Positions 1-64,000 of a DNA stretch of 64,000 nt are shown piece after piece. A program made the translations under genes and the position numbers. How positions within the stretch are numbered: the stretch's first letter is position 1; each line of letters starts with the position of its first letter. The stretch is from Styela clava (Eukaryota > Chordata > Ascidiacea > Stolidobranchia > Styelidae): contig NC_135250.1 in the NCBI RefSeq assembly GCF_964204865.1, forward strand, positions 7,936,001 through 8,000,000, written 5' to 3'. Under the pieces are notes generated by a model. That model had not been told where the DNA came from. It saw nothing but the letters and a program-made list of their open reading frames with translations, and ran no database searches.

Positions 1-42
1 AGGTCTATTTCGTGTCAAATAATGGAGAATAATTTTTTCCAG

Positions 43-3000
43 CTCTGTGATTTTGGATTGAGCACCATGTCTACACTGACTGAACTTCGAACCAGTTCAA
101 TTATCGCAGGAGGTAACATTACATTTTCTTCAGCACAGTATTTGTATATACAGTAGTTTGTAAACAATCATGATATTACATCATTGTTTCTAATTCCCAA
201 CAAAAGATTTCAGACGACCTCGTTGGATTATAACTCAAATCAACTTTTTCATTTTTATATGATGTCTACTATTATTTAACATAGTGGATATGATCAAAAA
301 AAATAATGGCTGATTGTATATGTGAATAAATTCGGACTAAGCATGGATATATAGTTCATATCGCCACTTGAATGACATCTTCCGCGAAGGGCCTACTGGG
401 GTGTACAAATCAAAATAAAGAACACATTTTAAGATGTCTCAGTAATAATCAAATATTTATATATACTCGTCGGTAAGCTATCGATAGGAATTAACAAACA
501 CAATGACATGACCGTGTACGAATGTTAAATAAATTTATACACAGCCTGGAATTTACTTTGATGACTTCATACACAGCAAGGCGCATTCGACTGTTATAGC
601 AAATTTTTATTGAGTATTGGATAAATGTAATAGCATTCGTCTATGAAATCTTTTGAGTCATAACGGAATACGATAAGTAATGATAAAATGCTTCCGATCG
701 TAAAATGAAATTTATATTTGACACAAATATTGTCACAACATTTTACGACGGAAATGTGGAATTTTACGAGTTATGTTCGATAGTAAGGTTGACTTATTCA
801 TATAATATACCAACAACGCACCCACTTAAAATGTTTCGAAATTCCCTTCTAGTTAGGCTTACCATACGTCCCGGTTTAGCCGGGACAGTCCCGGTTTTGA
901 CAAGCGGTCCCGACGTCCCGCCCGGTAGCCTTAAATGTCCCGGTTATGCAGCATAGCAGTCATTAAAACATTTATATATACAAAGTTTTTTTATTTAACG
1001 GAAGCATCCAATTTATTTCTGATTCACTAGTTAACAAAGGAAGGACTACTGTGTTGTTGTGTCATATGTATTATATGTTCATTGCAATAATTTGAAACCC
1101 AACGTAAACAGCACTGCCGATATCTCATCAAAAAGCCAAATGGGATTGTAGAAAGACGAGTGGCAATAATGTTTCCTTAAAACTTAAACCGAGCATTTAT
1201 GGGACCGTTATAAGATGTGCGCTCATTTACTTTAAAACTGAATTCATCATCATTCCGCGGATTTGCCCGTTTGAGTAGAAAGTCTTGTTGTCAAATTGTA
1301 TAAATTCACACTGTTCAAGTAACAGAGCAGAAATCATTTTGACATTATGAGTACAACTATTGCAGTATGGCAACGAAGGTGTATCTCTTATGTCGATTAT
1401 TGAAATGTTCGAATAATTGAAAAGTTATTCTAACTCTCAATGATATTCTGCTTTTATACAAAATGTTTTGCGACCCCGCGTACGAAATAAAAATATAGCT
1501 AGTTTTGAAGGCCGGTATCTACTCGCAAAGATATGAAAGAAGTTTCAGATATTACTGAGGATCTGAATCGAACCAAAGTTTGTTCGATCCTCACTGTCCC
1601 GGTTTTCTGTTCCAGATATATGGTAAGCCTACTTCTAGTGAGAGTCCACAAATTGCTTTAATTTGAGCCTATATAAGATTGTGGCCTCGCTATAAGATTT
1701 GATAAGGTTTTTCTGGCTCGTGGTACTTTATCAGTCACTAAGATATTTCTTTTATTTATTTCAAAAATTTCTGCGGGCTGTATGAGATTCGATCATCACT
1801 CTGAATTTTTTTTTGTAATGATGTAATCATAATAAAAAATGGCGCTCCGTGCCGTGGCTACGCTATCGCATGTCAGCGATCCAGTGGTAGTCATAGGTGC
1901 GGCCTTCGGCCTCCCAACGAGGGGGAAAGCGCTCACGCGCACATTTACAGCTTCCACAATATTTACCCAGGGGAGTTGGATCTGCTGTTGTAGGATGACA
2001 TAATCGATTAGGCCTACTAAACTATTCAACTTAATATACTATTTATAGGTGTGCTGGGTGGCACTTTGGGTTTTATTGCCCCTGAAAGGTTACGAAACGT
2101 TGAGGCAAAGCCAACCACAAAAGCCGATGTTTATTCGTGAGTCAAGTATATATATAGTGAGATTAACTTACTACATCTGTATTATATTCTTCAATACCCT
2201 TTTTCATACTCCACAGGTTTGGAATTTTGATGTGGGAAATTATGGCAGACGAACAGCCGTTTGCAGGTTAGGAATGCTATTACTTAACAACCATTATTCG
2301 TTTCAGTGAGGGTTACAAAAGATTGGAGACTGCTTGGTTTTTGTCCGAACAGACTAAATAGCATGGAAGTAAAATCCATGTGTCTTACATCCAAACCAGG
2401 GGTCACTAAATTACGGCCCGCGGCGTCCTTTCATCTGGCCCGCAATAACACGAACAAAGTGTTGTCCGAATTTTTTTCCAAGAGATGTTTCCCCAGAAAT
2501 CGACTTCGATTTTTATTTCGTAATATTGGCCAATCAGCAAGATGCAAATAATGACGTAACAACAAGAGAGCTATGCTTAAATATATGGACACGTTACGCT
2601 GAAATTCACTGTGGTACGATACGGTAACTCACCAGCAGGCTGGACCACGGAACCTGTTCGCTGATCACGTGATCAATATGTGTTTGCGAAAGCGCCACAT
2701 GGTGGCAAATTCTGATGACGTCATAGCTCGAAAAAAAAGGAATCCCTAAAGTCCCATAGTATCCCATAGTAGTTTTTGAAATTAATAAAAGTGATAGCCT
2801 TCTAGAAAAAAAATTCCATTTTCAACTACTGAAAATTTCAAAGCAATTGGTCCAGTAATCAAAGAGAAAAGCAACCTTTTAAAAACGTGTAAAAGAACAA
2901 GAACAACAACAACATAATATTGAAACGATCGTTATGTCCACTAACGTGTTCAATAAGCCTTTTCGCATCCACTCATACAGATTTTCAGTCGTAGTTGTGA

Positions 3001-6000
3001 AAAATACCTCATTTTTGCGTTTTTGAATGCAATTCGTTAGTTTTTGGTTGTGTTTCAGAAATTTAAGTATGAATCAAATAAGTCAATCATCACTCTGCCT
3101 TCTTAGGAGGTGTAGTGTAATTGCTTAATAATCTAAAATTATTCTAGGAATAGCTGTGATATAGTAGGCTAAAATTCTCTACCGGTACGCAACAGTTTTT
3201 TGCGAAGGATGCACTCTTGGCGCGTGCTTTCGGCGAAACTGTTACTGTGTACGTTTCTTGTGCTTAAATAAACGTCGAACGTGCATTTTGCGCTAATAGT
3301 ACTGTAATCTCTCGTGTACTGCTCCAATTTCACAAGTCACATTAACTTTTGTACTGCTCACATGCGGCTATGCATGACAGCAGTGTTTTGCTAACAGCTA
3401 ACCTCGGGATAGCTTTCTAGAGATGGACATCTTGTATATTTCTTTTTTTATGATGTTCTCGATCTATATTCTGCGATATAGAATTTGATATCCAAATCTT
3501 CAGAAATGTAGAATTTATATTGTTGAATAAATTGAATGGATTTCCCGACTTTTGTGAATTTATTGTATTGCATTGAAAAAAATATTTGTCCGGCCCGTTT
3601 CAACACAGTTTAAGTCATACCTGGCCGCGGTCAAAAAAGTTTGGTGACCCCTGATCCAAACGAACGTCAATATTTGCCCAAGTTCCGCAAAAGTATTATT
3701 GAATGAGTGGTTTCCAAAATGTTAAAAATATTACCCAATATTATCAATTTGTGCTTCCAACTGTATGACACAAAAATAATAATTTCTTATTTCAAGAGGC
3801 AGCTGATGTATGACTCCCTGTGATATATATGTAATATTCGGAAATAAATAAATTGATATTTAGAACTCGGAACAAATGATTATCATTTGCGTCAAGCAGA
3901 GGAGATGCGACCGAATCCGTCGCTCATTCCAGATGTGTTTCCGAATGAACTCTTAACTATGATGCAGTTGTCGTGGTCACAACATCCAATAGATCGACCA
4001 AGTTTTAAAAGTAAGTTCTAAGTTAAGTTGATTCATATAAGACAAAGTAATATTGACCCATAAGTAGGTATACTATTCGCAAACTTTTCTACCAACAAAA
4101 CGATCAAATAATTTTGAAGTGAAATATTAAAACTTCGATTGCATTCTGAACAGAACTCTCCTAGCAGAGTGGCCTATAACACAAGTGATACGGTGAGCAT
4201 TGCCAACTTTCATGACATTTGACAGATTTTGTCAGCAACATAATTGAGGGGACGCTGGCCCAACGACTAACATGCGCTTGCCTTACCGCGCTTATTCGTA
4301 CATGCTTCGAAAAGCTCGCTGTGTGTAAATGTTGATCCAATAGTCTTTTCAATATTATAAATTACAGACTAATATTATGAATACAGACTAACTTATGTTA
4401 GGATGCAGGTACAGTACCACGATCAGTTTGTAGGTTGGGTTGAGTACGGTACCGGTACCTGTTAGTGGTACACGCGTACCGGGACCTGGTAGTGGTACAC
4501 GCAAACCGGTGCTACAGTACCGTCATAGGATCGGATATCGTGTCAAACTAGTCCATAATGTACCTTAAAACACTGACATATTACGGAAAATTACTTTAGT
4601 ACAGTATCTCTCAGATCAGCTACGCCCAACCACATGCGAATGCAAAGCAAAATCGCAGCGTCCCCTCAAAAAGTGGTTCTGGCAGCAGTCTTCACGCTCC
4701 GTTGATTCGTATGAAAGTTGGTGATTGGGACTCAAAAGCCTTATCTTCCAGAACTACTGAATTGTGTAAACGGCAGCAAGTCCATATTCCTTAATAAAAC
4801 ATTGCATTAAGTTGGTATGAGTTTAAAATATGGTAACTTTTTAATAAAGATTTGAGATGACGGAAGATGAAAAGTTTGACTTAAGCAGATAGTTGATTAC
4901 TGTATTCCTATTTTCAGAACTAGATGAAGATATGCTTTCAATAATTGAACGAATTCAAGACTACAAAGGACAAGTTCGGGAGTCCCGAATTATAATTTTA
5001 AGATTATACGAATCAGTAAGAATACTTTTCTCACCCAGCCTTACTTCTAAATCATCTTATCCATTTCATGGTAGGCCAGCCATCAGGATATGTAGAGGCT
5101 TCTTCGAAGACCGATTCAAGGGACCGAAAGTCCCAGTGTACGCACTGATCTGTGCAACCAAGTCATTCTGTTGTTCCAACACAGTGGCGTACCCATGATC
5201 ATTGGTGGGAGAGACATATAGTTTCTTTTGAAAACTCCATAATACACACAATTCAAAAATGGAGAATTCTGGACAGCGAGCAAAACCTTTAAAAAAGTTT
5301 AAAACATGAAAAATATCATGTGCCCGCTCACCAGCACTCACAAAACAAATAACAAAGATCACAAACCTAGTTAAACGAGGCTTGGGCCAGAAATCGGAAC
5401 CAAGAGGATTTTTAGCCGCGAACGATTTCTGAAATATTTGTGGTAATGCAAATACTGTACCAGTATTGCATTTGCAAAAAATCTTTCTCATCAAAAGTTC
5501 ATATACAGATACAAAATATTATAGACCATCAATTTCTGTATACAGCATTCAAACATATTATTATCGTGTTAGAGGGAAGAAAGGTGTCGGTGAGTTCTCT
5601 AGCCCCACGACCATTACTTAGCTTATATGACTTGAGAGGCTTCCATGAGGGTGTACTTTGTAGACTCATATTACTGTTGAGTGTTGACATTTGTCAGCGG
5701 TTACCAACTACCTTTCGTTACCTCATCACACAGGTTATATCTCGCCATAACACTAAAAAAGTTTCAATGTAACGGTTTCAATCGTCCTCATGGATATATA
5801 TATATATCAAATTCTAACACACCATAACTTTTCTGAGTGATTCAATAGTCTTGCTGCACACTAGCACAATTGTGTCAGTGTGCAGCAAAACTCTCGAATC
5901 ACTCAGGATAGTTATCTTCACTCTTGCATCCTTGCATTATATGCATACGGATCCACCGGCACAAAGGCGTAGAAGGATGAGTATAGTTGGTCCCATAGAA

Positions 6001-9000
6001 ACCCAATCGACAGCACATCATAACTTTGTACTTTTCTTTCTTTACTCAGGTAGGTGGTCAAACGTCATCCAGTCTCGGGTTTCACCAGCCATGCGATTCA
6101 AGTGTACAAATTGAATCATCTGTACCACAAAATGGAGAAGAAACATCTCCGAATACGTCACCCAAAGCGGTCGAAGAAAACACAACGCAAAAGGAGCACC
6201 CTATATCTATGCCCTGTTTAGATAATGAAGAGAGCGAATTTTTCCTCCCTCCTCCCCATTACACACTACAGGATGATACTGTTTTTGTTTCCGATTCCAT
6301 TCGGGCTGTACGCCCTCTGACTTGTGGTAAGCGTTTACAGTGCATGACTAATAGGCAAGAGGACTACTTCGCCAGTCACTTCTAAAATAGGAAATTTATT
6401 TCAGCTATATATATATAAGTAGCAAACATTCATATATACCGTATGTCGAACTCATGCATTTTATTTCAGGACATAGACTGAAAACCTTACTTCAGTCAAA
6501 AATCTTTGTCTTCATTGTTTCCGTTTTTTTATTATGTGGGATATCATCCGTGGGAATATGGTTGCTCGTATCAGAATTCAGTAAGTAACTCAAGATGACG
6601 GTTGTAATAATACACAGGCTACTGCAGTAACTTAGATAGAAACACTAGCAAGTATGACGAAATACTAGTGCCGGGCAACTAAAAATTGTTGAATGGAATG
6701 ATTTCGACGGACATATCAAAAGCAAATGTGGATGGCGAGAAACACCCCCAACCTGAACCCCAGTATATTGCGGGTAAAATATGACGTCATATCTCCGCTT
6801 CAACGGGCACGAGGCATACGATCTTGGTATCAATCGTTAGTGTGTTTCGAGCCCGTTATTATGAGCTATCGCTCGAACCATTCGAGCGTATTGGGCGATT
6901 TAAAGGATGTTCCCCTTTTTTGATATTTTTCTGCTTTTTTCTCTGCAGTTGTATGTTTGTTCATTGAAAATTGAAGCTCGTAAACCACCAAAAATAGCTA
7001 GGGAACATTCGTTCTTTGTTTTGAGACTTCAGAGTAGACTTTGGACTATTCATTTGTCGTCGACACAGGGAATAGTGTTTATGACTGCGGACGAGAGTCG
7101 TCTTTTTATTATTGTTATGCAGTTGATTTCGGTTCTAAAGGGATATTGTTATATAAGACGTATTTGTAAGTTTATTAGGATTCTGGTAGCTATAAATCAG
7201 ACAAGGTACCGTAATGGAGAGTGAGAGCGATTTTGATGCAAGGTAAGTGCAATACCTGCATGCATTCTTCTGCTATTTTTTAAAAAAAATTCTCTTTATA
7301 TTCTGAGAAAATGATAGTTTGTAAGCTGACTGTGGCAATTGTTTGAGCAAGCCTCATAGCTTGGACTTGTTATTAGTAATAATCCAGTCGTTAATCAACG
7401 CAATTTTTCTTTTAGTTCTGGTGACGAGTGGGAAGAGACGAGTGAGTCATCTAGCTCCGATGAAGAGGTTGTCCCAGTCCCGGCTAGGCGCTATGCTGCA
7501 AGCACTGAAGATGTACCAGCTGAAGCAGCAGCGTCAACGGGCGGAATGTTCGGAGCTTCGAGCCCTCGGCGATCACGAGTTTGCAGGGTGTGTTCTGAAC
7601 GGGACAAAAAAGAAAGAGAAAGAGAAGGCAGTAGCAGAAAATTGAAACAAAAAAGGTCTTCATATTGGTGTGAGAAATGCCAGGTAACACTTTGTGTTAC
7701 CCCGTGTTTCGAGAAGTTTCACACCCTCCCAAACTATTGGGAATAGGAATCAAAACTTATGTGCAATATTGTGATGTTGACTTTATCAGAGACTGTGATT
7801 TTTGTTGACTTTGCCAGAGACTGTGATTTTTGTTGACTTTGTCAGAAACTGATTTTTCTTTTTACGTGCACCAAGGTGTTTTATGTACATACTGTGTAAT
7901 TCTTCATTTTCGCTATTATTATTTCGTATGCACACTTTCTTTTCACATTGTTTTTCACCACTGTTATTCACATTCTTTCAAAACTGACTGAATTTAATTT
8001 TTTCGTGTCATTTTTTACTCGTATGTAAATATAAATATCTGATTTTTCGAAAACAAAATTTTCAATTTTTTCGAAAATTTCTGCCATTTACCTGAAATTC
8101 ATCAGCCTACCATGACAATTTCATGTCAGTTAGAGAAAAACTGCAAATTTTCCCAATAAGGTTACACCTCTACCCTTCTTGTGAGTAAGTTTGATATGTG
8201 TAGTGTTTATAGTTTGTGTGTGAGTATTTTGTCTTTGAAAGTGGTCATTTTAGTCATATTTCGGACGAAATTTGAGAGCCGTAAAAAGTGTGTCAAAGCT
8301 GAGCCATGCCACTGGCTTGCTGTTAGAACAGGTGTGAAAAACTTAGTTTCCTGGTGCTGTGCTTGGAGTTGCCTTTCAAAAAAACCAAGAACTGTAGGGA
8401 TTGGGCCTATGGTTAGCTTTTGACAATTTTTTAAAGTTTGTGAATTTTGTTTGAAAACGCCAGGAATATAGTGTTTTTTCGATATCGCGGTCCAGGGCAG
8501 AAAGAGTTAAATTTCATTTTCCACTAAAATTCTAGTCTACTTTTGTTTCCAGCGATAAATATTATATATCTGTAGTCCTAATCGGGTATAGAAAATTTCA
8601 ATATTATCTTTGTCCTATTACGGTCAACTTTTTTTTAGAAGGTGGCCAAGCAGATCCGTACAGTAGATGCATATCAATCGGGGGAACTTGTCACAATTGG
8701 TATGAGCACGACTGCTCCGGGGGTTATAAAACCGGCTTATGTGACGGGGAGTTTTCGAACACTCAATGCTGTCTTCCGTGCAATGCGGCATGTATGAAAT
8801 ATGTGTCAGATTGTTTTATCTTATTTACTAGTTTGTTAATCATATTAATAAAAACCTGAAAAGTCTTAATGATATAAAGTATTGTTTTGCAGGTAAGGAC
8901 GCTGAAGCTAGCTATAAGGACATCCCCTGCGAAGAGATTAATGGGATTTGTAAGCATAAAACTAATTATTGCTCACAAACATACATTAAGGAAAAGTGTG

Positions 9001-9934
9001 ATGGTCCGGAAGACAGGCGATGTTGCCCACCCAATCGTGAGTGCGAGAGTATTTAGAAATGAAATATATACAAATATCTATATATTATTATCCCAAGAAG
9101 TTTTGAGTTGAAATACTGAAGAAATACGATGTCAAAATTATTCAGATAATAGTTATAGAAACCACCAAATATTTAGCTGCTAAATTTTCTAAAATAACTC
9201 TATTATTGACGCGTTCATTCATTTTTAGAAACAAATTACGCTCGTCTTTTCGATGATTGTATGATTTGTATATGTAACGCCTGTTAAATCGTAAATACTG
9301 TATGGTGAAATCAATTGATTTTATGCTGCCTGAAGATACATCGCAAAATATGCAGATCCGACCAATGACATTGACCAACGTGGTACCAAATTATTTGGTC
9401 ATAAACGCGGTGCACGCTTCAGTGGTAGCGGCTCAAACACTGACATATGTCTATTATCATTTCAGCTGCAGACACAGAATGCACAAAACGGGGAGGGATG
9501 TGTCAAAATTGGGTCGAATATACTTGCGTTGCTGGATACAGGAGTGGATTATGCATCGGTGGGTCCGCGATTAGATGCTGTTTGCCATGTGATACCAAAT
9601 GTAAGTAACTTACATATTTTTCTTCCTACCGCTAGTCAACTTCTGCCATCGTTAATTCTTATTTATGCTTAGTTTTCTTAATTTTAATTTTTTTCCGATC
9701 GTAAATCTCAGCATTAAATTTCATCGTGAACCCATACGGTACAAGAACGATAACTTCATACTGACCGGTACTTATGCTATCTTATACGCAGGCTATGATG
9801 ATGAAGCAATATTTCATGATCCGGCATGTGATAGTTTGCATGGGACTTGTATGGATAATACTAATTATTGTGCCAGTGGATATCTACCCGAAAAATGTCA
9901 TGGACCGGACTCCAGGCAATGCTGTCCCCCATAG
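43..9934 (+). CDS. RIPK/TKL-like kinase with TM helix and C-terminal Cys-rich ectodomain (3' part of gene)
   Basis: Eleven GT-AG exons join in one open frame: 43-112, 2049-2136, 2217-2266, 3864-4010, 4918-5015, 6050-6326, 6470-6580, 8639-8791, 8893-9036, 9466-9600 and 9792-9934 (stop TAG). They give 471 residues; the 5' part, with the N lobe and catalytic loop, lies before base 1. Visible residues 1-137 are the C-terminal half of a protein kinase: CDFGLS (DFG Mg-binding motif), GGTLGFIAPERL (APE motif), KADVYSFGILMWEIM (F-helix region) and SWSQHPIDRPSF (final Arg motif). This pattern resembles RIPK-type TKL kinases. A Ser/Thr/Glu-rich linker (152-243) follows, then a TM helix (~253-275) and four six-Cys modules (285-471). 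K/R before the TM and their lack after it predict a cytoplasmic kinase and an outside C terminus. Family by motif reading; function as a receptor is inference. No AATAAA was found close downstream. Confidence 0.82.
854..1631. mobile_element. non-autonomous hAT-type element, 778 bp
   Basis: A perfect 13-bp terminal inverted repeat (TAGGCTTACCATA ... TATGGTAAGCCTA) is flanked on both sides by the 8-bp duplication CTTCTAGT (846-853 and 1632-1639). The 8-bp duplication and short TIR fit the hAT superfamily. Several CCCGG motifs lie near the left end (about 870-945). No transposase is encoded. It lies in the first visible intron of the kinase gene. Confidence 0.85.
2397..3653. mobile_element. non-autonomous hAT-type element, 1257 bp
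   Basis: The element begins CAGGGGTCACTAAATTACGG and ends with TTTGGTGACCCCTG, flanked by the 8-bp direct repeat ATCCAAAC (2389-2396 and 3654-3661). The CAGGGGTCAC/GTGACCCCTG ends followed by GGCCCG are typical of the Charlie-like branch of hAT. It contains no transposase ORF and lies in the intron after exon 2217-2266. Two partial relatives occur at about 44879-45185 and 47933-48200. Confidence 0.85.
4011..4917 (+). other. intron of the kinase gene
   Basis: This intron runs from GTAAGT at 4011 to ttttcag before 4918. Within it, 4436-4520 holds a small imperfect repeat of GGTACC-type words (GGTACCGGTACC, then two copies of TAGTGGTACACGC). I see no coding exon or complete mobile element. Confidence 0.6.
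5016..6049 (+). other. intron of the kinase gene with hairpin
   Basis: The intron separates the last kinase exon from the linker exon and holds the 5833-5906 hairpin and a short TA repeat near 5800. ORFs on both strands lack splice context or recognisable motifs. An extra small exon inside cannot be excluded, but the flanking exons already join in frame at phase 0. Confidence 0.55.
5833..5906. repeat. 74-nt near-perfect hairpin
   Basis: The arm CTGAGTGATTCAATAGTC plus TTGCTGCACACT pairs with its downstream complement (AGTGTGCAGCAA ... GAATCACTCAG) with only a few mismatches over 30 bp. The loop is itself palindromic (ACACAATTGTGT). It could be a miniature inverted-repeat element or a pre-miRNA-like fold. 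The core GAGAGTCTTGCTGCACAC recurs near 34422-34440, which favours a dispersed repeat. Confidence 0.7.
6050..6326 (+). other. juxtamembrane linker exon
   Basis: This 92-codon exon is rich in S, T, E, Q, N and P (for example GEETSPNTSP) with no recognisable fold, so it is probably a disordered tether between the kinase and the membrane. Acceptor tttactcag and donor GTAAGC are both good. It starts in phase 0 and ends in phase 1, which makes it the switch point between the mixed-phase kinase exons and the all-phase-1 TM and ectodomain exons. Confidence 0.75.
6470..6580 (+). other. transmembrane exon (single helix, predicted N-in/C-out)
   Basis: A 111-nt phase 1-1 exon encodes HRLKTLLQSK followed by about 23 hydrophobic residues (IFVFIVSVFLLCG then ISSVGIWLLV) and SEF. 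The basic residues lie on the N-terminal side, so the positive-inside rule puts the upstream kinase in the cytosol and the downstream Cys-rich part outside. A helix this far into the protein acts as a signal anchor rather than a cleaved signal peptide. Confidence 0.8.
6900..8510 (+). mobile_element. piggyBac-family element, right end defined, left end uncertain
   Basis: The right boundary is GGGCAGAAAGAG followed by TTAA (8507-8510), the target site that piggyBac elements duplicate. A TTAA at 6900-6903 is the only left candidate close to the ORF, but the sequence after it does not match the inverted right end, so the left end may be deleted or further away. The coding remnant at 7214-7746 supports the family call. 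Confidence 0.5.
7214..7746 (+). pseudogene. piggyBac transposase remnant: N terminus joined to C-terminal Cys-rich domain, catalytic core missing
   Basis: Two exons (7214-7242 with donor GTAAGT; 7416-7746 with acceptor cttttag) encode 119 aa. The start MESESDFDAR and the acidic Ser/Glu stretch (SGDEWEETSESSSDEE) are typical of piggyBac N termini. The end carries CRVC, WCEKC, LC-x3-PCF and FH, the Cys/His zinc-binding domain found at piggyBac C termini. The ~400-residue DDD catalytic region between them is absent, so it cannot transpose by itself. The reading frame and splice sites have survived, which is unusual for dead DNA. It might be a recent internal deletion or a DNA-binding remnant kept by the host. 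Confidence 0.75.
8639..9934 (+). other. four-module six-Cys ectodomain (A-B-A-B)
   Basis: Each exon (8639-8791, 8893-9036, 9466-9600, 9792-9934) encodes one small module with six cysteines ending in CC. Modules 1 and 3 share GG-x-C, NW, GY and GLC and end CCLPC. Modules 2 and 4 share G-x-C, TNYC, Y, KC-x-GP and end CCPP. The order A-B-A-B implies duplication of an A-B pair. The internal introns are phase 1. I recall similar short C..GG.C..C..GLC.G..CC motifs beside peptidoglycan-acting enzymes of marine invertebrates; that link is memory-based and uncertain. Secretion and disulfide bonding are inferred from the Cys spacing and the TM topology. Confidence 0.78.
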
Positions 9935-10239
9935 CTTCCTATAAGTTCTAAACTGGTATGTTCCAAGTCAGAGACTCGCTGTGCGTTTATGCATCTCTGT
10001 ATCATAGAACTGGATACGCAAGGCATTATGCTCCTCACAAAACCTCGTTAATGCAAAATTACATGAGCACAAAATGTTTAGTGTTATGAATCAATGAAAT
10101 AGAGAATAATAGCAGTGAACAAATATCAAAAAGGGTGCTCCCTGTGATACAAACAATTTAAAAACCTTCATACTAAATACCATGCCGTGACAAGAGTACG
10201 GCGCAAACATTTTTATGATACTTCGATTGTGTTATACTA

Positions 10240-10705
10240 GGATAGGATTTACATATTTATCCAAGGGGAGAGGAAAGTCGATAAGACGGAATCCCGTGGG
10301 ATGGGATGGGACAGCACAGATTTTATTTCCCATGGGACACGAAAACCGTATGATTTTCGGGGAAATGACGGTAAAACATGGACATGGACTTCTTATCCAT
10401 ATATTCGAGCATATATATCTCTCTTCTTAGCTATAAAGAGCAAAATATATTCAGCATTAACAATATACTTCGTGAAGGGGCTGATGGACTCATTTATAAT
10501 ATTTATGAATATAAAGTTAACGAAGTCCGTGAATTTTGTTGTTTTGTATGTCTCTTCGTACATGTAGTCCTGTTTAGTAGACGCTAAACTTGAATTTAAT
10601 AATTTTTATTGAATTGTATTCCAATGGGAATCCCATTGGATGGGACAGGCATGCTATGGGATGGGAATGGGACAGGAAAATATGTCCTATGGACAAGCCT
10701 GAGTA
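10240..10705. repeat. GGGATGGGAC-motif dispersed repeat
   Basis: Clusters of GGGATGGGAC and CCCATGGGA words mark both ends of this stretch (10290-10345 and 10620-10690) around an AT-rich middle without a gene. The arrangement suggests a non-autonomous transposon with sub-terminal repeats. Exact ends and target duplication were not resolved. Confidence 0.45.
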
Positions 10706-11175
10706 TTTGAAATCAGGTTATAAAAATTTGAAGACCTGAGTGGATACCCCGGCCGATGATCAAGCAACTGCTCCTTTTCAATTAAATCTCATAAGTATGG
10801 CTAATGGTACCAATATTTCAGAATGCGGTGACAGAGCATTTGAAATCTGGTTTTCAGTTTAGCAAAATTGTTGTGTTTCTAGTTTTTAGTGTTGCATGTT
10901 ATTGTATTGAAAATGTGCGTATCAACAACATAATACCTTACGGGTTGCAGTAGAGTAGACACTACAGTAAGTAATTTGAGGAGAGTCAGTTTTGTGCATG
11001 TATGGGGGAATAGGAATTTTCAAAAAACTGATAAGACGACTTAATTACTCGGTTACCAGTCCGAGTAGATTATGGCAATCGCTAGCCAGCATATTGTTAG
11101 TAGAATTAGCCACCATCGTTCTCAACGGTCAGAATCGGAGATCTCCAGCATTAAATGGTCGGCGCTTCTGAAGTA

Positions 11176-11393
11176 TGCGTACCAAGATGGCGGACACCAG
11201 ACCGCGGTATATGTACCAGGTTAAGATAAGGCCATAATTTTATGTACAAATACTACGGGAGTCACTTGGCTAGTCCCCCGACTCGTAATAGAACTAAAAT
11301 AAGGAAAATTGGAATAAAATTATGACCTAACCATGACCTGGTACACATACTGCGTTCCGGTGTCCGCCATCTTCAGGAGTACCAAATGGCCGG
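11176..11393. repeat. inverted-repeat miniature element
   Basis: The left part (AAGATGGCGGACACCAGACC, then TGTACCAGG and CATAATTTTAT) returns in inverted orientation on the right (ATAAAATTATG, CCTGGTACACATA, GGTGTCCGCCATCTT). This makes a foldback of roughly 200 bp. A partial second copy is at about 22935-23045. Each arm carries AAGATGGCGG, which matches the core YY1 binding consensus. Confidence 0.6.
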
Positions 11394-12206
11394 CCATAAA
11401 ATCCGCGACTTGACGACTAAACTGCCTCAACGCAATCAAAAAAAACAAGAGAAATACATTTTGGAATTAATTCTTCTTATTTTGCGAATAAAATTGACAG
11501 ATAAATAAACAAGAAAAAGTGAAAACGAAATTCACCACGAGTAAAATAAACCTACTCATTGCTCTCTTTATATTTCATGAAATATGATCATGCACAAGTA
11601 TTAAATGGATGCAATTGGTTGCGGAAGAGAATTCGGTATTAAACAAGACAGATTAGCAAATAGCAAAAATAAAATGATTGATTTCAAAAGAATACTTTGT
11701 GACTTCAAATTACTTTAGGTAAACTATTGCGCCCTACGATTGGACAATCAACAACAAAATATGAAGGCGATAAAGACAGAGCAATAAAAAGGGCGCTGAA
11801 ATTAAATGATGATTGCCATCGGTTCGTTAAAATGAAATAAATTAGTGCTAGACAAGCAATCACGTGAATGGAATTTAGAATAATAAGTCTAAACAAAAAA
11901 TATCCCAAAATGCAAGACAATATGCAATAAGTTTGCTCTTAATGAATGAATCAAATACAATCAGAACGGAAACTTGGATGTACAAGTGCATGGTTTTAAT
12001 CGCTTTTTTCTGGCAACGCGTTACAGATGAGGAAATAACATGATTATAGTCAAAAATGGGCGTTGCATTTGCATAACAAATATCGAAAGAGAGGCCAGGC
12101 AATACTACGTCATATTACGCAAGACGTCTCTCGACTACATTTTTTATATTCCTCTCTTCTCAATTCGCGAGCACATTGCTCAATAACGCAATCACAAGCC
12201 TTCAAT

Positions 12207-12212
12207 TTTAAT
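12207..12212 (-). terminator. candidate poly(A) signal ATTAAA for the CILP-like gene
   Basis: ATTAAA on the minus strand lies about 55 bases after the stop codon at 12268. It is the common variant hexamer; no canonical AATAAA was seen close by. Confidence 0.35.
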
Positions 12213-12267
12213 CGAATTCTCTCGCAAACAATTTTTAAATACTGAAAATATTCCAATTTCTCACACA

Positions 12268-12940
12268 TTATTCACAAATAGTACAACCGCAGGATAAAAT
12301 TCTTTTCAAAGACATATTATATGTCAATTCTTGTAATTTACACGATACAGTGACTTCTTCTTCTTCGAGTGGCTTGCAACAATACTTGTCACGCAACGCT
12401 TGATCTTGTTTTTCTTCAGTACAAACGTCATTTGGAGAATCGTTTGGATATTGGTTCTTCTCAATACAACGAGCAAAATTATTTTCGTCATCCACGGAAT
12501 CTGGCAACGTTCCAGTAGCTTTCTCATTACCACATGCTCCAGTGTTGAAAGTTGTCTGTAACAAAAATGAAGAAAAATTGAAGACATGCAAGTTGTAACA
12601 GACTACAAATTAAGGTTACATAGGAGGGCTTAATCATATCGGGCTACCTATACTCAGGCATAGGAATAGATATATCTAGTACATCATTACAGACGTAAGG
12701 ACTTAAGGTGGAGGATGCCTACCCAGTGAGTGGTTACGTAACCCACCACGTGACAGAAACGGCCAGCAGCTTATCCATTTTTAATCATCCCACTCCTGCA
12801 GTGTGATACGTGTTCGGAACGCAAATTTTCGTATTTATTTTGAAAGGCATTTTTGTATAATATTCTTACCTGTGAACATCCTTCCGGTAATGGAACGAAT
12901 TTATCTCTCGGTTCTGGGTCGCATAAATCTGTCCAATTAC
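12268..12940 (-). other. C-terminal Cys-rich segment of the CILP-like protein
   Basis: Exons 12870-12940 and 12268-12555 encode LCDPEPRDKFVPLPEGC, a segment with spaced cysteines including YCCKP, VSCKLQELTYNMSLKRILSC and the end GCTICE before TAA. CILP proteins have the same C-x-P..P-x-C, CC and C-x-C..C landmarks after their Ig domain and then continue with several hundred more residues. Here the frame ends at the last C-x2-C. Confidence 0.75.
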
Positions 12941-15900
12941 CTGAAAACGAATAAAGTTTTTGATAAATCGTACAAAAATAACGACACAAGGAAGTAATGA
13001 TGATTGGCTATTAGCGTAGTAGCCGAAGTACTAAAATGCTTTATTGCCCGATAACGTTGTACAACTTATCCAACCTCACCTAATACAGATTACATATACA
13101 ATAGTCCACGAGTTTTCAATCGGTTACAGTTAACATTATTGCGGCAAAATTTCAACCATGTTTCAACCATTTTCAATGTACAGCTATTTTGTAAAATTGA
13201 TTTAGCTATTCCCCGAAACTGACAATAATGAATTTAACTGCGACGGAACACCCATTTCTTGGTAGTATAGATACCTAAGGCTTTTATAGACTTACCATAT
13301 ACTGTCAAAGTTGCTGGATCCGACTTAACAACACCAGCTTCGTTTTGTACTTCGCAGGCATATTGACCACCATCCCATACCATTAACTCCGGTAATATGA
13401 GACTGAAATATAAAAGAAAACATTTACACTATTTCGTTTACTTCATTAAAATAGAAGTTATATAATATTATGGCATACCTTGGATTTTCCAATGAATAAC
13501 CATACACTGATGGGTCGAGACGAGAATTATCTTTATACCAAATGTATCTGCTTGGCGGTTGCTCGCTTTCAGCTTCACAGCATAATACTACTTTCTGATC
13601 TGCTAACCGTTCTTCATTGGTAGGTGCCAACGTGAATGTTGGTAAAACTGAACGATTTGCAAAAACAATTAATCAATCATTTATTCGATATCAGTATCCA
13701 CAGAAATAACGTACTGACAAACTACATCATATTCTCTGTGTTAATATGGCTCTTATGCATAATTTTTTTGTGTCGTATCACGACCGACTTTTAACGAAAG
13801 AAAAAACATGACAAACCAATCAAGTTTGGAAGTCCCACTGGGATACCTAGAGACTAAAATGAACATAAGGAAGCCATAACAAACAAACAATAAAACAAGT
13901 CTTGCAATATAATATTAAGGACTTCTGTATTCGACAATTTGCTGCTGTCTTGCAAACTTGGCGCACGAGATTCTTTGCCTACCTCGGTGATTATAATGAT
14001 TCGATGTCAAAATCTTCCTAGGCAATGAAGGGAACAGCTACCACGTAAACATGACTCTAAATCTCCTATTATCGTATTTCAAAATGGGTGGCTAAAGTTG
14101 AAAGCATGTATATATAACCAGAGTCTTTGTGTAAACTTACATAATCTTGTCATTGAGAAAGATACAAATCCCGCCTTTTGGTCGGTTTTAGATTGTGTAG
14201 GATGAACCAGACTTATCCGGTACATTTCCCTCTCTAACCGAAGTTCGTTGTCACCGTTGGAACAGACGCCTTCAAATTGGAATTTACCATCATTATTTGT
14301 CCCACCGAGTAAAAGTGTTGCTCCGTCTCCTTTATAAACTGTAAACAAGTAAAGCGTTATTTTTTTCTATATGCTTTGATTGTCTATCGTTACAAGTGCC
14401 AATATTATTGCTAGATGTTAGAAGACATACATACTTTTAACACCGGGTAATGGATTTTCATATTCGTCCGTTATTTTTCCAGTTATAATATGGCCTTCAC
14501 AGGTACAACGTCTACAATCTTTGCTCAATGTTCCAACGTCACAAATCCTCGAACAATCTAAAAATACATATTTAGGTTCAAAAATTGAAAGTTACAATAA
14601 ATAAAGTCGTGACTGACTTGTAGGATACAGGGTCACATGTATTGGATCTGATTTGAATGTCGAATAAAGCGAAAATCGATATAATAGATTTTGCAGTCAT
14701 ATAACAAGGTATGTCATTTAACTGGACTTTATTCGAAGACTTAAATTCACCTCACAACTAACAAGGTGTTTGGTAATATTTATACAGTACACGAAGCCTG
14801 CAAGGAACGCATATCGTGGCATCGTATGGTAAGAGACAAGTTTTTAAAAACAAGTGGCATTCAAAAAGACGCCAGCGGTTACATTTGAGAGAAACGAAAA
14901 GCCGACGGTAGTGCTTTCAATACAACAGGCTGTAATAACATGGTTCCCAATTTGTAATTCACAAGAAGCGTTAATAACTTCGTTTATGATTTAACCCGAA
15001 TAATCCCCAAAGCTTGTATTTGTCGAATCACCTTATTAAACCGCGCTATCTTTCGGGTTAAGTTGATATTAATGGCTTTCGTTATCATTCTTTGCGTCCG
15101 CAACGCGAAATTTGGTAATTTACACGTAGAATGACTTCCGGTCAGATTTTGTTTACAAATTATTCCCAGCATTGATTAATTATTATTATCTAATATAAAT
15201 ATTGCGCAAATGGCTGGAATAGTGGCTCAATAACAACGCAACGGCAACAATTTATAACACTAATAATATGAAGCCAACTTTAGGTATTTTTCTAAATAGG
15301 AAATTCCAAACATTCCATGGGCTGGATAAATAAATTGACCGTGTTGAATACTTGTATATAGTTGTGCTTACATGGTCTTTGGTTGCGACATGTAGTGTTC
15401 GGAAACATCAAATTTAGAAAGTCAAAAATTACACCTTATTAGTGGTGTGAATTTGCCAGAAAATTTCCGATTCCGATTTGCCCAAAACGAACTGGGCCTA
15501 GTATTAATGTTCGTAGTCGACTCTTTGTGATCGAAAGGTCGGGCGATGAGATACGTGATCAATTTTTGGAAAGTTAGTCGTCAGCCCTTCAACGCAAACT
15601 TCATGTGGTTAAGCCACCTAATGAAATATATAAAATCAACCATGGGCCCAACAGTGATGAAACTCATTCATTCATACATCCAAACATGATCAGGGATACA
15701 GCTAAACAAACTTTATATTTAAATAATGACTAATCCGCGACCTAATTTGCGCCAATGCAAATAGTGCTAACACTATTTGTATAGAGCATCTGACTGAAGC
15801 TCCCTTGTTCGCAATAGATTAACCCCTAAAAACGTTTGAACACTATATGAAAATCGAAACGAGGTTTGCAAGAACTGAATTTCCAATGCAGTGGATTTCA

Positions 15901-18900
15901 TAGGTTTCTGTATGACTCTTAATAGGGACTTTCAATCTGGCCCGCCTGATGTTGCCACAGCCCAACTAAAACCGAATTTCAATGTTTTAGCTGAAAAATT
16001 TCTCTACGAATTTGTTTAGATTGCGATTAAATTTAGTTTTGGCACGAGGCTCATTGTTTTCACCTTTTGCTTTCGTAACACGTAAATATTGTTCATAAAA
16101 TGTAACTTTTTACGTCACACTTGGCATGGCATAGAGTAGGAAAATAGTTAAGCATAGAGTAAGAAAATAGTTAGGTACCTTGGCATGGCATAGAGTAGGA
16201 AAATAGTTAAGCATAGAGTAAGAAAATAGTTAGGTACCTGGACACTCTATTGGTGCGTTGCAAGTTCTTATTTGATATTTCAGGCCATCGCATTCTTTAC
16301 CACCATCTTCAGGGCTTGGGGAATCGCATTCACGAGTTCTGTTTTGGATGCCTTCACCGCAAGATGCGCTACACTGAAACCAAGGCCGCCAGGAACCCCA
16401 TTCGCCATCAACTGTAAAATGAAACAATCTATAATTTCATTGCCCAATCAAAGTAGGGTGTGGTGGTTAGCGTGTTTTTCGTGGTATTTTGTCATCGCAT
16501 TCGCAGAATACGAGTTTAGTCCTGATTCGGCGTTCAATCGGACGGTGTCCACCGGAACCGGAAAGTAATAAATTATGTTCCATATATATATAATGGTTAT
16601 TTCGTCATTCAGCTTGGAACTTTACCAAATTTGAGAGAATTTAGAGAATTATTGTTGCACATCTAAATAATTAAGAATGCGCAATATAAGATTGGTGCGC
16701 GGTATAATTGTGTGGATTTACAAGCAATATCTAGACGTGAATAACATATTTTACCTCAATACAACACTATACGATTTGAAATGTAAGCATAAAAAATGCT
16801 TTTTATCACAAAAATAGGGTTGCTTACCTGGTTGAGACGATTCCACCAAAGGTTCTGCAAAATAAAAAATCATACCATTAAAATCGTTTATCCACTAACC
16901 AGTCAAAACACTTGTCCCAAAAAAATGTTATGTATATAGACATGGTAATGACTTTGATTAAATGGTTGCTCTATTTTCTACAGTTTTTATTCCAGAAGAT
17001 AATTGGGGCTCATTGTTTGTTTGACTGTAGTAAGACATTACCCAAATAAATTATTCCCAAGGTAAAAATTAACTTATATTCAATTATCCAACTTCCAAGA
17101 CCGGAAATTTGGGAAGCCACCACCTCTAAAATAAAACCTATTTCGCTGTGTATCCAATACACATTTTTCAAATAGCTACCCCAAAAAAATCCTCAAATTT
17201 GAGTAAATTTGTTTAAAATGAACAATTAATACTTACGTAGAACTGATGGCCATACATAAAAATACACAATAAGTCCAATTGCCAAGAATACAGTAATACC
17301 GATAGCGACAGTGAGAGCAATGCACTGCCATCTTGGACAAAACGGTCGTTTCGTTGATACGTAGGATGTTTTAGAAAACCCAAGTCCAGTAGAAGCAAGA
17401 CCACTGCTTCCCAAGGTCACGTGTGAGTTATGCTTCGTTGATTTCTTATTTTTCGTACTGTACAAATTGTTACCGCGGTAAATTGGGTCTGTCGGGGTCT
17501 TATCTTTTTTAAATGGATTAAATGACCCTTTTCTTCCTTGAGCAGAGGTGCGACTGTTAATTCTTGGTATGGAAGACTTCTGGGGATTAGAATAGCTCCC
17601 CGTTCCTGCCGTAAAACTGTCATTGTGTTCGTATATCGTTACCCCGTTATCAGGTGCATCTGACCCAGACCCCAGGCGCAGAGCTGATTCTGTAGGCAGA
17701 AGCAAAGCCCGTTGTCCGTATTCTTCACGGTGCGCCAGAGAGCCATTATCTCCGCGTGAACTTTTACTGCTCTCTCCATTTGAACCTCTGCTTTCAATTG
17801 TCCTTTGCAACAATCTGGATTGTTGACTACCGACGTCATTCATGACGTCACCTTGTTCGTTTCCGTAGGCAACAGGAGACTCAAAACCTCTTGCAACGCT
17901 TTTCTTAGCAGCTGCAGCATTGTAACCATATCCAGTACCAGCGGGTCCGTATGTGTCATATGACATACCTAGAGTGTTGAATTCACATCCTGGAATAAGA
18001 TGAAAAAATGAGTAAATTTTAAGGTTGTTTGTTAAAACGCAAATGTTTAAAATGAAATGCAATGATTTTCTATCAAACATGAGCCTATCCCGATGGATTT
18101 CGAGATATATAATAGGTAGAAATTTGATCAATGACTAGGATGTGTTTAGGTCATAAAACAAATAGATGGAGATTTCATTACGACAAAATTGATAATTCAA
18201 GAAAGATTAGTAGATAATGCGTGAGTGAAACAAGATTAAATATTATTTTTTTAAATGTGATTGATGTCAATTCAACACTCCCTCCACTTTTCCTTTAGTC
18301 ATCATAAATTACAATGATGCGTCTCGTTTACTGAATTGCGCGCCAAAACTTTTTTTATGTGGCCACTCATATATTTCCATCGATTACGCTTTGTTTATTA
18401 CGATTCTTTCATGTCGTATGCTTGATCCACGACCAACCATTGTTTACTTTTTAAATATTGGCTTTCGTTAAGTACGTGATTGTAAAATCAAACATAAAAT
18501 CTGAAGTTATCTGTAAATGAAGTTTTCCTTTTTGATGAGTCCAAAACAAGAATTACAACGCGAATACTCAAGTACACATTTTTATAGATTCAATATATAA
18601 ATGCTAATGCCATTTTGATATACAGATTGAAAATTCGAATAGACACAAAAGTTGATATGAAATTCAAATGACATTTTTAGTTCATTTCATATAATTTTTT
18701 AGTGCCTCAGACAAATTTTTCAAAAATGCTAGTTTTCTCCATTGAAACAGAGCTGGCGGATTTATAAATCTACTTTCGCAGAGGAAATCTCCAAGAGGTA
18801 TTGTCTGTCGACTTATTTACGATTTGATATTATTCGTACTGAAAAGCAAGGGTTATATTGTCAAATGCTTCAAGTCTAGGGCAGTAAGGATGGCATACCC

Positions 18901-21900
18901 GTTACGACCATCGGTATAATTTTTATAACCTATCCCAGCGCCTGATATGTCTTTTTAAGTCAAAATAAGCAATATGAACAACATATTAACTCAAATACCT
19001 GCGATACCACTTTCACCAGATGAGACGTTATGGTGCGAGTTGTTTGGTCCAACAGGAGTCTCGTTATGATAATCTTGATACGTGGTATTTGATTGCACAG
19101 GCAATCCGTTATCAACGTAAGGCGGCGAATAATAAACATCGTATGGCGTCCCATGGTTTGCAGCATAGGCGCCATGATGGCTTCTTGTGGGCATGCTGCC
19201 AACTTGAGTATACTGCAATGCTCCGTTGTACGGAGGCGTTGCACCGCCATTCGTGAGGTCGTTATCAGCGGCTGATAGCTCGTTCCTCCCTTTGGCGAGT
19301 GATCGATCCATTCGCCTTCCACTGTCAAATGCAATATTAAAATACAGCATTGATTTGTTGTTGAATGTTGAAAATTTGAGCCAATATTGGATTTTCAATC
19401 TGAATCCTTACAGATTGTATCATCCATTGGTTGGATATCATTAATTTCGGAGTGAAAACCTTTTTGGGGGGAGCAAAATTAAAACATTTCGGAATTCCGC
19501 AGCATATATAACTTGGCGAGTCAAAACAATTATGCAACTCACTGACATATAAATATTAGACGTTTCACAGTTTTACAATGACCCAGACAGAGGGCAGAAG
19601 CAGGACAAATACAGCCACATACAGGAAGGCTAATATATGTTGGAATGATTCAAATCTTTCCCGAGTTCCCGCTTTGTAAATGCGACTACTTGAAAACCAC
19701 TATATGTTTGAACGCAAGACGGCAATTCAGCCAGAAAGACACAATTTGATTCACATCGTACAAACCCGCTTCCGTTTTAGAGAGGATTAAACCCTCGCAT
19801 TGATTTTCTATATATGTCGGAATTATGCAGATAACAAAATCGTTTCCCACCTAACACCTTTATCCAAATCTAATGATTTACAGGTAATTTTAGAACTGAA
19901 ATCATGCTAGACTAAACAATGTCATTAACTCCTCAGCTGACGTCCAGAAATCAATTTTATTGACAACCTATCATGTTTTGGAATATTAAAAATACTAATA
20001 ATATTTTCGCTTTGTTTGTGTACTAATCCTGGCTGTTTTGATGCCATGAAAATGCAAACGTTGCATTTGAGAATCTAGTCCCCTTTACACGTCGATATTC
20101 AAATATGATGATGACATTGTATCTAATTCTAAAATATCAATAACACAATAGATCCATTGCTGGGCCCACCGTAAAACAATCGTAAATGGACAATATCAGA
20201 ATACACACACATTACTTGTAATATTATAAGATTACAGTTCGTTTATTTTGACCAGGAGGTTAATTCATGTTTTAGGCAACCTTGTCAAACATGATTGCGT
20301 TTGACATGATTCGATTTTCTGTCGCATAAAATTTGTGACCCGGGCTGCCTGTACATCGCCGTAATTAACTTCAAACCCGACCTGAAATTCCGTTATAGAC
20401 ACAAATATTTTCGATCTCTTGACACGGAATATTAGACGACGAATTTGCATCAAAATTGCAAACGTTCGGCGAAATTAATTTCGTAACAGGATATGCTTCA
20501 GCACGAGAAAAGACAAATCCGTTTAAAGTTACTGCATGCTGAGTATTGCCAATATATATAAACAAGAATCGGCAATTTTGCATTTTTCTATCTTACATCA
20601 TTTGTTTACTAAGTTTTTATTGCTACCTATGACACATTTCACTTAGTGTTTCATGTGACACAAAAACTCGAAATCAAAACAATATTAGAAATCTGTGGAT
20701 ATCAACTGGATCTCTGGTTTAATTTTAAATTTGATAAACGTGGGCATTATTCACAAATGCCCATTGTTGGCGGACAGTCACGGACAACTGTTTTATAACT
20801 ACCGTAGTTCATATAATGCAGCACCGAAAATCGTAGCTGTTTCGATTTTTCATTGTACATGAATGAAAAGACATGGGAAAATTACCTTCGTTTGCGCTTA
20901 TTTGTTTAGCCGGCATCCTTCCTAACATTTTAGGCCTAAACACCCGTATCGATACAATTTGTAACGAAGGGTACGCACGTGAAAATTTAGAAACACGTAT
21001 TTAAACAACGACCTTAGCGAGGCAAATGTTTATATACTGACCTTAGTGAGTCATCAAGACTATGCTGTGAGTCGGCATTCATTACACCTCTTCGGCCGCC
21101 ATCTAAGAACAGCAATCCCGATCCGACACCACTTTCATCTTGCCTGTTTGGTGTTTCTCTTCCATTGGGATTGAACTTTGACATTTTATGCCTTCTGTCG
21201 TAGGGGAGAGTGGTCCTGAAAGAAAATGCATCGTGTCATTTTGTATCAAAGCTATCAAAGCATATTTTCTTACGCTATTCTGTGCTGAAAACTTAGTTTA
21301 GCAAAGTACGTCATAATTAAAGAAATCGAACTCGGGGAATCATATATTTTATCCCGACAGAGCGACAGCTATCAAATTGAGCGAGGTCGGAATAAAATCT
21401 GCGAAAAACTGAGCGCTCTATATGTCTGTATTAAGTACTGAATATAAATCAATATCATTCTTTTATAATCTATCATTATGTTGTTATTTGATTTCAGCTA
21501 TATAGGTATATATATTAATACGGTTTTTATTTGTTAATACTAAATTATCGATTTGACAAATATTATTCATATACGGACATTGAAATAAAGCAGAAATGAG
21601 GTGAAACTCATAAACCTAATCACTTAATATTTTACATAAAAATTGATTTTGTAAATTTACGAAATCAATTTATTTGTTCAATGAAATGTATGTTTGTGAT
21701 TTCCCTCAACAAACAGACAGCATCGCCTATAATATATAATGTATTTTAATTAGAGAATGGGAATTAAATAAAAGGTCACGGCCCCCACCTGGATCAGTTT
21801 AGGCGCAATCCCAATATATACTAAGAAGCGTATAATATGGGCGACAGTCTGTTTTATTGGGTTCTGTGTACAACACTGGGGGCTGTGGCACTCTCCAATA

Positions 21901-24800
21901 TTATTCACATATTCAAACTCATCGCACTATATATTTCGATCACAATTATACCTAGAAAGTCTTTCATACCTGTCTATTGTCGAAGAATGATTAGCTTTCG
22001 GTGTTCTCTGAAAACTTGAATATGAATCCACATTCTGATTGGAAAAGGTTGAAATCGGCGTGGGCGATAAATTTGCGGGAGACATAGCGTCCTTGAACGT
22101 CGACATACTGCCGCTAAAATAGTCGTAATTTGCTCCTCGTGCCGTCATATTTGGATCCACTGATTGTGACGTCATGTATTTCCGGCTTGGATATCCATCC
22201 ATTTCTGCTGATCCGTCAACGCTATGGTTGAGCTGAAAATTATTGAGATACGGATGGTAAATATGGCTGTACATATTCTCGGTTGATTATTCGATAATAC
22301 TGGAATGAAAAAATGACATGTTAAGATGTACTGTGACGACTCTAATTTAGATTTGCAAGTGCCATTCGGATGGATCGCGTCAAGAAAAATATGGAAATAT
22401 AAAGTAGGTAGAATAAATGATATGAACACGACTACGACAAATGTCAGCAAAATTCCAGCTAGTGTTACAAGAATTTTACCGAATGTAATATGATGGTGCG
22501 CGCTTCAATTACACCTATACGCAACAGATAAAATGGGGTTCCCGGGAAACTCAGATAGAATTGTATAGGAAATAAAAGTAATATCCTTAGCGAGCTTTCC
22601 CACCTCATGTTAAAATATTTGAAATAGATTGTTTTGCGGAGAACAGCGATTTATTCACAACAACAACAAACAAAACCCGAAACTCTTATCAGTGAAAACA
22701 ACAACAACTTTGCAAAGTGAACTATATCCACTTCGAGTCCAAATCAACAGAGAAAATTTATGTTATCTTTCTGGCAAGCAACCGATTTATCAATCACACC
22801 TTTATACGGTACTTGTAAAAACTCCGGAGCTCCAGAAGTGTGTGTACCAATATGGAGGTAACTAATTTTGTTCGCCTACTTTACATCAAGTTGTATAAAT
22901 GGACGGAAACTTATGGGCAGGGGGTATATTCAATTGGCTAACACAGACAGTCCCCGAACTCGTAATAGAACTAAAATAAGAAAAATCGGAATAAATTTAT
23001 GGTCTAACCCTAACCTGGTACACACCCTACGGGAGTACCAAAACTGCACCAGCAATCATTATGCCACCCACATCCGCTGCGCGCGAAAAATCACAAAACC
23101 CAGCGCGATTTAATTTAACGCCTTATACCAATTTAGACTCCGGTGACTCAACTGGCTTAAAATAAAAAGCATGAAATCACAGTTTAAAATTCCCTTGTAA
23201 ATTTAACTGAAAAAAATAATCCACTATTCTATTCGTTCGCGGTTTTCAATCAATATATATTAGATTTAGCCATCAGGTGCTTTTTGATGCTATGAGGTCT
23301 TTATTTACTTCAAGTATATTAGATTAAAATAAAAACACGCACCTGGGCGAAAAAGGAGCTCCACTGAAATAAGAGGAGTGACCGCCAGTAGATAGAGTAT
23401 TTGTTTTATTTGTTTTGAACCACCCTTTCTTCAAATTAAGCGTAGAGGACCATTAGGTGGGATCGATGTCTCGTTAATTTACTTGATCATAGCACTTATA
23501 AAGGTTGAAAACTTCGAAATAGATTTTTTATTTTTCCAGAAACTTCGTGACATAATGGTGTAACAGTTATTCACAGACCAGGATAAACACAAAGCACTTT
23601 TTATCGCATCCTGATATCAATTTTTTCATTATTTGTATCTTATTGACATGTTTATGACGTCATACTTGTAGAGATTGCACTTCAAGTGAAATTTAATTAA
23701 AATTGAATGACAAATATTTTTATTATTGCAACGGAAAGTATATTAAAACAATGTAAATTCGGATGTTAACAGATATTTAACGTACACCGTAATTCATAAT
23801 GACCGCACCTGACTATTCAAAAAACATTTATACCGGAGCATTGTTCTAAATCAGCTGACTTGGCCATATTTAAATCAAAACAACAGCGTTAGCCTACGAT
23901 GGATAATATCGTAGAGAGATATGTACTAATTACTTTTCTGATAAATACTCCTTTCATTTCGTTCCAAATGAGAGCCGTGGGTAGGCCTAAACTCAAAAAG
24001 ATAATAACTATATATCTATCTTGCATGGTCTATTGTAAAGTTAGTACAATATAACTTTTAAAGGAATTTCCTCTCTGACAAAACACAGACTTTAAGCTCC
24101 GTGATTCAGGAGTGCTTGGCAGCTCTGCGCTCGATTCTCGGCTCCCTCGAGACATACCGGGCGTTTTAGGAAAATAAGGTTGTACGTTAACCCTCTAATC
24201 ACCCTTCTAAATAGACGAAACGACAGCAATATCGAATTACACAATTTGAATTTTGGTCAGTTTTAGTCGGAGCGAAATCCCAATGGAAAATGGATTGTAT
24301 ACCATAATTTGGTATTTTGGATGTGTTGATATGTGATGTGTTTGATTAATTCACGCCAAAATAGAATTTATTTGTGAAGCCTGATTAGACACAAAATCAC
24401 AAGCCCGAAATAGTAGTTTCTATTCTAAATATACCATTGAAATACAATTAAGCAGTATCCTAATATTTCAGTCAGAGACTGCGCCATCGATAATCACGAC
24501 ATATATTCCAGATACTAATGTGCCAAAAACGCAATGAGATGCCAAGCAAGAAATCATTAAAAAGGATTTAGTACCGGTTGCGAAATTTCATCTTTGTCTC
24601 TTCTGTATTTGTGGTTGGATGATATAAAAGATATATTGCCGTAGAGGAAAGTAACATACACGGCTTTAAGATAAGCATATATATCATACCTCATTCGACT
24701 TCAGAGATGTAGTCCCGTCAGAAGTAGTCTTTAGTGAATCCGTATTCAATGGCTTAGGAGGCCTTTTGAAAGAGCTAAAATCACATGCCCTTGCGGCCAT
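12268..24800 (-). CDS. CILP-like type II membrane protein (TM, TSP1, CarboxypepD-reg, Ig, Cys-rich)
   Basis: Fourteen coding exons, 5' to 3': 24690-24800, 23343-23363, 21970-22232, 21042-21215, 18999-19321, 17237-17989, 16828-16854, 16238-16411, 14435-14557, 14141-14338, 13479-13647, 13296-13402, 12870-12940 and 12268-12555. All junctions have AG/GT and keep one frame for 933 residues. Residues 1-519 are polar, Ser/Asn/Tyr/Gly-rich and probably disordered and cytoplasmic. A TM helix lies at ~520-543, after KRPFCPRWQC. Outside come TSP1 (558-615), a carboxypeptidase-regulatory-like fold (616-722), an Ig domain (723-814) and a C-terminal Cys-rich part (815-933). That order is the one of the N-terminal half of CILP. 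Known CILPs are secreted matrix proteins with a further C-terminal half, absent here. Exon 3 has an alternative donor (end 21952), also in frame. Confidence 0.85.
13296..13647 (-). other. Ig-like domain (two exons)
   Basis: Exons 13479-13647 and 13296-13402 encode a C2-type Ig domain: VVLCCEAESEQPPSRYIWYK carries the B-strand Cys and core Trp, and DGGQYACEVQNEAG is the F-strand D-x-G-x-Y-x-C motif. A phase-2 intron splits the domain. The LCC doublet and the SRLDPSVYGY segment resemble the CILP Ig domain in particular. Confidence 0.82.
14141..14557 (-). other. CILP-type Cys motif plus carboxypeptidase-regulatory-like fold (two exons)
   Basis: Exons 14435-14557 and 14141-14338 read CDVGTLSKDCRRCTCEGHII, then GKITDEYENPLPGVKIYKGD, with GTNNDGKFQFEGVC later. 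A short Cys-rich entry followed by the G-x-V..G-x-PLPGV-x-I/V and T-x2-DG-x-F pattern of the carboxypeptidase regulatory beta-sandwich is what CILP carries just after its TSP1 repeat. No catalytic role is expected. Confidence 0.75.
14558..16237 (-). other. large intron between TSP1 and the next domain
   Basis: This ~1.7-kb intron contains the extra copy of the 59-bp repeat at its 5' side (16121-16179) and otherwise AT-rich sequence in which I recognise no gene or complete element. Confidence 0.55.
16121..16238. repeat. two-copy 59-bp tandem duplication across a splice donor
   Basis: Copies at 16121-16179 and 16180-16238 are nearly identical (start TTGGCATGGCATAGAGTAGG, end TTAGGTACC). On the minus strand the second contains the TSP1 exon donor G|GTACCTAAC. 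The first repeats that donor 59 bases into the intron. Confidence 0.85.
16238..16411 (-). other. TSP1 domain exon
   Basis: One phase 1-1 exon encodes a thrombospondin type 1 repeat: EWGSWRPWFQCSASCGEG, then NRTREC, CDSPSP, GGKEC and RTCN..ECPG. The six cysteines and the WxxW motif (a C-mannosylation signal in TSP1 repeats) are present, and NRT is a potential N-glycosylation site. Confidence 0.88.
17237..17989 (-). other. large exon: cytoplasmic tail plus TM helix of the CILP-like protein
   Basis: This 753-nt exon, the longest, encodes a Ser/Gly/Asn/Tyr-rich tail with basic patches (KGSFNPFKKDKTPTDP) and ends with RPFCPRWQC, a ~24-residue helix (IALTVAIGITVFLAIGLIVY...) and VWPSVLR. The basic residues before the helix predict N-in topology. 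Many Ser and Tyr make the tail a likely phosphorylation target (inference). Confidence 0.8.
22232..22299 (-). other. alternative 5' end of exon 3 with its own start codon
   Basis: Two acceptors serve exon 3. ttttcag before 22232 joins the microexon in frame. cattccag before 22299 leads after 25 bases to an ATG at 22274 that reads MYSHIYHPYLNNFQ straight into the common frame, while an in-frame TAA lies just upstream. This gives a second, shorter N terminus from another promoter or by spliced-leader trans-splicing. Confidence 0.5.
22935..23045. repeat. partial copy of the 11176-11393 foldback element
   Basis: The stretch GTCCCCGAACTCGTAATAGA followed by ACTAAAATAAG and CCTGGTACACACCC closely matches the right half of the foldback element downstream of the same gene, showing it is a dispersed family. 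Confidence 0.6.
23343..23363 (-). other. 21-nt microexon
   Basis: An acceptor (cctcttatttcag) and a donor (CAG|GTGCGTG) bracket exactly 21 bases encoding WSSFFAQ. It enters and leaves in phase 0, matching exon 1 and the acceptor at 22232, so its inclusion or skipping would keep the frame. Confidence 0.6.
24690..24800 (-). other. first coding exon of the CILP-like gene
   Basis: ATG at 24800 (gccATGG context) opens MAARACDFSSFKRPPKPLN and runs 37 codons to the donor GAG|GTATGA, ending in phase 0. There is no signal peptide, in keeping with a type II protein anchored by its later TM helix. Proline-flanked FKRPPKP could be an SH3-binding site (inference). The phase fits the following 21-nt microexon. 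Confidence 0.7.
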
Positions 24801-27800
24801 GGCAAAATATTCTTACTATGTTTCCTTTTTATTCTCGGTTTTATTTCACCCAAAAATCGTTATATTCTTTGGTAATCGTTTGTTATAAAATCACAGTGAA
24901 ATCGTATATATTATCTTTATTAAAATTAATCAGTTATCTGAAATGAAAATGGGAAGTTAGTTGACTATACATATTCTGGTGAAAATGAATTTTCAAAAAG
25001 TATAATTCTTTTTGGCTTTGAGTATTGTTACGCCCCGCTATTGCAGCTAGTCCAACTAATTGATTAACCAATCAGGCATTTACTATACATTTGAATATTC
25101 GTATATTTTAAAATTTCGTCAAAGTAATAGTCGAGATCTCTAGCCTGTCAAATACGATTATATTCAAACCACAGAAACATTACGATTACGACTATAATTG
25201 ATATTTTATGTAGAGTGAACCTGAGCGATACCAGCCGGAAAATAATCTATTGTGACAGCAAAGTTGAGATTTTTCGCTGTGGCGTATCTTAACAAATTTC
25301 AACAACGTAAAATATTTACTACAATGCCGATTGTCGCATGTATAGAACGTGTTACGCTACAAATTACCCGATAATCATGTTGAATTCTGCGTGCTGGTTG
25401 CGCATAAGAGGAAATTATTTTTGACCATGGTTGACTCATAGACTAGTCAATAGACTCGACTCAACTATAAATAATCAAAACTATTTCCTGTTCAAAAAGC
25501 TAACGTTATACAGAGATGTAATATATACATTTTTTAAATCTAACAAAATATTTACTTTCAAGTACTTTTCTAAGTACTACAGCTATATCGAACCTGCAAT
25601 TAAATACACGGTTTAAAATGTATCTAAAATATTCTCCCGTAAGCTGCGAATCTACGAATCACTTAAAAATAAATTAATATACCGTTTTTGTACTATATAT
25701 CACACATCCAATTAACCTAGATAACAGTTAAAGCCATGATGTACTTATCCCCCGTGGACACAATTGCGGCTGTGATAGCAATGTCTCTGAGGGACATTTG
25801 TTAACTGACCGTAATAGCCACTGGTCACTTTGTTTGTACGGCAAAAAGCAAATATACCACATGATATTATCCCTTACATAGTATAATTAAATAAAGCATT
25901 ATTGTTTGTTGAGTATATATATAGTTTATAATGTAGTTCATGATGCGTTTGTTTTCTGGTTGCAAAGGGTTAGTTTCAAATTGTACGAAAAACGTAAAAA
26001 AATGTCAAATCGTGAAAATGCACGCGGGATGTGTCGGTAAACCAACACCGAGGGCAAGCTGATGTGATCCAAAGACAATAGGACTTGGTGGGGTATTGAG
26101 CTCCAATCACAACACGCTAAGGAGATGACAAAAAGAAGCTCAAAACTTCCCACAATGCGGGCAAGAAGACAATTTCAAGGTCCGACAATTTACAATAGTC
26201 ATTGGGATATCGGATGACGAGTTAAGCTAGAACACAATTTTGGTTTGGTTTAGTTTGTGATCGAATTTTACATCGATGCAAAACAAAGAAAGGTCACACT
26301 GGGGGCCTAAAATTGACGTTTACAAAATTACGAAAAATAAAACAAGCCATTCACGTTGTTCGAAAATAATGAAGGAGAGTGGCTGCAAATTTAAAAGGAA
26401 GCTACGATTTTGCCTACTATTTATCCAATAAGAGAATTTGAAATTAATGTAAAATTAGTTCATGTATGAGAAATAGACGGGTAAAAAAGAAAAAACATCG
26501 TGCCATTACGACCTCCCAACAAATTTCGTTGTAACAAAGAGAGTAAAACGCATGATTTGTGAGCAGACTGTGTCAATAAAGCATTAAACTAATAAACCAA
26601 CCCCGTGCACATCCCTGAATAACAAACACGTAGCGTCATTCGAAAGGCTGAAATCATGCAAACCGCATTCCATCATTTATGTAAAGCAAATTGAATTGAA
26701 ATTAGAAATCCTCTAGCGCCATAACAAATTCTCTTATCGCATTTTTAATGTGGATTACATTACACGGTTAGGAGAGCGAGAAAGCGAGTTTATATTTTCC
26801 GCTTCATCAGACACAAGCCAGCTGGGAAAGTGACGACATCAAACTGCGAGGAGTATAAAGTTGTGTCGCGGGAGATTGACAAACTCGGGAAAATCACCCC
26901 CAGAGTCATCGCGATACGAACGTGAGAGGCCACCAAATTAGACAGCGGAAACGAAGGTTGGCTTATTCGGGTATTGTATATAACGATTGAGACCATATAA
27001 CCATCCCAACACCTAACAGTCGTGATACCCAATTATAGGCTGTTCATAGAAAAACTGTAACCTAATGCGTGATAAATTCATATGTGTCATCAGAATACAC
27101 ACGAATTCTCAGGAACAGTATTTTTCACGACATATGGTTGGCCAAATCATACAGATATAAGGTGATAAACTCAAGCAAGTGTCTGACTCATTTTCATATG
27201 AACAAAATGAAAGTTAATGATTTACATATCAAATAAAAAGCCTATATACGGGATGTATTTTCAAGTATGATTTGCATATTAAAATATTATTTTGTTTAGT
27301 AAGTCATTACTTGCCAGGTTGAACCACCGAAGGGACTCGAGACGCGCGAACCCATAATGAGTATCCCGTATTTTATTTTAATATTAGGGCTTCAATAAAA
27401 ATGTTACGACCGAACTGGATTTTTAATAAAATAATGCCTTATCAGGATAACAACGTTTGTCAAAAGTCTCGGTTGAAAAAACTGCAAAATTAACTACATT
27501 TTTCAGTAAACAAAACCTTAACGAATACGGCCGAAACGCGATCGGCAAACGGAGTCACCCTACCCTTGAACTCCGCCCTTTTCGGCGAATATAAATTCCA
27601 AATAGGATACTTATAAACATAATTACCTACAAATACTGTAATATACTATTAAATTTGAGGGTTTTTTTCATAGTGATATTCAGATTTACATAGGTGCATA
27701 TTCAATGGAACGAGCGTGACATTTGAAAACCATATAAATACACTAATGGCACCTACCTATTATCTTAGTAATCCGGGCAGATGAAACTGATAATTTTGTC

Positions 27801-30800
27801 TCAATTTTTATTCACGAAAAGCACGGAGTCAATAGTATTATCACATATAAACCAAAATGGCACATGGCAATATATTATTTTTTATTTAATAGCTGAATGA
27901 ATGGAACAATGGCGATCACCAACGTAATAAAAGCGAATTTAATTTTTCGCAAACGGAAATAAAATGATTTGAGTTCAAGAACTCGACTTAACCCGCTCAT
28001 CCGTTACCTTTTTGGCGAACTTCAACTCGGCTATATTCTGCGATAACGGGAGTCGCGAATAACAAATAGTCTATTTAAATCCTCCGTAGTCGTGCATCAG
28101 TTAGTGCTTGCGACAAGATTAGTACCAATTAAAAAAATATTTACTGTGGGGATGTAGGACTAATCCCTATTCCGGCCACATAAACTAGGCTAGGCTAACG
28201 TTGTATCACGCTGAGAATGTCAACAACACTCGACGCTCGTGGACAACAACGCTCTATTAACATAAACAAACATTACAAGTACGTGGATGTTTTAAAACGG
28301 TAAAACGAATACAATACGGGTAAAAATGTATAGTTGTAATGTATGTATAGTATACTAAATACATACTAATTTATATAGCTAAGTTAAGGCAAAGAACTGT
28401 CATTTGAACACGTACAACTCGAAAACCTGCATCTACTTTGTGTACGTATACTTACATACAAGTTCATTGTGTTCATTTACGTTACAGCAGGTAAAATAAC
28501 TGCCGCACTGCATAGAATCACATTCCCTTCTACATAATACATAAATATCATGATTTGCATTAAAATTAGTTCAAAACTTTGGTATTTGTTGGAAAACTAA
28601 GTGGGACATATTCCTGAGAATGTCACTACACTCAAGCTTTTCATGTTCTGCTATTATTGACCGAAAATGGAATACAGTACACTTTCAGCAGTAGTTAAAC
28701 AATGCCATCGAACTTCACACCTTCTTGGGGGAGAGTAACATACGCAGACGCTTACACAGGAAAGGCAGAAATTAGTACAGAGAGCCAACGAGCCAACTAG
28801 AAATCGAAATTCCGTCACTATAATTGACAGAAACAATTGCTATTATTGCCCAACTAATGAATTGAATCTGAAATCGCCCCCTGTCATTATCACGATTGTC
28901 ACTACTAAAGACATCAATCGTATAAGATCGATAACATGTAATTACGGCGCAATTGAACGGGCTTTCTAATTTGGTTATGAAGACAACGTTTTTATCACAG
29001 CGGGAATAAATCGCAACCCCGTCAAACGGAACGTGGTTAACTATGGGCCAATGATGAATAGCTCGAAGAAAAGAAAATTCTTTATGACGTATGGACCAAA
29101 ATGATAACTTATGAGTGGAAACGATTCTTGACACTTTCAATCCTAATTCCGGGGATCAAATGAAAACGAGACACGCCTACTACTGCCACACGCCATTGTT
29201 ATTTGTGACATCGACGGGCATGAACACTAAAATAAATTCGCAATTAAAAGATCGTACTGTAAATTTGACACCACAAACAAAGCAGTGACTGAATCACAGC
29301 AAAACTGCATTAAATGGCGGTTTATGGCTGGTCGTACAAGAGATTTTCCATCCTATATACAATTCTACAATCGAGATCCTTAAAATATCATTCGCCACAA
29401 TCATTAATAAACTGATATATTCATACCCACTTGTTTCTATTCAAATTTTAACATCGCCCTAATTAGCAAGTATGCATTACATGCTAGAATGACCTTGTCC
29501 TTGTTGACCTCTACTGCAAAACAACTTCGCGTCATAAACTAGCGTTCATTGCAAACATATTGCGCAAATAGGTCTGATAGCGAGCAAACACTCCCTTTGT
29601 TTAATTTAAGCTGGTCCAAGAGATAGCAAAATATATACAAGCAAGTATGGGATACGCTGTGTAAGCTTGAATATCTTTGGCAATATTCGACAAAGAATCA
29701 TTTTGGCAATGGTATACTATATATATGATAAAAAACGGACGTCTGTTCTAGTTTTTGTATCGCCAAAAAGAATAATATTGAGTCTCAGTGAAGAATAAAG
29801 GAGTAAATAAACAACTGAAAGCAGCAGTAAGGGCGATAACAATAGAATATCAGAAACACAACTATGAATCAACATCAAGCTCTTTTGTTTGATACAAATT
29901 CAAAATAAATGTCAACACCTTCAAATACTAAACTGAAAACCTCATTAAATTAGACGTTTGATATATATATATTCTAGTGTTGATCTTGAATTAGCATAAA
30001 ATGCTATTTCTTGAAGACTTCGTGCCATTTTGAATATGCCATATTAGATGTTAAAATGGGTAATCTATATTTTTGGAATATAGATTGACAAGTTTTGATT
30101 AATTTTTTAAAAGTTCAATTGTAGGTAGCACAGTTACTTACAGAGCAACTTTACTAAAATCCTAAAAGCTATTCAATAATTCTGTATTCTCGTATTTTAT
30201 TACACCACACTGTATTCTGATAAATTATCTTCTATCTTCCGTATAACCAACGTTAAGCATCGAATCTCGCCACCACACTCTCACACTAAAGCACTATATA
30301 TTATAATGAAGAAGACAAAAAGTAATCTGCAGATTCGCATCTTAACCTATTTTCGAATCCGATTATCTCGAGCGAACAAAACAAAATACATATTTATTCA
30401 ATCGAAGAATCTATATTACTGTGCCACAAACTTGTTTTGGTGGGGTTTCAAGATAGAACAATGAATATAAATGGTCGCTATGCTCGATTCAATAACAATC
30501 AAGATTGGCAACTGAATAGTTCTTCTCGCATCGAACATAACATACGATCTGGTATCCAAGGCTTAGCCTTATGCCAGTTCGATTACCAACCGTCGATACA
30601 AAATTAAAATAAAACGTATTTTTACAGCTATTTTTCAGAGACAATGACGCTTAAAGGGTACTTCAGCTTCCTAAAGTTTGAATCCTAACAAGCTATCCGT
30701 TTCCATAAGTACGTTGTTCAACAAGTTAAATCGTCCCAAAATGTGTTTTTATTTAAGTTGAAAATTTTAAAGGGAACCGCTATAAAAGCTTTGCGAGTTT

Positions 30801-31172
30801 CCTCTGCCTCAGGACTATTTAATATAATATATCAAGTACAAGTACAAGTTTTTGTGTTGAAACATAAGCAAATGGAAATTTTACATTTTCGCCGCTATTT
30901 AGATTAAAAATATTTCGGTAAAGTTTTGACTGACGAGTGGCGATAAAAACCTCTACGTCACAATTCCTTATAGATTTAAACTATGCAGCCTACGTTGTAA
31001 TCGAATATTCACTTTTGATTCGTACACTCTGGCTGCGTCCTTCTCCAAGCTCAATCCGTACTGGTTGATCCAAGTGATTGAAGCAAATCAGATTATGTTA
31101 CAAAATCATGAGATTTAATTAAGAATCAAGTTAAGCTCATTATTGTTTGTTTACTAACATCGTCTTCGTCAA
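24801..31172. other. 6.4-kb stretch with no supported gene
   Basis: This AT-rich DNA lies upstream of the CILP-like gene and should hold its promoter, but no TATA box or other element could be assigned with confidence. The longest ORFs (for example 28772-29140, minus, 122 codons) lack domain motifs, biased composition or splice context. No tRNA, rRNA or complete transposon was recognised. Confidence 0.5.
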
Positions 31173-31285
31173 CTACAAATCGCCTGGATCATAAGCTTCG
31201 TCAACTGGTCCTAGAACAACGGCTGTGTTGAAGTCGTTAGTATCGAAAAGTTCGGCTTCTAGGCTAAGCAGTTGCATTGGTATGT
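31173..31285 (-). CDS. candidate terminal coding exon, gene unknown
   Basis: After an acceptor (gaattttctag) the frame reads IPMQLLSLEAELFDTNDF, then GPVDEAYDPGDL and TAG, 36 residues. The acidic, non-repetitive composition and an ATTAAA shortly downstream look like a real 3' exon on the minus strand. I could not find the preceding exon (it must end in phase 1) and do not recognise the protein, so it could also be chance. Confidence 0.25.
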
Positions 31286-34200
31286 CTAGAAAATTCAGTT
31301 TCAAGTTTCAACCAATCCGCACAAACTCTCATGGGGCCTCATTCTAACTATCTGATGGCATATTACAACAGCTATGCATAAATATCATTTAGGCTTATCT
31401 TATCCGGAGCTATTACGAGTAAATCGTCAATTAGTGAACCCATTCGTTACAACTTTCGCTTCTTTGTCGCAGCTAACAAACAAAAAACTACAGACTTCGC
31501 AAGTTCCCGCTATTTCTGGACCGATTTATCTCACGTAACAGTGGGAGGTCCATCGTACGAAGTGTGAGAGGTTCTAACTTTTAAGAAAGCTTTTACCCGC
31601 ACAGTAGGCTGTAGCCGTCTCCCTCGTGACGGGACTCTCCAATAGAGAGTAAGAGAAGTAACCTTTTCGACGATTAAACGATATTTCAAAACTCAATACT
31701 CTCACTGAAAATCATAAAAAGCTTCATAAGATTGTTGCGAAATTATGACGTCATCCGCCTTGAATAGCGTGATACGATACGCAACCATCGGGATAATTCA
31801 TAAAAATTACTACACAATGAGTAACCTACAAACCGCATATTGTAACACCTGAAACGATGTCTTTCTGTTTGTGATTGCCGTAACTCATAAAAATTTAATT
31901 TTCGCCCTGCGGGCCCACTCAATCGTCCCTCAACTGCATACAAATAAAATACTGATTAATTTAATTTTCCACCACATGCTACCAACTAAATACATCAACA
32001 GCTTTGACAAATGTCAGCTGTGAATAATAAACTTAAATTAAAGGAAACGGGCGTATTTCATATATATGCAAAAAATAATCGTGCTCAAATCAATATTAGG
32101 TATCAATTTTTATATATTAAACGGATAAAGTTATATTTTGGCTACAAGGAAACTTTCTCCAATATTATTACGGTTGCGAGTATGTTATTCTTTTCACCCC
32201 CGGGGCAGTAAACTAAATTTCTCACGTATTTTATGCGAAAGTATCGTAATCCTGTATTATGGGTTGAAAACGCCAAAAAATGATAAATCAAATTTCTCAA
32301 TTTAATAAGAAAGTGATATATTTTACACATGGCCAAACTTGAAAATGTTTTTCCTAAAAACGATGTACTGCAAAACCTAATGAATGAAGCATGTTTTGCT
32401 GAAACTACCGATATTCGAAAGCACACATCCACACCGAAAAATAATTTGAGGTCAGATATAAAAGGAGAAAAACTCAAGAATCGATTGTTTCTTTAGCTGC
32501 CACGAAACGAGAAAAAAAAAATTAAAAAAAAAATACATGCATAATTATACTCTTCTTTACGGGATTAAGTCTTTAACCAAAACATCTGAATAACAATAGC
32601 TTCGAAATTGAGAAAACACATTTTGCGAAACATGCAAGCCATGCTGAAGCCAGGAAGATGTGTAAGAAAGATTATTTCGGCTTATGGCGAATTTGTCTCA
32701 ACACGACGTGGAAGCGGGAGACACTAATGCGAAAACAACAGTGCCGGTAGCAATTAGAATTGTACTGAAGTAGTAAGTCAGACTGCCGTCACATCACCCC
32801 AAACCATACAACAACAACCTGGTTCAGTCCAAACCCCTGCATATCCTCCAATACTATATTGACAGTGACATCTCAATTTGCTGACGTACAGCCTAACCAT
32901 TCTGAAACAAGTTCATTGATGTCCTATCTGAAAGAAAAGTTTAAAACGTGCTTCCCGTCGACATCAATAGCCCACACCTCTCGAAACTGGGCCTCGTGGG
33001 CGACGCCGTAACTAAAATAAACAAACGCCTTTGTGCAGTGATATAAAGAAGGTCGCGATGTGACAACGACTATTTACATTATTACTAACACGACGAAGTA
33101 TCTCCAATGCAAGAGGGCGACGAGATCGCTATCGCCACCGAATTAATAAGGAAACAGCGAGGTGAAGCCAGATCGCATTATAAATGCCTGATCTAACGGC
33201 GTTCAACTCCAGCCTAAAATATCTCAATGGACAGATAACGAACGTCAACGTTCCTGACCAAAGTGCTCCGTGTGACTTAATCGACGTATATGTACAGTTA
33301 CACATGGCGCAGACCAGACTAGTAAATCGTCAAATATGGAAGTGTATGTTTGTGTGAGTTTCGAGGTACTGCAGAAAATATGAGACCTATGTTGTGTACA
33401 TTTTTCGGATATTTATGCTTTTCGCATTTCTTATTTATTTACTGATGTTCATATTGTGAATCGAATCGCATCACTCTGGGCACACATGGTCTTTAAAATA
33501 AATTCGACGAAGTTATCGTGTGCAACCTCATTTTATCTTGACATAAACGAGATAACTATTAATGAGACGACATCATAATTATAAATATTTCAAAACGACG
33601 GTATCCAATATTTTTCCGAAGCCTGGCTTTTGTATATTTGGCAATGAAAATCCAAATTTATTTGATTAAAAACGTTAAAAACAAAAGCAAAGCATATTAT
33701 GAGGCTATGTTAGCTGCTTTCTGTTGGTTCAAGCATTTTGAATCATAACCCATGAAATATGAAACCGAGAGCAGGGTCTTTTGTAATTTGGATGCATCGA
33801 ATTGCAGCTATCAGAAATTCGCTTTTGATTACTTTGAAGAGATCGAATAAGCTCAATCATGAACGATTAAAAATCTTTATATTTATGCACAATTCATTAG
33901 TGGCTTAAGATAATTCAAACGCGAATAGAATATATCCCAGGGAACTTGTTTATGAACAGCTGCAATCAGGAGCATAAATATTCCGACAGTCGCGACGCCG
34001 ATGTTATGCACGCGCCTTGGCAGATTCGATGTTATGACTGGGCTTAAAATTAGCATCATATTATTGGGATTGTAAAGTTTGGACCGTCTATCTATCCTAT
34101 ACAATTGATGCGAGTTGCAGTCAGCGCTATACATGGGAAACATAGCAAAGATAGTGAATTCCATAAGAAAGAAGCCGTAAGAGGAAGAAGTTCAACCTCG

Positions 34201-35703
34201 AAGAACCGTTGTGCAATTGATTATATCTATACTGTATTTGATTATATATATATTTGCTATCATAAAATATGCCAATAAAAATTTGAACCTAACTATCAGT
34301 TGCGGTTACGAAAAAGTAACTACATTTCCATGCTCTTGTCTGAACCTTAGAGCAAGGGGATCCGCATCCCTGTCGCGCAGGTGCTGTAGCAAGAATATAG
34401 ATGACTATTCTATTTAATTCGAGAGTCTTGCTGCACACACCTGAAAATCTTCAGCAGAACACTCGGGAGCATACACTCATTATAGGATTGTATTATACTT
34501 CTGTATTTTTATAATATTTAACCTATAAACATACTTTCCAATTTGTATGTCAAGTTGCGGAACTCAGGTAAACCCATTGCCAATTTTTTAATACACTCCT
34601 TTGTCTATCCGTAAGCTCTTCATACCTCTTACCACTCATCAAAACCAGTTTTCATTCAATCTTCACAATAGACAAACATAATTACGAAGTATATATAAAA
34701 CAACACTTGCAGTGTGAAGAGGGACGCGATAAACCAGTGAAAGTTATCGAGCAGCGTCATCCTGTGCACTCGTTCCATATATATTCGGTATTTAAATGAC
34801 AAGCATGTGATTTATTATTCCACATACTTTTGTATAGATTGGTACGTGCAATGATCGGTTCATTTAGAGTAGTGATTAGTGCAAATACATAGGGAATACA
34901 TGACTAAAAAGAGATTTGTATTTGTTTTATCCAACAAGATTGTTGAAAATTGAATCTCTAGCACCTCCACTTGGAAAAGTCATGGAATGACATTGAAAGT
35001 TAGTGAAATTTTTCTGGAAGCACATGGCGTTTCATTATGTGAAAACAGTAAAAATTCCACAACTAAAAAGAGCTAGACTTGGCCATAAGAAAACTTGTTT
35101 GGCTAGGTGCTTATCTCCCTCATGCTATTGACCAACTCGACAAAATCTAAAACTGTTCACGTTCCGAGGATACATATTATACAGTAGTCGGTATTATCCT
35201 AAAGTTTCGAAACCACGCGATAGAAAATTCGGTATACCGAAATATCGGTAAGTACGGCAACAATTCTTCATTTCGTTTTAAAATATTATCATGATCATTT
35301 CACACATTTTGAAGATTTCAAGTTTAAAGACCTCTGCAAATATTACTGGGAACGCTGTGGATTTTGTACGTGAAAAACCCCATTAAATCTACAGCATGTG
35401 TTAGTGAAAAGGAAAGAAGTGTTTAATTAAGTAAAAATCGCGTTATCAAAGTGTGCATTATATACGTACTATATCACTTTATAACACAATTGTTGAAACA
35501 CCGTATATTTTTCTTGCTATACCACAATAATTCACGTTCTTTACGTGTGTATAAATTACGTACTATTCCGCGTTAAATCCGCAATTTTTTATCCTATAGA
35601 CCTATAGTGCATGTCGATATCCTTGAATTAATATAATTATATTGGTCAAACAAATATTAGCTTCTACCTTAAATGTGGTAAACAAAATATAGACTCTGGC
35701 TAC
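31286..35703. other. intergenic repeat-rich segment, left part of the methyltransferase cluster
   Basis: Blocks at 32085-33350, 33700-33890, 34850-34920 and 35160-35280 each recur between 42400 and 46050 in a different order, so this is part of a rearranged segmental duplication. ORFs such as 32142-32477 are mirrored in the copy but lack coding signs. The hairpin core from 5833-5906 recurs at 34422-34440. Confidence 0.6.
32085..33350. repeat. segmental duplication block, copy 1
   Basis: The block from ATCAATATTAGGTATCAATT through a decayed ORF (about 32860-33010) to the CGACGAAGTATCTCCAATGC stretch and a 57-codon ORF from 33184 (MPDLTAFNSSLKYLNGQ) recurs at 43625-44640. The last part is found a third time at 42405-42615. 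The copies differ by small indels, and copy 1 carries sequence (about 32745-32860) missing from copy 2. Confidence 0.7.
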
Positions 35704-35704
35704 A

Positions 35705-35710
35705 TTTATT
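35705..35710 (-). terminator. AATAAA overlapping the stop codon of methyltransferase copy 1
   Basis: The minus strand reads AAAAAATAAATG over the final lysines and stop, so the stop TAA forms part of AATAAA. The same arrangement is at 41427-41432 (copy 2) and 46434-46439 (copy 3). Confidence 0.5.
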
Positions 35711-36545
35711 TTTTCATAAAAATGGAAAACAATGAAAAGGTTATTTTCACAGCAACATCCTCATCTTTCATATTTGGAATTTCCCAATACTTCTTCAACT
35801 TTCGGAATAATGTATCATAGGCATTCACCGGGAAACTTTCAGAAAATTTCTGAAATATTGGCACAACCATACAGTCTTTTTTAAACTCTTTAAAGTTAGT
35901 GCGAATCTCAAATTTCAATTTGTCATCCCACCATTTCTGCAATTTTGTGTCGATTCCGTTGTATAAAGCTTGAAAGCGATCACAAACGTGTTGCTCCGGG
36001 TGATTCATTTTTTTCACGTAATCAGTTAGCGGTTGAAAGTAAAAGTCCTGGAAAACACCATATCCTGATTTTGAATCTATATCGCCGTTTTCCAATTCAA
36101 TATCTGATATCACAAAGCCGTATGCAGCAACCATGCCTTTGGGCTTTAGCACCCTTTCGCATTCCTCTACAAATTTTGATACATCCATGAAATGCAAAGA
36201 AAAACAACTTGTGACCAAATCGACGCTTTTGTCGTCACAGGGAAAAGCATCGGAGTTGCCAACGACGTAAGCCACGTTTTCTTCCAATTCCATCTCCTGG
36301 GCTAGTTTTATTTGCTCAGAACTGACGTCAAATCCTAAGATTGAATTAAAATTAGGCGAAAAAGCTCTGGTCGACCTTCCACTACCGCATCCAACGTCGA
36401 GCATAAATTGAAACTTTACACTCTCATCGGATGTTTCGCCGTAGCATTTTGTTAACTCGTATATAATTTTTGTAGTTATCGCAGTATCCAACGGTGATTT
36501 CTTGGAGAATTTCATAGCGGAGTCTCTGCTGCTATATTCATTCAT
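35706..36545 (-). CDS. class I SAM-dependent methyltransferase, copy 1
   Basis: An intronless 279-aa protein. Motif I is LDVGCGSGRSTRAF (~49-62, SAM-binding glycine loop). Motif II is GFDVSSEQ (71-78) with Asp73 in place to hold the SAM ribose. NSDAFP (~97-102) and ECERVLKPKGMVAAYG (~128-143) complete the fold. The C-terminal ~120 residues are a cap that should choose the substrate. It resembles small cytosolic Methyltransf_11 proteins of the Dictyostelium DDB_G0268948 type found in many animals; the substrate is unknown. The start was set at MNEYSS because copies 2 and 3 start at the equivalent MNEFSS; 14 further codons upstream are open. The stop overlaps an AATAAA. Confidence 0.88.
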   Translation of the reverse strand: MNEYSSRDSAMKFSKKSPLDTAITTKIIYELTKCYGETSDESVKFQFMLDVGCGSGRSTRAFSPNFNSILGFDVSSEQIKLAQEMELEENVAYVVGNSDAFPCDDKSVDLVTSCFSLHFMDVSKFVEECERVLKPKGMVAAYGFVISDIELENGDIDSKSGYGVFQDFYFQPLTDYVKKMNHPEQHVCDRFQALYNGIDTKLQKWWDDKLKFEIRTNFKEFKKDCMVVPIFQKFSESFPVNAYDTLFRKLKKYWEIPNMKDEDVAVKITFSLFSIFMKK

Positions 36546-38620
36546 AGTATTTTTGTGAATAACAAAATTTGGATGCCGTACATACACGTAACTTTATATT
36601 TTGTAATCTGGTTAAATATATCAGTAGATTACAAGCCTGAGAAGTCATAAAAGTAATTTAAAGCACTGAAAATTGGATTTTTCAAATTACTATCCCTTTT
36701 CAATTCCAATTAGGGTCACCTATAAACAGTATCTGCAGTATTTTTGTGGGGGAAAGTCATCACATTTGTACAAAACAACATATTGCGTTCCTCGTCTCAA
36801 AGGTATGCTTCTTCGCCCGAATAGATTAAGAAGGACAATCGCAAAGTTGTTTTATCAGTTTCCCATATATTTTTTCAAACAAATTAATAAGTTCTATTTA
36901 TAACCTTATTTCGACGATAAATGCAAAACAACACCACCAACTTTAATTAATTTATAAACAGACTTGACATATTCTTTTTTATCGCAATTGTACGCCACAA
37001 TATACATTTTCTGTCGCACTAAATCTCAAAAATCTGGCATATATTACCTATTTGTAAATATATTGTCCTGGCTCATTGAAACTGGTCGCCGACCAAAAGT
37101 GTATAAAGCACCGTTTACTTCGATTCGCCTTCGATTGCCTCGCCTTGCTGGAAACAGAAACGCTGATTCGCGATAACGGTTAGTTATAAAATGCGAAGAT
37201 CGACGCGAATTACCAATACAGATCCGTAACACAAGAGCAATAAATCAAATAATCGATCAAGCGGATATGTCTCTGTAGAGTTGACAAACGCTTAGTTCGT
37301 GTTACGATTACGATAATCCATCCTACACGTGAGTTGATGTTTCGCAGAAATATGTATTACATCAGTAACAACGATGTCTTCTTGTCCCAAATATTTATCG
37401 TTTGAATGGATAAAAAAATAATTACGATAAAATGAATGAATTCGTCTACATTTGAAAAAAAATCTACCTATCTAACCCTAAATAAAACTTTAAAGTAATT
37501 ATGCAGTTTTAACGTAATGACGCCTTTATATTTTGATAGGGTCAAGACAATATCGATATTAATACTAATTTATCTTGGCAACAACGAATCTAATAATTGA
37601 TATATTTTTTACTTTCTGATCCTTTTTTTAGGACCCGTTTATTTTCGAAATATGTAAAACTAATGAAGAAATGCCATGAAGTTTTATCACAATTTACTCG
37701 GGTGATTGGTGTGCGTATCCAACCGGTAGTAAAAGGTTTGGCGCAATTTGAAAATTTATTCATGACGTCATATAACATATTTACATAACCGTGAAATGTC
37801 TATTATGAAGACATAATAGATTATTGTGACCTCACGAATGACATAGCCAAAGGCTTTTAATTATCTAAATTCGACCCTGCTAGTTGCACAAGTGGTTACA
37901 CATATTGCAATTTTTACGCCATTACTGATTGATTGGTCATTGTTACGGAAATAAACAAAGAAATTGATTATCGGTGGAATATATATATCCAATGAATCCA
38001 TATCCATACTGAAACTTACTTCATAGGAAAGAATGCCCCTCTCTGCGTGTTATTACCCCGTGTTCCCAACAGACTTCTTCAGAGGTCGATTATATACAGT
38101 ATATTGTAATGCCAAAGGTTCGTATATAAATATATATTGTAAAGTTGCACGATCGAATTGAATCCAAACAAATATAAGGAAATATACACTTAAACCTTAA
38201 TACCAGTTATACGGTTAAAATTCAAATCAGTATTTCTGCGAAAACATGAAAAACACTATATTCTCAACTCTTAAACGAAGGCTGAAAACACGTCACAACT
38301 TCCTCGATACGAAGAACGGTCGATAACAAAGAAGGAATGCTGAGACTTGTCGCTTGTGGTGATAAATCATAATCAGGGAAAATAGGTCACTGACCTATTT
38401 ATTGAATTCACATACTATTAATTCAAAGTGGTTAAATAACATCAAAATCCATAGTTATCAAAGTTTCAAGTGCTTAGTGAGTGACCCCCCATGAAAGTCA
38501 TGATCCAACCCTGCCTGTATCGCTTACCTTTTTTATGGATATTGAACAACCAATCAGATATAAATTTAATATTATTTAAAGTGCATTAAATATGCAAGTA
38601 ATGGCAAATATTGTAAATAA
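36546..38620. repeat. upstream flank of methyltransferase copy 1, duplicated at copy 3
   Basis: Long stretches match 47256-49980 in the same order: AATCTGGCATATATTACCTA near 37020-37055, the CTTAGTTCGTGTTAC block near 37290, and GCACGATCGAATTGAATCC near 38145. The gene and about 2 kb of 5' flank were therefore copied together. The flank presumably includes the promoter. The ORFs in it are not conserved between copies. Confidence 0.7.
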
Positions 38621-39209
38621 CCAGATGAAAAAAAAAACCGGCTAGTTAAATATACACCTATTATGGTAATGGTATAATCCTGACATAGACAAACTATGGT
38701 GCAAACTATATCAAAGTGTGCATTATATACGTACTATATCACTTTATAATATAGCCTACTTGTTGAAACACCGTATAGGCCGCGAGACGAGGTCGTATAT
38801 ATTTCAGTTCCGTCGCGCACATAAGGGAACTACTAGTCTACTACCTGAAAATAATTTTGAAAATCTCTATAGAAATTTAGTAACAAATATTACGTTGTAC
38901 CCATTTCCAAATGTTGCACGTTTCACGAAAAAGAGGCTTTTACTACAAGAAATATCTGTCCTATATTCTCTACGTTTCCGGCAACAGTGGCCAATGACAC
39001 AGACTTCTGCAAGACGTAACAATTAAAATTTGGTTAGCTGTAAGCGGTCGGATGAATCTCAGATCTACTACTCGCTTTTGCGAGTTGTGTATCCTTCTCA
39101 TTGTCTTTTTAGTTATCATTAGTCAAATTAATCTAAGACGGTGTTAAAGAGTATTAGTAAGCTATTGTGAAGACCCTTGTTTTGTCTGCTAAAGCAGCTA
39201 AATGATGTC

Positions 39210-39660
39210 ATGTGATATTGTTTCCATATAGCTATTTTGGCATTGAAGACACTGGGGGGCGTTGTGACACTGTCGGTTCTGTTCTTTTAGATGGCTGTTG
39301 GCGTGTGGTGTGGTTGGTGCCGGTACAGTGCGGTTGGTTTTCAGTTGGATTCTGGTCGTGTGTGTCTGTGGGGGTGCCTCTGATCTCAGGTGGGTTGTCG
39401 GCGATGTTGATTTGTGGTTTTTTGGCTGCGGTATAGGGATTTGTTGGATGTTTTTAGGCTAGACAGTAGGCTGATATTATTGTTTCAGTACAGTGCCATT
39501 GCAGTTTTTTTAGCGTTGTATTTTTGGTTGTTGTCAGGGAATTAGCTATCATCAATACGATTCAAAGTGTTTTTATTGTGTAGCCTATATTCTGTTTTCT
39601 TGCATTGTGCTGCCTGGTACTTGTTGCTTTATTGTATGCTTTTCGTTTCATTGGAGTGTT
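39210..39660. repeat. strand-asymmetric G/T-rich stretch
   Basis: For about 450 bases the plus strand is dominated by G and T (words such as GTGTGGTTGGTG and GTGTGTGTCTGTGGGGG) in otherwise AT-rich DNA. The local ORF (39212-39436) is an effect of this bias. It might be a transposon fragment. Confidence 0.4.
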
Positions 39661-40344
39661 TGGCTGTATTAACCGTTTCATTGTAGGATAATTATTAAAT
39701 ATAACAAAATAGCATAAATTGAAGTGAATATTGAGAGGAAAATTGACGCCAGACTATATTGGAGGATATTCTGAACTTGGATAATTATTTCATAGACTGT
39801 CGGTACGCTACACTATTAAAAAATTGAAAATTCTTACCTTGAATAGCAATATTAGTTGAGCACTAGCTCATAAAACGTTGATAAATAGGTACGGTAAGGT
39901 AACTCCAAAGAAGGCTAAACCTAGAAAGATATGTCACAAATAACGATATTGCTTGTATGGAAGGTTTATGATTAATATAATGACAATACTACTAGACTTA
40001 TACTACTATATAGAGTACAGCACCTTTGATTCAGAAAATATTTGATTCAGTTTGTGTAATACACATTTGTGAGAAAGAGGGGAAAGTAACCAATTTTTCT
40101 GATGTTAGTTGGTCTAAACTCTAAATTCCCAGAGTCGACAAGAACCTGGGCAACAATGTTTGGAGGAAAGTTGAAAGAAAAATACAGTATAGTATTGGAA
40201 GCGATTGAGAGGTGAGGAATCGAGGAATCACGTATGAAGTTGTAGGCCGACAGATGATGTTTTAAAATATATGTTAAACACTCATGTTGTTCCAAATATG
40301 ATTTTCTTCCTCATTTTAGATACTGTCTACAGAAGACAGCGGCA

Positions 40345-40530
40345 ATGTTTTACCCATCCCGCCTAACGCAGGCTACCATCGCTGCTGATATCAGTGCTAT
40401 ATCTGTAAGAATAAAATTAATCGAAGAAGAAGTCTTAAAAAAAACGCAACGGTATAGGAGAATCATACCAGTTGCAAACAGTTTGAATAGGCTATTCCTA
40501 TTTAAATACATGGCATTCTTCTGCACCTGA
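40345..40530 (+). CDS. weak exon-like ORF
   Basis: An acceptor (cctcattttag) precedes 40321 and the frame reads MFYPSRLTQATIAADISAIS with a GTAAGA donor-like site right after ATATCT. Read on, it gives a basic helical stretch (IEEEVLKKTQRYRR) to a stop at 40530. No family is recognised and no partner exons were found. It is recorded only because both splice signals sit around one frame. Confidence 0.15.
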   Translation: MFYPSRLTQATIAADISAISVRIKLIEEEVLKKTQRYRRIIPVANSLNRLFLFKYMAFFCT

Positions 40531-40805
40531 TGAGAATGAGAATTTCGGAAGCAATTCAAAGGAGAGTCGATTAGATATTGAAGTTAATTTAATAAATATT
40601 ATTCATCAGTTTTTTCTCATACATCTGCTAGTGTCGAAAGTCCTGTTTCTATAAATAATATTGCCTTTGTTTGAAAAAAGACTAATTGTAATATTTCTGT
40701 TCATTATGTTATGTACTGACTGTATTCATTTAATTTTCTTGATTTTTTCATGTAAATTTCTCAGGGAGAAATAACCGAAAGAAAGAAATAACTTATATAG
40801 GAGAA

Positions 40806-41090
40806 ATGCAACTTTTTACGCTGTGTCGTTGTGAACCTATGGTTATTGATTTTCGGCGAATCCCCTTATACCCAATTTTTGCATCAGGATTTTAACCGAT
40901 TTACTTTGTTACTGTGTTTTTGGGCTCACGATGTTAATTTGTGACTTCATCGGATAAAAACTGATGCGTTTGATGGCTTCTATAAAATGAATGCGACTTT
41001 TTATGCTGTGTCGTTGTAAACCTGTGGTTATTGATTTTTGAGGAATCCCCTTATATCCAATTTTGCATCAGGATTTTTGAAGCAGGTTTT
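40806..41090. repeat. two-copy tandem repeat, ~185-bp period
   Basis: ATGCAACTTTTTACGCTGTG at 40806 returns as ATGCGACTTTTTATGCTGTG at 40991, each followed by GGTTATTGATTTT and AATCCCCTTATA. The copies have diverged by scattered substitutions. Confidence 0.75.
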
Positions 41091-41427
41091 ACAGAAAATG
41101 TGCAACTTCCGTTAGTGGGAACAAGCTGTAATGCGTTCAGTATGTTCATTTTTACACAAAATTAAGAATTTATTTACTACATGTGCGCTACGAAACCTAT
41201 TTTCTAGGCGCTTTTAAGGGCCTTGTCTCACGGTCGAGTATATTTTACTTGCTTTACCACAATCACGTACTTTACATGTGTTTAAATTACGTACTATTCC
41301 GTGTTGAATTCGCAATTTTTTCCTACAATACATGACGATATCCTTGAATTAAATATGCTCAAACAAATATTAGCTTCTACTTTGAATGTGGTGACAAAAT
41401 ATAGACTCTGGGTCAGTCTGGCTATAT

Positions 41428-42267
41428 TTATTTTTTCATAAAGATGGAAAACAATGAAAAGGTTATCTTCACAGTAACATCCTCGTCTTTCGTATTTGGA
41501 ATTTCCCAGTACTTCTTCAACTTTTGGAATAATGTATCATAGGCATTCACCGGGAAACTTTCAGAAAATTCCTGAAATATTGGCACAACCATACAGTCTT
41601 CTTTAAACTCTTTGAAGTTAGTGCGAATCTCAAATTTCACTTTGTCATCTCGCCATTTTTGCAATTTTGTGTCGATTCCGTCGTATAAACCTTGAAATCG
41701 ATCACAAACGTGTTGTACCGGATGATTTAATTTTATAGTGTAATCAGTTAGCGGTTGAATATAAAATTCCTTCAGAACACCATATCCTGATTTTAAATCT
41801 ATATCGCCATTTTCCAATTCCATATTTGATATCATAAAGCCGTAGGCAGCAACCATGCCGTTGGGCTTTAGCACCCTTTCGCATTCGTCTACAAATTTTG
41901 ATACATCTATGTATTGCAAAGAAAAACAACTTGTGACCAAATCGACGCTTTTGTCGTCACAGGGAAAGGCATCAGAGTTGCAAACGACGTAAGACACGTT
42001 TTCTTCCAATTCTATTTCCTGGGCTAGTTTTATTTGCTCAGAACTGACGTCAAATCCTAAGATTGAATTAAAATTAGGCGAAAAAGCTCTGGACGATCTT
42101 CCACTGCCGCATCCAACGTCGAGCATAAATTGGAACTTTACATTTTCATCAGATGTCTCGCCGTAGCATTCTGTTAACTCATATATAATTTTTGTAGTTA
42201 TCGCAGTATCCAACGGTGATTTCTTGGAGTATTTTATTACAGCATTTCTGCTGCTAAATTCATTCAT
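41428..42267 (-). CDS. class I SAM-dependent methyltransferase, copy 2
   Basis: An intronless 279-aa protein from MNEFSSRNAVIKYSKKSPLD, colinear with copy 1 without gaps and near-identical along most of its length. The SAM loop DVGCGSGRSSRAF, motif II GFDVSSEQ and the ECERVLKPNGMVAAYG strand/loop are intact, so it should be active. Differences gather in the C-terminal cap (for example LKEFYIQPLTDYTIKLNHPV against VFQDFYFQPLTDYVKKMNHP in copy 1), the region expected to touch the substrate; this could reflect changed specificity (inference). It shares the stop-in-AATAAA ending. Its upstream flank is shorter than in copies 1 and 3, meeting another duplication block near 42400. Confidence 0.88.
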   Translation of the reverse strand: MNEFSSRNAVIKYSKKSPLDTAITTKIIYELTECYGETSDENVKFQFMLDVGCGSGRSSRAFSPNFNSILGFDVSSEQIKLAQEIELEENVSYVVCNSDAFPCDDKSVDLVTSCFSLQYIDVSKFVDECERVLKPNGMVAAYGFMISNMELENGDIDLKSGYGVLKEFYIQPLTDYTIKLNHPVQHVCDRFQGLYDGIDTKLQKWRDDKVKFEIRTNFKEFKEDCMVVPIFQEFSESFPVNAYDTLFQKLKKYWEIPNTKDEDVTVKITFSLFSIFMKK

Positions 42268-43624
42268 AGTACTTTTGTTTATAACAGAAATTGGATGCCG
42301 TATATACCTAATTTTATGTTTTGTAATCTGGTTAAATATATTAGTAGATTACAAGTTTAAAAAGTCATCAAAGTAATTTAAAACACTGAAAATCGGATCA
42401 ATCGAACCCGACGAAGTATCTCAAATGCAAGAGGGCGACGAGATCGCTATCGCCAAACTAATAGGAAAGAAGCGAGGTGTCTGATCTAACGGCGTTCACC
42501 TCCAACTTAAAATATCTCAATGGACAGATAACGAACCTCAACGTTCCTGAGCAAAGTGCCCCGTGTGACTCAAATCAATTCATATGGACAGTTACATATG
42601 GCGCAGACCAGTAAACAGTCAAATATGGAAGTGCTTGCGAACGCGAAGTTGGCGTGTTCAGCGTAATTTATTAATAACATAAAATAGATAAATAATATTG
42701 AGATTTCCTAACGACAGTATTCAATGTTTTTTTGAAGTTAACATTCGTTAATAAACAAAAGCATGACGCAATGTTGGTTGCTTGTCCAAATATTTTAAAC
42801 ACACATATTAAAACCGGTGTACACTAAAATATTTATACATACTATACCAGAACATGAAATATGAAACAGAGAGTCGGGAAATGCAACTATCAGCAATCAT
42901 ATTTTGTGCTTACTTTGAAGAGTTCAAGCATGAACGATCAAAAATATTTTTATATTCATCCACAAACCTCATGCTCTAATACAATACCTTTGCCTATCTA
43001 TAATCACTTCAATCACAATACTACGCATAAAACCCGTTTTGCAATCAATCTTCAATAGATTACCAGCTAGTGAGATAAGATTTCTAACTCTGGATTTTGC
43101 AAAATCGAAACAGGCTGTCGTGTGCATACATCGCAAATTACTAATAAGAAAAGAAAAATTGGTAATATTACAAACAAATTAAACACCACAGGAAGGAACG
43201 AATTACCTCTTCCTCCATTTGCTGATGGAATTCGGTATTCATAACCAGTTGGGAAACACAGCCCTTGAGCCCGTGTTCTTTGATAAGCAGGGAAATATAT
43301 TGCTCTCGTTTCATACATTTTTGGTATATAAATTGCGAGCATATGATTTAATATCCACATACTTTGTGTAGATTGGTATTTGCAATGATCGGTTCATTTC
43401 GAGTGGTGATTAGTACAAACTGTGAGCTTGTGTATCAATATGTGGAACAGTGAAAATTCCACAAATTAAAAAGGGCTAGACTGGACAAAATCTAAACTGG
43501 ACAAAATCTAAAACTGTTCACATTCCGAGGATACATATACAGTAGTTGGTATTATCCTAAAGTTTCGAAACCATGCGATAGAAAATTTTACCTATCTATT
43601 TGTACTGTATGTATCAATGTATGT

Positions 43625-44640
43625 ACTCAAATCAATATTAGGTACCAATTTTTATATATTAAACGGATAAAGTTATATTTTGGCTACAAGGAAATTTTCT
43701 CCAATATTATTACGGTTGCGAGTATGTTATTCTTTCCACCCCCGGGGCAGTAAACTAAATTTCTCACGTATTTTATGCGAAAGTATCGTAATCCTGTTTT
43801 ATGGGTTGAAAACGCCAAAAAATGATAAATCAAAAAACGATGTACTGCAAAACATAATGAAATGAAGCAAGTTTTGCTAAAACTACTGATATTCGAAAGC
43901 ACACATCCACACCGAAAAATATTTTGAGGTCAGACATAAAAGGAGAAAAACTCAAGAATCGATTGTTTCTTTAGCTGCGACGAGACGAAAAACAAAATTT
44001 TAAAAAATTACATGCATAATTATACTCTTCTTTACGGGATTAAGTCTTTGACCAAAGCATCTGAATAACAATAGCTTTGAAATTGAGAAAACACATTTTG
44101 CGAAATATGCAAGCCATGCCAGGAAGATGTGTAAGAAAGTTTAGGTCTACTTCAGGCGAATTTGTCTCAACACGACACGGAAGCGGGAGACACTAACGCG
44201 AATTGCATAGCCTCCAATACTATATTGACAGTGACATCTCAATTTGCTGACGTACAGCCTAACCATTCTGAAACAAGTTCATTGATGTCCTATCTGAAAG
44301 AAATGTTTGAAACGTGCTTCCCGTCGACATCAATAGCCCACACCTCTCGAAACTGGGCCTCGTGGGCAACGCTGTAACTAAAATAAACAAACGCCTTTGT
44401 GCAGTCGATATAAAGAAGGTCGCGATGTGACAACGACTATTTACATTATTACTAACCCGACGAAGTATCTCCAATGCAAGAGGGCGACGAGATCGCTATC
44501 ACCGAATTAAGGAAACAGCGAGGTGAAGCCAGATCGCATTATAAATGCCTGATCTAACGGCGTTCAACTCCAGCTTAAAATATCTCAATGGACAGATAAC
44601 GAACGTCAAAGTTCCTGACCTAAGTGCTTCGTGTGACTTA
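43625..44640. repeat. segmental duplication block, copy 2
   Basis: It matches 32085-33250 closely (TCTCCAATATTATTACGGTT near 43699; CTCGAAACTGGGCCTCGTGG near 44347), with deletions of about 50 and 100 bases against copy 1. The ORF 44162-44377 is open only in this copy, so it is not counted as a gene. Confidence 0.7.
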
Positions 44641-44878
44641 ACCGGGTCGTGGTTCGCCCTAGTGTTGAGCCGTCTTATCGGCTTTCCTCTCCCCGGGATA
44701 AATATATAAATCCCAATTTTTTACGTATAGACTGTAGAAGGTAATTAAAATGTAAAATACTGCTTCTCTTCTGAGAAGTATAAGCCTTCGGTCGTACTGA
44801 TGTATGTACGATACCTTACTTCGGTACTAGGCCTATAAACCTTTCCCCGAGCATCGACTTTCTTGTTTACTCCATGAC

Positions 44879-45185
44879 ATTGGCCAATCAGCAAGATGCA
44901 AAAAGTGACGTAACAGTGCTCCCCTTTCGCATCCACTCAGACACTTTTCTCACTCAGACACTTTTCTCACTCAGACAGATTTTCAGGCGTGGTCGTAAAC
45001 ATTACCTCGATTTCGCGTTTTTGAACTCCATTCGTTAGTTTTCAGTTGTGTTTCGGAAATTTAAATATAAATCAGATAATTCAATGATCACCCAAACTTC
45101 TTAGGAGTTTTAATTTGATTGCAGTAATAAAAAATTAGTGTAGAAATAGCTGTGATAGACTAGGCCAAAAAATTTACCGGTTGTT
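44879..45185. mobile_element. partial relative of the 2397-3653 hAT element
   Basis: ATTGGCCAATCAGCAAGATG and, after a deletion, CATTCGTTAGTTTTCAGTTG and GAAATAGCTGTGATAG match the element at 2397-3653 in the same order. Three copies of a 17-bp unit (CACTCAGACACTTTTCT, the third partial) lie at 44934-44980. The ends are not preserved. Confidence 0.6.
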
Positions 45186-46434
45186 TTAAAAAACAGATTG
45201 TTATATGCGATGAAGCATAATAATGGTGTGAACAAATACCACATTTTACAGGTGCCAACTCGCGAAACCCATCTAAAATAAACCCCGAAAATTTTGCAAT
45301 GGTAAAGTATAGGAAAAATTTTTCGGGGGTCAAAGGTCGGGGAAAGATCCATAGGGTACCGGTAGTGCAGTCACTGCTAAACAAATGCGACAATGGGTTT
45401 TAAAGATCAAGTAGAATAAAGAAAATCGAGGGAGGAATTGAATGTGTTCGAGCACGTGCTATTTTATCATTTGTCGGTACCGGTACCGATTAATTTTGCC
45501 CCTAAGAATACTGGATAACAGACTGATCGTCCTACCCCATCCGGTTCATCGCACAGCCACGGTACTCAAATTTTACTACGAGAGTACGATACAGTATCGG
45601 TACATGTTCTGCGGAGAGTAACAATATATAATAAATTATTGGACACAACAAAACTTATGTACAGGTACGTTAGTAAGTCGACTTAAAACTTTGGGAACAC
45701 CGTTTGTGCGCGTAGGATGACAACGTTGGTCCCAAGTAGAAGCAAAACTTTTTAAAACAAAAACGCTTGACAACGATTGGCCGGCATATTCGTGTTTTTT
45801 TTACTAGTGACAACGATGGGACCCATACTACTGGAAAGTATGATGTTGCCAAACCTTTCGAAAGTTTCAAACCCGACGATTGCAGTTATAAAACTGTTAT
45901 AAAACTGCACAGGCACGGAACATGCGTTTTGTGGGAGGAATTATACTGCATTCCTAATGTATATTGAACTCAATGTCTTTCGTCTCATTTAATCGGTAAG
46001 TACGACAATAATTCTTCATTCCGTTTTAGAATATTTTTATAATCATTTCACACATCTTGAAGATTTCGAATGTAAAGACCTCTGCAAATCTTACTGGGAA
46101 CGTTGTGGATTTTGCACGTGAAAAACCCTATTAAATCTACAGCATGCGTTAGTGAAAGGGAAAGATGTGTTTAATTAAGTAAAAATCGCGTAATTAAAGT
46201 GTGCATTATATACGCACAATATCACATTGTAACATACTTGTTGAAACACCGTATATTTTTCTTGCTATACCACAATAATTCACGTTTTTTACAAGTGTAT
46301 GAATTACGTACTATCAAGCGTTGAATTCGTCATTTTTTTTACAAAACATGACAACTTCTGTGACTTAACATTGTTCAAACAAATTTTAGTTTCTACCTTA
46401 AATGTGGGAAACAAAATATAGACTCTGGCTAGAT

Positions 46435-47255
46435 TTATTTTTTCATAAAGATGGAAAACAACGAAAAGGTTATCTTCACAGTAACATCCTCGTCTTCCGT
46501 ATTTGGAATTTCCCAATACTTCTTCAGCTTTCGGAATAATGTATCATAGGCATTCACCGGGAAACTTTCAGAAAATTTCTGAAATATTGGCACAACCATA
46601 TAGTCTTCTTTAAACTCTTTGAAGTTAGGGCGAATCTCAAATTTCACTTTGTCATCTCGCCATTTCTGCAATTTTGTGTCGATTCTGTCGTATAAAGCTT
46701 GAAAGCGATCGCAAACGTGTTGTTCCGGGTGATTCATTTTTTTCACGTAATCAGTTAGCGGTTGAAAGTAAAAGTCATGGAAAACACCATATCCTGATTT
46801 TGAATCTATATCGCTGTTTTCTAATTCAATATCTGATATCATAAAGCCGTAAGCAGCAACCATGCCTTTGGGCTTTAGCACTCTTTCGCATTCGTCTACA
46901 AATTTTGATACATCCATGTATTGCAAAGAAAAACAACTTGTGACCAAATCGACGCTTTTGTCGTCACAGGGAAAAGCATCGGAGTTGCCAACGACGTAAG
47001 ACATGTTTTCTTCCAATTCTTTCTCCTGAGCTAGTTTGATTTGCTCAGAGATTGAATTAAAATTAGGCGAAAAAGCTCTGGTCGATCTCCACTGCCGCAT
47101 CCAACGTCGAGCATAAATTGAAACTTCACACTCTCATCAGATGTTGCGCCGTAGCATTTTGTTAACTCATATATGACTTTTGTAGTTATCGCAGTATCCA
47201 ATGGAGATGTCTTGGAGTATTTTATTGCAGCATCTCTGCTGCTAAATTCGTTCAT
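46435..47255 (-). pseudogene. methyltransferase copy 3, frameshifted pseudogene
   Basis: The first ~57 codons (47255 down to about 47090) match copies 1 and 2 up to LDVGCGSG. A one-base deletion near 47087 (GATCTCCACTGCC where copy 2 has GATCTTCCACTGCC, plus strand) then shifts the frame. The rest stays open in the shifted frame down to 46435. A second lesion near 47049 removes 18 bases, in frame, that encode part of the GFDVS motif, including the Asp that binds the SAM ribose. Even without the frameshift the SAM site would be damaged. The long intact downstream frame suggests recent inactivation. Confidence 0.8.
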
Positions 47256-47932
47256 AGTACTTTTGCGAATAACAAAAATTGGATGTCGTACATACGTAAC
47301 TTTATATTTTGTAATTTGATTAAATATATATATTATTAGATTACAAGTTTTAAAAAGTCATCAAAGTAATTTAAAACACTGGAAATTGGATTTTTCTCAA
47401 TCCCCTCCCTTTTCTATTCCAAATATGCCTATATGGTCACCAAAAACCAGTCAGTATCTGCAGTATTTTTGTGGTGAAAACTTTATAAATGAGTGGTCAC
47501 ATTTGTGCAAATCAAAATATTAAATACTTTGTCTCAAATGTCCGATTATGTATCCGAATAAAATTTGGACAATCGGAAAGTTGGAATGTTTGAAATGCAG
47601 AATCAGTTTCTGATGAGTGCTTCATAGACAACGTTATAAGTTCTAATTATAACCTTACCTCGACGATAAATGCAAAACGCACCGCCTACTCAATTAACCG
47701 ATAAACATACTTCACATTCATTTTTGTTTGCAATCGTACTCTACAATATACCTTTTTAGCCCCCCTAAATCTGGCATATATTACCTATTTGTAAATATAT
47801 TGTCCCAACCCAGTAAAACTGATGTTATAGTCGCAGATCGAATGCGCGTAAAGCAACGTCCGATATTGATTCGTTTGCCTCGCCTTGCCGGAAACAGAAA
47901 CGCTGATACGCGATAACATGTGAAATGATAAA

Positions 47933-48200
47933 ACAAGAGAGCTATGCTCAAATATATGGACACGTCACAAGGTGTCGCTATTTTTTATTTTGACACATAA
48001 AAAACGAATCTCTCGAAGTCCACAGAAATTCTTGAAATAAGTAAAAGTAATAGCCTTCTGGCAAAAAAAAACAATCTGTAACCATTGAAAATTTCAAAGC
48101 AATTGGTCCAGTATTCGAAGAGAAAAGCGATTTCATCATGACGAAGGAGGAGAATAACAAGAAATACAACATAATATTAAAACGATTGTTATATACACTG
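47933..48200. mobile_element. second partial relative of the 2397-3653 hAT element
   Basis: ACAAGAGAGCTATGCTCAAA, then GAAAATTTCAAAGCAATTGG and AACATAATATTAAAACGAT match about 2562-2940 of the intronic element. It supplies the part missing from the fragment at 44879-45185. Confidence 0.6.
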
Positions 48201-49538
48201 CCGTATCCAATAAGCAGATCGATCGATCTGTCATTAAAGTTCGTCACACAAATGAAATGAATTAAATAATCAATTAAGCGGATATTTCACTGTAGAGTTG
48301 ATAAACTCTTAGTTCGTGTTACATCAATTCATCCTATATACGTGAATTAAAGTTCCGCAGAAATATGTGTTACATCAGTAATAAAATATTGGCGTATATA
48401 TTACCTCGATAGATTGGCAATCTGTCACGGTAATCATGTAAGTAAGAATAAAAAGGATCGTGTATTACAATATTGCTCATGGTTTGAATACAGGTACAGT
48501 TTTCTTAAGAATTAATATAATTCTTGATCATTCCGAATCCACCAAAGCGTTGATTCGCCTGTAAGCACTTCATCATTTTGACCAGTGTTCATGGCTGGGC
48601 ACGTGCTTAGGGCACCACAGAAATTCCCATACCTAAATCTCCAATGGTGCCTCAGTGTTCAATAAAACATTTCAAATTGATTAGGCGATTCAGACCTCAA
48701 TATTGGACATGTTGAAATAAATTTTCGCTTATTTTTCTTTCTCAAGTATAATCTTAAACCTCTCTATGAATGTTTGAAAGCGTTGAAGCTAAATCAATGG
48801 ACTTCTCGACCCTTGACCCCGGAAAAATTCCTATTATACTTTACTATTACGAAAATTTTGATGCTTATTTTGAGAAAGTTGACGCTTACAAACTGGTTTG
48901 GGTGTTTGAAACTATTTGACCATGTGCCAATTGCGGGTACTGACTAAATCTGACAAATACCACGCAAAACCACTGAAACGAAGCAATAAGTGCAACGATG
49001 CCTTAGGGGCCTGTGCGGACATTCGATTTTAAAATATAAATCATTTTCAAATCGTTTTGAAACTATAAAGGCTTGTTCCATAATGAAACAGGTCTGATAT
49101 TTGTTCAAATTGTTAATCGGGCTATTAATTCTTGTCCTAAACATTAACAATCGATTGGGGAAAATATTGAATACGATAAAATAAACAAATTTCTCTAAAT
49201 TTGAAAAACTTTACTCCTCTAACCTTAAAACTGCTTAAATTAGCGGAGCGGTTGGTGGAGTAAAACCCCAACTCACTCCTCCAGAGGTCAATAAGCACAC
49301 AGTATATTATAATGCCAAATGTTTGTGTGTAGTTTTGTTGCACGATCGAGCTGAATCCGAACAAATATAGGGAAATATACACCTAAATCTTAATACCAGT
49401 TAGAAGGTTGAAATCCAAATCCGTAATTCTGCAAAAACATGAAAAGCACTATATTCTCATCTCTCAAACGAAGGCCGAAACACGTCAAAAGTTGCTCGAT
49501 ACAAAGAACGGTCAACAAAGAAGCAATGCTATGACTTG

Positions 49539-49737
49539 GTTCCATTACATTTGAACCCACGTACATTTGAACCCACGACAATTGCACCTGTATACTGTTG
49601 CACCTATGGATTTTTTACGGATATTTGAATCCATACTAACCAATGAATTTTAGCAACCTCATATAGATTGAACCCGCGGATATACGGGTGCAAATGTATT
49701 GGTTCAAATGTACGTGGGTTCAAGATGTACGGTCACC
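49539..49737. mobile_element. 199-bp miniature inverted-repeat element with target duplication
   Basis: The ends are inverted copies of one another (CATTTGAACCCACGTACATT inverted in AATGTACGTGGGTTCAAG), and CTATGACTTG occurs on both sides (49529-49538, 49738-49747). The paralogous flank of copy 1 has the uninterrupted site (TGCTGAGACTTG near 38339), confirming an insertion after the duplication. Confidence 0.8.
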
Positions 49738-50516
49738 CTATGACTTGTTGTGACAAATCACAATCAGAGGAAATAGGGCACTGATCAATTTATTGAATTT
49801 ACATACTTTTAATTCAAAGGAATTAAATAATATTAAAATGCATATAGTTAACAAAGTTTCAAGAGCTTAGGACCCCCCAAAGTCATAGTTAGGCCTTGTC
49901 AGTGTCGCTTACTTTTCTTATGGATATTGAATAACCTATCAGATATAAATATATTATTATTTGAATTGCAATGAATAAGTAATTAACGGGGAATATTGGA
50001 AATTACTTAAAGAAAGAACATCGCTATCTCAAAATATACACGTAATATGGGAACAGTCTAATCCGTAATCCCGAAAATGCCTTAGGCATATTTGGCTAAT
50101 TTTATTCGAAAAAACCGTAGTGGGATAAACACAAGTTTATCTGAATTGCATTGCCAGGGTCAAATTACCCGTTGTTGAGCTGCAGTTGTCTATTTGCGCT
50201 GGGGTGATGATGTCTTTCCTTTTTTTCTGGAACTAACAAATCCCTTAATTGTGTAATCCACACAGAAACTACTGCAGCCCTTTGAAAAATCACAGTGCTT
50301 TCCATATGAAACGATATATTTATTTTATATATTTATACATATTGTGTAAAAACTGTTTATTATTTTCTATAAGTAATTGTACAATTTGGTTTCCTTCACA
50401 ACAAATGACCGCACACACGGCAGCTTGCAATTGTAAAACTCTATAAAGCATGGATTTCGTCAGACATTGAGATTTTTGTCCAGGTTGGGTTATATTAAAC
50501 AACACAAACACATGAT

Positions 50517-51930
50517 AAAAAAGCAACCGTGAATGGAACTTGAATTTCAAATCTATTCGTCACCTAATCCTAATGGGTCATTTACGGATTAATTAGTTCA
50601 ACTAAAAGAGTTGCCAATACAACATTTTGGTCTACTTGATTCTATAAGAAAGAAGTATAGCATACTTGAAATGGAGGACAAAATTTTTGTAATATTTTTA
50701 CAGAATTAAGACGTAACTCTTGATGATGACATGGAGTTTTTTGTTTCAAATCGACCAATCAAAGTGTATTCGCCCGGGTTTTGCGATAATTGAAGCCTTT
50801 CAGCTCTTACGGTAGACGACGCAAATCATTAACACGCAATTATTACGTTAATACGACATATAATTTATACGTTGAAACTATTCACGAAGCTCTGAAATGG
50901 ATAGAGTGCCACATCATGAAATACTCACATAGTGCGTTTCTTGTGATATTGTTCCACACCCGAAAAAAGGGGCTTTATCGGCGGTACGCTGCCAGAGTAA
51001 AACACTGAAGTGGTACCCAGTCGGTAAAAGGTTGAGAGCAATACCATAGCTGTATGCGCTCAATGGTAATTATTTACTGGAGGGCAGTTATACATATACA
51101 TGCGAAAGCGTTATTTTTTTTTTATGATAATATACTTATTATTGTAATATACAACGTAATACGTAACGTAACTTATTATTGTAATATACAACGTCCAAAT
51201 TGTTGCAAGGTAAGACCTAGTATGGGACGAAGGAAAAAGAAACGTATCAGACCACTTCGAGAACACATGGAGATGAAACAAAATTGATTTGGAAATTAAA
51301 AAAGCAACCGTGAATGGAACTTGAATTTCAAATCTATTCGTCACCTAATCCTAATGGGTCATTTACGGATTAATTAGTTCAACTAAAAGAGTTGCCAATA
51401 CAACATTTTGGTCTACATTGATTCTATAATAAAGAAGTATAGCATACTTGAAATGGATGACAAAATTTTTGTAATATTTTTACAGAATTAAGACGTAACT
51501 CTTGATGATGACATCGAGTTTCTTGTTTCAAATCGACCAATCAAAGTGTATTCGCCGAGTTTTGCGATAATTGAAGCCTTTCAGCTCTTACGGTAGACGA
51601 CGCAAATCATCTCGTGAGTTAACACGCAATTATTACGTTATTACGACATATAATTTATACGTTGAAACTATGCACGAAGCTCTAAAATGGATAGAGTGCC
51701 ACATCATAAAATACTCACATAGTGCGTTTCTTGTGACATTGTTCCACACCCAAAAAAAAGGGGCTTTATCGGCGGTACGCCGCCAGAGTAAAACACTAAA
51801 GTGGTACCCAGTCGGTAAAAGGTTGAGAGCAATACCATAGCCGTATGCGCTCAATGGTAATTATTTACTGGAGTACAGTTATACATATACATACGAAAGC
51901 GTTATTATTTTTCTATGATAATATACTTAT
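50517..51930. repeat. direct duplication of ~625 bp, 781 bases apart
   Basis: 50517-51139 is repeated at 51298-51930 (both begin AAAAAAGCAACCGTGAATGG and end ATGATAATATACTTAT). The second copy has an extra 9-bp stretch near 51609. The spacer contains a 105-bp block also present at 54650-54755. Confidence 0.85.
51189..51293. repeat. 105-bp dispersed repeat, copy 1
   Basis: CAACGTCCAAATTGTTGCA followed by GTATGGGACGAAGG and GAGAACACATGGAGATGAAA is found again at 54650-54755 with few changes, including one extra G that would break any reading frame. Confidence 0.75.
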
Positions 51931-52171
51931 AGTCGTCTAGATATCAATATGCGATGTCCGGTGAGCAACGAAGACAGTCAAAGAATTTGGAAAAAAATAA
52001 TGATTATAAATATGTGAAAGTAAAAAAAGTGTTGCGCAATAATACGAACTTAACTTTCAGAGATGTAGTTCACAGAAAAAGCTAGAAATGCGTCAATTTC
52101 AGCAAATATGAGTTTCACAAATTTAACTTAGAACTTTAACTTAGTTTGCGTAAATTTAGTCCATAAGCCTT

Positions 52172-52177
52172 TTTATT
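52172..52177 (-). terminator. AATAAA downstream of methyltransferase copy 4
   Basis: A canonical signal on the minus strand lies about 36 bases after the stop, unlike copies 1-3 in which it overlaps the stop. Confidence 0.5.
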
Positions 52178-52212
52178 TTTATATATCCTCCCTTGAAGAT
52201 ACAGCAAAGAAT

Positions 52213-53058
52213 TCAGGGTAATTGTTTCAAAAATACGATGAACACAGAAAAAGTCAATTTGATTTTGACATCTGCATCGTTTTCTTCCTTCATCTTCCAC
52301 AACTCTTTCAACTTTTTGCACAAAATATCAATCGGGCTTTCAGAAAAACTTTCATGGAACTTGCGAAAGATAGGAATGCACTGGAATTGAGACTTGAGGT
52401 CATTCAGAGTACACGTATTGTCAAATTCTACAATATCGTTTCTCCACTTTTTCATTCCAGTAATGCTATCATAAATTGACTGATATTTGTCAATGGCGTG
52501 CTTTTGTGGATGATTCAATTCGTGAACGAATTCAGTAAGAGGTTTCAGGTAGTATTCATTATAAATATCCATTCCAGACAGAGAAATATTCTCATTGCAA
52601 TCGTCAAGTATAAGATCCAAAACCGCTAGACCATACGCAGCTACAATTCCATTGGGTTTTAACACCCTCTTGCATTCGGCAACAAATTTTTCTGTGTCCA
52701 TGTAATGAATAGCAAAAGAGCTTGCAACCAAGTCTACGCTTTCGTTTTCACATGGAAAATTGTCTTCTGTTCCGGTCACATACGTTACGTTATCATTCTG
52801 TTCTGATTCTTGTGCCATTTGAATTTGTTCCAGACTTATATCAAATCCGACAACTGAATGGAAATACGGCGCGAAGATTCGCGTTGATCTTCCACTTCCA
52901 CATCCAGCGTCTACCATCTTCTGAAATGGGATATTTTCTTCGACAGGCATATTGCAACTCTTTCGCAGCTCATGCATAATTGTCTCCGGCACTGCTTCTG
53001 CCCATTCTCGTTTCTTAGCGTAACATGTAACAATATCTCGGTTATTATATTCGTTCAT
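52213..53058 (-). CDS. class I SAM-dependent methyltransferase, copy 4 (divergent)
   Basis: An intronless 281-aa protein from MNEYNNRDIVTCYAKKREWA. It has the same plan as copies 1 and 2 but is clearly older: DAGCGSGRSTRIFAPYF (motif I), GFDISLEQIQMAQES (motif II with Asp), CENESVDLVASSFAIHYMD and ECKRVLKPNGIVAAYG. All SAM-binding motifs are intact, so activity is likely; the substrate is unknown. It lies in the same orientation, ~5 kb upstream of copy 3, without the duplicated flanks, which suggests it separated first and the others arose later by duplication. It ends LKQLP and has its own 3' AATAAA. Confidence 0.88.
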   Translation of the reverse strand: MNEYNNRDIVTCYAKKREWAEAVPETIMHELRKSCNMPVEENIPFQKMVDAGCGSGRSTRIFAPYFHSVVGFDISLEQIQMAQESEQNDNVTYVTGTEDNFPCENESVDLVASSFAIHYMDTEKFVAECKRVLKPNGIVAAYGLAVLDLILDDCNENISLSGMDIYNEYYLKPLTEFVHELNHPQKHAIDKYQSIYDSITGMKKWRNDIVEFDNTCTLNDLKSQFQCIPIFRKFHESFSESPIDILCKKLKELWKMKEENDADVKIKLTFSVFIVFLKQLP

Positions 53059-54649
53059 TTTGTGAAAGTTATAACTTCGTTACCGGTACCGGGTATCTGT
53101 AAACATAGTGATAGTGCACCTTAAAAATTTATATGAAATTTGTGACCTTTTGTAGACGGGCCTGCTGAAAAAAACACTCCCGCTACCGCTCAAATAAAAA
53201 TAGTAATTATACAGTCAATGTTGGGGTAGAGAATGCAGATTAATTACTATTTTTTTTTTATTTCAAAACGCGGCGAGGTTTGTTTTTCCAAATCTCATAT
53301 TTTAGTGGATAGGGCTTTCTATTAACGATCCAAAATGTGTACTAGCTTTGTACGACGGTAGTGAATTATGATGCCGATATTCTCACTATCATATATAGAA
53401 CACCACTTGATACGACGTCAAAGCACTCAACCTTCTCGGCTGCATCTGTTTCCTGAATAATATCAGTTTTTGTCATGCTACCGCGCTGAGAGTAATCGAA
53501 ACTCCTTGCTATATAACTACTCTGGTGATGTCGTTTTCAACTGCTGTGTAACGGTCTATTGATGGTTCCTAACCCGATTGATAAGTTAGTTGCTACGTCA
53601 ACGACCATTTAATTGAAGATTTGTTTTAAGAGCTATAACATTATCGTTTCGTAATTAGAGCGGCTGGATACTTGATGTTGGTATAATTAGAGATAATGTG
53701 GGTTACTAGGCATATTTCGCTATTATTTTCTTGGAAAAAACTACAACCATGAACGAGGATTTTAAATTATGGGATGGATATTTTTCTTAGTAAAGACTAC
53801 AAAATTTTAACAGCCCAAACGCAGAGTACTGGTAGGAATGTTTTGGCTTGCCACAGAAGATTGTACTTTGTTAGTCGACACATATTCCTGCCAATATTGC
53901 ATTACATTATTAAAAGCATGTTTACACTATTGCGAGAGTAGAATAATGTCGAACTTGCTTGTTGCTGCTCTCTACCCCCTGTAGGGCCTTTAGATTAGTC
54001 TACACTCTGTTGGATTATACGACAAGAAGATTAAATCAATTCATTTCTGATTCTTTTACACTTGACTTGCTTTTAGGAAATCCTGTCACTGCCGGATCAT
54101 CAACTAAATTTGCTTCGTTTTTGGTCTTCTCCAAACCTTTAACCCCAATGACTTGTATGACACTTATATCTGTTTACGACACACACACAGCAATGAATTG
54201 GCGGGTAGGTATTTATGTGCGGAAAAAACGTCTGACATCGGCTACTGTGGAGTGTAATAATCCACACTACAGGCATATTGCGTGAACGTCGAGCAACGGT
54301 ATCAAAATATATCACCACTATTTCTCGCCTTTCCACGTTATACCGATATGACGTGTCTTTAGACACTGATCCGAGCTTTGGAAAAATTTCTGATCCGCAT
54401 ACGTAGAAAGAAAAAATAATCTACGTCCTCGGGCGATACTTCAGTCCAGCAGTGGGGCTAATCTGTTTCAGAGCTCGGTATGTTTATACATAATAGTTTC
54501 GCTTGTGTCGCTTCGCTTCGGTTTCAATCAAAGCGAGACAAATATAATGAGGAGAGCGATATTTGTGTAATTACCAAACAGGTAACTTGAAATATGATAT
54601 ATATACATATATCGGTAATTCTTGAACGATCCGTGTATCTATTGTATGA

Positions 54650-54755
54650 CAACGTCCAAATTGTTGCATAGTAAGACCCAGTATGGGACGAAGGGAAAAA
54701 GAAACGTATCGGACCACTTCGAGAACACATGGAGATGAAACAAAATTGATTTGGA
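54650..54755. repeat. 105-bp dispersed repeat, copy 2
   Basis: It matches 51189-51293 in the same orientation, differing by scattered substitutions and a one-base insertion. Confidence 0.75.
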
Positions 54756-55415
54756 ACATTCGCAATTAAATCCCATAAGAATTGAAATAAACAGAATACT
54801 ACGCACAGCAGTGGTTCGAATCTAATAAAGAGGGTACAGACCTCCAAGCACGTCATTTTCGCCACCGGAAATGCATTGGGTTTCACAATCAAATATCATT
54901 TCTTCACTAATACGTCGTTATGAAAAATGGGAACTAAGTCATACGTTTCTGTATCTACGACACGGTCGGAACTATAGCGAACCTTTCATCTCTTGCGTTA
55001 CAACAAACTGCACTGCAAGTACACACACAAGCACATGAAATAAATACGCGAAGCAGCTAACACCTAATTAGGCATGTGGTTATGAAAAAGGAGCAATTTA
55101 TGTACGGCCGATATGTGTCCAGTAATAAACGGCACTCCATCCATTTTTCGTTGACACATGTTTACCATATTTTTGCTTGACTTGGTGACTAATTGTGCGC
55201 ATGATTTATATATGATATCCAGTCAATTAAAAGCCCATCAGCTTATTTAATAGCCCTCTGAATGATTCCCAATAGTATTGGAGTGGAAGCTCTCTCGGAG
55301 CTTTTATCGCTCACGTTCCTCTCCGAACAACAAATTGAATGGAATTTCCCTATTGAGTGTATGTGTAAAGCGCATTCGATTATATCTATATATGTACATT
55401 TATTCTTACCTTATA

Positions 55416-55425
55416 TTTATTTATT
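55416..55425 (-). terminator. overlapping AATAAA signals for the myristoylated-protein gene
   Basis: Two overlapping AATAAA hexamers on the minus strand lie about 250 bases after the stop at 55671. No closer canonical signal was seen. Confidence 0.35.
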
Positions 55426-55670
55426 AGAGAGAGGAAAACCATTAAAGCGTCTTAATCATATGAGCGAGCACGATTTTTCGCCCTTTTGCCATTCCAGGTC
55501 AAATACGTAAATAGGTAACCAATTATTCGTTTCTGTCGCATTCATAATCACGATTGTGACACATACCTCTTTCCCTAGCAAGAAGTCTATTGAGTTATGC
55601 AAATATTTCTATGTTAAAAATTCGTGAATTCACAGTGAAAGTAAATTAAAGCTCAATATGCTGTTATTCT

Positions 55671-58600
55671 TCATTCTTCTTCGTCGCTTCCCTCTGGGTC
55701 TGCAATATCAACAGCTCCGACTTTGGTGTCGGAACTTGTTCTTCTCATTTTATCCCGCCCTTCGGCTTTACTGTTAAAATATTAAATAGAATAAAAGCGA
55801 AGCCGATATGAACCACAAAGTGGGAAGGTTAAGTCAAAAGAGAGACATGCTCATATATGTAAACACGAAGGTTCAATTATTAACTGCAGTGCCGTTGGCC
55901 AATGCGACTCACACGAAAATATGACTGAGCGCCGAGTTCCCAAACCAAAACGTCAAAAACAGTCGTGACATAGGTGGTCACGCTTGGCGGAATAAAAAGC
56001 AGTGTTTCGATGAATGGAATAGCGAAAACTTGGGTCAAATAAGGGATCCCTAGAACTCAAAAGAAAATTTGAAAAGTAATCGATTTGTCCAATAAGTTGA
56101 GGAGAAGGGCGATTTTCCGTACGAAAAATTCGCCCCAACGAAGTTGTAATTCCACTTCGTGCCGAATAAATGTTTTTATTGTATCTTCGTTTTCGGTACG
56201 ATCACTACAAAGTGGGTTTCAGTTATATCTGTGTACATTGCTACCAGACTGTGTACTAAGAAATTGAAGATAAAACCTTTCATATAGATTAAAATAGCTC
56301 GGCACCGAGGAAGACCCCGGATAAAAATATAGAAAAACATATTCTGCTGTTTGATGAAGCTTTCACAATTTTTATGATCGGTGAGGAAAGTGTCTGGGTT
56401 ATTCACTTGACTCAAATCAGGGATCTCTAGTCTCTACCCTAGTTTTCTCCACATAATAAATACGACTATTATAACTGCATTTATGGATTTATTGCAGTTA
56501 AGCTGCGCGCACTATTGATTTACTCATATGGCATCACAATAAAACTTACTCGTCAAATTTTTTAACATTCTCTTGGGACGATGATCTTTTTACTTCATTG
56601 TCATCTGGCGTGAAGAGTTCATCGTCGACATGAGTATCCTGTTGTTGAACTTGAGTACTCGGAGTTTTCTTCAATTGCCGCAGAATATTTTGAAGTTTTC
56701 TGAAGAGAACAACAGTGAAACTACAACAATAACTCTATAACTGCCTGCTATACACAATTGTAGCCCTTTCGCGAGCCAAATTTTTTGAACGTAACGGGGT
56801 ACTGGACAGGTGTGTGCCACGGCATATAACAAGTTTGAGCAACTCACTCGTCCATATAATGTTCACTTCCATCTTTGCTTACAACTTTCATGGAATGGAA
56901 TTCCTGGATCAAATTAACACAGGCTGAACTATTGTGCAGTTTTCTTTGTGAGTCGTCCGGCACAAGAAGATGAGCCTGAACAAAGAATAGTATTGCATAT
57001 AGTTTGACCTGCTCACAGTAGAAACTATGACTCGGAACCATTGTCGGCGCGAGATTTTCTCAACCAAGGTAGATTCCCGTTTCGGTAAACAATAAGAAAA
57101 TTGGAAATTAATATTGTCTGGAATGATAGGAATATTCTATATAATTATTTTTTAAACGCAGCAGGCGCACACACAAAAGTATCAAAATTTGATTTTTATA
57201 TATAGAAATCTACGTCGCTTGGCACAGGATTTCCAAACTAATAGTAATAAGTGTCAGATATATGCACCAATGAAAAAGATGCAAGGTGTCTTATAGCTTA
57301 GATACTAATACAACTCTTAGATTTCATGCTTCGTGGAAGTAAAATTTCCAAGTAACAAATGTTCCCATCACTAAATATTGTAGCAACTTTATGACTATGG
57401 ACTTACCGGCAGAGATTGACGTCTTGCTAAATTCACCATGCGATGAGAGTCGAAACCTGCATGACTAGCTCTGCGCATGCCAGATACTTCCTGGCCACGA
57501 AGGGCCCGAAATCTGTCCATAGCAGGATTAAAATCAGAATTCTGAAAAGTATATGAAATTGAGGGATTAGCTCATGATTCCTGCATAACAAAACTTGCAA
57601 CTTTTTGGGGTATCAATTTATATGATCTTGAATTTCACGTTTTCGATGCAACAATGTCATAACCAAGTCTTGAGCGGCCATTTGGCCAGCTATAGCTATA
57701 CTGGGTCTGGAATGACCGTAAGTTTCGTCAATTTTTATACAATGAGCGGCATGAAGCATTCACGTAGGCTACGTGATATTTTTTACTCCCAGTCTTATTC
57801 CAAGAAGTCTTCAGGTGAGTGCTTTGGTTTTGGCATTATTTGGGAATTGAAAGAATAATTTCCGAAGCCCGATTTCGACAATTTCCGACATTGGGATTAC
57901 ATAATTATTACTGTATGTTGACAAATATTATTCCTACTCACTCTGGTCAGAAGTTTGACACTATAAAACTTTGTATATAAGTCTTGAAATAAAAACTTCC
58001 CTTTTGATCAATTTTATAAAATATATGGAAAGGGTCATACACTACTCGTCGGCGCTCCGTCATCCATCGCTTTGCTTGTTTTCTTTTCTAAAGAAAATAA
58101 TAGTTTACAAACTATAAGGAAAGGATGCACAGCTACACATAATGAAAGTATCAATAAACTACGCCATGTCACCTTTTGAATCTTGTTTAGTTGCGTTTTC
58201 TTCTGATATATCTGTTTCGCTTGAGCGGAACTACAACGTAAAACAAATTTTAACCTCGTGATAGGTCTTGGTAATGAGTATTGACCAAATAATTATCATA
58301 GAGTTGTCAGCTCCGAATCCAGTTACGAATATTGCTGGACCGTTGGTGTTTAGATTTCTACGCATAGGCCTTTTGCTTGCCCGTATCTAACTTAGGACGT
58401 TTACCTGGTAACTAATTCCATAGGCCTACTTTATTTGGTACATGCGGTGATCTGATTAGGCGGTGTCCCGATTTTCTACACAAAAAGGAAAAAATAAACG
58501 CATTTCCTTAAAGATCCTAGATTTGTGGCTACTAAGTTATGTTTTACTCCAAGTACCGTTAGCGACCATTTTTCCTATTAGGTTTATACTTGATAATTCT

Positions 58601-58841
58601 TCAAGCAGATCCTGAAGTATGAAAATATGTATTAATAATCATATTATTGGCGTTGTATAACTAACCGCAGCTTATTCACCTTTTTCTCTGGGGTAGGCGG
58701 TGTGACGATGATCTTAACGGGCGATTGTTTTATCTTGTTTTTACGGCGTGGCCTGGAAGGTTTGGTTTTCTTGGGTTTTTCTTGATGAGTTCTTGGCCGC
58801 CCTCTTCTTTCTCGTAAGTCTGAACTACAACAAGCGCCCAT
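55671..58841 (-). CDS. predicted N-myristoylated, palmitoylated protein of unknown family (MGACCSS start)
   Basis: Seven exons, 5' to 3': 58666-58841, 58173-58230, 58046-58087, 57407-57541, 56848-56975, 56550-56699 and 55671-55770 (TGA). All join in frame for 262 residues. MGACCSSD fits the N-myristoylation rule (Gly2, Ser6) with adjacent Cys for palmitoylation, so membrane attachment from the cytosol is likely. Residues ~10-45 are very basic (ERRGRPRTHQEKPKKTK). A charged helical stretch follows (AKQIYQKKTQLNKIQKKRKQ), then a part rich in Arg with SHAGFDSHRMVNLARRQS, a segment reading LIQEFHSMKVVSKDGSEHYM, and an acidic tail ending GSDEEE. No catalytic domain or known family is recognised; a membrane-bound adaptor or scaffold is inference. 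The third-exon donor could also be at 58043. Confidence 0.75.
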
Positions 58842-58847
58842 TCTCCG
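58666..58847 (-). other. first coding exon with unpaired acceptor six bases before ATG
   Basis: The acceptor catttttag lies at the 58848 border, followed by CGGAGA and the ATG at 58841 in a good context (GAGAATGG). Either a separate 5' UTR exon is spliced here or a spliced leader is added in trans, as happens in tunicates. No convincing 5' partner was found nearby. Confidence 0.5.
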
Positions 58848-60989
58848 CTAAAAATGATGGATACATGTCGAAGCCAAGTTCGACAGTTAAATCTAATCGG
58901 TATGTGAACTGAAATCATTACAATGTATACATAGAAAACGTCGATTATTTGGTAACAAAATATTTCTTATTTTATGACGCCACAAAGGCATGCTGTAATT
59001 GAATGAGTTTCCAGTTGTATTTTCCACCAGTGAAGACTTTCCATGAGTAAGACAGTCAAAATGAATTATATCCGAAATGCCAATGTTTTTGCTATACATT
59101 CGTTAAACTCGATAATTAATCTCGCCTAAATAAATACGGGAGAGAGAGGCATTGCTGGCATTCACTTCGATGTATATAGCTAGGGTAACCATATTTTTGT
59201 GACCTAAAGCGGGACGCCTCTAAAGACCATAGCTTTGATTTTTTTCAACTTTAAATTTACCGATTTTACAATAGAGGTATACATCACATCCCGGCTGTCT
59301 TCACTGACCATATTGTCATCGAGAGTTCATGCGCTGTCTGTCTAAATATAGGTTTCAGTTAGAAAAATAGAAAGGAATTCACCTTAACGTTAAGCACCCT
59401 CTTGGCTTGGCGTACGGGCCTTACAAATAACAAATTGTAGCAATTATCCGCCAACAATGTTAGCGGAAAACAACGAAACAAACAAAACCACGCATCCACC
59501 TTCAGCATCGAGAACATGCTAATTGGTAATGTTCGTGTATTATGCTCACTGGCTGAACGCCAAAGCGGGCCTTTTGGCTGGCCAGTCGGGACGCCGGGAC
59601 AAAACGTTGAAGAGTGGAACTGTTCCGCCTAAAGCGGGACGTATGGTAAGACTATATATAGCAGTCAAAAGTTACAAGCATCATGCATTATGACATCCTC
59701 CTGTATCATATAAATTTTGACCTGCTTTGAGCAACCAAAAAGACTATGAAATTCCGTGAAGCAATTTTAGTCACTAACTCACTAGTCGCGTCTCTCTATG
59801 CATGTTTACTGATGGGGAGGAAACATGAACTAAAAAACCTAAGGTTGGGAGTAAATTTCACAAAGCATAAGTTGTTATATTCAGGCGTGATACACCTTGG
59901 CTACTCCATTGATCGCATGACAAAATGCACACCGTTCTTGAACCAATAAGTTGTTCTACACGTCAGGTTTTATTGCGCTCTTAGTCACAGGTCGGTCCTG
60001 GGATGAACACGAGCAAAGGCCTTTACTAGATACCATTCGCGGGGACCACATTAATTTAAAGTGAATTGACTTTGATTTGTTCAATTATTTGCCTGTGATG
60101 CAGTTATTTTAACGTGGCGGAAATGGTGAGAGTCTTTGAAATGGGGCATGGATCACTGTTTTACGATAAATGTCGCGAGTTGACGCGCGGTTCCAACAAT
60201 TATATTCTTCTGCAGCATTTGCTTTCATCTTTCAACGCCTGTTCGTTACCGAGGTGACTTCCGACCATGCTCGATCACGTCATGCAATTTCTACTGTAAT
60301 ATGTAGTGACGAAATAACGAACGAACTGCTTTGTCAGCTAGTTTATGATTGACAAATGGAATGAGTAGGCGGCTTATATATGACGCCTTAAGCGATGTCA
60401 TCTCTTTATGACAGGGAATTGTTGCAGTCATTGCTCGTATAAATGATAAGAACTTCTCCTATTACAGTTGTTAGCAAGTTTCAAGTGGAATATTCCAGCG
60501 ATCTTGCACTTCCTATGTGTGAAATTAAAACTTGTCGCTTCAGTGCGAATCAACATACCGGTACGTGGGCATATAAGTATCTGTGGTTTCCACATCGGCA
60601 ATCGAAGAACTGAACGTCCTTGTCTGACGCGTTTCGAGTTACAGAAACTTTATAAATAGCCGTTCAGTGGGTTGCCGATGGCGCGGGCCATTATTAGTAT
60701 TATGGTATAAGTAGGCTATATCACTGTACGACATAGCAACCATTTTAGGTTCAGCAACCCAGAGTACGACAGAGTGAAAAATTAGCCGAGTATCAGCAGA
60801 TAATTAACCTTAAATCATATCCTAAAGGTGTGCGAAATGCGAATGTCTGGCAGAAGTCAGTGATGCGAGGCGAGGGTGTTTGCGTTTCTCTTGTTTTGCG
60901 TTGTTTATATTATTCCTGTTAGACTTGTGTAGCTTTACGTTTGGACCTAAGATTAGTCGTGTGTGGTTGGATAATAAATAACATTCATA
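58848..60989. other. divergent intergenic region with a hAT element
   Basis: It lies between the minus-strand myristoylated-protein gene and the plus-strand aminotransferase, and should contain both promoters. A 474-bp hAT-like element occupies 59181-59654. No TATA box was assigned and other ORFs show no features. Confidence 0.5.
59181..59654. mobile_element. non-autonomous hAT-type element, 474 bp
   Basis: The ends TAGGGTAACCATA and TATGGTAAGACTA form an imperfect TIR, and the 8-bp repeat TATATAGC flanks both sides (59173-59180, 59655-59662). AAAGCGGGAC motifs occur near both ends and resemble, in complement, the GTCCCGGTTT motifs of the 854-1631 element, so both belong to one broad family. 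No transposase is encoded. Confidence 0.8.
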
Positions 60990-62534
60990 ATGTTAATTAA
61001 GATTCAAAGACACTTGTTGCGAAGTTTTTACAACATGGCAAACGAACGAGGCATAGCGAGTAGCTCGGCTGCATATAACAAAATATTGACGTTAGATAAC
61101 ATGAATCCGCACATTAAAAACGTGCAATATGCCGTCCGTGGCCCCATTGTGGTTCGGGCAGGACAACTCCGGAAAGAAGTCGAAGAGGGAGCAAAGAAAC
61201 CGTTCACTGAGGTGATATCTGCAAACATTGGAGATGCTCATGCTATGGGTCAAAACTCTGTTACATTCTTGAGACAGGTGGTTGCGTTATGTGCATATCC
61301 TGAGCTTTTGAAATCCAACGACTTTCCCAGTGATGCAAAGGAAAGAGCGAAGCGATTGCTAGGGGGATGTGGTGGCGGAAGTATTGGTGCTTATTCAGCG
61401 AGTCAAGGAATTGAGATAGTTCGCAATGATGCAGCCGCATATATTGAAAAGCGGGATGGTGGGATTCCTGCCAATCCAAATGATATATTTTTGTGTACTG
61501 GAGCAAGTGATGGGGTGGTTGCAATGCTGAAGCTTCTTGTTGCGGGGGAGGGGAAAAACAGAACTGGGGTCATGATACCTATTCCGCAATATCCTCTATA
61601 CTCTGCCACATTATCAGAATTGGATGCTCATCAAATTTCATACTACTTGGATGAGGATAATAATTGGGCCCTGAGTATTGATGAACTTGAGAGATCATAT
61701 AACGAAGCAAAGAAGACTTGTAATCCTAAAGTTTTGTGTGTCATTAACCCTGGAAACCCAACTGGTCAAGTTCTAAGTCGAGATAACATTGAAAAAGTTA
61801 TTCGTTTTGCTGTTAGCAAGGGTCTGTTTATCATGGCCGATGAAGTGTACCAAGACAATGTATACGCCGATGGTTGCTCTTTCCATTCATTCAAAAAAGT
61901 TCTTTTCAGCCTTGGCGAAGAGTTTAGTTCAAATGTTGAACTAGCATCATTTCATTCTATATCAAAAGGATATATGGGAGAATGTGGTTTTCGTGGTGGA
62001 TATATGGAAGCAGTCAACTTACATCCTGGAGTCAAAGAGGAACTCAGGAAATTGGTCTCTTGTCGCCTTTGTCCTCCTGTAACAGGCCAGGTTGCACTTG
62101 ATATTGTTGTAAATCCCCCATCTCCCGGTCAACCATCTTATGAAAAATTCATAGCAGAGAAAACAAAGAACTTGACAGATCTTGCTGACAAAGCCAAACT
62201 AACTGCTGAAATGTTCAACAAAATCCCTGGAATTAAGTGCAATGCAGTGCAAGGAGCCATGTATTCTTTCCCTCGTATTACAATACCACCCAAAGCTATT
62301 GAAGCGGCGAAAGATGCAGGTGAAGCTCCTGATAGCTTTTATGCTATGCAGCTTTTGGAAGAAACCGGAATTTGTGTCGTCCCTGGCAGCGGGTTTGGCC
62401 AATTACCAGGAACACATCATTTTAGAATGACCATTCTACCACCTAAAGCGAAAATGGATTCTCTATTCAAACTTTTCCACGACTTTCATACAAAATTCAC
62501 TGAGCGTTATGGTGGAGAATGTGGTGACAAATAA
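60990..62534 (+). CDS. GPT: alanine aminotransferase (glutamate-pyruvate transaminase), intronless
   Basis: A 514-aa fold-type I PLP enzyme that interconverts alanine + 2-oxoglutarate and pyruvate + glutamate. Family signatures are [17 protein letters not shown] (38-54), NPGNPTGQ (253-260), DEVYQDNVY (284-292), [16 protein letters not shown] with the PLP-binding lysine at 326, and [10 protein letters not shown] with the substrate-carboxylate arginine at 479. Full length matches animal ALT. The first ATG (60990) adds [15 protein letters not shown], basic and amphipathic like a mitochondrial presequence; the second (61035, AACATGG) has the better context and would give a cytosolic form. Both starts are kept as possible. 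There is no intron in the coding region, although animal ALT genes usually have many, which suggests a retrocopy or intron loss. ATTAAA at 62549 is a possible poly(A) signal. Confidence 0.93.
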
Positions 62535-64000
62535 TTGCAAAAAAACATATTAAACACAAAGATGAATTATTTTACTGTAGTGATGCACTTGGAAATATCA
62601 CAATCCTAATGATTTTATATTATTGCCTTACCTATATTATTCAGGGTGGCAAAGACAAATAATCAATCACCTATCCAAAAGTCTTTCTTGTTGAAAATGA
62701 AGTTTATAATTTTCTATTAGCTTCCACTTGCTGTGAACAACTCTCATTACCTTGTCCCTAAGCAGCATTATTTAAAATATATAAATCCTCATTCAATTAA
62801 TTCTTATCAGCATTCAAAATCTTGTATTTTTCAAACTGCCATTTTCTGGTTATTTGTTTTGTTAATGTTGCTGGTATCCTTGTCTCTAAAACTATTGAAC
62901 AGCATGACTCTGGTCAAGAAATCTAGTCTTAAAATGTAATTATTCGTGCCAAGTTATTATTTTATATTCTGTGCTTACTATTCTTGCGATTTTAAATGGC
63001 CATTTGACTAATGTAATTGAAAAATCAAATTAAAAGACATTTGTTTGTATATATCATTTTGTAAATACCGGCAGTTTCTCTCTTTGAGCATCACTGCATG
63101 AAATTATGATATGCTGTATGATTATGCATGTTTCAATCAAAGTACTTAAATCAGTAAAACTAATATCAAGAGCTGTAACAATTGAATTGTTTCTCTTATT
63201 TCAAGTACAACAAGTTTATCCATACATAATTGTGTATGGACCATTGATATATTGTGTTAATGAGGACGATCCATACATGGTTGCGTGCATTAAAAAGTTG
63301 TATAGCCTACTCTATTTTGGCTTAGAAGCTGTGTTGTGTTTAAATGAAATAACAATGCAAATATGAAAACGTCTCTTTTTGATATTTCTATAGTTTTCTG
63401 ACTTATTCCGCGACCGTTTATCCTTGAAATATGTTACATGACATGAAGGAATGCTGTGAGAGTATGGACACATGCGTATGGCAGGCTTAAGGAATCAGAT
63501 TTTATGGAAGGCTCGGGTATCATTTATCAAAGTGACCCTGTCATATAAATGGAATTACTCAGTCTTGTAAACCGTCGGCGAGACTGCCTCGAGTGATGAC
63601 ATGTGGCGCTACATGACTCGCAGTTTGGGGTTCTATCCAACGCTGATTAGCAAAGATAAATCTGGTTATCTCTTATTACATAGATGACAGTAAGTTTATT
63701 TCGACACCGTTATTCGCACAACGGGCAGTAAAGTGGTTGATAAAAACAAATAGAGAAATACTGATTATGAAATGAGGAGAGCAAACAAAACCTCAGACAA
63801 GGTTTCAAACGTACAGAATATAAGGGGGAAGATATTGCCCGGAAAAAATTGTACATGTTCACACACCTGACACACACACAACCAAAGAAAAATTATAAAG
63901 TGAGAAAAACGCGATAAAGTCAAGATAAATTGCATAGTAAACAAAAATAATGAATAAAAATTATTTGGAATTAAATGTGAGTCAATGTTTGGATGTGCAA
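62535..64000. other. 3' flank of the aminotransferase gene
   Basis: Early in this AT-rich sequence lie ATTAAA (62549) and further weak signals that could end the transcript. A short CA run is at 63875. The ORFs at 62733-62939 and 63106-63366 are open by composition only. No further gene was recognised before the window ends. Confidence 0.5.

Follow-up and report, generated by a model that had tools for sequence, protein, structure and literature searches.

At the start of the window, by which we mean the whole 64,000-nucleotide stretch of Styela clava DNA that was analysed (G000:C1:7936001-8000000), lies the larger part of a gene whose product is probably a RIPK-like receptor kinase with type II topology (N-in, C-out; one membrane pass), in which an exchangeable C-terminal ectodomain would act as a sensor in the place of the RIPK adaptor domain. 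An earlier note on this DNA had described a RIPK-like kinase placed first, a single transmembrane (TM) helix and a C-terminal cysteine-rich array, all joined in frame. This order is borne out by a 14-exon gene model, whose 641-aa protein carries a kinase domain at residues 21-293, a TM helix at 425-443 and an ectodomain at 461-639. Besides, both the order and the intron phases recur in three paralogues, hereafter P1, P2 and P3, located at a second locus (C13:15040101-15065863) that was matched when the genome assembly (376.6 Mb, 379 contigs) was searched with a kinase fragment. COX1, sought in this assembly with a view to checking the ascidian mitochondrial code, gave no match.

Window positions 43-9934 hold the last 11 exons of the gene model, all on the plus strand and all bounded by AG/GT. 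Once joined, they form a single open frame from LCDFGLS to a TAG at 9932-9934, with many stops in both other frames of the spliced product. The DFG motif and the activation segment are encoded by exon 4 (43-112), and exon 5 (2049-2136) runs from GTLGFIAPERL, with the APE motif, to DVYS. Exon 6 (2217-2266) encodes FGILMWEIMADEQPF, exon 7 (3864-4010) the end of the kinase C-lobe with WSQHPIDRPSF, and exon 8 (4918-5015), kept in P1-P3, the end of the kinase domain with LDEDMLSIIERIQDYKGQVRESRI. Exon 9 (6050-6326) provides a linker that is taken as cytosolic, and exon 10 (6470-6580) a basic flank followed by the TM helix, with a mean hydropathy of 2.64. The Cys modules then come one per exon, namely module 1 in exon 11 (8639-8791), module 2 in exon 12 (8893-9036), module 3 in exon 13 (9466-9600) and module 4, together with the TAG stop, in exon 14 (9792-9934).

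Exons 1 to 3 lie in the stretch directly upstream of the window (L009, G000:C1:7926001-7936000), at its positions 8099-8280, 8659-8881 and 8988-9092, that is, 909-1,902 bases upstream of window base 1. The kinase N-lobe comes from these exons, which supply VAMK and HLDLKSDN as well as the Gly-rich loop and alpha-C Glu regions. The earlier note had seen half a kinase, since the window boundary cuts the gene: the DFG and APE motifs that it read are indeed present, but the kinase is complete once these three exons are added. The 5' extension that it had proposed as a check thereby yielded the catalytic Lys (in VAMK) and the Asp of the HLD motif. Met1 of the protein falls at the kinase N-lobe, the ATG of exon 1 is preceded by an in-frame stop five codons upstream, and nothing in the sequence suggests that a signal peptide is encoded by a further exon on the 5' side. 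A single open frame is found in 8 of the 14 exons, with consistent phases, which, together with the recurrence of the structure in the three C13 paralogues, places the gene model beyond chance.

The kinase assignment rests on matches to PF07714 (E 5.6e-42) and PF00069 (2.6e-40) over residues 21-293, nearly the whole Pfam model being covered. Among the best 60 of 2431 PDB matches, the first 29 belong to RIPK1 (7.4e-35), RIPK3, RIPK2 and RIPK4, and the next is MLT/MAP3K20 (6e-27). The RIPK-like character is thus assigned by best match, the tree of nine kinases described below containing only kinases of the same genome. Catalytically competent kinases are marked by the VAIK Lys, the HRD Asp and the DFG Asp; the corresponding Lys51 (VAxK), Asp155 (HLDLKSDN) and DFG Asp173 are invariant in all four paralogues, as are the alpha-C Glu region and the catalytic-loop Asn, a pattern consistent with an active enzyme.

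In RIPKs other than RIPK1, the kinase is N-terminal and the adaptor part (death domain, CARD or ankyrins) C-terminal. RIPK1 itself is described with its kinase first and its RHIM and death domain last (PMC12119088). The window protein resembles them in the position of its kinase, whereas a TM helix and an ectodomain stand where the RIPKs have their C-terminal adaptor part. In the light of this, the "reversed topology" proposed before holds against the usual animal receptor kinases only, RIPK1 being kinase-first as well. No match to a death domain, CARD or ankyrin was obtained in any of the four proteins (Pfam, E up to 1), and a RHIM in the linker was considered and rejected, the core pattern [IV]Q[IVL]G being absent from all four. 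A kinase whose C-terminal module is a Death domain is encoded in the same genome (C2:20785725, L005; Death domain E 9.6e-14). This protein shares with the window protein an N-terminal kinase of the same Pfam family and a separate C-terminal module, but differs from it by the Death domain and in its catalytic motifs, which read HLL and DIG.

Regarding the membrane, each of the four proteins contains exactly one separate 19-residue stretch with a mean hydropathy of at least 1.6. None has a hydrophobic N terminus (over 11 residues, the highest hydropathy in the N-terminal region ranges from 0.57 in the window protein to 1.05 in P1), so that neither the signal peptide nor the second TM helix that would have reversed the topology is found in the gene model. 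Cysteines are concentrated behind the helix, with after/before counts of 28/5 in the window protein, 29/4 in P1, 20/4 in P2 and 20/3 in P3, and P2 and P3 carry five and six sequons after the helix, respectively. The positive-inside pattern noticed earlier is recovered for the window protein, with five Lys and Arg in the 20 residues before the helix and two in those after it; P3 gives the same 5/2, the rule being nearly even for P2 (5/4) and even, and thus undecided, for P1 (3/3). Taken together, the TM, charge and cysteine patterns favour a kinase inside and an ectodomain outside. Animal receptor kinases of the RTK and TGF-beta receptor type have a signal peptide and an N-terminal ectodomain, whereas the gene models of this family show neither, the ectodomain coming after the TM helix.

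In the ectodomain of the window protein, the Cys modules, each encoded by a single exon, form two A-B pairs. Four modules had correctly been counted before, but only modules 2 and 4 (type B) have the six cysteines then attributed to all of them, modules 1 and 3 (type A) having eight. Models of modules 2 and 3 tentatively predict a beta-defensin-like fold, and the modules resemble beta-defensins and platypus defensin-like peptides in cysteine order and length; type A modules differ by their two extra cysteines. Beta-defensin disulfides pair 1-5, 2-4 and 3-6. In terms of sequence, no match is significant, module 2 giving a weak match to the platypus peptides. Among ten modules scanned with curated defensin profiles, one matched PF17858 (14.8 bits, cut-off 25) and PF08131 (10.9, cut-off 18), both below cut-off, and the other nine matched none. 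Searching the PDB with profiles of 14 type B and 15 type A modules returned no defensin, which disfavours homology at the sequence level. Competing sub-threshold matches were obtained for module 1 with midkine/pleiotrophin (PF05196, E 0.023; 1mkn, E 1.3), and for one C16 module with granulin (E 0.68). Cys-module exons in A-B arrangement are also clustered at G000:C18:5601486-5647787 and C16:19287970-19290807, with no kinase match in the stretches read; perhaps these clusters encode secreted peptides.

The C13 paralogues comprise 14 exons each and encode 676 aa (P1) and 681 aa (P2 and P3); in their models, search ranges were set by hand around tblastn matches and open frames and splice sites were chosen by script, and the last exon of P1, which reads into a hydrophobic tail, is unsure. 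All 13 intron phases are the same in P1 and the window gene, P2 and P3 agreeing for introns 1-11. Kinase identity to the window gene amounts to 62% for P1, 51% for P2 and 49% for P3. The ectodomains, in contrast, fall into two classes, with 60% identity between the window protein and P1, 66% between P2 and P3, and 19-24% across: two Sushi repeats are present in both P2 (E 6.4e-19) and P3 (6.6e-22), besides a further Cys-rich part that has no Pfam match, and the two classes are taken as unrelated. In the tree of nine kinases, the four genes form a clade (100/100), in which the window gene groups with P1 (91/91) and P2 with P3 (98/97). Most simply, the ectodomain would have been exchanged once, at a phase-1 intron that follows the TM exon. 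Phase 1-1 exons are typical of shuffled extracellular modules; in both the window gene and P1, exons 11-13 are of this kind, as is the first Sushi exon of P2 and P3.

Comparison of P2 with P3 gives pN/pS values of 0.147/0.572 for the kinase and 0.173/0.715 for the ectodomain. Those of the window gene with P1 are 0.225/0.787 and 0.229/0.758, respectively, with a pS so near saturation that no ratio is quoted. In both halves pN is far below pS, which disfavours a dead fusion; constraint on the linker and the TM helix is looser than on the kinase and the ectodomain.

The family counts at least four genes. A genome search with the P3 kinase, in which 128 of 190 candidates were scored, returned at least 111 matches (E up to 0.001), so that four is a lower bound. 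Outside the four genes, the matches consist chiefly of long open frames that encode kinases about 25-37% identical; C9:16669032 reaches 47%, and matches of 27-36% in short frames lie at C17:1696377, C13:11082690, C1:11978123, C1:5161747 and C8:10050810. A fifth member was suspected at C18:12564475 (46% match) and rejected, the region (L044) containing a different kinase with HLNL for HLDL, which is preceded by a roughly 299-aa open frame that runs off the examined stretch. Two double-kinase open frames (1119 and 1129 aa) occur at G000:C13:10389388-10395719, with two tandem matches to the kinase query in each.

Several further features surround the window gene. Upstream, among five frames scanned in L009 621-2043 and 4149-4445 (G000:C1:7926621-7930445), one Sushi match is clear (E 6.2e-11) and another sub-threshold (E 0.0034). 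The Sushi frames precede one that combines a hydrophobic stretch with a short acidic tail, and together they may form a separate Sushi receptor gene on the same strand. Five similar intronless SAM-methyltransferase-like ORFs are present, one ahead of the window gene on the same strand (L009 5781-6635, +) and four in the window (35706-36593, 41428-42348, 46435-47133 and 52213-53079 (-)); all three of those scanned were confirmed by Pfam, and the copy at 46435 looks degraded on its 5' side. A 302-aa open frame at 17226-18134 (-), with a long polar N-terminal part, a TM-like end and no Pfam match at E 0.01, is possibly another N-in membrane protein. At 60978-62534 (+), a 518-aa intronless frame matches aminotransferase class I/II (E 3.3e-35), its product resembling alanine aminotransferase. 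Finally, an ORF in intron 10 of the window gene (7360-7746) matches a DDE_Tnp_1-like zinc finger below threshold (E 0.0013) and is perhaps a piggyBac-type remnant.

Three other explanations of the window gene were considered. It is rather unlikely that the same layout operates in an endosomal or secretory compartment, where the modules would face the lumen and sense ingested material rather than being exposed at the cell surface. The acidic dileucine pattern [DE]xxxL[LI], an endolysosomal sorting signal, does occur in the linkers of P1, P2 and P3; however, it is absent from the window gene, and such short patterns arise by chance. That the kinase is a scaffold or dead, the protein mainly serving as an adhesion or decoy molecule, seems quite improbable. 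The Gly-rich loop is degenerate in all four proteins (GRGGMS, ASGGMA, DSGGMA) and P2 and P3 have DPQ at the position expected for APE, but the invariance of the VAxK Lys, the alpha-C Glu region, the HLD Asp, the Asn and the DFG motif speaks against it, as does the low pN of the kinase.

That two genes were merged, one for a cytosolic RIPK-like kinase and a downstream one for a TM/Cys or secreted Cys protein, has very little probability. The parts lie 1.0 kb (5016-6049) and 2.1 kb (6581-8638) apart, and a crude scan found two signal-peptide-like starts in intron 10 of the window gene (7081 and 8196), against a background of 13 in 96 kb of strand, or 0.27 per 2 kb. For this reason, the argument that the Cys exons here are devoid of a secretion start of their own, such as kinase-free loci have, was dropped. 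Yet order, strand and phases are alike in all four gene models, the donor at the end of exon 8 is in phase 0, and the frame runs on through exons 9 and 10. Moreover, the same scan found no such start in introns 8 and 9 of the window gene, nor in P1 between the TM exon and the modules, so that the two intron-10 starts are not a shared feature.

To our knowledge, all known animal receptor kinases have their ectodomain first, and known RIPKs receive their signals through cytosolic adaptors. In the open-licence literature, covered mostly by title and opening of the abstract, no earlier description of a kinase-TM-ectodomain architecture in animals was found. The earlier statement that no family with this order had been described was nevertheless too wide, for the bacterial PASTA kinases have it: in PknB, the kinase spans residues 1-279, the TM helix 331-354 and the external PASTA part 354-627 (PMC4632501). 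Both share an N-terminal kinase, one TM helix and a C-terminal domain that is external in PknB and probably so in the S. clava family. They differ in the linker (about 130 residues in the window protein versus about 50), the animal RIPK-like kinase and the intron-rich genes, and no PASTA match was obtained in the four proteins (Pfam, E up to 1). The likeness appears to be one of layout, for which PknB offers a precedent that does not imply descent. As for tunicate receptors, the Botryllus fester/FcoR allorecognition receptors bear Sushi domains like P2 and P3, but they are described as type I proteins that contain Ig domains along with tyrosine motifs, and no kinase domain is mentioned in the portion of the source drawn upon (PMC12065747).

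The type II receptor kinase could be put together and work as follows. The RIPK-like kinase would have been retained at the N terminus, as in the RIPKs, and followed by the linker and one TM helix, the two A-B pairs of beta-defensin-like modules forming the extracellular sensor. Ligand binding or clustering of the ectodomains would bring the N-terminal kinases together, and the adjoining kinases, phosphorylating each other in trans, would pass the signal on to downstream partners of the RIPK type. Clustering driven by a ligand outside would hence substitute for clustering driven by an adaptor inside, which seems the least costly account of the data. Among paralogues, the sensor would be swapped behind the TM exon at the phase-1 intron, with four Cys modules in one case and two Sushi repeats and a Cys-rich tail in the other, the kinase being kept.

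More tentatively, and with somewhat less than even confidence, these genes could be seen as plug-in innate immune receptors, in which defensin-like or Sushi sensors are exchanged at a fixed phase-1 intron on one RIPK-like kinase-TM chassis, thereby providing adaptor-free wiring to a RIPK-type kinase in tunicates, a group in which RIPK1 with RHIM and death domain is reported as not found (PMC12119088). If the kinase-first layout with its interchangeable ectodomain holds, the family would represent a second receptor-kinase solution in animals, convergent with the bacterial PASTA kinases, would show how the outside can be coupled straight to a RIPK-like kinase, and would serve as a natural chimera in which the triggers of RIPK-type kinases can be tested. 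For tunicates, it constitutes a candidate direct link from the cell surface to RIPK-type signalling.
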